From: Siderastrea siderea
Taxonomy: Eukaryota; Cnidaria; Anthozoa; Scleractinia; Rhizangiidae
Direction: 5' to 3'
Assembly (NCBI GenBank): GCA_964030785.1
Contig: OZ034971.1
Coordinates: 36,441,804-36,505,803, forward strand
Length of the DNA: 64,000 nucleotides
Positions 1-64,000 of the stretch are shown piece by piece (positions within the stretch are counted from its first letter, which is position 1; the number at the start of each line of letters is the position of its first letter). The notes below the pieces were generated by a model. That model made no database searches, was not told the origin of the DNA, and worked only from the letters and a program-made list of their open reading frames with translations. The position numbers and the translations under genes are program-made.

Positions 1-198
1 TGAGCTATAGAGGAAGAGACTTGCTTATAATGAGGAGGGAGGGGTGGGGAGAGGAGGGCCTGAGCTGAGTGAGATATGTTTCAAGAGAAATGTCCCTTGG
101 ATCCTGGAGGAGGGGTAAATGGTTGGGTAGGAGGGGAGCCCCACTCTCAGATCAACCTTTTACTTCTACTTTTGTCTGATCCTCGGCATAAAGAAGTC

Positions 199-1764
199 TC
201 ATGCTTCGAGAATATTATTTCTTACCTTGCTTTCTCTGTCGTGGCTTTCAAATTGTCCACTAATTAACTTTTCCACATGTACTTTCAAAACATCTTTTGA
301 ACTGCCTTTTAAGTCATACAATGCTAAGCTGTGATGCAAGTTACCCTCCCTCTCATGGGACATCAATGCCCATGCTAGTAGATGTTGGGGTGGCATATAG
401 GTGCGATGAAAAGTCACATGGTATACTGTACCAGACGTTTGCAGACTCTTTGCATTGTGAAGATAGTGCTGCAGATATGCCAAGCATGGGTATACACCCC
501 CCTGATGCATCAGTCCAAATACAGTACAGCCAAGTATGTTCCAGATAAGCCAGGAAAGTAATGCCAGGGGGGTGACAGATGATCCTTTTAAGCACCGGGC
601 AAAAAGGATAACAAGTGGGAGTAGAACAGGGCTAATAAATCGTGGTTCTTGATGTGGTATAAATGACAACAATACGATGGAAGCCACAATGCTGCACAAA
701 AGCAAACTCCAAATAAACTGTGCTTTATAATCATCATCAATCAGAATGTCTTTGTCCTTGCAAAGTTTTCTCATACTAAGTAGAACTTTTGCATAGTCTA
801 TAAACTTTCTTCTAATTAAAAGATAGGCAATAACTGTGTATAAACCTAGTGCCATAGGTCCAAACAAAAGTGGCAAATTAACTGTAAAGTGCATAAACCT
901 TGGATGAAGACCATGTTCTCTCAGTGAACTTGTGTCCAAGTTGTACAAGATGAAGTTAAGTGGAGTGAGAACAATTTCTCCTCTGTGTAAGTAACCATAG
1001 TAACAAGAGTCAACCAACGTTAGAATAATCATTGCCACAACACCACCCAGTCCAACAAAAGCACACTGTGCTAACATGTGTCTTATAAGTGCCACAACTT
1101 TCTTTTGGAATGTCCATTTTAGGGTAAAAATGTCCACAAACCACCAAAGCAATGGAACACACGCGAAGGCCACAAAAGTGGGGCGGATCCATATTCCCAG
1201 AGTAACAAGAGTCCCCATCAAAACGTACCGCAGATAGTCCGTTTTTGAGCGAGTGATATTCCCGTTTGACATCGAGGATATCACCAACAGGAGCAGGAGC
1301 GCAAACAAAATGGACTCAGCAGTGTTGGAAAAGGTTCGCGTGTAGAAAACTAGAGTGACGAAAGAGGAACCGAAAAAACAAAGCGGTGGAGCTGGATCCA
1401 TACGAAGGTGATGACAAATTTTATAAACTGCAAAATCGATCATCAGCGATGCAAAAGTCATGAATAGCCTAGGAGCCACAATGAGAATTCTTGAGGTGAT
1501 GGTGCTCGCCACGAAGGAAAGTTTCAAAACGTAGAAAGGAACGCCAGTAAAAACGTACGGAAAGACAGGAGAACGAACGGGAAAACCCTTGTTCCATTCC
1601 CACGTTCTTGTGTGTCTGTATCCAAATATATCACCCGCAGTGATTTCTGTTGCTTGAAAAAACTCATCTGGGTAGATATAGCCCGTTTGTGGGAGGAGAA
1701 CCCAGAGAAAACGGAAGACAACTGCAGTTAACCAAATGTACAACAGTAAGTTACTGGCCGCCAT
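199..1764 (-). CDS. PIGZ: GPI mannosyltransferase 4 (PIG-Z / SMP3 family), single exon
   Basis: Intact 521-residue frame from an ATG to a stop, with no intron. The family (glycosyltransferase 22) adds a fourth, side-branch mannose to the GPI anchor core in the ER lumen, using dolichol-phosphate-mannose. Seen: an N-terminal hydrophobic segment, then YPDEFFQ at about residues 31-37, which is the acidic luminal-loop motif of GT22 enzymes. Many membrane segments follow, with PHQEPRF at about 370-376 (the HQEPRF signature) and a TYMPPQHLL stretch near 455-463, all expected of PIG-Z. The length is slightly below that of vertebrate PIG-Z. It lies downstream of the granulin gene on the same strand, with about 2.5 kb between them. 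PIG-B or ALG12 would be the alternative GT22 members, but the order and spacing of motifs fit PIG-Z best. Confidence 0.9.
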   Translation of the reverse strand: MAASNLLLYIWLTAVVFRFLWVLLPQTGYIYPDEFFQATEITAGDIFGYRHTRTWEWNKGFPVRSPVFPYVFTGVPFYVLKLSFVASTITSRILIVAPRLFMTFASLMIDFAVYKICHHLRMDPAPPLCFFGSSFVTLVFYTRTFSNTAESILFALLLLLVISSMSNGNITRSKTDYLRYVLMGTLVTLGIWIRPTFVAFACVPLLWWFVDIFTLKWTFQKKVVALIRHMLAQCAFVGLGGVVAMIILTLVDSCYYGYLHRGEIVLTPLNFILYNLDTSSLREHGLHPRFMHFTVNLPLLFGPMALGLYTVIAYLLIRRKFIDYAKVLLSMRKLCKDKDILIDDDYKAQFIWSLLLCSIVASIVLLSFIPHQEPRFISPVLLPLVILFARCLKGSSVTPLALLSWLIWNILGCTVFGLMHQGGVYPCLAYLQHYLHNAKSLQTSGTVYHVTFHRTYMPPQHLLAWALMSHEREGNLHHSLALYDLKGSSKDVLKVHVEKLISGQFESHDRESKVRNNILEA

Positions 1765-2153
1765 TTTGGGTTGCTTGAGCCGGTGTTCTGGCCATCAGCG
1801 GTCAGCGGCCGAATGCTTCATGTAAGTTCTAACGTAAACTCTCCTGTACGCTGTCTGGGTTTCCGGTGGTTGTATTATTCCATGTAAGTGGTCTGAATGC
1901 TATCCTGTGGCCCAGCTTACGTAGTGCAAATTGTGTTCTAACTTTTGAGGTTGATGGTGGAATCGATAAGTGTGACCCTCAAAATTAACGAACTGTGCTG
2001 TTCAGTATGCTACACAAGATGGAGACTGCTTGCAGTCCGTGTTTTCTTCAACTTTTAAGTAACTTATTTCTGTTTAAATATTAGTATTTTAGTATTGTTA
2101 TTTAAATTTTATCTTGTTATATTTTCACAGTGCCCTATTAAAAACCACCTTGC

Positions 2154-2258
2154 GTGATATAGGCCATCTGTGTAAGAGTCGCATTATTATTATTATTGTT
2201 ATATTATTATTATATTATATTATTATTATGATATAGGCCATCTGTGTAAGAGTCGCAA

Positions 2259-2315
<57 letters not shown>
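2154..2315. repeat. ATT microsatellite with duplicated flanking tag
   Basis: A 28-bp tag beginning GATATAGGCCATCTGTG occurs at about 2154 and again at about 2229. Each copy is followed by an (ATT)n run, and the second run is longer and nearly pure to about 2313. This resembles a retroposon tail that slipped or duplicated. Confidence 0.8.
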
Positions 2316-2316
<1 letters not shown>

Positions 2317-3011
2317 ATCCCAACCTCAAACAAGCGCGTTCGCAAAAAGTCGCGGTGTCCAGTGTGTCGTCAAGCGTTACTTCGAGGGACAAACGGGAGA
2401 AAAACGGACTGTAAGCCCGGCTGTAAGCAGTCTACACATGGTGGTTCTACTTTACAGTCTGTGGATGAAATCCTGACCATTTAAATGAAAGCCACGGAGC
2501 ATCAGTTTCCTGTGGTTTCAATTACAGTCCTGTGCAGTGCGCCTCTAGTTTCTGAGTTACTTTCCAACAGTTCAAAATCAAAATTGACAAGTGACATAAC
2601 AAAGAGGCAAAGCATCTAAAGAAACTCATTTTTAATTAACATTTTTTGTTACCATTTTCCTTAGAAAATTAGCATTTTCTTTCACCATTTTCCTTAGAAA
2701 AAAATTAAAATATCCCTACATGTTTATTCTAATCTTACACTTTGTTACTTTCAAGTATGGAAAAAGGGGTAATAAAATGGGCAAAAAGCAGTCTTGCATG
2801 AAAAAGAAAGAGGACTCACCCCAAACTACAAAAAAGCTGAAACAAGGACATAGCATATTCTCATTAAGTTAGTAAAAAAAATTCGTTAGCCGTAAATTAT
2901 TTTACCCTCCAAAAACTTTTTTATCGCCTCAGAGTAAATATTACTTCAAAAGACGATAGCTAAATCGCTACTTAACCAAAAGAAAAAATCAACATAAAAT
3001 CACAGATGGCT

Positions 3012-3375
3012 AAAGGGCCGATTACATGGCGAACTTCAGCCAGGGCATAAATTTCGGTCCGCCCGGTGGACGAGAATTTTCTTGCAATTACATAGCGAAT
3101 TTCAGCACGGGCACAATGTTCAAGATTGGCGTCGGGAAAACTTGCAGGAAAGCGTTTCACATTCTAAAAACAAACGCTGCGCGTGCTCAAGTTCGTATTT
3201 TAGTCCGGGCTGAATTTTGAGTGCGATTACGAGGTTTTCAGCCCGTTTGACCGAGACTTCAGCCCAGGCTGAAACTTTCTACATGTAATCGCAAACGTCT
3301 TTTTCAGAAGATTTGTTCAGGAAGCCGAGATAAAATCTCTGCCCGGGCTGAAATTCGTCATATGATCGACCCCTT
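3012..3375. mobile_element. MITE, ~360 bp, imperfect terminal inverted repeats
   Basis: The left end AAGGGCCGATTACATGGCGA is matched imperfectly by the reverse complement of the right end (AAGGGGTCGATCATATGACG). The inverted similarity runs on through a GAA(C/T)TTCAGCC motif for about 40 bp. The interior carries further GCCCGGGCTGAAATT-type repeats. No transposase is present. The exact ends and target duplication are uncertain. Confidence 0.65.
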
Positions 3376-4249
3376 ACCAGGATAAATTTTAAGTTTTTTT
3401 ATTTTTTTTTAGTCGTTTGGAGTTTTTTTTTTTAACGAAAACTTTGCTAATGTGTTAAATCAAAATATAACAACTTCAAAAATTAAGGTTTAAATAAAAT
3501 TAAATTGGAGTATCTCTTGAAGAATACTGTGACATAAAAGCGTTCGGGCACGATAAGGGGAGTTATAAAAAAAACGGGTCTTGGATTATATTGCGGACGC
3601 CGACGAAAACAGAAAAAAAGTCCGTGTACACGGTGTGTCCGTACTAAGCGGCTACCTTAAGAAAACAAACAAAAACATGCGTGGGTTGATCCAAGAAAAA
3701 AAGTATGCGTAACAACGAAGTGTCCGCAAAGTGGCGTTAAATCTGCTAGAGAGAGAGGGGGGTACATAAAAGAAAATCTTACTAGCTTTGAACCCAAAGT
3801 TGCCACTTGCAGGCAAGAACCCAGAAGAAATATTCTCCAAATAAATTCATTATTCCATGCTCACAGTAACCTTGGTTAGTTTAAGGTTATTTTAACTACT
3901 TACAGACTACAATCAACTTTCGAAATTTACGGTTAACCTTCAAACTTTCAGTCTACAAAGTAAGCACTAGAGTAAAAATTCAAGGGTTTACAGTTATTTC
4001 CAAAGTCGCATTATTTAACTGGTCATTCCCAGGTCCTTTAAGCCTCATTTTCGAAGCGAGGCTAGGTGCAAGATCTCCCAAATGAACATCAGTTCTAATT
4101 TGGAGGTGAAAACTGGTTTTGTATAAAAGACTGCAACTGGCCTCACTTTGAAAAAGAAGCTAAGGAAGTTCCGATGTGTTTTTTTTCCGTTTGCCTCGTC
4201 ATTGCCAGTCCGCGATAAGCTGATCCTTACACTTAACGGGTGCTTCCAA

Positions 4250-4424
4250 TCACAGCCAATCAGCATCTTCTACAGGGTTCCCATTATCGGTGCGCCCGGG
4301 AGTAAACCGGAGCTTCTCTTCCAAGTCAACCTTTTGGGTCTTTTTGCGGTGAGCGAATTTCGTCTTTTTCAGCATCGGAATGCGCACACTGCCAGCGACA
4401 CAAGTCTGGGAGGCCAAATCACAT
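4250..4424 (-). CDS. Granulin precursor last coding exon and C-terminal tail
   Basis: Acceptor TTCATGCAG; 175 nt ending in TGA. Joined to the previous donor it reads [21 protein letters not shown] and so completes the final granulin. It then ends in a basic, cysteine-free tail ([19 protein letters not shown]...DADWL). The RIPMLKK stretch matches the inter-module linker motif, supporting the assignment. Confidence 0.82.
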
Positions 4425-7400
4425 CTGCATGAACAAATCAAATAAAAGCAAGAAAATATGTTATAAGTTCGTTACAACTGAAGAAACTGTACGCTCTTGG
4501 CGTGAAGTATAAGTCATTTGTCCTGTATTTCTAGCAGCTCTTCCATTCACAACCATACGACTCCTATCCTTACGCCTTAAAGGCACAATATCCCGGCTGA
4601 TGCATTGTGCTTCCTCGAAATCCTGCACTTTATCCCCAAAATACTTGTTCTGTTTGCTCTGTATAATCGGTCAATCCAATTTAGTTTCACATGGAAAAGA
4701 CAGACCATTTCGCGTTCCATTCTTGTTGGCTCCCGCCTCTTTGCCATTTCTCGATCGCAAAATATTACGCGATGTCTTCTTGGGGATCAAGCTTCCCGCT
4801 CTCTCTTTTTCCGCTTTCTGTACACTTCCCGCCCTTATTCCCCCGGATCCTCCCCCCCCCCCCCCCTTATTGCCCTCAAGAACGTTTTAAATACAAGGTC
4901 TTTTGTAAAATTCAGCGACTTTTAAAAACTGTGCAGACTTAAAACGTTTCACTCAGATTGGTTTTCACGAACAGCAACTCAATAGCAAAATGCCTCGTTT
5001 TCAGAGGTAAAAAGCAATTGGGAGTAGCCCAGTCGTGCGAAGGAACTGATCACCCCAGGACAACAAGCTTGATCATCAACCGAATTGATCAACCGAATTG
5101 ATCATCAACCGAATGGGAAGAAATAGATGCCGTTACCTGTATCCAGAAGGACAGCAGTGTTCTCTGTCCTCACAGCAAACGGCTTTCGGCAAAGGACAGC
5201 AGCCATATCGTTCATCGGACAGTTCACAGCAAGTCTCGTAATCGAGGCACTCCGAGCCATCCGGGCACTCAATGTAACTCAGCAAACCATCTATATAAAG
5301 AAAATCCCTTAAGAAAATGGTGGAGGACGAGAAGGATCATGTCGTGTGCTAACTTGTCCTCACTAATGTGAAGGTCCCCAGAAGGGATCTTCAACCCTGT
5401 CATCCCGAACAATAACTCACTCAATCCCATAATCGTGACAGTGCTTTAATTTCGCGAAAATGACATCGGCGTATTTCACAAGCTTTAATTTTGGCAGGGG
5501 AAAATGGTCGTAAGCTCTTGTTCTTTATGCTTTTGCTTTCACTTCTAATCTTCCAGCTTAATACGCCATTTACCACTAAATACTATGTCTACCCAAAAAT
5601 AAAGGAACTCAAATGATCGGATGATGCTCATTATACACTTGTTTATTTTCTTAGTTCTAACGTTTTAACAGGGTGTTGAATTTAACAACAACATAATTTA
5701 TAAGTGGTATAACGGCAACAATCGCATCACCGTCATTGATCCCCCTTATTCCCGGCTTTCTGCCGGAGACAAACTTGGGCAAACATTTGACCCTTTTCGT
5801 CTCACGGGAACATTTGAGCATTCTAGCCGATTTCAAGTTATTTACGACAGTCCTTCGGGTTCAGTTTAGATGAAATTAACTCTGTTCATGTCCAAGACGG
5901 ACCAAAAGGTTTGCAAAACATTGCCCATCAGATCATGAACTCTGGCAACCTCGTTCCCAGGGTCCTCTCTCTTCCTCCATCGAGAAAGTACCCTGGTTTC
6001 GGCTGGTCACGTGTCTCCCTTAAGCAAACAGCTCCCCACCAGGGTGGACTCGCTTTTCTTCAAGAAGCGAAGGGAAAAGCGAATGCAAATCTTTTCAAAC
6101 TCGCACGAACACAGAGGAATGGAAGTCATTAGCTCACTTTTTTCAAAGACAGGGACGCTGAAAAAATCTACAGTCTACTATCTGCGGCGTTTCAGAACCA
6201 CAAATAATGCAGATTTCCCATCAACAAAATATTTTATGGTAGGCTCGATCTGTTTTGAATTTGCCGAAGGCGTTTGATAAGAAATCGAAGCTGCTCGTAT
6301 TGCCCGAACAAAATGTCACGCACTCATTTGTTTGCTATATATTTTATTTATTGGCCTAATAATGCAAGTAAAATTCTGATAATAAAATCCCACGCTGCAC
6401 TTGTGTATTTTTATCTGCAAGCTTCAATGTAAAGGTATAATCCTGCAGACCAGAGTACAGCCTTCTTGTCAACAAAGCTCTTAATTATAAATGTTATTTA
6501 GCTTAGCACATTTTTCATTTTGTCATGTAACTGTTTTGTGGTGAAAAAAGTTAGATTTTTTTTCGGTCAATCGGCGGTGTGAGAGCAATTTCGCCTACTC
6601 GACAGGAATAAAACAAATTACCTTCAAATTCTTACAAGAACGGTGGTTTCAGTCGGTTGGCGCGCCGTATTTAACCTGATTCTACCATCGCGCCGTTTGT
6701 CTGTCTTGTGTACGGTTGCCGAAAATTCTGCTGCTCCTTGGAGATGCCAAAAATAAATTAGTCCTTCCTAATCCTTGACACTCCATTTCATTTCGAGCTC
6801 CGTAAAGCATAAAGCCGACGGCTCTCCTTGTTGTAAATTTGCTATGTTGTGACTCGTGCCGGCTTCCGTTGACTATGGCGATGGTTTAATAGCGACAGTG
6901 TTTTGAAATTCAGAGACTTGTAAACGTGTTTTTCTGAGTCGAAAATAACATGGACCGCTTCGATGTCGAACGTTCGTATGTAATGAAGAAATACTTGTCT
7001 ATAAAAGGAGTTCTTATCACCACAAATATTCCTGAAAAAGCTTACATCACCTCCGGTACTTTCCACCATTCTGACCCTAGTGACAATCTTACACTCTGCT
7101 ACCCCTCCCCTGTAGCACATTCTTGTTAGCACCCAGATTTTGGGTGCCACGTGACCAGCCGAAACCAGGGTACTTTCTCGAGGGAGGAAGAGAAAGGACC
7201 CTGGGTACGAGGTTGGAACTCTGGACCATGTTCATCCGGGCAAGTCACACCACGGACTGACGTCATCCACGCGTATCACCTAAAAGACCGTGGGCAAGGA
7301 CCAATCACAGTACACGCAGTATTTGCATAATTATATAACCCATAGTCTTCAAAAACTCTATCGACTTACTCTTAGCGACGCTACATGCAAGAAAAATATT

Positions 7401-10400
7401 TTAATATCGTACAAAATGATAAAGTGGGTATATTAATCTTAAGGACGTTCGCGCTCATTGTTTGTGCGCTTCCTTACTGCGCACGTAATTCACGTCGCAA
7501 TGTCATGCCACGTCATGCATCGAGCGCGCGCACTGAGTAAGAAATATAGACAGATACAGTGGTGGTGGGTATTTTTGGACCTATAAACGTGCTTAACTCT
7601 TTCGAATGCACGGTGACTCCATTCTTTTTTTCGATAAATCACATCCTTTACTGGTTCTCTGCATTTTGTCCAAAAACAAAAAAATTCTGAACGTGAGAAG
7701 TTTTAATTTTATTGCTTTCTCTACCTGAAGAAACGATATTACAAGCAAAAATGTACTAAATAGGCCTATTTGCAATGAAATGAATAAATAAGCATTGTCT
7801 GGAGTCCTCCACATAACTTATCTTAATCCTTGAAGCAAGAAAGCCGATTTCGCCTTCCATAACCAAAACTTCTAAAAACACAGCATTTCCAACACGCTTT
7901 ATTTCCGAGACGAGCACGGTGACCCCCGAATTTTTTTTCTTTTCTGACATGGGTTAGTCATTATCTAAGGACAGCAAAAGTTTGGAAAAAATCTGAACGT
8001 GGGAAGATTTGGGCGCGAACGTCCTTAAGTACACAGGTACATACCAAACCAGTGGATATTGTTTTTCGCACGCTCTGATTGGCTACTTAAACTCGGAATA
8101 GTATCTGCTATTGACCTCCACTTCGGTGAATAACCGTTAAATAAATTTTAAAAGTCGGTGTAATATTGTGCAAATTTACACGTAAAACGTCGCCGGAAAG
8201 TGATTTAATTACAGCCACAAATACGAGAATAACGACTACAGCAACCTTTATTTATACACGGTGTGTGTTTAATCCACGGGCTTGTGGGGCTGTTTGTACA
8301 AAACAAATATTTACAAAGAAATGGGAAATTTAACATAACAATTGAGAATTCCAACTGGCTGGAGGCAGACCAGTTGGCTATCTATACAAGCACGGCCGAG
8401 GAGTTGAACTCAGGACTACCGAGAAATAACTCCAAATAGTGGCCAGAAGACAGGGATTTGAAAGTCGGGGCGACCGAATTGAAATCCAGCACCCTAAACC
8501 TCTCGGCAATATTTCCTCCATAGAAGGCAAAATTATATGCTACTACGTTAATTATTAAGTGATGCTAATTACAATTTGGTTTTGTTAAAATACCTGACTC
8601 CATCCTGACAGCTGGAATATTGTCTACCATGCTGGCCTTTTTCCCTTGTTTGTCGCATTTACCTAACACGAACAAATCGACTGTTTTATCACTGATTTTA
8701 CTGCTATCATGACATTTTACTTCTATCTTTATATTTGATTATTTCATTTATTCTCATTACCTGTACGTTTGACCACATAGTGATATCGTTAGGAGAAATA
8801 AGATGCTAGTTACCATTGAGGATAAGAGGGTTAATGGGATATTGTGAGGAGAAATTGAATGCTTGTCACTATACTGGAAGTAAAACCTCGCCTTAGGCTA
8901 CCATGTTATTAACAATACGACCAATTTAGTGTTGAGGTAACTTTATTTCTTGTGGCCCCAGCAAACGCTCAGTCATTTTCTTATCTGGAACCCCACTTAT
9001 CCGACCACCTAGATAACCCGAGCGACACAGAGGGCTCCTTCTGAGAGAGGTGCCTTTTTCATGCTCGCAGTAAACATATGTACTTAAGGGTACACATTTA
9101 TTTTAGTACTTTATTGAGCCTGAAATAATTATTGTCACGTGAAAGGGTAAACAGCTGACTGTAAGTATCTAAAAAGTTGAAAATATTGGAGCAAATTCAA
9201 CTCAAAATTTACTACAATTTAGAGACAGAAATAAAATTCATGGTAAATGAAAAACAAGAATACCCTGTTTTTAGCTCATGTCTGATGTATATGAAAGGGT
9301 TGCAAGTTTTTGGCTAGGTATATGGAAGGGGTACCACTTTGAAAAGAGTTAGTATACTTTGCATGAATGGGTTAGGAGTTTGAACTTCAGAGTGCAGCCA
9401 GCTCTCATTCTCCAAGGAAACCTCCAAGGAAACCTCCAAGGAAACTGAGTAAGCTTACACCCCGGAGAAAGGGGCTGTTATACGAAATAAGATTGGATAA
9501 ACTAACCTTGCTTCACATCGCAGGCGTAACCTTCAGGACAACAGTGTTTGTCGTCACTGCAGCAGACAGCATTCTCTAAGGGACAGCAGCCGTACGAGCC
9601 AGAGTGCACTTTACAACACGTGCTTCCATTTGGACACTGGTACTTTTTGTCAGGACAGACCACAGAGCCAGGGAATTTGGCAAACGTGATCACACTTTGA
9701 ACAATTTGTTCACTACTCTGGTGGCATGTACCATTGGAGAGACAGGTGTACCCCTTCGGACAGCAATGGTCTTTATCGCTACAGCATGTGGCATCCTCCC
9801 CAAGACAGCAGCCATATTTTCCAGAGGTGGCTCTACAGCAAGTGTAGCCATCGGGACATTCCGACTCACCATCTGGGCAAAAAACAGTGTTCACATCTTT
9901 ACCTACTTTCCCCGCAAGTTGAGTTACTGAAACAACAGTCTGCTCACTGTGGCTTTGGCATTGTCCCGATGATACATTACATGTGTACCCTTCAGGGCAG
10001 CAATGGATTCCATCAATACAGCAAACAGCGTTTGGTAAAGGACAGCAACCCCATACACCTGATGCGAGCTTGCAGCATGTATCACCATCCGGACATTGAG
10101 ATTGACTGTCTGGACAAACAATATTCACTTCAGCTGTTCTCTTTGATGCTGGCATCTTTTTTAACATTCGGGTTGTCTTGATTCCTTTACTACACGTTCC
10201 AGCTGAAACATTGCAGGTGTATCCATTTGGGCAGCAATGCTCTCCATCACTACAGCAAACTGCGTTTGGTAAAGGACAACAACCCCACTGTCCTGATGAA
10301 AGTTTACAGCATGTATTCCCATCTGGGCACTCAGACTGGCCATCAGGACAAAAGATGCTCACTTGGCTTTTCCTCTGTAACGCTGGTATCTTCTCTAACA

Positions 10401-13400
10401 TTGGTACGAGTTTACTTCCTTTACTACACGTTCCAGCTGAAACATCACACGTGTATCCGTTTGGGCAGCAATGCTCTCCATCACTACAACAAACAGCATC
10501 TGGAAGTGGACAACAGCCATACTGACCTGAAGCAAGTTTACAACATGTGTTACCATCTGGGCACTCAGACTGGCCATCAGGACAAATAACATTGCCAACC
10601 TTTACAACTGTCTTTGCCGCTTTCATCTTCTGTAACACTGCTATGTTGTCGAATCCTTTGTAGCAAGTTCCAGCCGAAACATTACAGATGTATCCATATG
10701 GGCAGCAATGTTCTCCATCACTACAACAAACCGCATTTGGAAGTGGACAACAACCCCACTGCCCTGAAGACAACTTACAGCAAGTATTCCCATCTGGACA
10801 CTCAGACTGGCCATCAGGACAAACAACATTACCTTCGCTGACTCCCTTTGATGCTGGCATCTTCTGTAACATTGGTATAAGTTTACTTCCTTTACTACAG
10901 GTTCCCGCTGAAACATTACAGGTGTATCCATTTGGGCAGCAATGCTCTCCATCACTACAACAAACCGCATTTGGAAGTGGACAACAACCCCACTGCCCTG
11001 AAGACAACTTACAGCATGTGTTACCATCTGGACACTCAGACTGGCCATCAGGACAAACAACCATTTTTACAACAGAACGTGATTTCTTACTTAGCACCTT
11101 TTTCAATGCAAGGACTTTCTTGTCTTTAACACACTTTTCAGCTGAGAGATCACACGTGTAACCATGAGGGCAACAATGTTCTCCATCGCTACAACAGACA
11201 GCGTCTGGGGATGGGCAACACCCATATTCGCCAGATTTAAGTTTGCAGCACGTCTCGTTATCTGGACACTGAACTTTATCACCAGGACATATGATACTCT
11301 TCAACCACGCCTTTGTTTTCGATGCTGGCACCTTTTGTAACATCGGTATGCTCTTGGCACCTTTGTTGCAAGTTTCAGCTGAAACATCACAGGTGTACCC
11401 ATCTGGGCAGCAATGCTCTCCATCACTACAGCAAACAGCCTTTGGTAAAGGACAACAACCCCACTGCCCTGATGAAAGTTTACAGCATGTGCTACCATCT
11501 GGGCACTCAGACTGGCCATCGGGACAAACAACACTCACTTCGCTGTTTCCCTTTAATGCTGGCATCTTCTGTAACATTGATATGAGTTTACTTCCTTTAC
11601 TACACGTTCCCTCTGAAACATCACAGGTGTATCCATTTGGGCAGCAATGCTCTCCATCACTACAGCAGACCGCTTTTGGTAAAGGACAACAACCCCACTG
11701 TCCTGAAGAAAGTTTACAGCAAGTGTTACCATCTGGGCATTCAGACTGGCCATCAGGACAAACTATGCTCACTTGGCCTTTTCTCTGTAATACTGGTATC
11801 TTCTCTAACATTGGTATGAGTTTGCTTCCTTTACTACACGTTCCAGCTGAAACATCACAGGTGTATCCATTTGGGCAGCAATGCACTCCATCACTACAGC
11901 AAACAGCCTTTGGTAAAGGACAACAACCCCACTGCCCTGATGAAAGTTTACAGCATGTGCTACCATCTGGGCACTCAGACTGGCCATCGGGACAAACAAC
12001 ACTCACTTCGCTGTTTCCCTTTAATGCTGGCATCTTCTGTAACATTGATATGAGTTTACTTCCTTTACTACACGTTCCCTCTGAAACATCACAGGTGTAT
12101 CCATTTGGGCAGCAATGCTCTCCATCACTACAGCAAACTGCGTTTGGTAAAGGGCAGCAACCCCACTGTCCTGAAGAAAGTTTACAGCATGTGTTACCAT
12201 CTGGGCATTCAGACTGGCCATCAGGACAAACAACATTACTTAGGTTACCTTTACCAATCGCCGCGGACAAAGTAACAAGTAACGATACCCTTTCAGCCTC
12301 TTTCCTGCATGTACCATTTTGAACATTGCAAGTGTATCCATTGGGGCAACAATGCCTCTTGTCTTTACAACAAACTGCTTCTGGAAGAGGGCAGCAACCA
12401 TACCCACCAGAGGCAAGTTCGCAGCATGTCTGGCCATCAGGACACTCAGAGCCATCAGGACAAATGACACTGTTCAGTTTGCTGTCTCTCTTTGATGCTG
12501 GTATCTTCTGTAACATTGGTATCAGTTTACTTCCTTTACTACATGTTCCAGTTGAAACATGACAGGTGTAGCCATTTGGGCAGCAATGCTCTCCATCACT
12601 GCAGCAAACCGCGTTTGGAAGTGGACAACAACCCCACTGCCCTGAAGAAAGTTTACAGCAAGTATTCCCATCTGGACACTCAGACTGGCCATCAGGACAA
12701 ACAACATTACCTTCGCTGACTCCCTTTGATGCTGGCATCTTCTGTAACATTGGTATAAGTTTACTTCCTTTACTACACGTTCCAGCTGAAACATCACAGG
12801 TGTATCCATTTGGGCAGCAATGCTCTCCATCTCTACAGCAAACTGCGTTTGGTAAAGGGCAGCAACCCCACTGTCCTGAAGAAAGTTTACAGCATGTGTT
12901 ACCATCTGGGCATTCAGACTGGCCATCAGGACAAACAACACTCACTTCGCTGTTTCTCTTTGATGCTCGCATCTTCTGTAAAATTGGCACAAGTGTTCTT
13001 CCTTTGCTACAGGTTCCCTCTGAAACATCACAAGTGTATCCATTTGGGCAGCAATGCACTCCATCACTACAGCAAACAGCTTTTGGTAAAGGACAACAAC
13101 CCCACTGTCCTGATGAAAGTTTACAGCATGTATTCCCATCTGGGCACTCAGACTGGCCATCAGGACAAACGATGCTCACTTGGCTTTTCCTCTGTAACGC
13201 TGGTATCTTCTCTAACATTGGTACGAGTTTACTTCCTTTACTACACGTTCCAGCTGAAACATCACACGTGTATCCGTTTGGGCAGCAATGCTCTCCATCA
13301 CTACAGCAAACAGCCTTTGGTAAAGGACAACAACCCCACTGCCCTGACGAAAGTTTACAGCATGTGTTACCATCTGGACACTCAGACTGGCCATCGGGAC

Positions 13401-16400
13401 AAACAACACTCACTTCGCTGTTTCCCTTTAATGCTGGCATCTTTTGTAACATTGGTATGAGTTTACTTCCTTTACTACACGTTCCCTCTGAAACATCACA
13501 GGTGTATCCATTTGGGCAGCAATGCTCTCCATCACTACAGCAAACTGCGTTTGGTAAAGGGCAGCAACCCCACTGTCCTGAAGAAAGTTTACAGCATGTA
13601 TTCCCATCTGGGCATTCTGACTGGCCACCAGGACAAACAACACCCACTTTGCTGTTTCTCTTTGATGCTCGCGTCTTCTGCAACATCGGTATAAGTGTTC
13701 TTCCTTTAGTACATGTTCCCTCTGAAACATCACAAGTGTATCCATTTGGGCAGCAATGCACTCCATCACTACAGCAAACAGCTTTTGGTAAAGGACAACA
13801 ACCCCACTGTCCTGATGAAAGTTTACAGCAGGTATTCCCATCTGGGCACTCAGACTGGCCATCAGGACAAACGATGCTCACTTGGCTTTTCCTCTGTAAC
13901 GCTGGTATCTTCTCTAACATTGGTATGAGTTTACTTCCTTTACTACACGTTCCAGCTGAAACATCACAAGTGTATCCGTTTGGGCAGCAATGCTCTCCAT
14001 CACTACAGCAAACTGCGCTTGGAAGTGGACAACAACCCCACTGCCCTGAAGAAAGTTTACAGCAAGTATTCCCATCCGGGCACTCAGACTGGCCATCAGG
14101 ACAAACAACACCCACTTTGCTGTTTCTCTTTGATGCTTGCGTCTTCTGCAACATCGGTATAAGTGTTCTTCCTTTACTACATGTTCCCTCTGAAACATCA
14201 CAAGTGTATCCATTTGGGCAGCAATGCACTCCATCACTACAGCAAACAGCTTTTGGTAAAGGACAACAACCCCACTGTCCTGATGAAAGTTTACAGCAGG
14301 TATTCCCATCTGGGCACTCAGACTGGCCATCAGGACAAACGATGCTCACTTGGCTTTTCCTCTGTAACGCTGGTATCTTCTCTAACATTGGTATGAGTTT
14401 ACTTCCTTTACTACACGTTCCAGCTGAAACATCACAAGTGTATCCGTTTGGGCAGCAATGCTCTCCATCACTACAGCAAACTGCGCTTGGAAGTGGACAA
14501 CAACCCCACTGCCCTGAAGAAAGTTTACAGCAAGTATTCCCATCCGGGCACTCAGACTGGCCATCAGGACAAACAACATTACCTTCGCTGACTCCCTTTG
14601 ATGCTGGCATCTTCTGTAACATTGGTATAAGTTTACTTCCTTTACTGCAGGTTCCCGCTGAAACATTACAGGTGTATCCATTTGGACAGCAATGCACTCC
14701 ATCACTACAGCAAACCGCGTTTGGTAAGGGACAACAACCCCACTGTCCTGAAGAAAGTTTACAGCATGTATTCCCATCTGGGCATTCTGACTGGCCACCA
14801 GGACAAACAACACCCACTTTGCTGTTTCTCTTTGATGCTTGCGTCTTCTGCAACATCGGTATAAGTGTTCTTCCTTTACTACATGTTCCCTCTGAAACAT
14901 CACAAGTGTATCCATTTGGGCAGCAATGCACTCCATCACTACAGCAAACAGCTTTTGGTAAAGGACAACAACCCCACTGTCCTGATGAAAGTTTACAGCA
15001 GGTATTCCCATCTGGGCACTCAGACTGGCCATCAGGACAAACGATGCTCACTTGGCTTTTCCTCTGTAACGCTGGTATCTTCTCTAACATTGGTATGAGT
15101 TTACTTCCTTTACTACACGTTCCAGCTGAAACATCACACGTGTATCCGTTTGGGCAGCAATGCTCTCCATCACTACAGCAAACTGCGCTTGGAAGTGGAC
15201 AACAACCCCACTGCCCTGAAGAAAGTTTACAGCAAGTATTCCCATCTGGGCACTCAGACTGGCCATCAGGACAAACAACATTACCTTCGCTGACTCCCTT
15301 TGATGCTGGCATCTTCTGTAACATTGGTATAAGTTTACTTCCTTTACTGCAGGTTCCCGCTGAAACGTTACAGGTGTATCCATTTGGACAGCAATGCACT
15401 CCATCACTACAGCAAACCGCGTTTGGTAAGGGACAACAACCCCACTGTCCTGAAGAAAGTTTACAGCATGTGTTGCCATCTGGGCATTCAGACTGGCCAT
15501 CAGGACAAATGACATTTTTCAACAACTTCTCTTTGGTAACCACTGACAGCTTAGGCTTCTCTACAGTGTGCAACATCCATTCCTTAGAAACTGTCTTAAG
15601 AATTAACTGAAGTAGTCTTTTCTTGCCTTTTGTTACTGTCTTGGGCGGTGTAGTGGATAGAGCCAGAACGCGGTGAGATCTTGATGAGCAAGACTTGCTA
15701 TCAGGAGAGCATGTATATCCTCGGGGACAGCAGTGTGTATGATCAGAGCAACACACAGCTTCTAGGTAGGGGCAACACTGATAGCCACCATTTGTTTTAC
15801 AGCAAGTGTACCTGAGAATTGACAATGAGTTTTCTTATCAGTGGAAGGCAGTTGGAAAACGGTGACTGCAATACAAAGGTAATTTGTAGCAACTACAAAT
15901 TACGTCCTTGCTCCGAGGGTTTTTCTCCGGGTTTTCCGGTTTTCCTCCCTCCATAAAAACCAACATTTCCAAATTCCAATTCCACCTGCTTGTTAAGCGC
16001 ATTTGATTATATTCATGTAGAAAATGCGCTATATAAGTTCTAAATTATTATTAATTATTATTGTCACTATTACTGTGTGACTATATTGGTATACTAAAAC
16101 TTTAAGTCTCAATAGTGACATGCATCTAATTTCTCCTTACAATGTCACCAATTCATGAGACGAACAGGTCATGAGAAAACAGGAAATGGTCACCAAAGAT
16201 AAAACGTCTTGATGTTCAATGTAATTATCACAACCAACTAGAACAATAAGAAATGCACGGAGAACGGTGAGGAGAGCATGCATGTTGATACTGGGGCTCA
16301 ACGAGTTGCCATTGTTGTATCATAATCATTATGATACACCTAGCCTGTATAACAGGCGTTTTCACCTCCTCATGTCTCACACAAAACAAAGAAAATGCCT

Positions 16401-19400
16401 CCCTGGGTTCAATTATGCCTGTTATGCAAACTATGGTACACCTGATCAATCTCTGTCAAGTAAAATATGTCACAAGTCTAGAGTCGGGGCAACTACACGT
16501 TTGTCGTTTTAGTCTCGACTTGCATGTGACGAGAAACCATAGACAGCTGTTAGGTATTCACTCACTATACCAAGTGTGGTGTGGTTAATATTTCCAAGCA
16601 AGGGTGGTTAGGTATCACAAGTATTATGATCAGAAACATTTGAGTTGGTGGTGAGTATTGTTACACATACAGAAATGTCAAAAAGTACATCAGTCGGTCA
16701 CATGTAACAAACAAATGCTACAATTTTAGATTGCACCACCAGCATGCAACAAAAGTTTCCCCACCCCCAAAATATTAACACCACACACATAGTTTCTTGT
16801 ACTAGCCAAAATAAATTTAAGGCTGTCCTTTTCATCTGCTCTGCAAAATAAGAATATTTTGCCTTATTCAAGGTGTTAAAACCTTCCTCGGTGTCCTCAA
16901 ACTTATTCATGCTTTAACGTATTGAAGAAATGCTGTGGATAACCCTGAAATAAGAATTTTTTTATCGGATCTATCCAGTTCATGTATCCCTTCTCATATG
17001 GCTATTCTGTTGTTTCAGAATTCACGAATGATCATTTATACTTTGACTTCAACTGTACATGTTATTATTTTGCTTTTCACTTGCCGAAATGGCTGGTAAA
17101 AATGCAAAATCCTATACCCAAACCTGAATGATTAACAGTCTGACTAGCCGGAATTGCACGTGCAATAAATGTACATGTGAGTGTTGTTACTTGATTTTGT
17201 GCACTCCATAGACACAGTTTTCTTTAAAACTGAACAACCTTACTGTTCACAATTACTTTGCTACTCATTCTCATCATGATGCAGTTGAACTCCTCCCAAA
17301 ATAGGCAAGAAATATTGTGGTACTTCAATGCATGCTCTCCTCAATTGTTTACGAAAGTCTACGAGCTTGCACGTATGACACAATGAAGTGTACCTGTCAG
17401 GGCAAGCAAACTTCTGGTTGCATTTGACAACTTTCTTTGTAAGCGGGGTCAGCACTGCTGCAGGATAATCCAGCTTGGTTTCTTGGCACACACCCTCGTC
17501 ACAAGAGTATCCAGAAGGACAGCAATGAAACTGGTCGCCATCAGGTGCAGAACAGCAGGAGTGGTCTGATGGGCACTGGCCTTCACCACCTGGGCAAACA
17601 ACGGCAACTTCTGAAGCAGCTTCATTCTGAATAGAAATTCAAATAAAGGATGAGTTTACCTCATATACACTGTAGGACCTAAGTCGCAGTTTTCACATAT
17701 CACTTGCCATCACTATCATCATCTTCACTACCACCACCATCACTACTACGTGCACCAATATCCCCATTAATACCATCATGATGTCATTGTCATCTTTTCA
17801 TCTTCACAGCCATGGCCAACATCATTGACATTGTCATCATCCTTGTCCCATGGTGGATAAGGCCATTTTACTCATTGTATGCCTTAAATTGGCTTAAGAA
17901 AGTTTCAAATCCATAGCCTGTGAACAGGTTTATAAGTAGAAGGAGGACAAAAAATTGGAAAGCTGAGCAAGTGGTACAGGGCTTGCAGAGGAGATGGGGA
18001 TTGTAGATGTTGTATCATGAGGGCCATTTTTCCTCCTTGTGCGATGCATCAACACCTCCATCACTTCCATATTCCTCATTTGCAGGCACGTTTTCCTTAA
18101 TGTGGTATCAAACAATTGTGGCTTCAAAGGAAAGTCCACCCCCCTTCTCCCCCCCCCATCCTCTGCACTAGGCTTGCTGTGCTACCATAATAAATTTTTC
18201 TTGCATCCTACTCTTTACTAAGGAGCATGATATCTAGGCTAAGATATGTAACTGTAGAGTCAAATGTATTCATATACCAAGTCAACCAGATTGATCAACT
18301 AATCAGAACATCCTCTAGATACCTACATGTACTGTACATGTTCACTTTTGCAACAACCATTTTTTTTATCCCCTGCCAAAATGCTAGAGCTTTAGATGAG
18401 AAGACTTGGTTACCAAATCATTTTCAACAACTTTCAGTTTCAAATTCTCTGTCTTCTAGGAAATGTTTGATCAAGACTATTGTGCATCTTTCATCTACAC
18501 TCATGTTCAACTAAGAACGGTTCAAGAGGGTTTTTAGTGTCCATTGCTTGACTTGTACATGTACAATGTAAATATGCGATAAGTTATTCCTTGTATGAGG
18601 AAATAGTTGTTAAGTGAAGGCAACTAGAAAACACAGTTTAAAGGTTTTTAAATGTGAACTACATGTACATGTAACAAAAGATAGGCAACATTTGATATAC
18701 ACTGTAGATGAAGTACATGGAGGCAAACATTGCTGGCAAGAAAAATTTCCACAAAATCTTGGGCACTGTTTTGGTGTTGCTCAGAGCCTGGTCTGCCTAT
18801 GCAGGGGTCTATGACAACCCGAAATTATCACTCAAAGAAAAAGGCAAGACTTTTCAGCCTAAAGTTTAAGTGGCCCAATCAGCTAGAGCTTAAACCAACC
18901 TTGTGATAATTCTATGAGAGTATTGCTACCCCTCCCCAGCTGAGTAGGAAACTAGACCATGGCGGAGTTACCACTGGAGACAAAACAATAATATTAAAAA
19001 AAATATGGAAATGCAAAGACTAACCAGTATGATTAAAACAATGACACTGCAATCTTCTGATCAGAAGTCAAACTTGCCATCCTCAAAGGTCCAACTAATA
19101 CTATTTGTAACTAAAGTTATTTAATGCTAAATATCACACCACAACACCCCTCTTAAGAGAAAGGGTTAAACGGGATAAGCATGTACTGGAGTTGGTTTTG
19201 CCAAAAACTAGCCCCCTATCTCAAAGACATCCTTCTACACATCACAAGTGACTCAACAACCTTCTGATCAGAAGTCCAACTCACTAACCATTACACCACT
19301 GCACCCCCGTTAGGAGAAAGGGTTACACACAACAAGCACTTACTGAAGTTGGCTTTGCAGGGATTTTCTCCAACAAGGGCACAGACTTGCTTCCCACATT

Positions 19401-19631
19401 GCAGACACCTTTCTTCACATCACAGGTGTATCCATATGGGCAACAGTGGATGGAGTCTTCACAACAGATGGCATTTTCAATGGGACAGCAACCAAGGCTG
19501 TTGTTGCTTAGTCGGCAACAGGTGGAGCCACTGGGACAAGTTGTTTTACCATCTGGACAAAGGTTACTTTCAGCTCCACAGAAAATAACACAGCTTATGA
19601 GCAGTGTTAACACAGTAACGTACCACTCCAT
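4250..19631 (-). CDS. Multi-granulin (progranulin-like) precursor, five coding exons
   Basis: Gene-level entry. Coding exons on the minus strand are 19344-19631, 17394-17626, 9507-15811, 5137-5290 and 4250-4424. The junction phases are 0, 2, 1 and 2, and the total of 7155 nt gives 2384 residues plus a stop. The product is secreted: there is a signal peptide at the N-terminus, followed by about 30 cysteine-rich granulin modules (pattern C-x5-6-C-x5-CC-x8-CC-x6-CC-x5-CC-x4-C-x5-6-C). Most modules are separated by linkers of about 25 residues of the form [14 protein letters not shown]. Known granulin precursors are cleaved to growth-factor-like or lysosomal granulin peptides; vertebrate progranulin has about 7.5 modules, so this one is exceptionally long. 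The first ATG directly follows a splice acceptor (TTTTTGTTCACAG), so a non-coding first exon should lie above 19.6 kb; I did not locate it. The main uncertainty is the 9507/5290 junction, where a small exon may be missing. Confidence 0.85.
4838..4867. repeat. Poly-C tract in granulin intron
   Basis: A run of about 16 C with short flanking C/T sequence (CCTCCCCCCC...), located between the last two granulin exons. Confidence 0.8.
5137..5290 (-). CDS. Granulin precursor exon 4: most of the last granulin module
   Basis: 154 nt; acceptor TATATAG, donor TACAG|GTAACG. It reads (D)[21 protein letters not shown], then [18 protein letters not shown] and [11 protein letters not shown]. Ten of the twelve granulin cysteines are here and the rest are in the following exon. 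Entry at phase 1 fits the 9507 donor, giving a GAT codon. The result is an unusually short join ([14 protein letters not shown]), so an intervening small exon supplying the missing cysteine and linker is possible. Confidence 0.8.
5946..7215. mobile_element. TIR transposon, 1270 bp, 9-bp target duplication (Mutator-like size)
   Basis: Terminal inverted repeats of about 68 bp begin CAACCTCGTTCCCAGGGTC. The right end is the inverted copy with a few mismatches, reading to GGCTGGTCACGTG. The 9-bp GAACTCTGG lies immediately outside both ends (5937-5945 and 7216-7224), a clear target site duplication. Nine base pairs is typical of Mutator-like elements. The interior has a minus-strand 102-residue open frame (about 6842-7150) that I do not recognise, so the element is probably non-autonomous. 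The same termini occur at 58432-59000. Confidence 0.88.
7443..8024. mobile_element. MITE with TTAA target duplication, ~582 bp
   Basis: The ends GGACGTTCGCGC and its inverted copy GCGCGAACGTCC are each bordered by TTAA (7439-7442 and 8025-8028). A TTAA target is typical of piggyBac- or Kolobok-type transposition. The terminal repeat is only about 13 bp. The interior is A/T-rich without a transposase frame. Confidence 0.8.
8290..8527 (-). repeat. tRNA-derived SINE (minus orientation)
   Basis: Read on the minus strand it begins near GCCGAGAGGTTTAGGGTGC, an A-box-like type II tRNA start. It continues through GGATTTCAATTCGG to a B-box-like TTTCAAATCCC, then a tail with AGTTCAACTCCTCGGCC and CCAACTGGTCTGCCTCC. 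This layout and wording is that of a tRNA-derived SINE. I recall similar elements in cnidarian genomes, without a search. Confidence 0.7.
8779..8880 (-). repeat. Fragment of TTAA MITE family (AGTGACAAGCATCTAATTTC)
   Basis: TTGTGAGGAGAAATTGAATG and neighbouring sequence match the inverted end of the ~208-bp family seen complete at 34987-35194. Two half-copies lie close together. Confidence 0.5.
9507..15811 (-). CDS. Granulin precursor giant exon: about 26 tandem granulin modules
   Basis: A 6305-nt uninterrupted exon; acceptor AATTCTCAG, donor CAAG|GTTAGT. It completes the module begun in exon 2 and then encodes modules of about 78 residues (234 bp). Each has 12 cysteines, typically [15 protein letters not shown], then [18 protein letters not shown], then [13 protein letters not shown], then a linker ending KLIPMLxKxPA. 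Neighbouring copies are nearly identical. Divergent modules occur near 12.24-12.48 kb ([20 protein letters not shown]), 11.1-11.3 kb ([15 protein letters not shown]) and in the last three modules toward 9.5 kb. Several linkers contain KR or RK pairs that could be convertase sites. Long open frames on the opposite strand are a by-product of the cysteine-rich repeats. The last module lacks its final cysteine at the exon end. Confidence 0.92.
15895..16065 (+). repeat. Retroposon 3' tail
   Basis: GGTTTTCCGGTTTTCCTCC followed by AAATGCGCTATATAAGTT and an ATT-rich tail. This is the usual look of a SINE or LINE 3' end in invertebrate genomes. No 5' part was recognised. Confidence 0.55.
16101..16312. 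mobile_element. Degraded MITE, same family as 34987-35194
   Basis: AAGTCTCAATAGTGACATGC, then CATCTAATTTCTCC, an inner region with ACAGGTCATGAGAA, GGAAATGGTCACCAAA and AAATGCACGG, and a right end TGATACTGGGGCTCA. All match the complete copy in order. The TTAA borders have decayed. Confidence 0.65.
17394..17626 (-). CDS. Granulin precursor exon 2: shortened granulin plus start of the next module
   Basis: Acceptor CTATTCAG and donor GACAG|GTACAC, 233 nt, entering at phase 0 and leaving at phase 2. It starts [10 protein letters not shown] and encodes [35 protein letters not shown] and VC. This granulin lacks the central segment containing two CC pairs. After a linker ([14 protein letters not shown]) it begins a normal module, [10 protein letters not shown], whose remainder is the first codons of the next exon ([14 protein letters not shown]). 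Confidence 0.82.
17627..19343 (-). other. Granulin intron 1 (coding side)
   Basis: Holds a CAT/ACC-rich simple repeat (about 17700-17840), unremarkable A/T-rich sequence, and near its upstream end two tandem tRNA-like SINE pieces (about 19040-19320). The pieces carry a partial duplicate of the exon 1 donor region (AGAAAGGGTT...GTTGGTTTTGCC at about 19158-19207). Confidence 0.6.
19040..19320 (-). repeat. tRNA-like SINE pieces, two tandem copies
   Basis: On the minus strand, GGGGGTGCAGTGGTGTAATG runs into GTTAGTGAGTTGGACTTCTG and ATCAGAAGGTTGTTGAGTC, which are A-box- and B-box-like tRNA motifs. A second, more decayed ACTTCTGATCAGAAG copy lies at about 19050-19075. Confidence 0.55.
19344..19631 (-). 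CDS. Granulin precursor exon 1 (coding): signal peptide and first granulin
   Basis: 96 codons starting [19 protein letters not shown]. This is a signal peptide with probable cleavage near the CGA/E stretch. One complete 12-Cys granulin ([11 protein letters not shown] through KKGVC) and the linker [18 protein letters not shown] follow. The acceptor TTCACAG abuts the ATG and the donor is TTCA|GTAAGT at phase 0. The upstream in-frame extension is intron or 5' UTR, not protein. Confidence 0.88.
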
Positions 19632-21880
19632 CTGTGAACAAAAATAAATGTGGATGCAAAGATGTTTGAATAAACATATGAACAGACATAGAAAAGAATA
19701 TTGAGTGAACCAACAAACCAATGAATGAACGAATGAACTAACAAATGAAAGAATGAATGGAAGAACAAATAAACCAACACCCTTAATAATAACAAGCAGA
19801 CATTAAAGGTGCCCATTCCCAGTTCTTAGGCAGGAACATTGGTATGAACATAGCATTTTGTTGGTGCCCAAGCAAAACTCTGGGAACCGAGCTCAGGCAC
19901 AGGGACTTCCTTCTTGAACAGTAAACAAAAACACAGAAATTACAAATAGCAAACTGTGTGGCAAACCAATTATATTAACCTACTATGCGAGTGTGAACAT
20001 GCTCAGTCCAGGGCACTAGGGTGTCTGAACAATGCCCATGTCTGTGCCGGGGGGCAATGCCCCAGAACAGGCACCTAGCTCGAGCGGGACCAAAGCGAAA
20101 CTTTTTCATCTGAAATTTTCTTTTTAAACTGGGATTGCAGCTAATCTACAAGACCACCACAAAACAGTTCCTTAAATTCCTTTGAAGAAAGTCCACTCCA
20201 GTCCAGTTCCTTTCCTTCCAATCACTTCCCTAGTTTCATAATGATATACATAATAATAATCATAATATATGTACGTACCTACAGTACATACATACACACA
20301 CCTTTACTTACAAGTATTTAATATGCCAGGGTAATCCAGTCAGTCATAACTGACTATGTTATCAAAAGGAGCCCTGCAAACTACACTATTACAATTACAA
20401 ACTACAAATTACCTAATTATGACTAGTATGTGTTATAATAAGCGAAGAACAATACAAAAAAGTAAATGCCTAACTAGTGCAATATTTATTAATTGCCGAA
20501 AGACATACTGTATTTTCTCGATTAAATGCCGGGGGTGTTTATTTAAATCTTGGCCTCCAACACCCCTATATGAACCTGGCGTTTATTCAGGGCCCGGCAT
20601 TTATTTATTAAATCATGTTTGAGGTGCTTAGGCAAATTTAGTGTGCCAATAATGACTTTTTTTAACTGTAGACATCACACTATGTCACAATGTAATTAAG
20701 CCCTGACAGATAACGAAACATGTACTACGTGAATCAATGGTCACTCGGCAAGTTAAATGTCGTGAGTAGAAACGTAAACTTTTGGATGGCTAGGAAAAGG
20801 GGAAAAATTACAAAACTGTTAACATTACATTTAATAACCTGCAGAAAAAATAATATATTTAATCCTTATTGCAGCATGCATTGATTGAATTATCGCTGTA
20901 CACGTACAAACATGGACTATGTACCTAGGCTAGTACAATAGTTTCATTTTAATATGCCTTGGACAACTGTACATATATTGCCATATAATAAGACTAATAC
21001 ATAAGCCCACAATTAAATTTATAGGTTAGCAAATAATACTTAAGTGAAGCTTTGGAAAAATTGCTTTTCATACAATGTAGATAAGATGAAAATAAAACCT
21101 GTCATTCTTGCATACTGTACTTACTAGTGAACTGTACTTCCTGTATGGAGTATAAGATGGCAGGGCAAGAAAAGGCCTGTGTAAGATTGCCTGGGACAAG
21201 TCAGTTTTTGCTTTACCGTGCATGTGCAATTGTAGTGTCTAAACAACCAACCTACCACAATCAATCCCAATATAGATAATATTATGAAACTGATATCTTT
21301 TTACAATACAATAAATTATTATTCACATTCACTAGGCATCCTGAGTGCCCAAGAACAATTTTTGTTGCAAAACTTGCCTTTTTGCAGCAAAAGAAGAATT
21401 TTCAAGATGTATCACCCTAGAAGTTGAAAAAAATTGTTTACATAGTGAGCGAAAGCAAGCATCAACATCAGCATTTTCCGTTGTGTTGTGTATTGTCACG
21501 GCAAGTTCAAAATGCTACGGCAAGTAAAAAAAGTGGCATCCGTCCGTTTATATAAGGGACAAAGTGGTGGTTGAAAGGGTAAAAAATTATGTCTTTAAGG
21601 CAAAATCTTTCATCAAGTTTTTTTGAGGTGCAGAGTATTATTGAAAAAACTTGTATTGTATTAATGTTCAAAAGTTACAACAAGTCATTCAACCAATTTG
21701 GTCAATTCTCTCACATAAATTTTGTTTCCAAAAGTTGTACTGCATGCAACACTGGCCATTCAAAATCAACAATGACTAGCTCACAAACAATTGAGCTTCA
21801 CTACAGAATATTAATATGTGTCCATGGCACACAACAGCAATATGTACACAAATATATGCATTTTCTGCAAACATGTTATA

Positions 21881-22141
21881 CCGTATTTTCTCAATTAAAC
21901 GCCCCAGCATTTATTTCCATCTTCGCATGGTGGACCTGGTGTTTTTTTTAATCAGCAGCTTACTTGGGCCTATCACTTTTAAAGAAAGGGTCATTATTTG
22001 TTTTTCTTGGTAGCCGTGTATCAGTTGCCCTTAAATCTTAACATTATTACACAACAAATTAACGTCTGAGGGGCTTATTTACAATTCCCTCTTTATACCT
22101 GGCATTTATTTGGGCCCTGGCGTTTAACCAAGAAAATACGG
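21881..22141. mobile_element. MITE, 261 bp, TA target duplication
   Basis: The left end CCGTATTTTCTCAATTAAACG and the right end in inverted form (CCGTATTTTCTTGGTTAAACG) are bordered by TA on both sides. The interior has CAGCATTTATTT and GGCATTTATTTGGGCCCTGG. A lone half of the same family lies at about 20508-20600. Confidence 0.8.
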
Positions 22142-22165
22142 TACCCCATGTTTCAACACATAATT

Positions 22166-22302
22166 CTTGAGCTATTTGTACAGCTGTACACGTATATAAC
22201 AGTGCAGGTCAGAGATAAAGGAACCATAATAATTATGGCTCCTTTATCTCTGACCTGCACTGTAATATAAATGTACAGAGCTCTGTACAAATAGCTCAAC
22301 CC
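22166..22302. repeat. Foldback hairpin, ~137 bp
   Basis: TTGAGCTATTTGTACAG and AGTGCAGGTCAGAGATAAAG on the left arm are repeated as inverted copies on the right arm. The arms are about 65 nt with very short loop sequence (ATAATTAT) and few mismatches. Confidence 0.85.
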
Positions 22303-23065
22303 GAAGACTCCCAAGGGAAACAAGAATTGGTTTCAAAGAGAACGAAGACCATTAAATGGTTTTAGGATGTTTGCGTAAACGCTGGTTTCTGGTCAAAATC
22401 ACCAATCAGGTTCAAAACAGCCAGTCAGATGAAAAGGGTACAGGTACAGTCTACCAAAAACTCTAGCACTGGTTTGTTTTAATTAGTCATTAAATTCCTT
22501 TCTCTGCTGTGCTGACCACTGTAAAATTAAATAACTTCCCAGTACATGTACTGCCCCCCCCCCTCCCATTTTGGTCAGGATGCTAAAATTCTACATGTAA
22601 CCTCAGTCACTTCTATGTTGTCCTGAGTTGGATTTGTGTGTATGAGTTAACAAATGACACTATGATGTTGTGACTAAAGGGATGAAGACTCATTATTCAT
22701 TTAGAAAAAGTTGGTTCAAGTTGGTTAATCATTCACACAAGTTAGTGCACAAATTTTATCCAAACCCAGTTAGTTTTTTTAGTATGCATACCAGTTTTAC
22801 TCACACTTGGACAACCTCTTCACAGGAAACATTTGGGCTGGCATGGGTAAGGTATAGGCAGCGCAGTCACCAATTTTAATTCACACTAAAAAAATTTATC
22901 TGTGCTGAGCCAATTTTTTTGGTACCCATACTGTATTTATCCAAGCCATGCCCAAATTTAACAAATATAGTGTAAATGGGCCTAGGGTCTATAGTTTGTA
23001 TGCAAAATGTGTCAAGACTTTCTGCATCACATATAGTACAAACTTCATTGGGGTGTACAGCATAC

Positions 23066-23447
23066 ACTCTTTTTTTTATATATAAGAACGCCTTTTTTTG
23101 CAGCTTAGGCTGAACAGAAACTGAATGTTATTATTTTTTACACGTTTTGAGCCTAAAACGTTCTTAGCACGTTCTTAAGTTACGTGGTATAGAATTTCAG
23201 AAAACTGATATAAACGTGACCAGGAAACCTTAAAACGACCATTGTGCGCTGTATTATGTCAAATGTGATTCAACAAAAATAAATGTTGTTACTATTAGCT
23301 CGATGGAAAAACAGATGCAGAACTGAATAAAATTACTGCTTTGTCTCTTAGTCTCAGCTTGGGTACGGTCTTAGTACGTTCTTAAAATCTGGGTTAATTT
23401 CAGCCTCAACGCTCTCATAAAAAAGATTCTTATAAAAAAAAAAAGAG
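23066..23447. mobile_element. MITE, ~380 bp, ACTCTTTTTTTT ends
   Basis: Left ACTCTTTTTTTTATATATAA followed by GAACGCC...CTTAGGCTGAA is mirrored by the right end (inverted ACTCTTTTTTTTTTTATAAG, then GAGGCTGAA). Internal ACGTTCTTA motifs occur three times. Confidence 0.65.
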
Positions 23448-25328
23448 TTAAGTCCCGCACCCTGCCTCAACTCAATTTACTGATGCCCTTCTTCAAACGT
23501 ACTGTGTGAACCTCACCTCGATCAAGATAAAGCAGAATATTTCTCGGCTTCAATGCAGCAAATTGCTCCTAAAAAACTTTTATTAATTGGCGGAAGTGAA
23601 AGTAATCCATATCTACTTTGCAAATGAGCTGTACTGCGGCTATAAATAGCTTTGAATGCAGTGCTATACTGGCTGATCAAGAAAGGGAAAGAAACGAGCT
23701 CTGCATTTTGTAGTTTAGCCGAGAAACGGGTTTATGCTTGACATAACAAGATGCGTCTGCTCACGAATTTTACTCCATAAACGATTATCTTTCATGGTCG
23801 TACAATTAAGAAATCAGTTTACGCTATAGTTTATAAGGCTCGCCCAACTATGCCGAAAGAATTCGTAAATCACGCACAAGATTGTGTTCAGGAGTAACAC
23901 GATTCTTGAAGAACAGGGTAATTTTAGTTTATTCAAGCATATTTAGTTGCAGTCTCCTCACACTCACTGCAACTACCCCGGCATTTTTTCGAGGCGGTAA
24001 TTGACAAGCAACATAAGCTTAACTTAATTTGGAATGAGGGCAGCAGTTTTCGCAAATATTTCTGACTGGGCACCTAGTATCTGCTGTTATTTCGCGAAAA
24101 ATAACTGAAATTTGCAGCACTCACCTTACCAACACCACTCCTCGTACGAAGACAATGCAGCAAGAGGGATTTTTGCGAAAGTAAAAGCCCGCTTTTACAT
24201 GCTCAGGAAACTCGTGACAAAAGGATGACTAGTGCCCAGCTTCCCGAATTGGGCTCTTTCGTGGAATCGCGCGTGTAGAACGAAATGCCCTCGAACTCAA
24301 CCGGCTGCTGCGGTAAACCTTTACCCCGGAGCACGGTATTTCTGGCATTTTAGGAAATGGTGCACAGCGGATGAAGTATTTCATTTCCTTGTATTTATTT
24401 GAAGATGGAAAATACAGTATGCCGTGGTTGTTGCCAGCCGCTTGATCACGTGTTTTCAGTTCTGAATTCGCGTTAATCCTCGTTTCTTTCCCACCCCATG
24501 AGAAACTGAATAGAACGTGTCATGCGATAAATATGAGGAACTTTACCGCATAGAGTTTCTCAGAACTCAGGGCGTGAGCGAGATTTCCTGTTTCCGTATT
24601 TCTCTGAGCCAGGAGCACTGTCTGGTCCCCGGCAGTGGGGGAGGGGGTAGGGGTGGGTGAGTTTGTCCCCTTTTCTCTAGCGCAATACGATATAAGACAC
24701 CGGGATAACTCTCATGAAGGTCTATTTAGATTTTAACACATAAAAAGGGGTTCCAAAAATCAATACTACCAATAAAAGGTACGATGATCAGCCTGTCACC
24801 TTTATACGGATTCTCCCTCCCCCCCCGCCCCCCCCCCCCTCCCGCGCCAATGTTGGAACGCGATATTCTTAGTGAGAAATAGGTCCTTTGCATAACTGTG
24901 TCACGTGACCTTGTCAATCATAAAAAATGGTAATAGTACGAAATAGATATCAGAAGTGGAAAGAGCATGATGAAAATTTGTAAGATTTTCAATTTTGAGG
25001 CAGGGGGGGGAAGCAAACTTCGCCAATTTTCGTGACCTGATGATCCACCGAAAATTGACGTCACATCCGGTTTCAAAAATCGGCGAGCAGCTCGCTCAGT
25101 GAGTTGCAAGATGGACGCTCGGGAGTTTATGGTTTCTTCTTTCTTGTGACCACCACTGACACGCAATTGCTTATCTCGAATACCAGAGATGTTACAAAGT
25201 TACTGGATTATCTATTTTAGCCGATATATTGGCAAAACAGAGATGTTTAGTACAGTTTTGATGGCATTTTCCAGGCAGCTTCGTGCAATGTCATGGCGAG
25301 TGTGTCGCAATTTTCAATACATGTGCGG

Positions 25329-25690
25329 ATCAAACTTTTGCTTCTCGTGACTCCTGATTCAGTGTAATTGTCAATTTAAATAGCCTATGATGCGTGAAAT
25401 ATAATGAAGAAAACGCCAGCAGTAACAGTTTGGATTGTTAACATCGGGAAGGTAATTAACACTCGACGTAAAGTGCTGGAAGTCCTACTCTATCGAAACT
25501 ACTCTGCACAGTGATACCTGATATCGTCTCTAACGGAGCTGCTCAAACTTTTGCCTCTCGTGACCCTAGATTCAAAGGAATCGTCGATTAAAATAGTCTA
25601 TCCCGAGTATAATACAATGAAGAAAACGTCGGTAGTCACAGTATGTTGTGTTAACACTGGGAAGGTAATTAACACTCGCAGAAAAGTGCT
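25329..25690. repeat. Direct duplication, ~150 bp, spacing ~208 bp
   Basis: TCAAACTTTTGCTTCTCGTGA through GTAATTAACACTCG and AAAGTGCTGGAAG at about 25337-25482 recurs with changes at about 25545-25690. The short open frame over the second copy is not supported as a gene. Confidence 0.8.
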
Positions 25691-26393
25691 AGAAGCAGTA
25701 TCGAAACCAACCGCGGACATGTTTAGAAGCACTCCTGATGTGGCAGACATCTGTGTACTCAAGCAGACTCAAGGTTAGTAGTCTTGTGTTTTCGAAGTTT
25801 CCGTTTTACGATGATGGATAGACACAATTTTTTTTTCTATGGGAATGTATTTTTTGTGTTTCGTTGTTTTAAAAGAAGTCTGAATAAAGAGAACTGCATA
25901 ATTAATGAATGAATTTTATCTGATTGAGCGATTCCTAGCTTGGGGGGAGGGGAAGTAGGGATGGTGAGACGAACAAACCAGCGTTGTAATAACATAAAGT
26001 AGAATCCTGATTTCTCAAGCTCTCGGTTTCTGAAAACTGGCTTCCCTTTCCCAGTCAAACACTGTAATTTTACCCCGATTTTTCAAACCCCCAGATAATT
26101 CAAACCAATTCCCTTTTCCCCAGGAGGTTAAAAAAATCGGGATTCCACTGTATGTTTAAGATTGGGATTACCAATACAAATTGTCGGCATAATTGCGGGA
26201 TTATCCAGCTACCTTGCCCTTTTAATATACATGTATTCCCTTTATATTACTACAAGAAAAGGAAATAGTCCTTTATTGATCAGGCTTGTTTGGAATTTTC
26301 AATTAATTCCAGTGTTGCATTGCTTGTGATGTTGATGTTTTTGTAGTTAAATACAAAGGCATCAACGTGTTGGTCACTTTTCTACAAATTATA

Positions 26394-26803
26394 CCGCACC
26401 ATTCAAAACTAAGTTGACACTCAATACTTGATCCTCACATGAATCAAGTATTGAGAATCGAGACTCGATAATTGATTTTTGATTCACAATACTTGATTCC
26501 TGCACAAATCACCCAACTGGAACAGCCTTTGGTCAGTTTCGGGTATTTGCCTCGTGTCTCAATAAAACATCAAAACAAACAAAACCAAAACCAAAAAAGA
26601 TTATCTTTCCCCACATTTCAAAACGTTTCAGCTCTATACATAATTAACTCAAACTCAATTTTGGATTTGTGCGAATTGGAATAGTGTTGTGTTAGTCTCA
26701 ATTCTAATTTTCAGTACTTAATTCATGCAGGAATTGAGTAATGAGTAGCTAGTCAAGAATTGAGACTCACAACAAACTGTCAGCTTACTTTTGAATGGTA
26801 CTG
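26394..26803. mobile_element. MITE, ~410 bp, TA borders
   Basis: Left CCGCACCATTCAAAACTAAG and inverted right end CAGTACCATTCAAAAGTAAG, with TA on both sides. Near the left end an internal hairpin, TCAATACTTGATCC/GAATCAAGTATTGA, is seen. Confidence 0.72.
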
Positions 26804-27247
26804 TACAATGTCTTTATTGGCATTGGTTACTACGTTTGTACATGTACGTTCAACTGCAAGGATAGACAGTGGTATTTGTCATCCACATGTGATCTACATG
26901 GACAATTGTAGCTGCTCATTCAAGTATAAAGCATTCTATGTGCACCCTAGCTGTCATGAATTTCATATTCTTTGGTGTCAACTTTGTCATGTGACATTCT
27001 GTCCTAAAGGTCTTGTTACACTAGGACATAAATATTGTCTTTCAACTATTGGTAGTCCCAATTTTAAGACCTATCCATTTTTGCTCTTTAAAAAAATGAT
27101 TATTTTTAATGAATTTTTACAGCTGAGGCTACACATTGTCTGCACTTTGCCTGCTGTAGTTATTTGATTTTGTTACAACACAGTGACTTCTACCAAGTCT
27201 CTTCATGTAGAAAACATACCAACCCTTAACTTTAGGTAAATCTATTG

Positions 27248-27832
27248 CATTCATGTAATTAGTATTAAATCTTTAGCTTATTAATCTTACGTATAGGTAC
27301 ATACACGTTCAGATTTGTGAATACAAATGTATAACAAAAATAAAATTGAGTAGCCAAAAGCCCAAGTATGTAACTATTTTAATGTCAGGTAGATATTTGT
27401 CATGTACTATCACCGACATTTACTTAACCCTTTCACCCCTAGTAGTGGCCAAAATTTAAAATTCAAGAATATGCTAAATTTTATTTTTTTTTCAAATCCC
27501 CCCAAACAAACAGTACCCTGCAAAAGTACTGCCAAAGAGATTTCATTTGAATGGTCACACCATAGGATTTCATCCACAGACTCAAAAGTTAGCACTACAT
27601 CACATGTCTCCATAATTGACTCCCGGAGTAAAGGGGTTAATAAAATCTATAGCATTCATGTAATTAGTATCAAATCTTTAGCTTATTTGCATACAGTTAC
27701 ATAGTTGCATGTTCAGATTCATGAATAAAAACATATAACAAAAACAAAGTTGAGTAAGCCCAAGTACAGTGTATGTAACTATGTTAATATCATGTACATT
27801 ATCATGTACTATCACATACATTTACATGTATT
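27248..27832. repeat. Direct repeats (~177 bp) flanking a TTAA MITE
   Basis: GCATTCATGTAATTAGTATT through ATGTACTATCAC at about 27248-27410 recurs at about 27652-27825. The MITE at 27428-27636 lies between the copies. Confidence 0.75.
27428..27636. mobile_element. MITE with TTAA target duplication, 209 bp
   Basis: The ends CCCTTTCACCCC and (inverted) CCCCTTTACTCCGGG are bordered by TTAA at 27424-27427 and 27637-27640. The interior (CATTTGAATGGTCACACCAT, AGGATTTCATCCACA) is shared with 43321-43516. Confidence 0.8.
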
Positions 27833-28547
27833 TGCTAAATGATTAATAATGTAGATATAATATGATATCTAGCAGTTCTTGTAATGAATAGAAAATGAGC
27901 AATATTTGTTTTTTAACTGTTTCATTTTTTATCTAGATGGCTGTGAAGACTCCTAAAGTTGCTTTCAACACATAGTTTGGGACTATTCTTGTGAGATTCC
28001 TGAGCCTGCAAAGGTTTGTTGCTGAGATGAGTACTTTGGTTGCAGACAGGATTTTTCCCTTTGATTAGCATGCTGGACACAAAGATTTATTGCTTTCCTT
28101 TCAATAAAGTGGCTGGGTCTGTCATGTAAGAAACATGACCTGCAGCATACAACGGAGGAAGAGATGTTGGTTTCTGAACCCAGATCTATGTACTATTCTT
28201 TTGAACTGTGTTTGTTAACATTGTTAGCCATCATTATAGTAGTAGTGACATGTAGCACATGAATACCTGTATATCAGTTGTTGTCCATAAAAGTTGTTAC
28301 TCAGCAACAGAAACAGTGTTGTGCTACCATAACAACTTTTATAATAAAGTTTCGATATAACACACGCTCTGATTGGTTGAAACAGCGTGCTTTATCAGAG
28401 TACAGATGCACGGAGTAGCCCGTGACGCCATTCTGCGCGCGCTGGCAAGCTGAAAACCTTTCTTGCGCGCGCTTGCAAGCTATGAAAAAAACTTGATTTC
28501 TTGCAATTAAAAGCCAGTTTCTTTACAACTGTGAGCAAAGCTATATT

Positions 28548-28741
28548 ATAAAACAAATAAAAAAGCCAAATCGTGCTTTGTTCTGTGATAAAGCACTTAA
28601 GGAAGTGACGAGAGCACTCAAGAAGTAGGGAGAAGCACTCGCCTGCGGCTCGTGTTCACCCTACACTTCTTTCGTGCTCTCGTCACTTCCTTGCGTGCTT
28701 TATCACAGAACAAAGCACGGTTTTGGCTTTTTTATTTGTTA
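28548..28741. repeat. Foldback, ~190 bp
   Basis: ACAAATAAAAAAGCCAAATC, GTGCTTTGTTCTGTGATAAA, GCAC and GGAAGTGACGAGAGCAC form the left arm. The right arm is the inverted copy. The centre is AGAAGCACTCGCCTGCGG. Confidence 0.85.
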
Positions 28742-29034
28742 AGTACAGTATGATGAGATACTGTCAACAGTCATCCATAATAATAACCACGGATGTATGA
28801 TGATGTTGAAAATTTGTCAGTCTTTTTTCCTGTGTTCTACTCAACAGATGTGTAGTCTCAAACATTTGTTAACCAGCAACAGTACTCATCTGGTGTTGTG
28901 TCATAGTTATTGTGTAGTTCTAGAAAAAAAATTCATACCCACCACATGGAAGGTCATTGGAAATTCCTAGGGGAAAGGGGCTCTCAAAAGGCAAAATTTT
29001 AGAAGCAAAGTATGAAGCTAAGCTGAAATCTCTT

Positions 29035-29050
29035 GGGGGGGGGGGGGGCA
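29035..29050. repeat. Poly-G tract
   Basis: About 14 consecutive G. Confidence 0.85.
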
Positions 29051-31699
29051 AAACAGAAAAACCTTCTGTGGAGGGAGTAAAGATATTTTCTGGAACTACA
29101 CATCATTCATGTAACCAGTATCCAAAGTGTAGGGAAAGATATTGCTCATCATCCATTATGTGTAGGTGACCATAAATGACATTACCATACAGAAACCAGT
29201 TTGTAATTCCCAGTACAGTTATGTATACAGTAGGTTGGGGCTACACTTAATTGTTAGTCTTGCTTATCTGTCAGGCAAATCTGTTGGTAAAAAATATTCA
29301 CGACCCTTATGATCAGGATGGGTTGCTTGAACTTGTCCTTGTTGTATAAGGTTACTGGTTGATTCCTTGATTTGTAATTCTTCTGTCCACAACCACAGTA
29401 TCAGTGGATGATTACAAATAAGGACTGTGCGATGAATAAGCTGACATATTGACTTCAGTCAGCATCTGGCTTTAATTAAAGACAGCTTTTATGTAGCAGT
29501 TTAATTATGAAATTACTAAGCTGTTACTAGTAGTGTGCACAATTAAGTAATCAAAATGTATAAAAATACTTAATAGGACAATAATAATAAAGCGTTATTG
29601 TTTGTCTTACGATGTGGTCACTTGTGATGTAGATCAATTATATATTGAGAATTTAATAATATAGAAAAAAAGAAAAGAAAACAGATAAAAGGAAGTCTTG
29701 GCGGTCAACAGCGACAAAGCACCACAAGAAGTATTGTTTCAGATTCTGTGTTGTGAACAGTCTCTCTAAAAAACAAAGAGTGTTAATGGGGTTCCCACTT
29801 GTTAGAAACGCCGTCTTTGCGATGTTTTGTTAAAAGGAGTCTTATTCTACAACATAGGCTATTTAAATAAAGAATTACTCACCTTGAAGTCATCATTTTA
29901 ACTGATTTTTCGAATCCTGTGAAATTCGAGGGAGACAAAGCCGCCATTTTCCTTACAAAAGAACGCTCGAAAACAACGCAGTTTATAAACCTTTATTTAG
30001 AATAATCTCTTCACTAATCAAATGGAAGGAAAGAGTACATATTTCATTTCATTGTCACGAAAATGTAACAGGAAAATTTATCGCCGATGAAAAAATATGG
30101 CCATTTTACTCACTAACTGAACGAAACTGTCGCCGTCAATTTTGATTTTCCCGCCCGCGGAAGAAAAAGGCTGTTTTTGGACCGGATGTGACGTCAATTT
30201 TCGGTGGATCATCCGACTCATCATCCGACCACAAAAAAAGTCCCAGGCGTAGTCAAGTGTTCTCCCCCGCCCCTGTTTTGAGGTCACTGACGTTAAAGTG
30301 CGACATTTTACGGTTATTTTAATGTTCAAAAAATTAGTAAGACTTACAGGGAAAAAAGCTGCTGGATGGCAAGCTTTACCACCCAGCATAGAAATCTTTT
30401 ATAATTTTCAAACTTTCAAACTATCCTAAAATCTTGCCTCAAAATTGGAAATCCTACTAATTTCATGACGCCCTTTCCATTTCAGCCATCTATTTCGAAC
30501 CACGACCATTTATTATGATTGACAAGGTCAAGTGACACGGTTAGTATTAAAACGAATGAACGGAAGTGTCAGGAACGGGATACATTTCAGAACGACTAAT
30601 TCACAACAATGTCTGATGAACCCACAATGTGAATAAACCGTGCACTGAATGGCAAAAATCAGCTTTATTCATTATTTATTCGAGGATACACCTTGGCTCA
30701 ATATCGCAGAAATTGTACAAGGAAGTCAGTTCGTGAAATAGTAAACCCAAGAATGAAATTTGCTGGCGTGACAATTTTTGATTATTGTTATTATTTTACC
30801 GTGCTAATTTTCAATACTTCACAGATCAATGAAACATAGTTGAACTCTCAGTCAGTTGAAAACAGCACAAGAGACAAGCCTTGGAAAACTTGTGTAGCCT
30901 GTACGTTTCAACTTTATCTTCAGAATTACCAAATCATCTCCAACTGAATAAAATACTGGTAATAAAAAATGGAAAAAAAACTACAAAGGTAAAAGACACA
31001 CTCCAGGATGTTCACTAGATCCGCTGTCACTTGAATAATTCAGCTATATCCCCCCTCATGCCTCACCCGTGAAAAGCCGTGAGAGGTTTTGTTACCCCAA
31101 GGTTTTACAAAAACTAAACCTTATACCCGCGGTAACTTACAGCGGTTCTACCTCTCTAGTTATCATTTGATGCCTTTCGCCCATCGCTCTTTCTGAGGAG
31201 CTTAGGGCATCAGTGTTGCTAGGTAGAAACGCGCGGAATTGAAGCTGGGAAAAGGGGAAAAATTAAAGCGCGCGGAGAACGCTGGGAACGCTTTTCCCTC
31301 TTCCCATCGTTCCCCGCGCTCCCGTTTTCTCTCTCCAGCATTTTTCTTTCACTGGTGTTTACTAACAAGAGCCTCTGCGGAGGAGAGAGCCCCAGAGCCT
31401 CTTAGCTAGGTCTGCTCTGCGCTGGGTTCTGCGCGAGCCCCCTGTACCGTTGTGTGTAGCACTTCATGACACCTAGCTCCACCTGTTCTTGCTTCGAGTG
31501 AGTGAAGTTTTGAACGCGGGCGCAAAAAACGATTGGAAATCATATCGACCCTTTTCTTATCTCTGCTTCGAGGAAACGTCTCCAAGCCGTTGGAAGACGA
31601 TCTTTCTTCGCGCTCTAATCCGCCTCTCTTGCGGGATTCAGGGCAGTAACCCATTATTAAGGGGGGAGGGGGGAATATTAAAAAATATATATATTATAA

Positions 31700-31775
31700 C
31701 TGCCATTTCGTGTACCTTGGCATTACACCTTGCCATTTCGTGTACCTTGGCAATTCGTGTAGTGCCATTTCGTGT
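31700..31775. repeat. Short tandem repeat
   Basis: TGCCATTTCGTGTACCTTGG occurs twice and a third partial copy, TGCCATTTCGTGTTCC, follows. The spacing is irregular, about 26-35 bp. Confidence 0.8.
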
Positions 31776-32384
31776 TCCTCTAATTTGTCATTTTCCTCAA
31801 GATTCAGGACTGAATAAATGACTAAGTCACATGCGAGGAATAACTGAAATTTATCAAAAGGCAATTTCAATTAACGTTGTAGGATCGAAACCGCGACGTG
31901 ATTTCACATTTTATGCGTAAATCTTCCAAAATCAACCTAACACCTCGTCTGTCTCGAAAAGAAAATATGCAATCATTTATCACATTGAATACGGCATTTT
32001 CTGTCATCATACTGCACTGATAACTGCAAGCGTGGGCGGATTTACATCTTCCAACATTACCTTTAATTTCTTGTCTTGTCGTAAGCTTAAGGCGTTAAAA
32101 TCCGACAACGCTAATTGAAATAGCTGTGTAATGTCAGTAATGAGGCAAACTTGCACCATAAGTTAACAAGACTGTTTGTCTGGGCCCTTGCCCGTCCGAG
32201 CAAGCGAATAGGAAAAGCTACTTGTCCGACTTCAAAATCGACACGTTCCAGAACACTGGATAGGACTTTGGTCGAGCCCTGTAAACAGCATGTGAACATG
32301 GGGTGTAGTAGTTAGTGCCTTAGCTGGTCTCTGCAATCGTGTTATTAATTCCCCCGAAAGGTTCCGGGGAGGTCATCGGAGCTG

Positions 32385-32645
32385 CCCACACGGCCAGAGC
32401 TTATCCCGGTTTCTGTTGGCATGAAACAACTGGGAGTATTGCTTCTTCCCTGCATGGATGTGATGCTAGTCCATCGCAGGTTAAAGGCTCCAGCAGTATG
32501 CCACTGGGACCCATTTTATACACCCAGGTGGAGAAAAACACGATGTGAAGTTTCTTGTCCAAGGAAACAACGCGACGGCAGAGACACCTCCGACTTTAGA
32601 TAAGTCCAACGCTTGCACTCTAACCGCTGCTCTACCAGAGGCCCC
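32385..32645 (-). repeat. SINE-like repeat with tRNA-like head
   Basis: On the minus strand it starts GGGGGCCTCTGGTAGAGCAG, with an A-box-like segment followed by CGGTTAGAGTGC. Toward the other end, on the plus strand, GGATGTGATGCTAGTCCATC and CGCAGG form a block I associate with dispersed invertebrate SINEs. No clear B box. Confidence 0.45.
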
Positions 32646-34396
32646 CACAGCTTCCCATACGTCGGTCACTTAAGTGGACTGAGAACGGATTTTGAGTTGA
32701 GATTGCTTTTGCTTTAGATATGCAACAAATATAGTGCTAACTGGCCAATCAAATCAGTGAACAAATTAGAATTCAAAGAAGAACTGACAGGTGCGCGATG
32801 CAAAGCGTGCGTAAGCCAAGTCATGGTTGGGTTTTATCTTTCTTCCTTTAGAAAGGTTTCAGTTCTAACCGTCCACCGAAAAACGATCCTTTTTCCCCGC
32901 AAAGCCTTACTTCCAGTAACACCCTCGACACGGGGGTTACTACATTTTTTGGGCGATACGGGATGGCTCTGCCCAAAATGGGCGTCTTTTTTACTTTGGC
33001 TTTCAGAGCAGAAAAAAGTTGGGAAGTTTTGTTGTTTTAGTATTTTAAAGTGGTTGAAAGAGATCGCATTCAGTTTAAGTACTCAAACGAATTGCTTTTA
33101 ACAGAAATCACAACGCAAAAATATACAAAAGCAATACTAAAAGCCTGCGACGATCAACTTTTTTAGTGGATTATTTTGAGGAATAAAAAGTTGAAATTTT
33201 TGTCCTAGGTTTATGGAAGGGGTACAATTTCGTTGACGTAAGGGTTAAAACATTCCCGTTCAAAACTTTATTGTGTACTTTCTCGAGCCCTATACTAAAT
33301 CTTACTGGACTATGACATGTAATTATAGAGCCCTGTTAAAAGGTGTGTTAAAAGGTCATCTCACACGAAGGATTTTTGTTGCCGTCTAGTGTCATTTCCT
33401 ACTTATCTGTGAATCCTAGAGTTAGCGATAATTTTAGCTGTGTGCAAGTTTGGGAAATTTCCCTGACTCTGGCCAAAGACCACCATGAATGGTTAACGTT
33501 AGGTCGAATTCTGGATCTTTCTGATTTATTCCCCAGTTCTAGGTTATAGCTATAGTGCTTTATCCTAAAATTATCCAGTATTTTCAATTGTGTCTAGATG
33601 TCATAAGTTTCTGGTTGTTAGGTTGTTATATTTTGCTGTTCTGATCAAGTGCTCGTTGAGATGGCCAAGTTCTTGAGGTGTCTACAGTGACAGTATATAA
33701 TTGGTTGCATTAGCGGGTGTAGTCCATTAGAAGAAGATGTGTTGATTTCAGTTGAGTCTAGGTGTCAGTTGTAGTTGACACTGGTCAGTTGTCAATAAAG
33801 GCATAGTAGCTGAGAGTCGAGTTGAGTCTACAGATGTGATTTACAATGGAATAACGAGTTTGACGAGCAAGTCCAGAGTCTTGGTACCAGCTCTCTGCTT
33901 GGCAAGCAAGTGCAGTTTAACACTCATGTCACAATAAGAAACTAACTTCACCAACTTTACTATGCTCTGGATCAACTCAATACTGATATAAGGGACACGT
34001 GTATGTAGCCTTAGTTTCAGCAGCAGCCGTCAGGCAACTCTTCTCCCCGCGAGCGTTAGTGGCTTGTGTAAAGCTAGCGACACACTGAAGGCGATTTCAC
34101 ACGCTCGCCCCAGCGAAAATCGCCAACTATGCCCACTACCATGACGCCGATTTTTGCCAGAACGAAATCGCCGGTATCTGCAGACCAGAACGAAATCGCC
34201 GGTATCTGACCAGTGATTCCGCAAAAATCGCCGGCAATGTGTCCACTCCCGGGAACACAGCCAGCGATCGCTGGCGATCCATTTCGCCGCGACCAGCGTA
34301 TATAACAATAATAATATTTCGGCTGTAGGAGCCTTTAGTATAACGCTAGCTTAACCAAAGCTAAACGCTTTTGGCATTTCATCTAAAATATTACTA

Positions 34397-34679
34397 TCAA
34401 CTAATAAGCCTAACTAGATAAATGGGAATCCATGCCAACAAAACAATCACTGATATGACGGCAACACGAAGGGGAAGGTAGGCATAGGACCTGCTAAACT
34501 TTTCGTACAGTTTCTTAACTTGTTCCTCAGTCCTCTCACGGTCGGAAGAGTTATCGATGACGTAAGAAGCCCTCTTGCATTTCTCATCCAATGACATTTG
34601 CGCATCTATTCTCTGTTCGGCCTCAGCTTGTGTGAAGTTATTTCTTTCCATCAATCGTCTCAACTGAGTGGGTTGGTCA
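34397..34679 (-). CDS. DCAKD: DCAKD exon 4 and stop
   Basis: Acceptor GTCTTTGCAG, 283 nt to TGA. Encodes [34 protein letters not shown] and [17 protein letters not shown], then a C-terminal transmembrane helix. Confidence 0.94.
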
Positions 34680-37600
34680 CTGCAAAGACAGACAAATAGC
34701 TGATAAGAAAGTTTTAGTTACCTCTCTGATTCAAACAGCCACAATTACATTTGGACGTCTCTAACCTGAGATTTTGTTAAACACTTTCATACTGATACTT
34801 TAAACCCGCCTCTATGAAAACCATGAACAAGAATTCCTTCAGACATGTGAGTGTTCAACATGATTTACTTAATGAAATACACTAGACCATGACTTTCAAA
34901 TGATTTATCATTCATAGGCATGGAGCTAGCATCCACAAACCTGGCAAAGACAGCATTTACATGCTGCCGCACCTGATGGCACTTAAGCCTTTAAGCCCCA
35001 ATAGTGACAAGCATCTAATTTCTCCTCACAATATCACTACTTGATCAAACATACAGGTCATGAGAATAAAGGAAATGATCACCAAACATACTGAAAATAT
35101 CTTGATATTTGTGCAAATTCTCCCAACTGGTACCATAAGAAATATATGGACAACAGTGAGGAGAATATGCATGTTGATAGTGGCGCTTAAAGGGTTAAAC
35201 TAATAGGTTAATTTAACGGAGATCTAACAATTAATGAAACAGCTGTATATCCCAATGTCAATGCATCATCGAGAATAATAACTAAATAAATATAAGCAAA
35301 AGTTGTTCACACAAAGAATTTAGTTAACTTAACGTGGTATTCTGTCCTCACCAGTATACTACAATGACATCTTTCATCAAATACAATGCAACTCCTGACT
35401 CGTACAACAAAGGTAAATCAAGAATCACAAACTTTTCACCTGCGACACAGGAAATAAAAAAGTAGATGGGGACAGACTGGTCAATAAAATTTATAAAGGG
35501 GAAGTGGGGGAGGGGGGAGGGGGGAGGGGGAAGTGGGGGAGGGGGAGGGGGAAGTGGGGGAGGGGGAGGGGGAAGTGGGGGAGGGGGAGGGGGTTGGCTA
35601 CCCAAAGAACACATCGGAACATAGGGCTAATTCTGTAACAACCAACATGTAACAACCTGGAGAGGCTATAACTACCAAAGAACAAAGTCAGATGGAGGAG
35701 AGATGTAATCAATGAGCTTTGCTCAATAGAACAGCTAAGGGCTTAACTAACAATATATAGGAGAAGAAAGCACTTATTTGGGAGAAAAACTGAGCTGCTC
35801 AGCAACCAAACTTTACGCAAAGAGCAGTGATTTAATCAGATGATCACTCCAAAAGCAGCTTTCTTGCCACTTCGTTGTATTCCTTCCATTGTTTACAGAA
35901 ACAAAGAACTTTGGTTTCTTTTGTTTCTGTTGTTTTACAAATGACGCTGACTTGACTTTTTGGCCTCATTTTTCTCGAAAACAAAGTAAAAATCAGTGAA
36001 AAAATTTTTTGCGCAACGTTCTATGAATGAAGGGAAGGTCACATGCAAAACAATTCTGGCAGTTTTGAGCAATATGAAAAAACGGCCTAAAATTCGACAT
36101 AAGACGGTTATCCTCTCAGCCCTTCAATTACCGTAAAAAATAATTCACTATCACACTAAAGTAAACTTGTTTCGTTCCTATTTAAAAATTTCACCGCTTG
36201 CATTTGTCAGTTGCCATCATTAGGCTCCAGGAACTGCTCTGACTAGTTTGTACATTCTTACATGGAGGGTTCCAATTTCTGTATGCTGCTGAAAAAAAAG
36301 GAGGTGGGGGGGGGGGTGTGGGGGGGTGGCATTACACACATCACATAATCCTTCCCTGGAATTCCTAATTATCACACTTCATGCCCCCATCTCTCCAGCC
36401 TCCTGCTCTTAGCCTATTTCCCACCACCTGGGAAAACCCCTGTGTACCTTCTGCTTTAGTCCCATGTTCACGCAGTAGCATCCATGCACCTTTTTTTTCC
36501 CAGGTTTCCACAATCAGAAGCCAGCATAGAAAATATAGAATGGAGTCAATGGGAGCAGAGGTCCTTCAATCTTCCTTTTATAAATCTAGGAAGATCAAAG
36601 GGCCCCTGCTCGCAGGGTATTAATTTTCAGAACCTGAACAAACAAAAGCAGTTTTACCCTCAGATTTTGCTTGTTTTTTTTTTCTTCCTGTGCTGCCCTG
36701 ATTAGGTGCCCCTGGCTCTCCAAGGATACAGGAGAACTCATGCTGGCAGTAACTGAGAAATCTGTGATGATGGTGCAAGACACAGCGAGCAATAAAGAAT
36801 CAACACTTCTCTCACCTTTACCAACATTAGCCAATTTTTTTAAAGTGGTGGTTGACAGGAAAAAAGAACATTTTCTGTATTATATTTTTAAAAACATAAA
36901 TAAATAAATAAAATTATAAAAGAATTCGTGCAAAGTACAAACAAGTGGCATCATTATTAGCCTAATGTGAGGTTCTAGTGTACATCAGTAGAGAAGGTTT
37001 AGAGATTAACGGAAAATACCAAAGACACCAGATGTTTCACTTACCAGTAATAAAACACTTTCCCAGCTTCCAACAGACTGACTTGTAAATTGCTGGATGA
37101 GTGCACTTGTTCAGCATGCTCCTTTTGACATCATCTCCAAAGACAATCTTTCCAACTTTCTCCCTGTCAATCTCATCATTGGGGAGCAATATATCCCTTC
37201 CAAAGTTCTGCACCAATGCGTTCCATGCTGGCTGGTGGGGTTTTACAACTAAACACAATTATAGATTGTTTTTTTTTTTTAAAAAAGCACAGTGTAGTAG
37301 CATCAAATCACTGCCTGTATGTATGAACAAATAAATACATGTAGTACAAGGAACTGCACCAATGAACAGGCAATCTGTTAATAAATCTTGTCAAATTATA
37401 AGTGAGAGTTAAAATGTCGTATCTGTGAGCCAGCAGTATTTGATGTTTTTAAATCATACAGTCAGATGATACTTCCAGACACAAGCTAGACTTTCTTGAG
37501 TAGAGTACCAAATCCTAACCCAACCACCCCACCCCCTCTCCAACCTCCAACTTATGTACCGGTCAAATTGAAGCTTCAACATCCCCCCCCCCTCCCGGGC

Positions 37601-40600
37601 ATACCCCGGGCATTTGACTGTGCATCATGCCCAGGGAGGGGGAAATTTGAACGTTGCCTTGGAAGGGTGGGGAATTTGAACCGGATTTTTCTCCTGTTCT
37701 AGTGTAATACGACTGTGGGTTTTTTCGGTTTTTGCAGAGTTTGACGGATTTACAAGATAGAATCTGCCTTTGTTAGTGAATAACTCTTTCTAAAGGGTCT
37801 TTAAAAGAAGTTTGAAGGTGTCATTACCGCATATCTCTCTCTGAAAAGTGGAACAGTGTTTGATTGAAGACAAAATTTGCCTTTGAGAAGTATTTCAGAA
37901 CTAATTGGTGGGGCATTTGAATGGCTTTTTTGTCCCGAGGGGAGGGAATTTAAACAAGCCAACCTCAACAGTTCAAATGCCAAGGGGGTTGCCCAGGGAG
38001 GGGGATGTTGAAGCTTCAATTTGACTGGTACTTTATGCATCAGCCATTTCCAGCAGTGCTCTGATCCACTCCACTCTTCCAACTTACCTGGGAGTCACCT
38101 GGATGTAGAACAAACCTCCCAGTCTCCCCAACCAGTCACAAAATCTACCAATAAAGAGGGTGGTAAAGGGTTTTTTCGTGATCCGTGAAAGGCCCTGTTT
38201 ATTTCCTGTGAATTGTGAAATGGCAAATTTTTTCCTCGTGAAACGGGATTTGGTTACAGAGCCGTGAACCGCGAATCACCGTTTTTTCACGAGAATTGCC
38301 AAATGACTGATTATTTTTATCCTGAAATGTGGCTGTAAACCATGATTCTCTTTTCCATGCAAAAAATTCTCTAGTAAGTGTTTTAAAAAACAAGACTACG
38401 TGTGATAAAGAGACTACAAGACTAAACCAAAACTACGTGTGGACCAGTGCCGATCGTGCTGGACGCCAGGTTACTCTGCTCATTCCACCTTTTCTCTTGG
38501 TTTTCTTGGGGATCATTGCGGAAGGGTGTCTGGACGGTTGCAAGGTTTTACCTCAGATCATAGTTTTGTTTAGTTTATATAAAGTACACGCTAACAAGAA
38601 AGCCTTGGTGCAGAAAGAAAAGTCTAAAGTCTTGTTGTCGTGCAAAGTGCACAAAAAACCTGTAAACATTTAAGAAAGAAGTCTTGGATTTTGGTGGAAA
38701 ACAGCGTGTGGCGGAACAGAAGAGTGTCGGAAACCCCCTTCTTTTTGAGAAATTTCTTTTGGGGGGGGGAGGGCACAGATTTAAATCTGTGGCCCCCCAA
38801 AATAAATATGCCACGCATATAAAGTTGAACAAATGTCACACATATGCTACACCTTAGTCATGCTTTGCAAAAAACGAGCTTGTTTCAATGCCAGACATAA
38901 ATCCGCAAATTAGTTTTACAGCTTACGTTATACATAAAATAGTTCTAGTGGCTACGTTGTGTATAAATACAAGCCGTTGTAATTGTTGTAAAATTCGCTG
39001 AGGAAGTTCCCCTACAGCGTAGGAGAATATTTAAAGAAGTTTTACAATTTAAGTTCGCACAGTGCTGCTCACAAGTTAGGCTTTTAAAAAAGTTGCCTTG
39101 AGTGGACGGTCGGTGAGGACAACAAACAAAGCTGTACTTTGGATGAAATTCATCAAAAAGTAAGGAATTTTTTTCGTCGTGAAATGGCCATTTTATTACC
39201 CGTGAAACGTGAAATGGTCATTTTATTTTTCGTGAAACGTGATCTAGACCCCCCTTTACCACCCTCAATAAAACCAAGTTTGCATCTTTCCCACTTACAA
39301 ATCTAGAAAAATTAGGTTTTTCATTTCAAGTTCTGGTTGCTGACTGCAGTTGTGTGCATAGTTCACTCAATCTGTTACAGAAATTTACAGAAACAAAAGG
39401 AAATATTTTTTGATATTACAAAATGGATGGATGGATGGATGGAGGGACGGACGGATGGACGGATGGACGGATAGACAGATGGATGGATGGATTGAGGAGA
39501 TGTTCAACCAACCAACCGGAATTTTCCCTTTGGGGTTGATGAATTGATGACGGGGGGGGGAGGGGGGGGTTCAGTGGTGCAACAGAATACATTTCCAGTT
39601 TGAAGTCTCTGGTGGTTGGCATCTCTGCACCAGGCATTAGCCTTAGTAGATTTGTTGAAAACAAACTAGCAAGTACTCCACAGTGTGGACAAATGAGCTG
39701 TTTAGATTCCGTAGTTACAGTTAAAAAAGAAATTGATTTCTTTATTAATGGACTAATCTAAAAGTAACAAAAGCTGCTGGATTCATCTTATTCATCTAAG
39801 ATAAGTGTTGTTCATGAGATCGTTCATTTTACGGATCTGTCACCTCATTTATACTGAAACAAGGCCACAGTGCTGGTCACAATTATGAACTGGCCACCAA
39901 ATGGAAGTGGAGGTGGGAGGGATGGGCACTTCTGGAACTGACGGATGCATGTATGTTAATGTCATGTTGGATCCTCTTCAATGAAATTTTTAGTTTACTA
40001 AAAGAGAGAGGAGAGTCCCCAGTAGCAACAACAACAACAACAACAACAACAACAAAAGGAAATAGTAGTACTTACAGTCTCCCCATTCACCTTGATTTCA
40101 CTTTTAACAATACAGTACCCTGATTAGTTCACCTGTCAATGTTAAGCCCCAGGGTGGGGGGGACAGGCTACCCCTGGGAACTTGACATACACAGCTGTCC
40201 CCTGGGTAAGGATTTTGAACATACACGGTGCCGACATGGTGCCCAAATCATTTGACTTTTAGAGAAAAAGTAACTCTAGGGGCTGAAATTTGACATTCAT
40301 GAGTTATCTGGGGGTGGGGACTTTGACTCTGGCTTTCCTAAAAATGTCAAGTTCCTCGGGGGTAGCCCCCCTCCCCCCCACCCTGGGGCTTTATAACATT
40401 GATAGGTGCATAATTACAGTGGAACCACGAGTGCCAAGGGGTTGGCCAAATGCGTTCGTTATAACGGGGACTCGTTATATTGGGATTTTTTCCCATACAT
40501 TTTACTATTACTGGGATGAAAAATATGGTTCGTTATACCGGGTTCTTTGCTATTTAAGGGTTCGTTATGGGTTCCACTGTATCTGCTCAGTTCCATGAAG

Positions 40601-40725
40601 TTTTACGTCCTACCTTCCCGAGCTATTTGATCAGCATCTATAACTTGACAGCCCAGGTCTTCAAATATTTTTGAAACCGTGCTTTTTCCAGTGGCTATTC
40701 CACCGGTCAATCCAACGATAAACAT
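34397..40725 (-). CDS. DCAKD: Dephospho-CoA kinase domain-containing protein, four exons
   Basis: Gene-level entry. Exons 40614-40725, 37045-37248, 35352-35439 and 34397-34679 join in phases 1, 1 and 2 to 687 nt (228 residues plus stop); human DCAKD is of similar length. The family resembles CoaE, which phosphorylates dephospho-CoA at the ribose 3'-OH as the last CoA step. Animals also have the bifunctional COASY, and the role of DCAKD itself is less settled. Seen: [18 protein letters not shown] (P-loop GxxxxGKS) at the N-terminus, [65 protein letters not shown] and a C-terminal hydrophobic segment ([20 protein letters not shown]). All lie in the order found in DCAKD. The terminal hydrophobic helix suggests membrane attachment. 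Every intron has GT-AG ends. Confidence 0.95.
34987..35194. mobile_element. MITE with TTAA target duplication, 208 bp, in DCAKD intron 3
   Basis: Left GCCTTTAAGCCCCAATAGTG and the inverted right end CCCTTTAAGCGCCACTATC are bordered by TTAA on both sides. This is the reference copy for the fragments at 16101 and 8779. Confidence 0.75.
35352..35439 (-). CDS. DCAKD: DCAKD exon 3
   Basis: Acceptor CTGTGTCGCAG, donor ACTG|GTGAGG, 88 nt. Encodes [16 protein letters not shown] and [13 protein letters not shown] (the last codon is split). The strand reading upstream into C-rich sequence is intron. Confidence 0.92.
35500..35593 (+). repeat. G-rich minisatellite
   Basis: Units of GGGGGAGGGGGAAGTG type repeat for about 95 bp. 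It lies some 60 bp upstream (in transcript sense) of DCAKD exon 3, where it is a long C/T tract. Confidence 0.9.
36299..36330. repeat. G-rich simple sequence
   Basis: GAGGTGGGGGGGGGGTGTGG and similar, inside DCAKD intron 2. Confidence 0.8.
37045..37248 (-). CDS. DCAKD: DCAKD exon 2
   Basis: Acceptor TGTTTAG, donor ATTACTG|GTAAGT, 204 nt. Encodes [33 protein letters not shown] and [17 protein letters not shown], the lid and CoA-binding region of the kinase. Confidence 0.93.
37559..38028. mobile_element. MITE, 470 bp, TA borders, in DCAKD intron 1
   Basis: Left CCGGTCAAATTGAAGCTTCA plus ACATCCCC and the inverted right end CCAGTCAAATTGAAGCTTCA plus ACATCCCC, with TA on both sides. The terminal repeat is about 45 bp. 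Confidence 0.85.
38157..39266. mobile_element. TIR element, ~1.1 kb, in DCAKD intron 1
   Basis: GAGGGTGGTAAAGGG at the left and its inverted copy at the right (CCCTTTACCACCCTC). Sub-terminal CGTGAAA(C/T)GTGAAATGGCC repeats lie at both ends. The internal frames are not recognisable as transposase. Confidence 0.7.
39424..39495. repeat. GGAT/GGAC microsatellite
   Basis: ATGGATGGATGGATGG followed by ACGG variants. Confidence 0.92.
40025..40056. repeat. CAA microsatellite
   Basis: About nine CAA units. Confidence 0.9.
40129..40409. mobile_element. MITE, ~281 bp, in DCAKD intron 1
   Basis: Left CACCTGTCAATGTTAAGCCC plus CAGGGTGGGGGGG and the inverted right end CACCTATCAATGTTATAAAG plus CCCCAGGGTGGGGGGG. 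Sub-terminal CTACCCC and AACTTGACAT are also paired. Confidence 0.78.
40417..40579. mobile_element. Mariner-type MITE, 163 bp, TA target duplication
   Basis: CAGTGGAACC at the left and GGTTCCACTG at the right, each bordered by TA. The interior has GTTCGTTATAACGGG repeats. It sits about 34 bp into DCAKD intron 1, next to the exon 1 donor. A related half-end (GGGATTCCACTGTA) is near 26140. Confidence 0.85.
40614..40725 (-). CDS. DCAKD: DCAKD exon 1 (P-loop)
   Basis: Starts at the ATG of [15 protein letters not shown], as in the family; an upstream in-frame extension is not conserved-looking and was not used. Ends DADQIARE + G, donor GAAG|GTAGGA, phase 1. Confidence 0.93.
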
Positions 40726-41326
40726 CGTCCTAGAGACTATCTCGTGTTGCTCGATTCCCGCAGCAAAAATTTTAATATGGCGATCGCCATCTTGAACTAG
40801 GGCTGCCCAAATGGTCAGCGGCATCCTCCGCAATTACGCTTGTCACGCGACGACTCCGCGACGACGTGGTCACGATTGGTCAGGGGCGACGTGATGTAAA
40901 AAGAGTAGCCAATAGGTGTTGTGTTACGTATATGGTCTACAGTGTATTCCGTCGAAAATTTAAGGTACTTTTTGTTCGACCAATGATTATTTTGATGATA
41001 CTTAAAAACATTTATTGTGTATTTATTGTGCTCCCGAAAGGTAACCTTCAATCAGCTAGAGTAGGTAGGTTAGCCTAACAAGCGCTTCTGTATTTTTGTT
41101 TTCCGTGTGTTTCTATGTATGTTTGTTTGTTTGTTCTTTAAATTTGTTTTGTTCAGTTTTTCTTTTGTGCGTTGTTTGTTTTTTGGCCGCGCGAAAGTAA
41201 AAATAGGAGCCAAAAGTCAGCCTGACCTTATTCGACAAAAAAGGTTCCTATTTTAAAACTGGTACCTAAATCTGAAACTCTAAACAGAGAACTCCAACGT
41301 TGTGCATATACGTTCTGACAATACAG

Positions 41327-41360
41327 CAGTTGTCACCTATCACCTAGGAGATAGGTGACA
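41327..41360. repeat. Near-perfect palindrome, 34 bp
   Basis: GTTGTCACCTATCACCTAGG and its complement; only the central bases mismatch. Confidence 0.85.
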
Positions 41361-42600
41361 ACAGCAGCCATGAGGCCAGGTTATACTTCCGGTTTCACGC
41401 TTTTTGAAACAACAATAACAGTCCTATGCAGTACTGAAGGAGACTGATTCTTGTCTAAAATCTCGCGCGGCCATAAGCTAAAAACATCACCAACGCACTG
41501 AATAACCCACGGAAACGACCACTAGTACTACACATGCAGGCTATGGGAGGGTGGGTATGCTCGATTTTCAGCCGTTTGGTGAGTCCAGTTTCCATCCATT
41601 CCTCCCAACAGTTTTGTGCGGAGAAAGGCAGGCAGGGGCGTTCCCAGACATTTTTTGGCAGTACATGTGTTGTACGCACAAAGTCAGATTGATACTTAGC
41701 CGAAGGGAGACAAACATAGTTACACATTATGATTACAGTCAGAAAAAACATTTATATTTCAATCGTATTCTAGTTCTCGCATAATAACTTAGGCTATAGC
41801 TAACTGCGTTTTATACCAGTGTTTTGTATTTCCTGTTATACAATTGCACGCACTTATATTCAGTTTTACATGAAAGTACAAGACGAAGAGAGAATATAAT
41901 ACGCCCAGGCGCACTCTTCCGCAAGTGTGTTGAAGAAAATGCCAATATTGATATTGCACAACGTGATTACCTTATCTACCCATCTATATATGAGTTCTTA
42001 ATTTCCTGTTCTGTATTATAACCCGTTAAATAAAGAAATATCATATTAAGGGCGAGAAATCTGGTACGCATTTGCGTATTTCACGTTAATGCAGGAACGC
42101 CCAGGCGCGCAAAAAGGCCAGAAATTGAGCCTAGAAGGTTGAAAGACAGGTGTATAGACAAGTAACAAGATAGGTACGTAAGGTTGCACTCCAGTCAGAA
42201 GCACGCACCCACGACAGGTGCTTACCTAACTCTGAATTCTGCGTGAGGCAAGGCAAGGAGGAGAATTCAGTATTTCTCCCCACCTCCCCCCTCCCCCCCC
42301 CCCCCATCCTGCAGATAAGGTGCTGTTCCATTACAGAATTATTCACAACATTTCGGTTTTGTAAGGTTTACTGACGGTTAGCTGGATTCCCATTTATACA
42401 TCTGGTCAGAGAGAGGTAAGGTGGAATAGTGAAATAGACACGATGCAGAGACTTTTCCACTAAGCCTTGAACCACTGTATTGATCTTCCAATCTCCTGAT
42501 GAAAAGTCCTAAGTGAGTAACCATGAACACCTAAATAATACCTAACCCTAAATACTTTTTGAGTGATGAACTCAAACATGAACATGAACAATAGCTTACC

Positions 42601-43225
42601 TTGAACTCAAAATTCGAACTCACACTCATGAAAGCAGTAACCCTGTCACGGATCTCGAAAGACTTAACAAGGAAGAACCCTTTAAGGAAAACATTAGTAA
42701 AACTGAGAATAAGCTGTCACAAACTTAGGATCGAAACAGGTAGATACGACAATATACCTCGTAATGAAAGAATATGCAACTTCTGCAATTGCAACAAAAT
42801 TGAAGATGAAATTCATTTTTTGTTAGATTGCCCAGTTTATTCTCAGGTACGCGGCATATTCTTTTCTAAAATAGAATCCAAACTTCCATTACTACGACTA
42901 CTACCACGCGAAACTCTATTATCACATCTTATGAATTCCGCTGACTACTTTGTAAACATTAAACTAATCTCATTTATCTCGGCATGCTTTGAATTGAGAG
43001 ACAATCTCGTTACAATGATCACCACTTCGAACAGTTAAATGAACAATTATTGTTAGTAATTGTTTCATATATTATATATAATATATATTTTTTCTTTGTT
43101 ATGTTATGTTATTTTCTACTTTACTAATTATCTTAGTTAATGAAATAATATGTAATTAAATTTAAGTAGCTTTTGCAATACTACCAAATTTCTATGTAGT
43201 CATGCAAATAAAGCTTGTTGTTGTT
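42601..43225 (+). pseudogene. LINE 3' end: C-terminal fragment of a non-LTR reverse transcriptase
   Basis: The frame to 43038 encodes LVKLRISCHKLRIETGRY, NERICNFCNCNKIEDE and IHFLLDCPVYSQVRG. This CxxC...H...C tail is typical of the extreme C-terminus of non-LTR retrotransposon polymerases. It stops and is followed by an A/T-rich 3' UTR ending in AATAAAGCTTGTTGTTGTT. No upstream polymerase domain is present, so it is a 5'-truncated insertion. Confidence 0.8.
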
Positions 43226-43320
43226 ACTTATTGACGGCCGATTTGCATTTCTGTGAAGGAAAACACTACGCTGAGATACAATCGACAAGCAACAGCATCT
43301 CTGATGGTAGATATGCTTAA

Positions 43321-43516
43321 CCCTTTGACTCCCAAGAGTTCCTAAAATCAAAATTTTAAGACGAATAGCACATTTCACTTTGTAAAAAACTTAAATATAA
43401 ATCGTACCACGTGAAAGTACTGCTGACGAGGTTTCATTTGAATGGTCACATCATAGGATTTCATCCACAAACTCAGAAGTTAGATGTCTCCATAACTGAC
43501 TCTGGGAGTGAAAGGG
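43321..43516. mobile_element. MITE with TTAA target duplication, 196 bp
   Basis: CCCTTTGACTCCCAAGAG and the inverted end CCCTTTCACTCCCAGAG, bordered by TTAA on both sides. Same family as 27428-27636. Confidence 0.85.
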
Positions 43517-44626
43517 TTAAGGCAACTTCAGCAAATGGACACTAGAACAGATGACTGAAAAAATAAACAGTTTTACTACAAATAAGACATGAAAAGAGTT
43601 GACGTTGCACAAGTCAAGTCTATTAAGTAAACTACATGTTTTGTACAAACTTTTCTTGTTAACATAACTCAATACATGGTCTTACGGAGAGGTCCAAAAA
43701 TAATCACACAAAACTATATCTATTTACAACTCTCTACATAAATGTATACATTGTACATGACAAGAGTATATTATTCAGTAACAAAGTCACACGAAAGGTT
43801 GGTAAATTACATACTCGGTTTAAATGAAACCTAGAATCTTTCAAACCAGAAACTATAAGTGAATCAAATGGTGGCAAAAAGGGGTTTCCATTAAGGTGCA
43901 TGATCATATTTAAAAATAAAAAAGAAATTAGTAATAAATTCTGACGGCTGTGCTCAAGCATACACATATACAAAGTGAACCGTCAGTCTACTACACTAAG
44001 ATGCCTCTTGCAAATCACGCGTATTGCTTTACGGAAAGGAACTCACAATAGCCTGAAAAGAACTCATTCATTTACTGTTTTGGAAGAAACCGACAAAGTA
44101 AGCTTAGAATTACAACAACTACTGGATTATACAAATGGGGTCTTGAGCAGCTAGAAGCTGCAGCTAATATAAGCTTGTTTTTGATTGCTCGTCTCTGCGA
44201 TATTCGAAACTAGTTGTTTTGAAATATAATGAATAATCCATAACCTAGAATAAATCTACAAACTACAGTTTTGGAATTTAATGGCAAAGTTACCCATCGC
44301 AATGTAGCCTTCATACGGAATTTATCCACGTAGTTATTTAGTTATTGTTTACAGATTTTGGGGAGCACAAAAATCATGTGTTTAAGGTCTCAAGTGCAAA
44401 GCTTAATTGAAGAAAGGTTAAATCTGGGATAAACATGAATCAGGTAATGACCGGTAGGGTACTTTAAGAGAGACACATTGAATTTATGTAGTGTTTTTAA
44501 ATATTGTTTGCGATTCTTAGGTCTTTGGCTGAAAAATATCAGGAAGTTTGGATTAAAAATGAGATAAAATAAAGTACAAGGAAAAGCTTCCCCAGTTATG
44601 GAAATCCCTTGCGAGATGTTTTTTGT

Positions 44627-45492
44627 CTATTTCAACTTATAATTATATTTTAATAGATAACCCGATCTATCTACGTCCTTAGTCATCACAATGAGAATTT
44701 TGTTATCAGTTGGATCTTTGAATACGATGGTAGGATGAAAACCCTTTTTAAATTTCTCATGCATCCAACTAGATCTAGCATCACTTCCCTCTTTAGTGAT
44801 ATCAAAACGGCGGTAACACTGCCCCCCTGGCATTTTTGTCATCACAACAAAATACAGTCCCAGTCCAGAAGAGTAACATATTCCTGTTATCTTTTTGCCT
44901 TTATCATTCCACATTTGGATTATGGTAGTTACAGTGTTATTCCACGTATTACGAGTAAACTGAATCTGTGCTCTGTCTTTGTATTCCTTTGTGCCCTTTG
45001 TCATAACGACATAAAATGTTGAATCCAGGGCAGCACATGCAGTAATGCGAAAACCATCATCAAATTTCTCCTGTATTTTGGATGTGTCCGTTACTATCTC
45101 TTGATGAGTGCCAAAGGTTTCCATGAAGAATACTCCAAATCCGAATTTCTCATCACAAGCAAGAGAATATATGTTCGACTTTCCATTCCACTCTTCTTTG
45201 ACGAATTTAAGAAAGTTGTCATAGTTATTTCGCATCCCCCAAGTAAGAGCAGGTCTTGGATTGTACAGTTTTGAAGTTGTAAAACATCCACAAAAGTATC
45301 CATCATGCATACTTTGTGAGATCAAAATTCTTTTCGAATTTATGATGAAGCTGCCGATAAAATCAGTGTAATCAACTGAGTCAAATCCACTGCTAACCGG
45401 AAAATCACGTCTATTTCCCCCACTGTACAGAGGTTCAGTACAAGGACGTAATTTCTTTCCGGTCATGAACAGAGTCAAATCGCCACCTTCAC
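44627..45492 (-). CDS. DUF7477-like repeat exon, copy 1
   Basis: 866 nt, acceptor TCTTCTTTTAG, to a stop. Begins GEGGDLTLFMTGKKLRPC (end of the caspase fold), then repeats with ISQSMHDGYFCGCF, IYSLACDEKFGFGVFF, ITACAALDSTFYVVMTKG, ITGICYSSGLGLYFVVM and KILIVMTKD. Repeats are about 50-60 residues, as in a propeller-like fold. Confidence 0.8.
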
Positions 45493-47294
45493 CTAAAAGA
45501 AGATTAAAAATTAAATAAGCGTCAGAGTATTTCTTATTTCCAGCCTTACGGAGTTTAGTCTTACTTCAGGTTTGATGAAGCTCATGCGCAAATAAATGTT
45601 ACCAGTAGGTGCTACAATTAGGGGATAGGTTTCATGCATTAATTAAATTGTATTTTTTGGACCAAAATAGTCCAAAGAACATTTTGGAGCATGTCAACTC
45701 TCCATCCTCGATGCCAAGTTTAGTTTAGTGTGGAGGTATTAAGAAAGTACCACCGCGAGTTTCATTCGTGAAGATACCTTTAGATAAAACAAGAAGTGAC
45801 GTTTCATTGGAATACCCAAGTATCTTAGCGTTAACAACCCAGATAATTCCATGAGTCCTTGTCCTAAACAAACTCACCTTTCATACAGTTTTTGACAATT
45901 TGTATTCATTTACTTGCTTTACCTTAAACTTAACTTTACTCGTCTGATAAACATCCAATCTAGGTTCTCATTGATTCAACACACATAGCTAAGCAGCGGA
46001 CAACCCTTCAGTTTCAAAAGTTTTTCCATAAATATGGCAAAAAAATCAGCAACGATCGCCGAAGCTGAGCATTTAATAAAACAAACTATTATTCCACTCG
46101 CGATTGCTGGATATGAGGTCAAATATATGTAACAATTAATTTGGCGATATACACACCTCCTTGGTTATCCATGCTCGTGGAATGTCCAATGCGTGCTCTG
46201 AAATCTCAGTAAACGTTATTTTTTTTCCTTTTTTTTTTTTCGGGCATTGGGGACGTTTTTCACAAATTACCCGTGAAAGTGACTAGTTATTCACACAAGC
46301 ATTACTTACCTCTTTGCCTTAAACCAAGTGAACAATGGTAGTGTACCCCACACTACGTTTGGCTGAGTTTTTTTACAAAACAACAACAAAACTTATTTTA
46401 TGGGGACGTTGACTTTGTCCTTTTCAGTTGGTTGACGTTATGGATATCGCAAAAATGTCACTGGTATCCGCAAAAATTTAGCCAATCAGTTTTACCCAAG
46501 TTTTAACCTCTCCAAAATGAAAGGCTTTGGAGCATCTCAGTGATGGAAAAAGTGACGATGAAAATTATCTACAAACTACAAACCCTCAGACTACAACTGA
46601 ATCATACATCAGTATTAATGCAACTGAAAGCTTCACACACCCCTGGTATCAGTAGCTGTAGAATATTCAGGACACGCTGCAAGGCAATGGAAACCTGCAA
46701 TATTTTTCTTAATACAGAAGTTCGCCCAATGGCCGCTGTAGCATGCGTCAATGAAGATCATTGGGTAGTACACTCCTTCTGGTATCATGTCAAAAATGTC
46801 TTGAATACTGATTGTCCCATCAGCAAAGCACCAGTTTCCAGTTCCAATTTCTCCATGTCCAGTGTAGTACAACATTGGTTTGGTCTTCTTACGTTTGCAG
46901 ATATCAAACAATTTACTGATATGTCCAAGAGCTACGGACTTGGTTAAGTAAAGATCCATGACCCTGTTGTGCAAGTGAGCTTTATTTTCCAGTATGCAAT
47001 GTTGCATGTTGGCTATGTCATGAGCAACACCTGCAAGAAATGCACCGCTCCTGTCTTGAGGAGCATCCCGAGGTCTTCTTTCAGAAATATGGATGTTTCC
47101 TGGAGGATTTGAAGCACCTGCAAGTAGTAACCACTGAGGCTCAGCTGTAGTTGGCTTCCACTGTGACCACAAGTCAATTCGACCAACGTAGGGGCCCTGT
47201 GCAATTGCAGAACCAGCAAGACTGGTCATGGTTCTAACACGGGAATTTGGAGTACTTGGTTGGCGGCCTCTGTTATTTGGGCTTGTTTGGTTAC
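44627..47294 (-). CDS. Caspase-like (C14) protease fused to DUF7477-like repeats, copy 1 (5' end not found)
   Basis: Gene-level entry for exons 46641-47294 and 44627-45492, joined in phase 1. The upstream exon supplies a caspase-like domain and the downstream exon completes its last strands (GEGGDLTLFMTGKK), then encodes about 250 residues of repeats. Catalytic residues are visible: His in MLYYTGHGEIGTGNW and Cys in IFIDACYSGHW. The repeats have the form W-x-GxxI-x-FxVVMTKG, recalling the region named DUF7477 in plant casein-kinase-like proteins (from memory; a profile search is needed). The exon begins at an acceptor in phase 1 (CTCAG|GT AAC CAA), so a start exon lies further upstream and was not identified. 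No signal peptide or membrane helix is seen, so it is probably cytosolic. A role in cell death or immunity is inference. Confidence 0.75.
45493..46640 (-). other. Intron between caspase-like and repeat exons, copy 1
   Basis: About 1.15 kb, similar throughout to the copy 2 intron. It holds a possible alternative first exon (46157-46172) and a donor-like GTAAGTAATG near 46305-46314 that is also present in copy 2. The frame before the second site has a stop. Confidence 0.55.
46641..47294 (-). CDS. Caspase-like domain exon, copy 1
   Basis: 654 nt, acceptor TTTATCTCAG, donor CCAGGG|GTGTGT. It opens with a polar stretch (NQTSPNNRGRQPSTPNSR), then WLLLAGASNPPG, GAFLAGVAHDIANMQ, LYYTGHGEIGTGNW and PMIFIDACYSGHW, and ends ACPEYSTATDTRG. 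The order matches the p20-like core of caspase-fold peptidases. The polar leader and a missing first exon leave the N-terminus open. Confidence 0.8.
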
Positions 47295-47327
47295 CTGAGA
47301 TAAAATTACGGCTTTTTTAAGGCACTT

Positions 47328-47471
47328 AACGACTACAAGTCACTTTGTCCAACATAGGAACCTTGTGCAATTGTAGAACCAGCAAAACGTGACGTAGTTC
47401 TAATAAGGGAATTTGGAACTTGAATTGCATGCTTGATTGGAGCCCTCTGTTATTTGCACTTTACTGGTTAG
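47328..47471 (-). pseudogene. Relic of a duplicated caspase-like exon start
   Basis: On the minus strand, acceptor-like CTTCAG is followed by sequence whose frame gives PNSLIRTTSRFAGSTIAQGS and YVGQSDL, then a TAG. It parallels PNSRVRTMTSLAGSAIAQG-PYVGRIDLW of the intact exon just downstream. It is an exon fragment left by an older tandem duplication. Confidence 0.75.
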
Positions 47472-48149
47472 CTGAAGTAAAGATATGACTTTTTTTAGCT
47501 ACTTAGTTATTTATTTTGTTACTTTAGTTAGTGAGTTTTAATGTTTTAAGTGTTTTTTTTGTTTTGTTTTTTGGTGGGGGCACCTTAAGATTGCGACAAG
47601 AATAATAAACCGCGAAAACAAAACAGCCTCAAAATACATTTTAAAGATTAAAGTTAAATCGTCGAAAGGAATTTTTGTGCTTTTTTGTGCTTGCAGCATT
47701 GTCGCAAAATTCGTCTTTTAATAAGAATCATTTATTCTTTTAAGGTATTGGTGTATAAACTTCATCCATGTTTGCATATTTTTTTCTTTTTCTCGGAGCG
47801 TTGATCCCTTTCTTAAATATGCGTCTGCATTTTCAGATTCATAACTAGCACTTTGTACGTGTAATCGGTTTACAATATAAAACCACTGAGATCACATAAG
47901 GATGCCACAATTGAAACAACTATTTCATGTCTGAGATGGATGTAGCAATAGTTTTATTTCCTTTTTTGTAGGGAGTAGATGGATCGAAACAGAAAGTTTT
48001 ATTAAAGATCTTTTTCACGGATCAGTAAATTTCTCCAAATTCTAATCTATCATCGCAATGAGAGCTTACTTTTGCATTGCGCCGGCGAGAATTCAGTGTA
48101 TTGCTGCTTTTCCAAGCTAATGGTACGGTTCTTGTTCTTGCGAACAAAT

Positions 48150-48520
48150 AGGCGTAGTCGTAGGCGTAGTCGTATAAAAGGTAACTGTAAAAAATGTTTG
48201 TAGGTACGATTTGTCACTTTGAAAGTGTCAACAATGTTTATGTGTCTTGTCTCGTGGCTAATGTGGCTACGACGGTTATACGTTCTACCCGCCTGGTACC
48301 GAAAGAAATGCAAAATTACAATTCTTACAATAATTACTTTTTTCATCTCGGAATGGTCCTAAGACCTTAAATGTGTATCGCCACAATGGAAATTTATTCT
48401 AACTTTTTGAAACAATGGATATTAATTGTTAAGATTTCTATTAACCGTAATGGAAAGAAATTAACCGTTAACCGTAAAAACAGGCAAAATTTTAACCGTT
48501 AACCGTAAATCCACGACCCC
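48150..48520. repeat. TAACCGT-rich dispersed repeat
   Basis: GTAGTCGTATAAAAGGTAAC, GGCTAATGTGGCTACG and repeated TTAACCGTTAACCGTAA are shared with about 59540-59750. Confidence 0.65.
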
Positions 48521-49474
48521 ATTGAGACCCTCATCTTAATGATGGATTACTGCAACAGTTGGCAGGTGTCGATAGATTCAGCAAAAGTTGATTCCTTCTT
48601 CGATCAAGTGAACTTCTAGGTTCTAGGTCACAAGTACATCTAAGAATCTAACCTGGTCTTAATAGTAGGTCGCTGTTCTTATCTCTCGGGCGTACAAAAA
48701 GGAGGGGTGGCATCCCCCCGCCGCCCATAAGGTTTTACTTTTCCTAGACGATTTTTGTCAGCACCTGCCGTTTTCAGTAGCTGTACGCATATCCCTTGGA
48801 CACATTTTCACATAAGTTTGGTGAGAAGCCGTTGCTATGGTTAAGTGATATGACGTCATAAATAGCAGGTGGTCGAGCCATTTTTGGGTAAAAATGTGTG
48901 TTTTTCACCTTTTATGGGTGCAAAAAGCAAAAATTGTCCGCAAAGCAGCAAAGTGTTTAATTAAGACGGCCCCCCGCGAAGCGCGGCCGCCTTTTAGTTT
49001 TGCGAAAGCGCATTCCTTTCGTAGGTTCTTGAAGGTCACGGATGGTTGATTGGTATGTTAGTGATATCTATTAGAACAGGAGGGGTGGGTAAAACTGAGT
49101 TACCGATATAATTATTTACGTTACTAGAAGAAGACTGTTGCGAAGAGGTGCCGATTCATGGAAACGTTTAGGCTACTTTTTGGACTACTGACACCATGTT
49201 CTTCAGTTGCCGAATAAGTTTCCAGAACTGATTTAACACAACCAGACGTAAAGTTGTTTTAAATTACCTAACAACTTCAACCTAGGAATGACCTTTCCAC
49301 AAGAAGGTAGTCACGTAAAACAGGTAACACAATTCTATAAAATGCACAGCATTTTTGATATTGACAATATGGCTGTAGTTGAATTCAGTTCTGTAGGAGA
49401 TTTAATTCTAGTGGCTCGCAAATTAACGTCAGCTTGTAGGAGCCGTCTTTAATAAGTCAAGTAAGATAAAAAAG

Positions 49475-49634
49475 CAATGCTGATTCAACGGTAGGGAAAC
49501 TGTATATTTACCAATATTTCAAAAGGCACAGCCTTTCTTCTTCAGGGTCTTACAGAGAATGACTCTAAGGGTAAAAAAGTTACAATTTAAACTAAGGGTA
49601 TATACAGTTTCTCTACCGTTGAATCAGCATTGCC
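49475..49634. repeat. Inverted repeat pair, ~38-bp arms
   Basis: CAATGCTGATTCAACGGTAG plus GGAAACTGTATAT on the left is inverted at about 49597-49634. Between them lies AAAGGCACAGCCTTTCTTCT, a wording I have seen in retroelement ends. Confidence 0.8.
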
Positions 49635-50106
49635 CTTTTATCGTACTTGGTTCTTTATTTCTTGCTGGTTAGATCCTTTACTACAGGATCTGCCGGTACT
49701 TTTTATTTTGTTACGGTGGTCCATGCAAAGTTTACTGTTTTTAATAAGCCACAGGTTTTTATGTTATGCCATATTTTACATGTCGAGCATAAAAAATTTT
49801 CAATTTCTGGCGTTTTTTGATGATTTCAAAGAAGGCGGCCATATTGGTCACCATCTTGGATGACGTCACAGGCCCCCACCAGCGCCTCCACCCATAAAAT
49901 ATACCTCATCTTGAAGAGCACTTTCTATCAGAGGCAAAATCTTTCTGAAATATTGAAACACAGCAAAAACCCAGGGAAGGGTTCCATCAACTCCGGCCAC
50001 CCAACTCTTGTACCACGGTGGGGGTTTGACTTTGCTTGTACGTCCGACGGTTAATGTAAGGGTTAATGTTGCGGAAACAAGCCAAGTTACTTTAGCATTT
50101 TGTCCT

Positions 50107-51860
50107 TTCCACAAATTTACGTGTAATTACGGGAATCCCCTAATTCCTAGTAGAAACTGCTCATGTGATAATCATGTGGATTAACCGTGTCATAGCCAGC
50201 CAATAGCTACAATAATAAGGTTGTTTTAGATTACTCAGCCTTAAGCATCTAACATTGTTTTTCAAAGCCATCTTAGTAGGGAAGTGGTTGAGTTTTTTTC
50301 CAGAGCCAGCAAAAAGTGTTTTTGGTCTTAACCATTTTTGTTTTATTTAATATGTAAGAATTTTCCCAGTCTTAGCAAGTTGTATTCGTTGTATGTTCAA
50401 AGCTTCACCACAATCCATTATGAAATTGAGCCCATTAAAACACGTGGGCCGTAAAATTAGGGTACCCGTGATGCTTTGCGCGCCCACAAAGGTTACCGCT
50501 ACCGGAAGTCGCCCTTTTGAGTCTCAGCATGAGAATGCTCGAGAGTATTGGGCTATTAAATTCGCCACAGACAAAAGAAATTGAATAGAGACAATGAAAT
50601 AAGTAAGATCGTAAAGCGACGTTAATGTTCCATTATATTGCAAAACGAAGCCCACTTTCTGCTGTCATGTGATTCTGTCATGTTTTATTAAAAATGATAC
50701 ATATTGCGGCAAACATTCTGTATTCCTTCAGTAGAACCGAATAGACGAAAATGGATAACAGTAACACGCATTTATTTAACGGATCAACATTGAACAAATT
50801 GATCGATGAAGTCACTTCCTAAATTAACACTAGGCCTGTACCACCAGGCGTTAGATCTTGGGAAGCAGCATGAAGAAGAAGCGATTTTGAAGTTGCATTA
50901 CTTCTTCTTGGTCATTTGATCTGGAGAAACTAGGAAACAGTTTCAGTATGATCATTTCCAAGAATCAGGAGCTACTGTTTCTTTAAATCACGGTTGAATA
51001 ACTGCTGCTGAATATTACAGTCTCGGTGTTGTAAGACTTGCAAGGAAACACGGAATGAAACAATGAAACGAGGTTTCCTTTGGGTAAACGAATTATAGTT
51101 ACGATGGTTGTTTGAAATCATCCGTTACATATAAATATATTCGGCGAGAGTTTAGGACATTGCTCGCTAAACTTTCCTTTTTAGTACCAATCGATCACTC
51201 GTCTTTAACGTGCAGCAAGCGGGAATTCCACTCCAGACCAATACTGAATTAACTGTAAAACAGTGTAAAATAGATCGTATAATTACATGATCTACAACAT
51301 ATCTTTGCGCAAACAAAATTTATTCAAATTGAATTACTTGTATAAACTGTATAAATTGCTGTTGAGTAGGAGCGTTTTTCACGTATTTGCCAAATACTCG
51401 ATTTTTCTTAGCTTGAGAACAAAGAAAGTCTGCTTGAGGTCTACGTGGGATATGTTCCTGTTTGGTCAGACAAGCGGAATTAAAACAGTGAAACGATATT
51501 TACCTTGATTTGAGGGAAAGAATTTTACTTTCGATGCTTGTTTGAAATTATCAGCTACAAGAAAATTCGGCGATAGTTTAGGCGGTTGCCCGCTTATCTT
51601 TAATGTTTTTGACTAGTCTGATCAATCGATCATTCGTTTACTGTGTAATGACTGTTACAGCAACTTCACCACAATTGATTCTACCGTCTAATTACGTGAT
51701 GTAACAAAAAACGAATTCAAATGAAGTGTCCTGTATATGTTGCTCTCGATAAGAAGTGCCTATCTGCTATCAAAGTAAACGACTGCTCGGGACCTTATTA
51801 GGCCTAAGTAAAATGCCTGTTACCAATTTTGCCTATTCCTTTCGAAACTTCTGGACCTTA
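50107..51860. repeat. Duplicated upstream block, copy 1
   Basis: From CTAATTCCTAGTAGAAACTG to TTTCGAAACTTCTGGACC, this matches 60090-61725 nearly throughout. A third, decayed copy lies at about 62525-63520. It has no coding frame I can support. Confidence 0.85.
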
Positions 51861-51877
51861 ACACCCGATGACGCAAA

Positions 51878-53703
51878 CAGTCCAGAGCATTTCCACTTTT
51901 GGAAATGTGCGAAACAATAGCGTGATGTCACAGCATGGCGGCTTTGAAATGTTACCGAGTGGATTCAACTGAAAGTTTTAATTTGCATTTTTTCGAGCCT
52001 TCCCAGCCTGCTTTGCCCGTCCATAAGAAACACGACGACAAAGACAGCATTGAAAAAGTGTTGTGCAGGATATTGTGGTAAATGGTGGCGAAATATGTGC
52101 TTAGGTGAGGTTTTACTTTCGACCCACGTCAATTTTGCTTGTTTTCTCGAGCGCTTATTCATCTTCAAATTACTATATCTCTCGTGAAAATTTTTTCTAG
52201 GCTTTGAAAAACTTCAGAGGCATTCTGTAGGTATTCTAGTTGTTTAGTGCGAAACCTGGCGATGGGCCGCGCTTTTGATGGGCCGGCCGCGCTTTGTTTT
52301 GTGAATCAATTTGTGGAACCAAATGCCATTGCTCTGAACAAGTCTATTTGGGCGCCGAGCCTTTTCCTTCGTTTCAGGATGCATATCAGAGATCGTTGCA
52401 GGGTATGTGCTGGACTGGTATATAGTGATAAGAGAACATGTGAGGTTTCTTTGTCTGAGTCAGAGTCCAAGGCTCTATATGGAACGTCGATATCGGAAAA
52501 GGCTTGGCCGAAATCCAACCAGTCAAGATTTGCTAATAGACCTGCTAACGACAGAAGGAGACCTGAATCTTCTAGAGAGTCTTACTGACACATGTTTGAC
52601 TAAATTAGCGTTCAGCCCTTTGTTTGGCAGGTTGCATAGCTGTAAAGAAGCTACAACTTCAATTTCTTGACTAAAGGGTTGTATGGATCAAACTCCGTGA
52701 TGCGAAACACCATCTTGCAACAGTATCACGACAAGCTGGGCCCGGCGTTTCAAACAATAATCTGGCGGTGCAGACAATATGTTTATCCTTTATCGTCGGA
52801 AATTCGTTCACAACAGGCTCAAAACCTATCAAGGTCCTAATTGAGCTAAACGTAACTTACCTAATATGCCAAGAACGGCATTAAAACTACTTTAAGTCGC
52901 TCAGCAGACAGAATCGGAACAATCACACCAAAGCTGCAGGCCGATCCAGAAACACATCAGATATGACCTTGATATGACCTTCAGTGTTGTGCTTTATTAA
53001 TTTGTTTCTATCTACCATCGGTTGAGGGCAAATCGATGAAACTGTTTAAGACAGAGAATTGAGCTACGAAATATGGATCTGTAAAGCTGTTCATGAGTTA
53101 ATAAAAAGATATAAGCTTACTCTGTTTTACCTGTGTTAAATCATTTCATATGGCGGCAAATGTGTCCTAATATTTGTACTGTTGCGCGACCACTGATTAG
53201 AAGCGAAATTCAAGCGCTATTCGCAATTCAGTCATTCCTGGCTAAAGAATATCGAATCCATGGTTCTCTTTTTGTACCCAGCTTATCCAGGCCAGAAATA
53301 AACGAAAATAGATTTGTCTTCACATGGTTTCCTTTTATTCATCTGAAACAGACGACCCGATCTGTTACGAACCGCAGCGGGGAACCGCAGCCGTCTGCAC
53401 GACTAGAAGAAAAATAAGCTTCATACAAGCGCTTGACAAGCGCTCATCGCAACTTATTCCTGGCTAAAAGATGTTTAAACCATGTTTCTGCAAGCAGTCA
53501 ATCCCAGGCAGTAATAAACGTAAATATTGACTGTAAATATTGCTGGATTGTTCCATTCAAATCTGAGAACTTCATCAACTATCATGAAATCTCATGAAAA
53601 CAGGCCCCGCAGCAGGTGACTCCAAAGTCGCGCTCTAATTGGATAATTGTTTGTTTTGGTCCCCCGGTCAAAACATTTCCAAAAGTGGAAATGCTCTGGA
53701 CTG
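51878..53703. mobile_element. TIR element, 1.83 kb, CAG...CTG ends
   Basis: CAGTCCAGAGCATTTCCACT plus TTTGGAAATG at the left, with the exact inverted copy at the right. CAG...CTG termini are usual in hAT elements, but no 8-bp target duplication is visible. Internal frames of 70-113 residues are unrecognised. It lies at the right limit of the 50.1-51.9 block and is absent from the paralogous place near 61.73 kb. Confidence 0.75.
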
Positions 53704-53713
53704 ATTACAAGAG

Positions 53714-54295
53714 TATATGAATGAATGTTTATGAATGAATGTTTATTTCCCATGAAGTGATTTAAGTACATTAGAATGAATACTAATTTAATAACTTGGG
53801 AGGAAGACTATAGAAACCCTCACGGGCTTTTACAAAGTAGTCCCCCTTTTGTAACAATTATCAAAAAAAATACATTCAATTTGTATCAGTCAGGTAGTAA
53901 GATTACAGTAGTAAGATTTTATACATGTACAATATTAAGATCCCTCTAATTAAGTAATTTCTTATTTTTTATTTATACTGAGCTATCGCTGCTAAGGATA
54001 AAATATATTGTTTCAGTTTCTTTTTAAAAATTTTTAAAGACACTGAGTGTTTGATGAACAAAGGTATTCTATTCCAAAAGTCAATTATTTTGTTTCTTGT
54101 CGAATATTTTCCGTAATTTGTTCTGTTATAAGTTTTATGAAGTTGCTTTGAGTTTCTAGTATTATATTCATGAACTTGCGCATTTTCTAAGCAGAAGTCA
54201 CTAAAATAGAGTGGAAGTACTTTATTGCTAAGACTGAAACTGAAGGAGCCGATTAAGAAATCATTAATGGTATATATTTAAAAGATTCAGCTGTG
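53714..54295 (-). pseudogene. LINE 3' end: reverse transcriptase C-terminus
   Basis: On the minus strand: LSNKVLPLYFSDFC, YNTRNSKQLHKTYNRTNYG, KIIDFWNRIPLFIKHSVSL and KIFKKKLKQYIL. This is the familiar C-terminal piece of CR1/L2-like reverse transcriptases. It ends at a stop, followed by a 3' UTR and a tail of repeated ATTCATTCATAAAC at 53714-53750. 5'-truncated. Confidence 0.82.
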
Positions 54296-55136
54296 TAAAG
54301 AATATACTATTCAGTAACAAAGTCACACGAAAGGTTGGTAAACTGCATACCCGGTTTAAACCTGAAACCTAGAATCTTTCAAACCAGAAACTATTAATGA
54401 ATCAAATGGTGGCAAAAAGGGGTTTCCATTAAGGTGCATGATCATATTTCAAATGAAAAAAGGAACTAGTAATAAATTCTGACAGCTGTGCTCAAGCATA
54501 CACATATACAAAGTGAACCGTCAGTCTACTACACTAAGATGCCTCTTGCAAATCACGCGTATAGCTTTACGGAACGGAACTCACAATAGCCTGAAAACAA
54601 CTCATTCATTTACTGTTTTGGAAGAAACAAAGTAAGCTTAGAATTACAACAACTATTAGATTATACAAATGATGTCTTGAGCAGCTAGAAGCTACTGCTA
54701 AGCTTGTTTTTTATTTCTGGACCCCGCAATATTCGAAACTAGTTGTTTTGAAACGGCATAATTAATAATCCATAACCTAGATTACAATCTATAAACTAGT
54801 TCTGGAATGTAATCAAAGTAAATGAGTTACCCACCGCATTGCAGCTTTTAAACCATATTTATTCGTGTAATAATGTATTTATTTAGTTATTTTTTGCAGT
54901 TTTGGGGAGCAAAACAATAATGTATTTAAGGTCTCAAGTGCAAAGCTTGACTAAAAAAGGGTAAAATCTAGGATTAGAGTCAATGTAATGACCTGTAGGG
55001 TACTTTTATAGAGATATATCGATTCGATTTATGCAATGTTCTGAGATACTGTTTGTAGTTCTTAGACCAGCAGCCAGCTTCTTCATCCAAACTGTAAGGA
55101 GAAGATTTCACAGTTATAAAATTTCCTTGGGGGTGT

Positions 55137-56002
55137 CTATCTCAACTTAAAGTTATAACAACCTTCCCAGTCCGATATATTTTTGTCGGTTGTCATCACA
55201 ATTAGAAGTTTGTTATCAGTTGGATCTTTGAATTCGATGGTAGGATAGAATCCCTCTTTATATTTCTCTTCAAACCAATTATCAAAAGCAGCATTTCCCT
55301 CTTTAGTTCTTAGATCAAACCAGCGGTAACACTGTCCCTCTGGCATCTCTGTCATTACAACAAAATACCGCCCCAGTCCAGATGAGTAACATATTCCTGT
55401 TATCGCTTTGCCTTCTTTGTACTCGCTTTGGATTTCAGTTTCAGTATCTTTCCATGTATTACGAGTAAACTGACACTGTGCTCTGTCTTTGTATTCCTTT
55501 GTGCCCTTTGTCATAACGACATAAAATGTTGAATCCCGGGAAGCACATGCAGTAATGCGAAAACCTTCATCAAATTTCTCTTGTACTTTGGATGTGTCCG
55601 TTACTATTTCTTGATGTGTGCCAAAGTTTCCCATGAAGAATACTCCAAATCCGAATTTCTCATCACAAGCAAGAGAATATATGTTCGACTTTCCATTCCA
55701 CTCTTCTTTGACAAATTTAAGAAAGTTGTCGTAGTTATTTCGCATCCCCCAAGTAAGAGCAGGTCTTCGATTGTACAGTTTTGAAGTCGCAAAACATCCA
55801 CAGAAGTATCCATCATGCATACTTTGTGAGATCAAAATTCTTTCCGAATTTATGATGCTGCTGCTGATAAAATCAGTGTAATTAACTGTGTTAAATCCAC
55901 TGCTAACCGGAAAATCGCGTCTATTTCCTCCACTGTACATAGGTTCAGTACAAGGACGTAATTTCTTTCCAGTCATGAACATAGTCAAATCGCCACCTTT
56001 AC
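55137..56002 (-). CDS. DUF7477-like repeat exon, copy 2
   Basis: Acceptor TCTTCTTTTAG, to a stop. Starts with GKGGDLTMFMTGKKLRPC. The last repeats (ITGICYSSGLGRYFVVM, EMPEGQCYRWFDLRTKEG, KLLIVMTTDKNISDWEG) are strongly changed from copy 1 while the reading frame is kept. Confidence 0.8.
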
Positions 56003-57814
56003 CTAAAAGAAGATGAAAAATTAAATAAGCTTAAGTACTTCTTATTTCCAGCCTTACGGAGTTTAGTCTTACTTCTTCAGGTTTGATGAAGATCGTGCAC
56101 AACTTAAATATTAGCAGTAGGTGCTACAATTAGGGTATAGGTTTCATGCATTAATTAACTTTTTGTGGATTAAAACAGTCCAAAGAACATTTTGGGGCAT
56201 GTCAACCTCCCCATCCTCGATGCCAAGTTTAGGTTAGTGTACAGAAAGAAAGAAAGTATCAGCGCCAGTTTCATTCATGAAGATAGCTTTGGATAAAACA
56301 AGAAGCCGTGACGTTTCATTGGAAAACCCATGTATCTTAGCGTTAACAAACCAGATGATTCCATGAGCCCTTGTCCTAATCAAACTCACCTCTCATACAG
56401 TCTTTGACACTTAACAATTTAGCAATTTATATTTTGTTACTAGCGTTACCTTAAACTTAACCTTACTCGTCTGATAAACATTCAGTCTAGGTTCTCATTG
56501 ATTCAACACACATAGGAATTAGCAGCGGATAACTCTGCTTTTCAAAAGTTTTTCCATAAATATGGCCAAAAAAATCAGCAACGATTGCCAAAGCTGAGCA
56601 TTTAATAAAACAAGCTATTATTCCACTCGCGTTTGTTGGATATGAGGTCACTTATATATATGTAACAATTAACTTGGCCATATACACACCTCATTGGTTA
56701 TCCATGCTCGTGGAATGTCCAATGCGTGCTCTTAAATCTCAGTTAACGTCATTTTTGTCTTTTTTTCAGGAATCGGGGAGGTTTTTCACACCCGCGAAAG
56801 TGACTAGTTATTCACACAAGTATTACTTACCTCCTATCCTTAAACCAAATGAAGAATGGTAATGTACCCCACACTACGTTTGGTTGAGGTTTTTTACAAA
56901 ACAACAACAAAACTTATTTTATAGTGGACGTTGACTTTGTACTTTTCAGTTGGTTGACGTTATGGATATCGCGAAAATGTCACTGTTATCAGCGAAAATT
57001 TAGCCAAACAGTTTTACCCAAGTTTTAACCTCTCCAAAATGAAAAGCTTTGGAGCAACTGAGCGATGGAAAAAAGTGATCTTGAAAAAATGAACTGCAAA
57101 CCCTCATAATACAACTGAACCACACATGTACATATTAATGTAACTGAAAGCTTCACACACCTCTGGTATCAGTAGCTGTAGAATATTCAGGGCACGCTGC
57201 AAGGCAATGGAAACCTGCAATATTTTTGTTAATACAGAAATTCGCCCAATGGCCGCTGTAGCAAGCGTCGCTGAAGATCATTGGGTAGTACACTCCTCCA
57301 GGCACCATGTCAAAAATTTCTTGAATACTGATTGTCCCATCAGCAAAGCACCAGTTTCCAGTTCCAATTTCTCCATGTCCAGTGTAGTACAACATTGGTT
57401 TGGTCTTACTACGTTTGCAGATATCAAACAATTTACTGATATGTCCAAGAGCTACGGACTTGGTTAAATAAAGATCCATAACCCTGTTGTGCAAGTGAGC
57501 TTTATTTCCAAGTATGCAATGTTGCATGTTGGCTATGTCATGAGTAACACCTGCAAGAAATGCACCGTTCCTGTCTTGAGGAGCATCCCGAGGTCTTCTT
57601 TCAGAAACATGGATGTTTCCTGGAGGATTTGAAGCACCTGCAAGTAGTAGCCAGTGAGGCTCAGCTGTAGTTGGCTTCCACTGTGACCACAAGTCAATTC
57701 GACCAACGTAGGGCCCCTGTGCAATTGCAGAACCAGCAAGACTGGTCATGGTTCTAATACGGGAATTTGGAATGCTTGGTCGGAAACCTCCGTTATTTGG
57801 GCTTGTTTGGTTAC
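55137..57814 (-). CDS. Caspase-like (C14) protease fused to DUF7477-like repeats, copy 2 (5' end not found)
   Basis: Gene-level entry for exons 57161-57814 and 55137-56002, the same lengths and phases as copy 1 (654 and 866 nt). Catalytic His (YYTGHGEIG) and Cys (FSDACYSGHW) are kept, and both frames are open, so the copy appears functional. By my alignment the caspase exon has 11 replacements in about 197 residues against copy 1. The first ~165 residues of the second exon are also close, while the last ~110 differ heavily. The upstream phase-1 acceptor is intact, so a start exon is expected above 57.8 kb. Any proposed function is inference, as for copy 1. Confidence 0.75.
56003..57160 (-). 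other. Intron between caspase-like and repeat exons, copy 2
   Basis: Paralogous to 45493-46640. The site equivalent to the possible alternative first exon carries a stop codon (ATG GAT AAC CAA TGA). Confidence 0.6.
57161..57814 (-). CDS. Caspase-like domain exon, copy 2
   Basis: Acceptor TTTATCTCAG, donor CCAGAG|GTGTGT. Same motif order as copy 1, with changes such as IFSDACYSG for IFIDACYSG and VPGGVYYP for IPEGVYYP. The in-frame extension above the acceptor is intron. Confidence 0.8.
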
Positions 57815-58431
57815 CTGAGATAAAAATACGACTTTTTTCAGCCACTTAGCGACTGCAAGTCACTTCGTCCATCATCATTGTGTTCGCCCCACTATTCCCC
57901 AAGCATTAGACTTTCTGGTCCAACTGCTTGAATGTGCCGGGTATACGATAGAGGTCATGGTAAATCAGTATCGTATCAAGAGTTACTTAGCGTTGTTGAC
58001 ATGAACACATTGGAGCATAGGCGAATCTGCCAATCACTTGAACCGCTTTACAAGTCTTTATACTGCCATGGTAATATGTATATTCGTTATCTTTTTAAGG
58101 AGTAAGGTAGTAACTTAACAGTAGGTGGTGAGAAGTCTGGCTAAGTTCAGTCTTGACTGGATGAAGAACTATTCACATACAAAGTGAATATCTGGGACTC
58201 ACTAAAAACCGATTAAGGCAGTAAAATCTTGTTGAATTTAAAAAGAAAATTAAAAATGTTAAATTTTGAGATATGAATAAAATTGTAAATTTTTGTTCTC
58301 TTCTTCCTAGCTTGTTTTTAAAATTTATTGTACATAATTGAATTTTTATACCTTTTGTAACTAGCTTCTTATATAGTTTTTACTATTTAGTTTTTATATT
58401 TTTTTTGTTAATTTTTTCTCTTTTTAGATGT

Positions 58432-59000
58432 CAACCTCGTTCCCAGGGTCTCTCTCTCCCCGCTCCCAAGAGCGAGAGAAGAGAGACCCTGGTCTGGTCT
58501 GGTCACGTGCGTCCCAAAATCTGGGACGTGGCAAATAAACGTTTGGTGGGAGGAGCCGATGAGTGTGAATTTTGTCTCTACTTAGTATAGGGGAGAGCGG
58601 AAAGTGTTGCAAGTCAAAAAATGGCGCGAAAGAATCTTTTTCAAATGTGAAATGGCGAGTGGAGTTCATCCACAGACCCCGAAAAAAACGTATAAATCGA
58701 GTGCTAGTGGAAAACTAAGTTGCTGCAGGCTTTGTAGATCGACTAGTGAAGTTCACTTCAAAAATATTTTCGCGAAGGCAAATAGAGTTCTGCTTATCGC
58801 GGCCGAAGATGTTTACGGGCAATCATTGAGAATTGCAATCGCTTTGAAATTGACAAAAGAAAACACGACAAAAGTCTTGAAATTCGAGGACCCCTCCCTA
58901 ACGTTTTCATTTGTCTCAGAGCCACGTGACCAGACCAGACCAGGGTCTCTCTTCTCTCGCTCTTGGGGGCGGGGAGAGAGAGACCCTGGGAACGAGGTTG
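58432..59000 (+). mobile_element. TIR element, 569 bp, 9-bp target duplication, with zinc-finger-like frame
   Basis: The ends CAACCTCGTTCCCAGGGTC and the inverted copy are each flanked by TTTAGATGT (58423-58431 and 59001-59009). Same family as 5946-7215 by termini and duplication length. The interior plus strand has an open frame with the segment LSCCRLCRSTSEVHF followed by NIFAKANRVLLIAAEDVYG. This resembles the N-terminal C2-type zinc-finger of some transposases, so it may be an internally deleted copy retaining a DNA-binding exon. Confidence 0.88.
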
Positions 59001-59749
59001 TTTAGATGTACGTACGCATCTTGAACGAGCTTTCAGCTCATAGACGTTGCAAGGGTAAATAAACGATCGTTGATTGTTGTTGTTGTTGTTGTTTTTGGTA
59101 TAAACACTGCTAGGTACCGTCTCATTTGGCGCTCATTTATTACATTTATGTTACGTAAACCCATCAAGCAATCGATGGAGTCGTCAAATCAACGGTAATT
59201 AAGGGTGGATTCATTTGCAGCATACGCGTATAGCTGTCGCTTTGGCACGTGCGAATTTTCTATCGTTTTTTCGAACAAAAAACAAAAGAATATTCCCACG
59301 CGCTAGAGCTACAGCTTTTCGCGTATACTGCAAAGAAATCAATCCTAAATTTGCATCTCATCCCGCTGACCCAAGCATTTTGTGAGGTCACTACTTTAAG
59401 TTTACTTAGTTATTTGAAGCCATTTAGGCCTGTGTCCATAAGTACCACGGAAAAAGGCTACTGGGCACACCTCATCTTTCTGGGTTAATGCCTGTAGAGT
59501 TTGAAGAAAACTGTTTTGTTGCTAGAATTGAAGTAATCTTAGAGGGTCGCAATGGGGTTAACTGTTAGCCATAAAACAACAAAACTTTAGTCGTTAGGTG
59601 TACAAATTGAAATATTTTAACCGTTAGTCGTATAAAAGTTAACTGTAAAAACATTTGTAGCCATGATTTGTCATTTTAAAAGGATCAAGACTGTTCATGT
59701 TTCTTGGCTCGTGGCTAATGCGGCTACATACGGCTACTAATTGTCCCTA

Positions 59750-61730
59750 CCCTACTAGACTATGTCTGTAGGGTTTGAACGAAAGTGTACTGATGATGTA
59801 TAGAACTGACACCAAGGACTTCAATTGCTGAAAAGTGTTGATAGGATTCTGGAGAGGTGTGAACTTCATTTCTTCGATGAAACTAACTTTTAGTTCAGAA
59901 ATCACTTATAACTGCAGCAAAAGATCTTTCCTGCTCTAGATGTAGATTGGTTAACTGATAGTTTGCTCTTTCAGTTTATTCAAAGAAAGGGTTAAACGAT
60001 TCCTGTATTAGCTTGCAGATGGTTTCGCAACTGGTCACACAACAGTGTTGGCCTCTGATCAACACCCGAAACATCAAATTAGGGGAATTCCCTAATTCCT
60101 AGTAGAAACTGCTCATGTGATAATCATGTGGATTAACCGGGTCATAGCCAACCAATAGCTACAATAATAAGGTTGTTTTAGATTACTCGGCCTTAAGTAT
60201 CTAGCGTTGTTTTTCAAAGCCATCTTTAATAGAAGGGAGGTGGTTGAGTTTTTTTCCCGGAGTCAGCAAAAAGTGTTTTTAGTCTTAACCTTTTTTATTG
60301 ATGTAAGAATTTTCCCAGCCTTAGCAAGTTGTATTCGTTGCATGATTCAAAGCTTCACCCCAATCCATTATGAAATTGAGCCCATTGAAACACGTGAGCC
60401 GTAAAAGTAGGGTACCCGTGATGCTATGCGCGCCCACAAAGGCTACCGCTACCGGCGGTCCCTTTTGAGTCTCGACATGAGAATGCTCGAGAGTACTGGG
60501 CTATTGTACTCGCCACAGACAAATAAATTGAATAGAGGCAATGAAACAAGTAAGATCGTAAAGCGATGTTAATGTTACCATTATATTGCAAAACGAAGAC
60601 CACTTTCTGCTGTTATGTTTTATTAAAAATGAGCCATATTGCAGAAAACATTCTGTATTCCTTCTAATCAGTAGAACAAATAGACGCAAAAGGATATCAG
60701 TAACACGAAAAGGATCAAAAAATTGATCGATGAAGTCAATTCCTTGATTAACACTAAGCCTGAACCAGGAGTTAGATCTTGGGAAGTAGCACGAAGAAGA
60801 AGTGATTTTGAAGTTGCATTACTTCTTCTTGGTCTTTTGATTTGGAGAAACTAAAAAACAGTTTTAGTTTGATTATTTTCAAGAATCAGGAGATACTGTT
60901 TCTTTAGATCACGGTTGAATAACTGCCGCTGAATATTGCAGTCTTAGTGTTGTAAGACTTGTAAGGAAACACAGAATGAAACAATGAAACGTAGTTACGA
61001 TGGTTGTTTGAAATCATCCGCTACATAGAAATATATTCGGTGATAGTTTAGGACATCGTTCTTTAAACTTTTCTTTTTAGTACCAATCCTAACGTGCAGC
61101 AAGAAATTCCACTTCATATTAATACTGAATTAACTGTAAAATAGATCGTAAATTACATGATCTACAACATATCTTTGCGGAAACAAAACTTATTCAAATT
61201 TAATTACTTGACTATAAATTGCTGTTGAGTAGGAGCGTTTTTTACGTATTTGCCAAATACTCGATTTTTCTTAGAAAGTCTGCTTGGGGTCTACGTGGGA
61301 TATGTCCCTGTTTGCTCACGACAGATAAGCGCAATGAAAACAGTGAAACGATATTTACTTTACTTTGAGAAAAAGAGTTTTACTTTCGAAGCTTGTTTGG
61401 AATCATCCGCTACCCGAAAATTCGGCGATAGTTTAGGTGGTCGCCCGCTAACCTTTGTTTTTGACTAGTCTGATCAATCGACCATTGGTTTACTGTGCAA
61501 TCACTGTTGTAGCATCTTCACCGCAACTGATTCTACTGTAGAATAGAGCGTATAATTATGTGATGTAAAATAAAACGAATTCAAATTAAGTGACCTGTAT
61601 ATGTTGCTCTCGATAAGAAGCGCCTATCTGCTATCGAAATAAACGACTGCTCGGGACCTTATTAGGCCTAAGTAAAATGCCTGTTACCAATTTTGTATTC
61701 CTTTCGAAACTTCTGGACTTAACACCCCCG
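59750..61730. repeat. Duplicated upstream block, copy 2
   Basis: From about 60090 paralogous to 50107-51860. The first part (CTATGTCTGTAGGGTTTGAA, ATGAAACTAACTTTTAGTTC) is shared with 62130-62480. Confidence 0.8.
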
Positions 61731-62129
61731 CATGGCTGACATTCAGAAGCTCTTGGGAGACACAGAGAATACCAGGCTTTAATCTGTTAATATTCCTGCT
61801 TTGGCCACAAATCGCGTGCAATTTTAGAAAAAAAAGGTTCGCGATCGCTTGCCTGATCTTATTCATTTATAAGCAATTGCAACCAAACGAATGATGAAGA
61901 AAATGACGATTTCTGCTCGTCGAATCTCGGCATATTGAGTAACAACTAGCGCGTTTTCTTGACATTTTTAAACAGTAAAATAAATAGTTTGTCAAAAACA
62001 AATAAAGTCGCATGTTAGTTGTGTCAAGTGCCCTCAAGTCTGCATTATAAAGCATCACTTACCAGATGTGCATTATAAATTTCTGCTTGCAAGTTTGTTG
62101 ACTAAAATTCTCATTTGCACTTTATTCTC

Positions 62130-63520
62130 CTAGACTAATATCTGCAGAGTTTGAACAAAACCGTACTGAAAATGTGTAGAACTGAGAAGTAATTCTAGGT
62201 AATGATGGAAACACCTAGGACTGCAAAAAATGGAAAGTGTTGGTGGGATGCTAAGAAGGTTTGAATTCATGCTTTCTTCGAAGACGCTAACTTCTAGGTC
62301 AGAAATCACTTATCATTGCAGCAAATTAAAAGATCTTACCTGGTCTAGGATGTAGGTTGCTTTTCTTATATTTTGCTCTTTCAGTGTATTTACAGAAAGG
62401 ATTAACCGCGATTTCTGTATTAGTTTGCAGATGGTTTCGCAAAGTCAGACAACAGTGTTGGCCTCTGATGTCGAATTCCCCGACCACTCGAACAAAGCTG
62501 CAAACAACATCCTGAATATCAAATTAGGGGAATTCCCTAATTCCTAGAAACTGAGAACAACAGATGTTTTGAAGGCTCGTGTGATAATCACGTGGATTAT
62601 TCGTGTCGAGGTTGTTAAGGATTGCTCAGTCTTAGCATCTAGCTTTGTTTTTACAAAGCCATCTTACTGTGAATTGTTCCGGGTTTTTTTCCCAGCGTCA
62701 GCAAGAAGTGTTTTTTTTTCGTCATAACATTTTACATAAGGCTTTTTCCCAGTCTCAGCAAGTTGTATTCGTTGTATATTCAAAGCTTTTCTCTAGAATC
62801 CCTTCAGAGTACAAGTAAGACCATAGTCACCATATAGCTGTTACCACCATATTGCAAAGTGAAGCCTATTTTCTGCTACTATTGAATTTTATTTTACAAA
62901 AAATGATACATATCGCAAAAAAAATCCTTATACATTCAGTAGAACAAACAGACGAAAACGGATTTTAGTAACATGAATTCGTTTAACGGATCAACAAATT
63001 GATCGATGAAGTCACTCTCTAAAAATTAACACTTTGAAGCCTGTTCCTGAGTTACATCTTGGGACGCGGTGCGTAGAAAACTGGCGATTCCGAAGTTTCA
63101 TTACTTCGTCTTCGTCTTTTGATAAACAATTTTAGTATGATCATTTCCAAGAATCAGGAGCTACTTTTTTCGGACCACGGTTGAATAACTGCTGCTGAAT
63201 ATCGCTTGCTAAACTTTCCTTTTTAGTACCAATCGATCACTCGCTGGTTTAACGTGCAGCTACGAGTTCCACCTCATACAAATACTTATTTAACTGTAAA
63301 ATAGATCGTATAATTACATGATCTACAAAGTCACTTTGCACAAACAAAACGAAATCAAACAAAATTACCCGTATAAGTTGCTGTCGCGTAGGAACGTCGT
63401 TCATGTATTTGTACATGTATCTGTAAAGAAAGTCTGCTTGGGGTCTATGTGGGATACGTGTCAGTGATAATTTGTCATTCTCTAGAAACTTCTGGATACC
63501 AACGCACAAATTAACAATTT
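62130..63520. repeat. Duplicated upstream block, copy 3 (decayed)
   Basis: GACTAATATCTGCAGAGTTT, CAGACAACAGTGTTGGCCTC and AATTCCCTAATTCCTAG follow in the same order as 59.75-60.1 kb. TAGTACCAATCGATCACTCG and GTCTGCTTGGGGTCTATGTG match the later part. It holds a donor-like CCAG|GTAAGATC near 62336 on the minus strand. Confidence 0.75.
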
Positions 63521-63709
63521 CTGCTCATCGAACGTTGCGCGTGTTATCTCTTTTTACAGTGTTAATTACGTAGTATATCAGGATGTATAATATGTAATTG
63601 ATCAAAAGCAAATAAAATGATGTGTGTAGTTATAGCAAACATTGTCCTCAAGCCTCTTTCGTCATATAAATCAACATTTATCAGATATGCATCAGTAAAT
63701 TTTGCTAGT

Positions 63710-64000
63710 AAGACCTCATTTCCGTAGAGTTTATGTAGAGTTTAAACAACAAAATTGCTTTACTTGTTTTACAAGTCAGAAAACATCCAGGACTGCAGCA
63801 TTTGACAAATGATTTGTATTTGATCGCGCAACCTCCTAGGTACATTTAAAAAAAACGTTGGAAAATATTAACATGACATAACAGTTAAAAATCCTACTTG
63901 GTGTTTATAGTTATAGTAGGTCACCGATATCCTTATATTTTGTTCTCTCAGTAGCGTATTAACATAGAGGATTAAACTTTTCCTTTTAGTACAGATAGTT
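63710..64000. repeat. Start of a fourth unit, cut by the window edge
   Basis: AACATCCAGGACTGCAGC, CTCAGTAGCG and TATAGTAGGTCACCGATATC resemble the opening of the previous unit. Confidence 0.55.

What the first reader, a model, noticed from the sequence alone, without database searches (positions are those of the whole stretch)
44627..57814. Tandem pair of caspase-like protease / DUF7477-like repeat fusion genes
Seen: two genes of identical exon size and phase, each pairing an exon with intact His (YYTGHGE) and Cys (DACYSG) with an exon of WxxGxxI...FxVVMTK repeats. Known: C14 peptidases often act as cell-death or immune effectors and are often fused to sensor repeats. Inferred: the repeats sense or hold a ligand and gate the protease. 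I do not know a described animal system with this architecture.
Basis: partly seen in the sequence, partly recalled or inferred. Interest (0 to 1): 0.78.

Follow-up and report, generated by a model that had tools for sequence, protein, structure and literature searches.

The report
Coral caspase-like protease with repeat barrel
Two side-by-side genes, probably from a stony coral, each encode one protein that joins an apparently intact caspase-like protease to a five-part barrel of unknown function; relatives occur in other stony corals and in one acoel worm, and it may be a sensor-controlled protease.

The parts
46641..47294 (-). Copy 1, exon A: N-terminal segment and most of the caspase-like domain; probable start codon 47229-47227; acceptor-like TATCTCAG before 47294 (if that ATG is the start, 47294-47230 would be 5' UTR)
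   Evidence: start inferred from relatives; no transcript of this species seen
46855..46857 (-). Copy 1 catalytic His codon (YYTGHGE)
   Evidence: sequence; aligned column is H in 45 of 46 relatives covering both sites
46741..46743 (-). Copy 1 catalytic Cys codon (DACYSG); the Asp two residues before is at 46749-46747
   Evidence: sequence; C in 46 of 46, D in 45 of 46
45493..46640 (-). Copy 1 intron, 1148 nt, phase 1, GT-AG
   Evidence: splicing supported by contiguous relatives
44627..45492 (-). Copy 1, exon B: end of the caspase fold (GEGGDLTLFMTG) and the five-repeat DUF7477-like barrel, stop codon at 44629-44627
57161..57814 (-). Copy 2, exon A: N-terminal segment and most of the caspase-like domain; probable start codon 57749-57747
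57375..57377 (-). Copy 2 catalytic His codon
57261..57263 (-). Copy 2 catalytic Cys codon (SDACYSG)
56003..57160 (-). Copy 2 intron, 1158 nt, phase 1; 90.4% identical to the intron of copy 1 over 1124 aligned bases
55137..56002 (-). Copy 2, exon B: end of the caspase fold and the five-repeat barrel
43762..47355 (-). Duplicated unit around copy 1 (86.5% identical to 54298-57875)
54298..57875 (-). Duplicated unit around copy 2

Best explanation
Each gene makes one soluble, probably cytosolic protein of about 484 aa. The first half is a caspase-fold cysteine protease (family C14, clan CD) with an intact His-Cys pair. The Asp two residues before the Cys points to an acidic S1 pocket and so to cleavage after Arg or Lys rather than Asp. 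The second half is a closed barrel of five repeats of three strands and a helix (DUF7477 / polyglycine-hydrolase N-domain fold) that serves as a binding module. The most likely mechanism is that a ligand or partner protein bound to the barrel releases or dimerises the protease half, which then cleaves host proteins as part of a stress, immune or cell-death response. Shown by computation: the two-exon fusion, both folds, conservation of the catalytic residues, and occurrence in stony corals and (as a shorter gene model) in an acoel. Inferred: activity, the basic P1 preference, ligand binding, gating, cytosolic place and biological role.
Against: No tool here tests gating or a ligand. dN/dS of the repeats is 0.69, below 1, and the excess of changes sits in the last blades, where dS is high too (0.33), which fits recombination or gene conversion as well as selection. 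Only three copies were found in this genome, one of them decayed (counts are lower bounds), a modest family for a pathogen-driven one. In a sample of 296 genomes of the phylum of L010's genome, DUF7477 proteins were mainly PD40-OmpA envelope-type proteins, not caspases. The barrel's solved relative has no known function; substrate positioning or exosite binding has been suggested for it (PMC9912923, passages and section 20).
Confidence: 0.5

Rival explanations
1. The barrel is a substrate-docking (exosite) domain of a constitutively active or Ca2+-activated protease. It chooses the substrate but does not gate activity, as has been suggested for the N-domain of fungal polyglycine hydrolases.
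For: The only solved relative of the barrel found here belongs to a protease in which a role in substrate positioning or exosite binding is discussed; elsewhere the same domain is joined to proteases of unrelated families: subtilase, M48, caspase. The high pTM suggests a fixed arrangement of the two halves (inference).
Against: In bacteria the domain also accompanies a kinase, an AAA ATPase and PD40-OmpA proteins, so docking of protease substrates is unlikely to be its general role.
Confidence: 0.28
2. The family is a derived type-2-like paracaspase used in signalling or housekeeping proteolysis, with no sensor role; its coral duplications are ordinary gene family drift.
Against: No death or immunoglobulin domain matched; MALT1 is tied with caspases and legumain, so the structural match does not single it out. 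No phylogeny with paracaspases was made.
Confidence: 0.15
3. The two exons belong to separate genes or the motif matches are chance.
For: Pfam scores of the window exons alone are near or below cut-off; no transcript of this species was seen.
Against: 18 of the first 20 hits run over 90-98% of the spliced query at 51-64% identity; the last part of the caspase fold is encoded in exon B, so the fold itself spans the intron.
Confidence: 0.02

Closest known systems
Bacterial DUF7477-caspase proteins (Saprospira MAG L010; Aureispira anguillae P0172)
   Same: Same two domains in one chain, both above Pfam cut-off in L010 (DUF7477 4.2e-32, Peptidase_C14 1e-17) and P0172; coral and bacterial repeat profiles match (hhalign probability 98.0 and 98.7%)
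   Different: Reverse order (repeats first, caspase last) in 7 of 7 scanned, with TPR or other stretches between; 462-941 aa; a leader-like N-terminus in 5 of the 6 whose letters I read (my reading)
Fungal polyglycine hydrolase Fvan-cmp, N-domain (PDB 7TPU; PMC9912923)
   Different: 6-7% identity; partner is a serine beta-lactamase-like protease; secreted; barrel is N-terminal
MALT1-type paracaspases and metacaspases (C14)
   Different: No death or Ig domains as in MALT1; barrel instead; no sequence match in the PDB at E up to 10 for exon A or up to 1 for the profile A1
Coral caspase-X (PMC4715348)
   Same: C14 architecture described as restricted to corals
   Different: Two caspase domains, the first inactive; no such barrel in the passages I saw
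Bacterial EACC1/EACC2 caspase conflict systems (PMC8195603)
   Same: A constant caspase module joined to variable parts thought to sense a stimulus (passages)
   Different: NCBIfam EACC1-caspase model scores 15 and 10.5 bits against a cut-off of 140

Membership tests
Peptidase family C14 (caspase-like, clan CD) | Caspase fold | tested here: met
Peptidase family C14 (caspase-like, clan CD) | His and Cys catalytic pair | tested here: met
   Both window copies; 45 of 46 relatives covering both sites, the exception being a gene model without the core
Peptidase family C14 (caspase-like, clan CD) | Score over Pfam's PF00656 cut-off | tested here: inconclusive
   Window exons below (14.1 and 11.5 against 21.4), P0001 below (17), P0123 without a match at E up to 0.01, P0069 above (26.7); 13 of 22 members match at E up to 0.1
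Peptidase family C14 (caspase-like, clan CD) | Proteolytic activity | not testable with these tools
   needs protein
Canonical metazoan caspase | QACxG active-site motif (recalled) | tested here: not met
   DACYSG in both copies; D in 45 of 46 relatives. Specificity itself not measured
Type 1 paracaspase (MALT1) | N-terminal death and immunoglobulin domains | tested here: not met
   no such Pfam match in the window exons or among the 9 families matched by 22 relatives; the caspase match starts 24-30 residues from the N-terminus of P0001
Type 2 paracaspase | Groups with paracaspases in a tree | not tested
   reference sequences not collected; the search for this genome's own C14 genes did not complete
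Metacaspase | p10 with calcium-binding loop | tested here: inconclusive
   a p10-like GGDLT stretch lies at the exon junction; no calcium site was examined
DUF7477 (PF24289) | Score over the curated cut-off of 27 bits | tested here: met
   copy 1 27.5 bits; copy 2 25 bits falls short; P0001 31.3; 13 of 22 match at E up to 0.1. The whole-genome search with this model missed both window copies
Polyglycine hydrolase | N-domain fold of five repeats | tested here: met
Polyglycine hydrolase | C-terminal beta-lactamase-like serine protease domain | tested here: not met
   no such domain; the barrel ends the protein
EACC1-associated caspase | NCBIfam NF047832 cut-off of 140 bits | tested here: not met
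   15 and 10.5 bits

The most novel reading that the evidence does not exclude
Stony corals and at least one acoel possess a third kind of animal C14 protease, neither caspase nor MALT1: an Arg/Lys-cleaving, cytosolic, sensor-gated protease whose barrel reads a microbial or symbiont-derived ligand. The two domains, also joined in bacteria in the opposite order, would then be parts taken over from a bacterial conflict or stress system.
Probability: 0.17. Interest if true: 0.85.

Novelty: new variant of a known kind. Interest (0 to 1): 0.6.

Why it matters
It gives an animal example, with both catalytic residues kept, of a caspase-fold protease paired with a fold that has a solved structure and no known function. 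If the barrel binds a ligand, coral genes of this kind could show what that fold does. If the P1 preference is basic, animals have a C14 protease outside the caspase and MALT1 groups, which bears on how corals control cell death in bleaching and symbiosis.

Tried and rejected
Separate genes for exons A and B: rejected by contiguous relatives. Decayed pair: rejected; both frames are open, the catalytic residues are intact and the caspase half is under constraint (dN/dS 0.30). Pseudoprotease: rejected on the kept His and Cys. Positive selection on the barrel: not shown; dN/dS is 0.69 for the barrel and 1.34 only for a 48-residue piece with few changes, and the N/S contrast with the caspase half is weak (Fisher p 0.04; the contrast in nonsynonymous rate alone gives 1.4e-8 but does not allow for the higher dS of the barrel). 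Viral or plasmid origin: a viral-contig scan with A2 found 6 pattern matches and 0 relatives; plasmid tblastn gave no match. The structural search of viral proteins did find caspase-like proteins of giant viruses (4 matches at E up to 0.001, best 5.8e-5), which shows the shared caspase fold and no origin. PADLOC gave 0 families for 4 of 4 exons; PHROGs gave one weak HTH match (E 0.0074) for P0001 and two families of unknown function for L010. PDB sequence searches gave nothing for copy 1's exons and for A1 and A3. Rfam: 0 matches at the gathering scores.

A tight bacterial caspase-DUF7477 link: one search gives 33 of 39 proteins with both domains, but the query came from a caspase protein and many are its close relatives; in the sample of 296 genomes 8 had DUF7477: 6 PD40-OmpA proteins, 1 with DUF7477 as the only family over its cut-off, and the seed itself. 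The family search had 0 hits in 14 control genomes and missed the window's own two copies in the host genome, so its zeros mean little.

Limits of the counts: lists show 120 of 221 and 120 of 273 hits. I aligned 22 and 20 chosen relatives and 24 rows for exon B; the tree has 34 rows. A regular-expression count wrongly took in exon-B-only proteins; one search replaces it. Absence of death, Ig or metacaspase folds from the list is not evidence, because caspases fill that list.

Full report
WHAT IS THERE. On the minus strand lie two copies of the same two-exon gene. Copy 1 has exon A 47294-46641 and exon B 45492-44627; copy 2 has 57814-57161 and 56002-55137. Exons are 654 and 866 nt in both, the intron is phase 1 with GT and AG ends, and the joined frames are open with one stop at the end. 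The surrounding 3.6 kb (43762-47355 and 54298-57875) is 86.5% identical. A search of the window with the spliced protein finds these two copies and one 27-residue fragment at 47416-47336.

ONE PROTEIN. A search of 5.8 billion proteins with the spliced copy 1 gave 221 hits, best 120 listed. Of the first 20 rows, 18 cover 90-98% of the query at 51-64% identity; gene models come from Oculina patagonica (a stony coral), Orbicella faveolata, Desmophyllum pertusum, Montipora foliosa, M. capricornis and Stylophora pistillata. A profile search (273 hits, best 120 listed) added more distant ones at 35-39% identity over 94-96%, and a 413-aa model from the acoel Symsagittifera roscoffensis at 36% over 83%. 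Many other hits are exon B alone, as expected when genomic DNA is read without splicing (inference). The caspase fold itself runs over the intron: the GGDLTLFMTG stretch and the strand after it are encoded in exon B.

CATALYSIS. Of the 154 family proteins fetched, 46 align over both sites; 45 have His, 46 Cys, and 45 Asp two residues before the Cys. The exception, P0108, is a gene model in which the core is missing. C14 members other than caspases characterised so far prefer Arg or Lys at P1 because of an acidic pocket, and metacaspases are said to be absent from animals (PMC5756287, passages). That the Asp before x-Cys is a pocket residue is recalled. No strongly hydrophobic N-terminus or membrane-like stretch was seen by hydropathy in 8 of 8 proteins.

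EVOLUTION. Between the two copies the caspase half (residues 22-245) has dN 0.030 and dS 0.099; the barrel (246-505) has dN 0.127 and dS 0.184. Residues 397-505 have dS 0.333 and dN 0.253, more divergent than the intron (90.4% identical), which suggests a mosaic from recombination or gene conversion. Across 22 relatives the caspase half keeps 60.7% mean pairwise identity, the barrel 40.1%. In a tree of 34 rows the four Oculina rows group together (98/95), four Montipora rows and the unnamed P0006 group together (100/100), two Desmophyllum rows do (100/99), and the window's two copies are sisters (100/100): duplications within lineages, some of the Montipora ones older than its two species. The host genome (831 Mb, 402 contigs) showed three copies at the sensitivity reached: the window's two and one on contig C14. 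That third one is decayed: exon A is interrupted by unrelated sequence, exon B lacks a stretch and has an early stop.

BACTERIAL COUNTERPARTS. The one genome-contig scan gave 19 loci, found through the two catalytic motifs. L010, a Saprospira MAG, encodes 761 aa with DUF7477 (4.2e-32), TPRs and Peptidase_C14 (1e-17), in the opposite order; L001, L014 and L018, the other three I scanned, have Peptidase_C14 without DUF7477, and 15 loci were not scanned. Coral and bacterial repeat profiles match with hhalign probability 98.0 and 98.7%, which supports common descent of the repeats. A search with L010's repeat part gives 39 proteins; 33 carry both domains in precomputed Pfam, and 7 of 7 scanned again have the repeats first (P0172, P0182, P0183, P0185, P0186, P0189; L010). 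Others pair the repeats with a kinase, AAA, M48 or subtilase domain. Against a special link: of 296 genomes drawn from the phylum of L010's genome (Bacteroidota by the record's name; the tool names none) 8 had DUF7477; apart from the seed, 6 of 7 were DUF7477-PD40-OmpA proteins and 1 had no other family over its cut-off. DUF7477 therefore looks like a general binding-type module that has met caspases more than once or been reshuffled with them.

MECHANISM. Most likely the barrel binds something and thereby controls or directs a cytosolic Arg/Lys-cleaving protease. Evidence for a sensor as opposed to a docking domain is indirect (faster change, variety of partners). I give gating 0.5 and docking 0.28.

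LITERATURE. DUF7477: 0 papers. Searches combining caspase, cnidarian, coral, propeller, domain fusion, metacaspase and related terms (listings seen) gave no description of this fusion; they cover only the held open-access library. Coral caspase-X is a different architecture (PMC4715348, passages). Bacterial and metazoan caspase conflict systems are treated in PMC8195603 (passages); Saprospira and casein kinase occur 0 times there, and the one DUF named in the passages is DUF1822.

VERDICT. As far as my searches reach it is an undescribed variant of the C14 protease theme with a barrel of unknown function, worth biochemical follow-up.

Noticed in passing
window 9502-15834, minus strand (further granulin-like pieces at 17261-17638 and 19323-19802): A 2110-aa open frame with 27 granulin stretches (Pfam E 0), mostly a 234-bp tandem array of 23.6 copies: a very long progranulin-like gene.
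   Followed up: partly
window 199-1794, minus strand: Single open frame for an Alg9-like mannosyltransferase (Glyco_transf_22, E 2.2e-59).
   Followed up: no
window 47331-47506: Degenerate partial copy of the start of exon A directly upstream of copy 1 (75% identical to 57685-57849).
   Followed up: no
window 50125-51866 and 60077-61727, with pieces at 62609-63459: A second duplicated block upstream of each gene copy, 84% identical, with only short open frames in the first block; the duplication may reach further than the genes.
   Followed up: partly
L026 2829-3557 and 5912-6854 (G000 contig C14): Third, decayed copy of the gene in the same genome: interrupted exon A, shortened exon B with an early stop.
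   Followed up: partly
window 44630-44956 and about 55140-55466 (last blades of exon B): The last two blades differ far more between the copies (dS 0.33) than the rest of the gene or the intron, as if exchanged by recombination.
   Followed up: partly
L042, L043, L044, L046, L047, L048: Bacterial proteins with DUF7477, PD40 repeats and OmpA in one chain, in 6 of the 8 DUF7477-bearing genomes in a sample of 296; no literature search was made on them.
   Followed up: partly
P0193 and P0191: DUF7477 joined to an ankyrin-subtilase protein and to an M48 peptidase.
   Followed up: no
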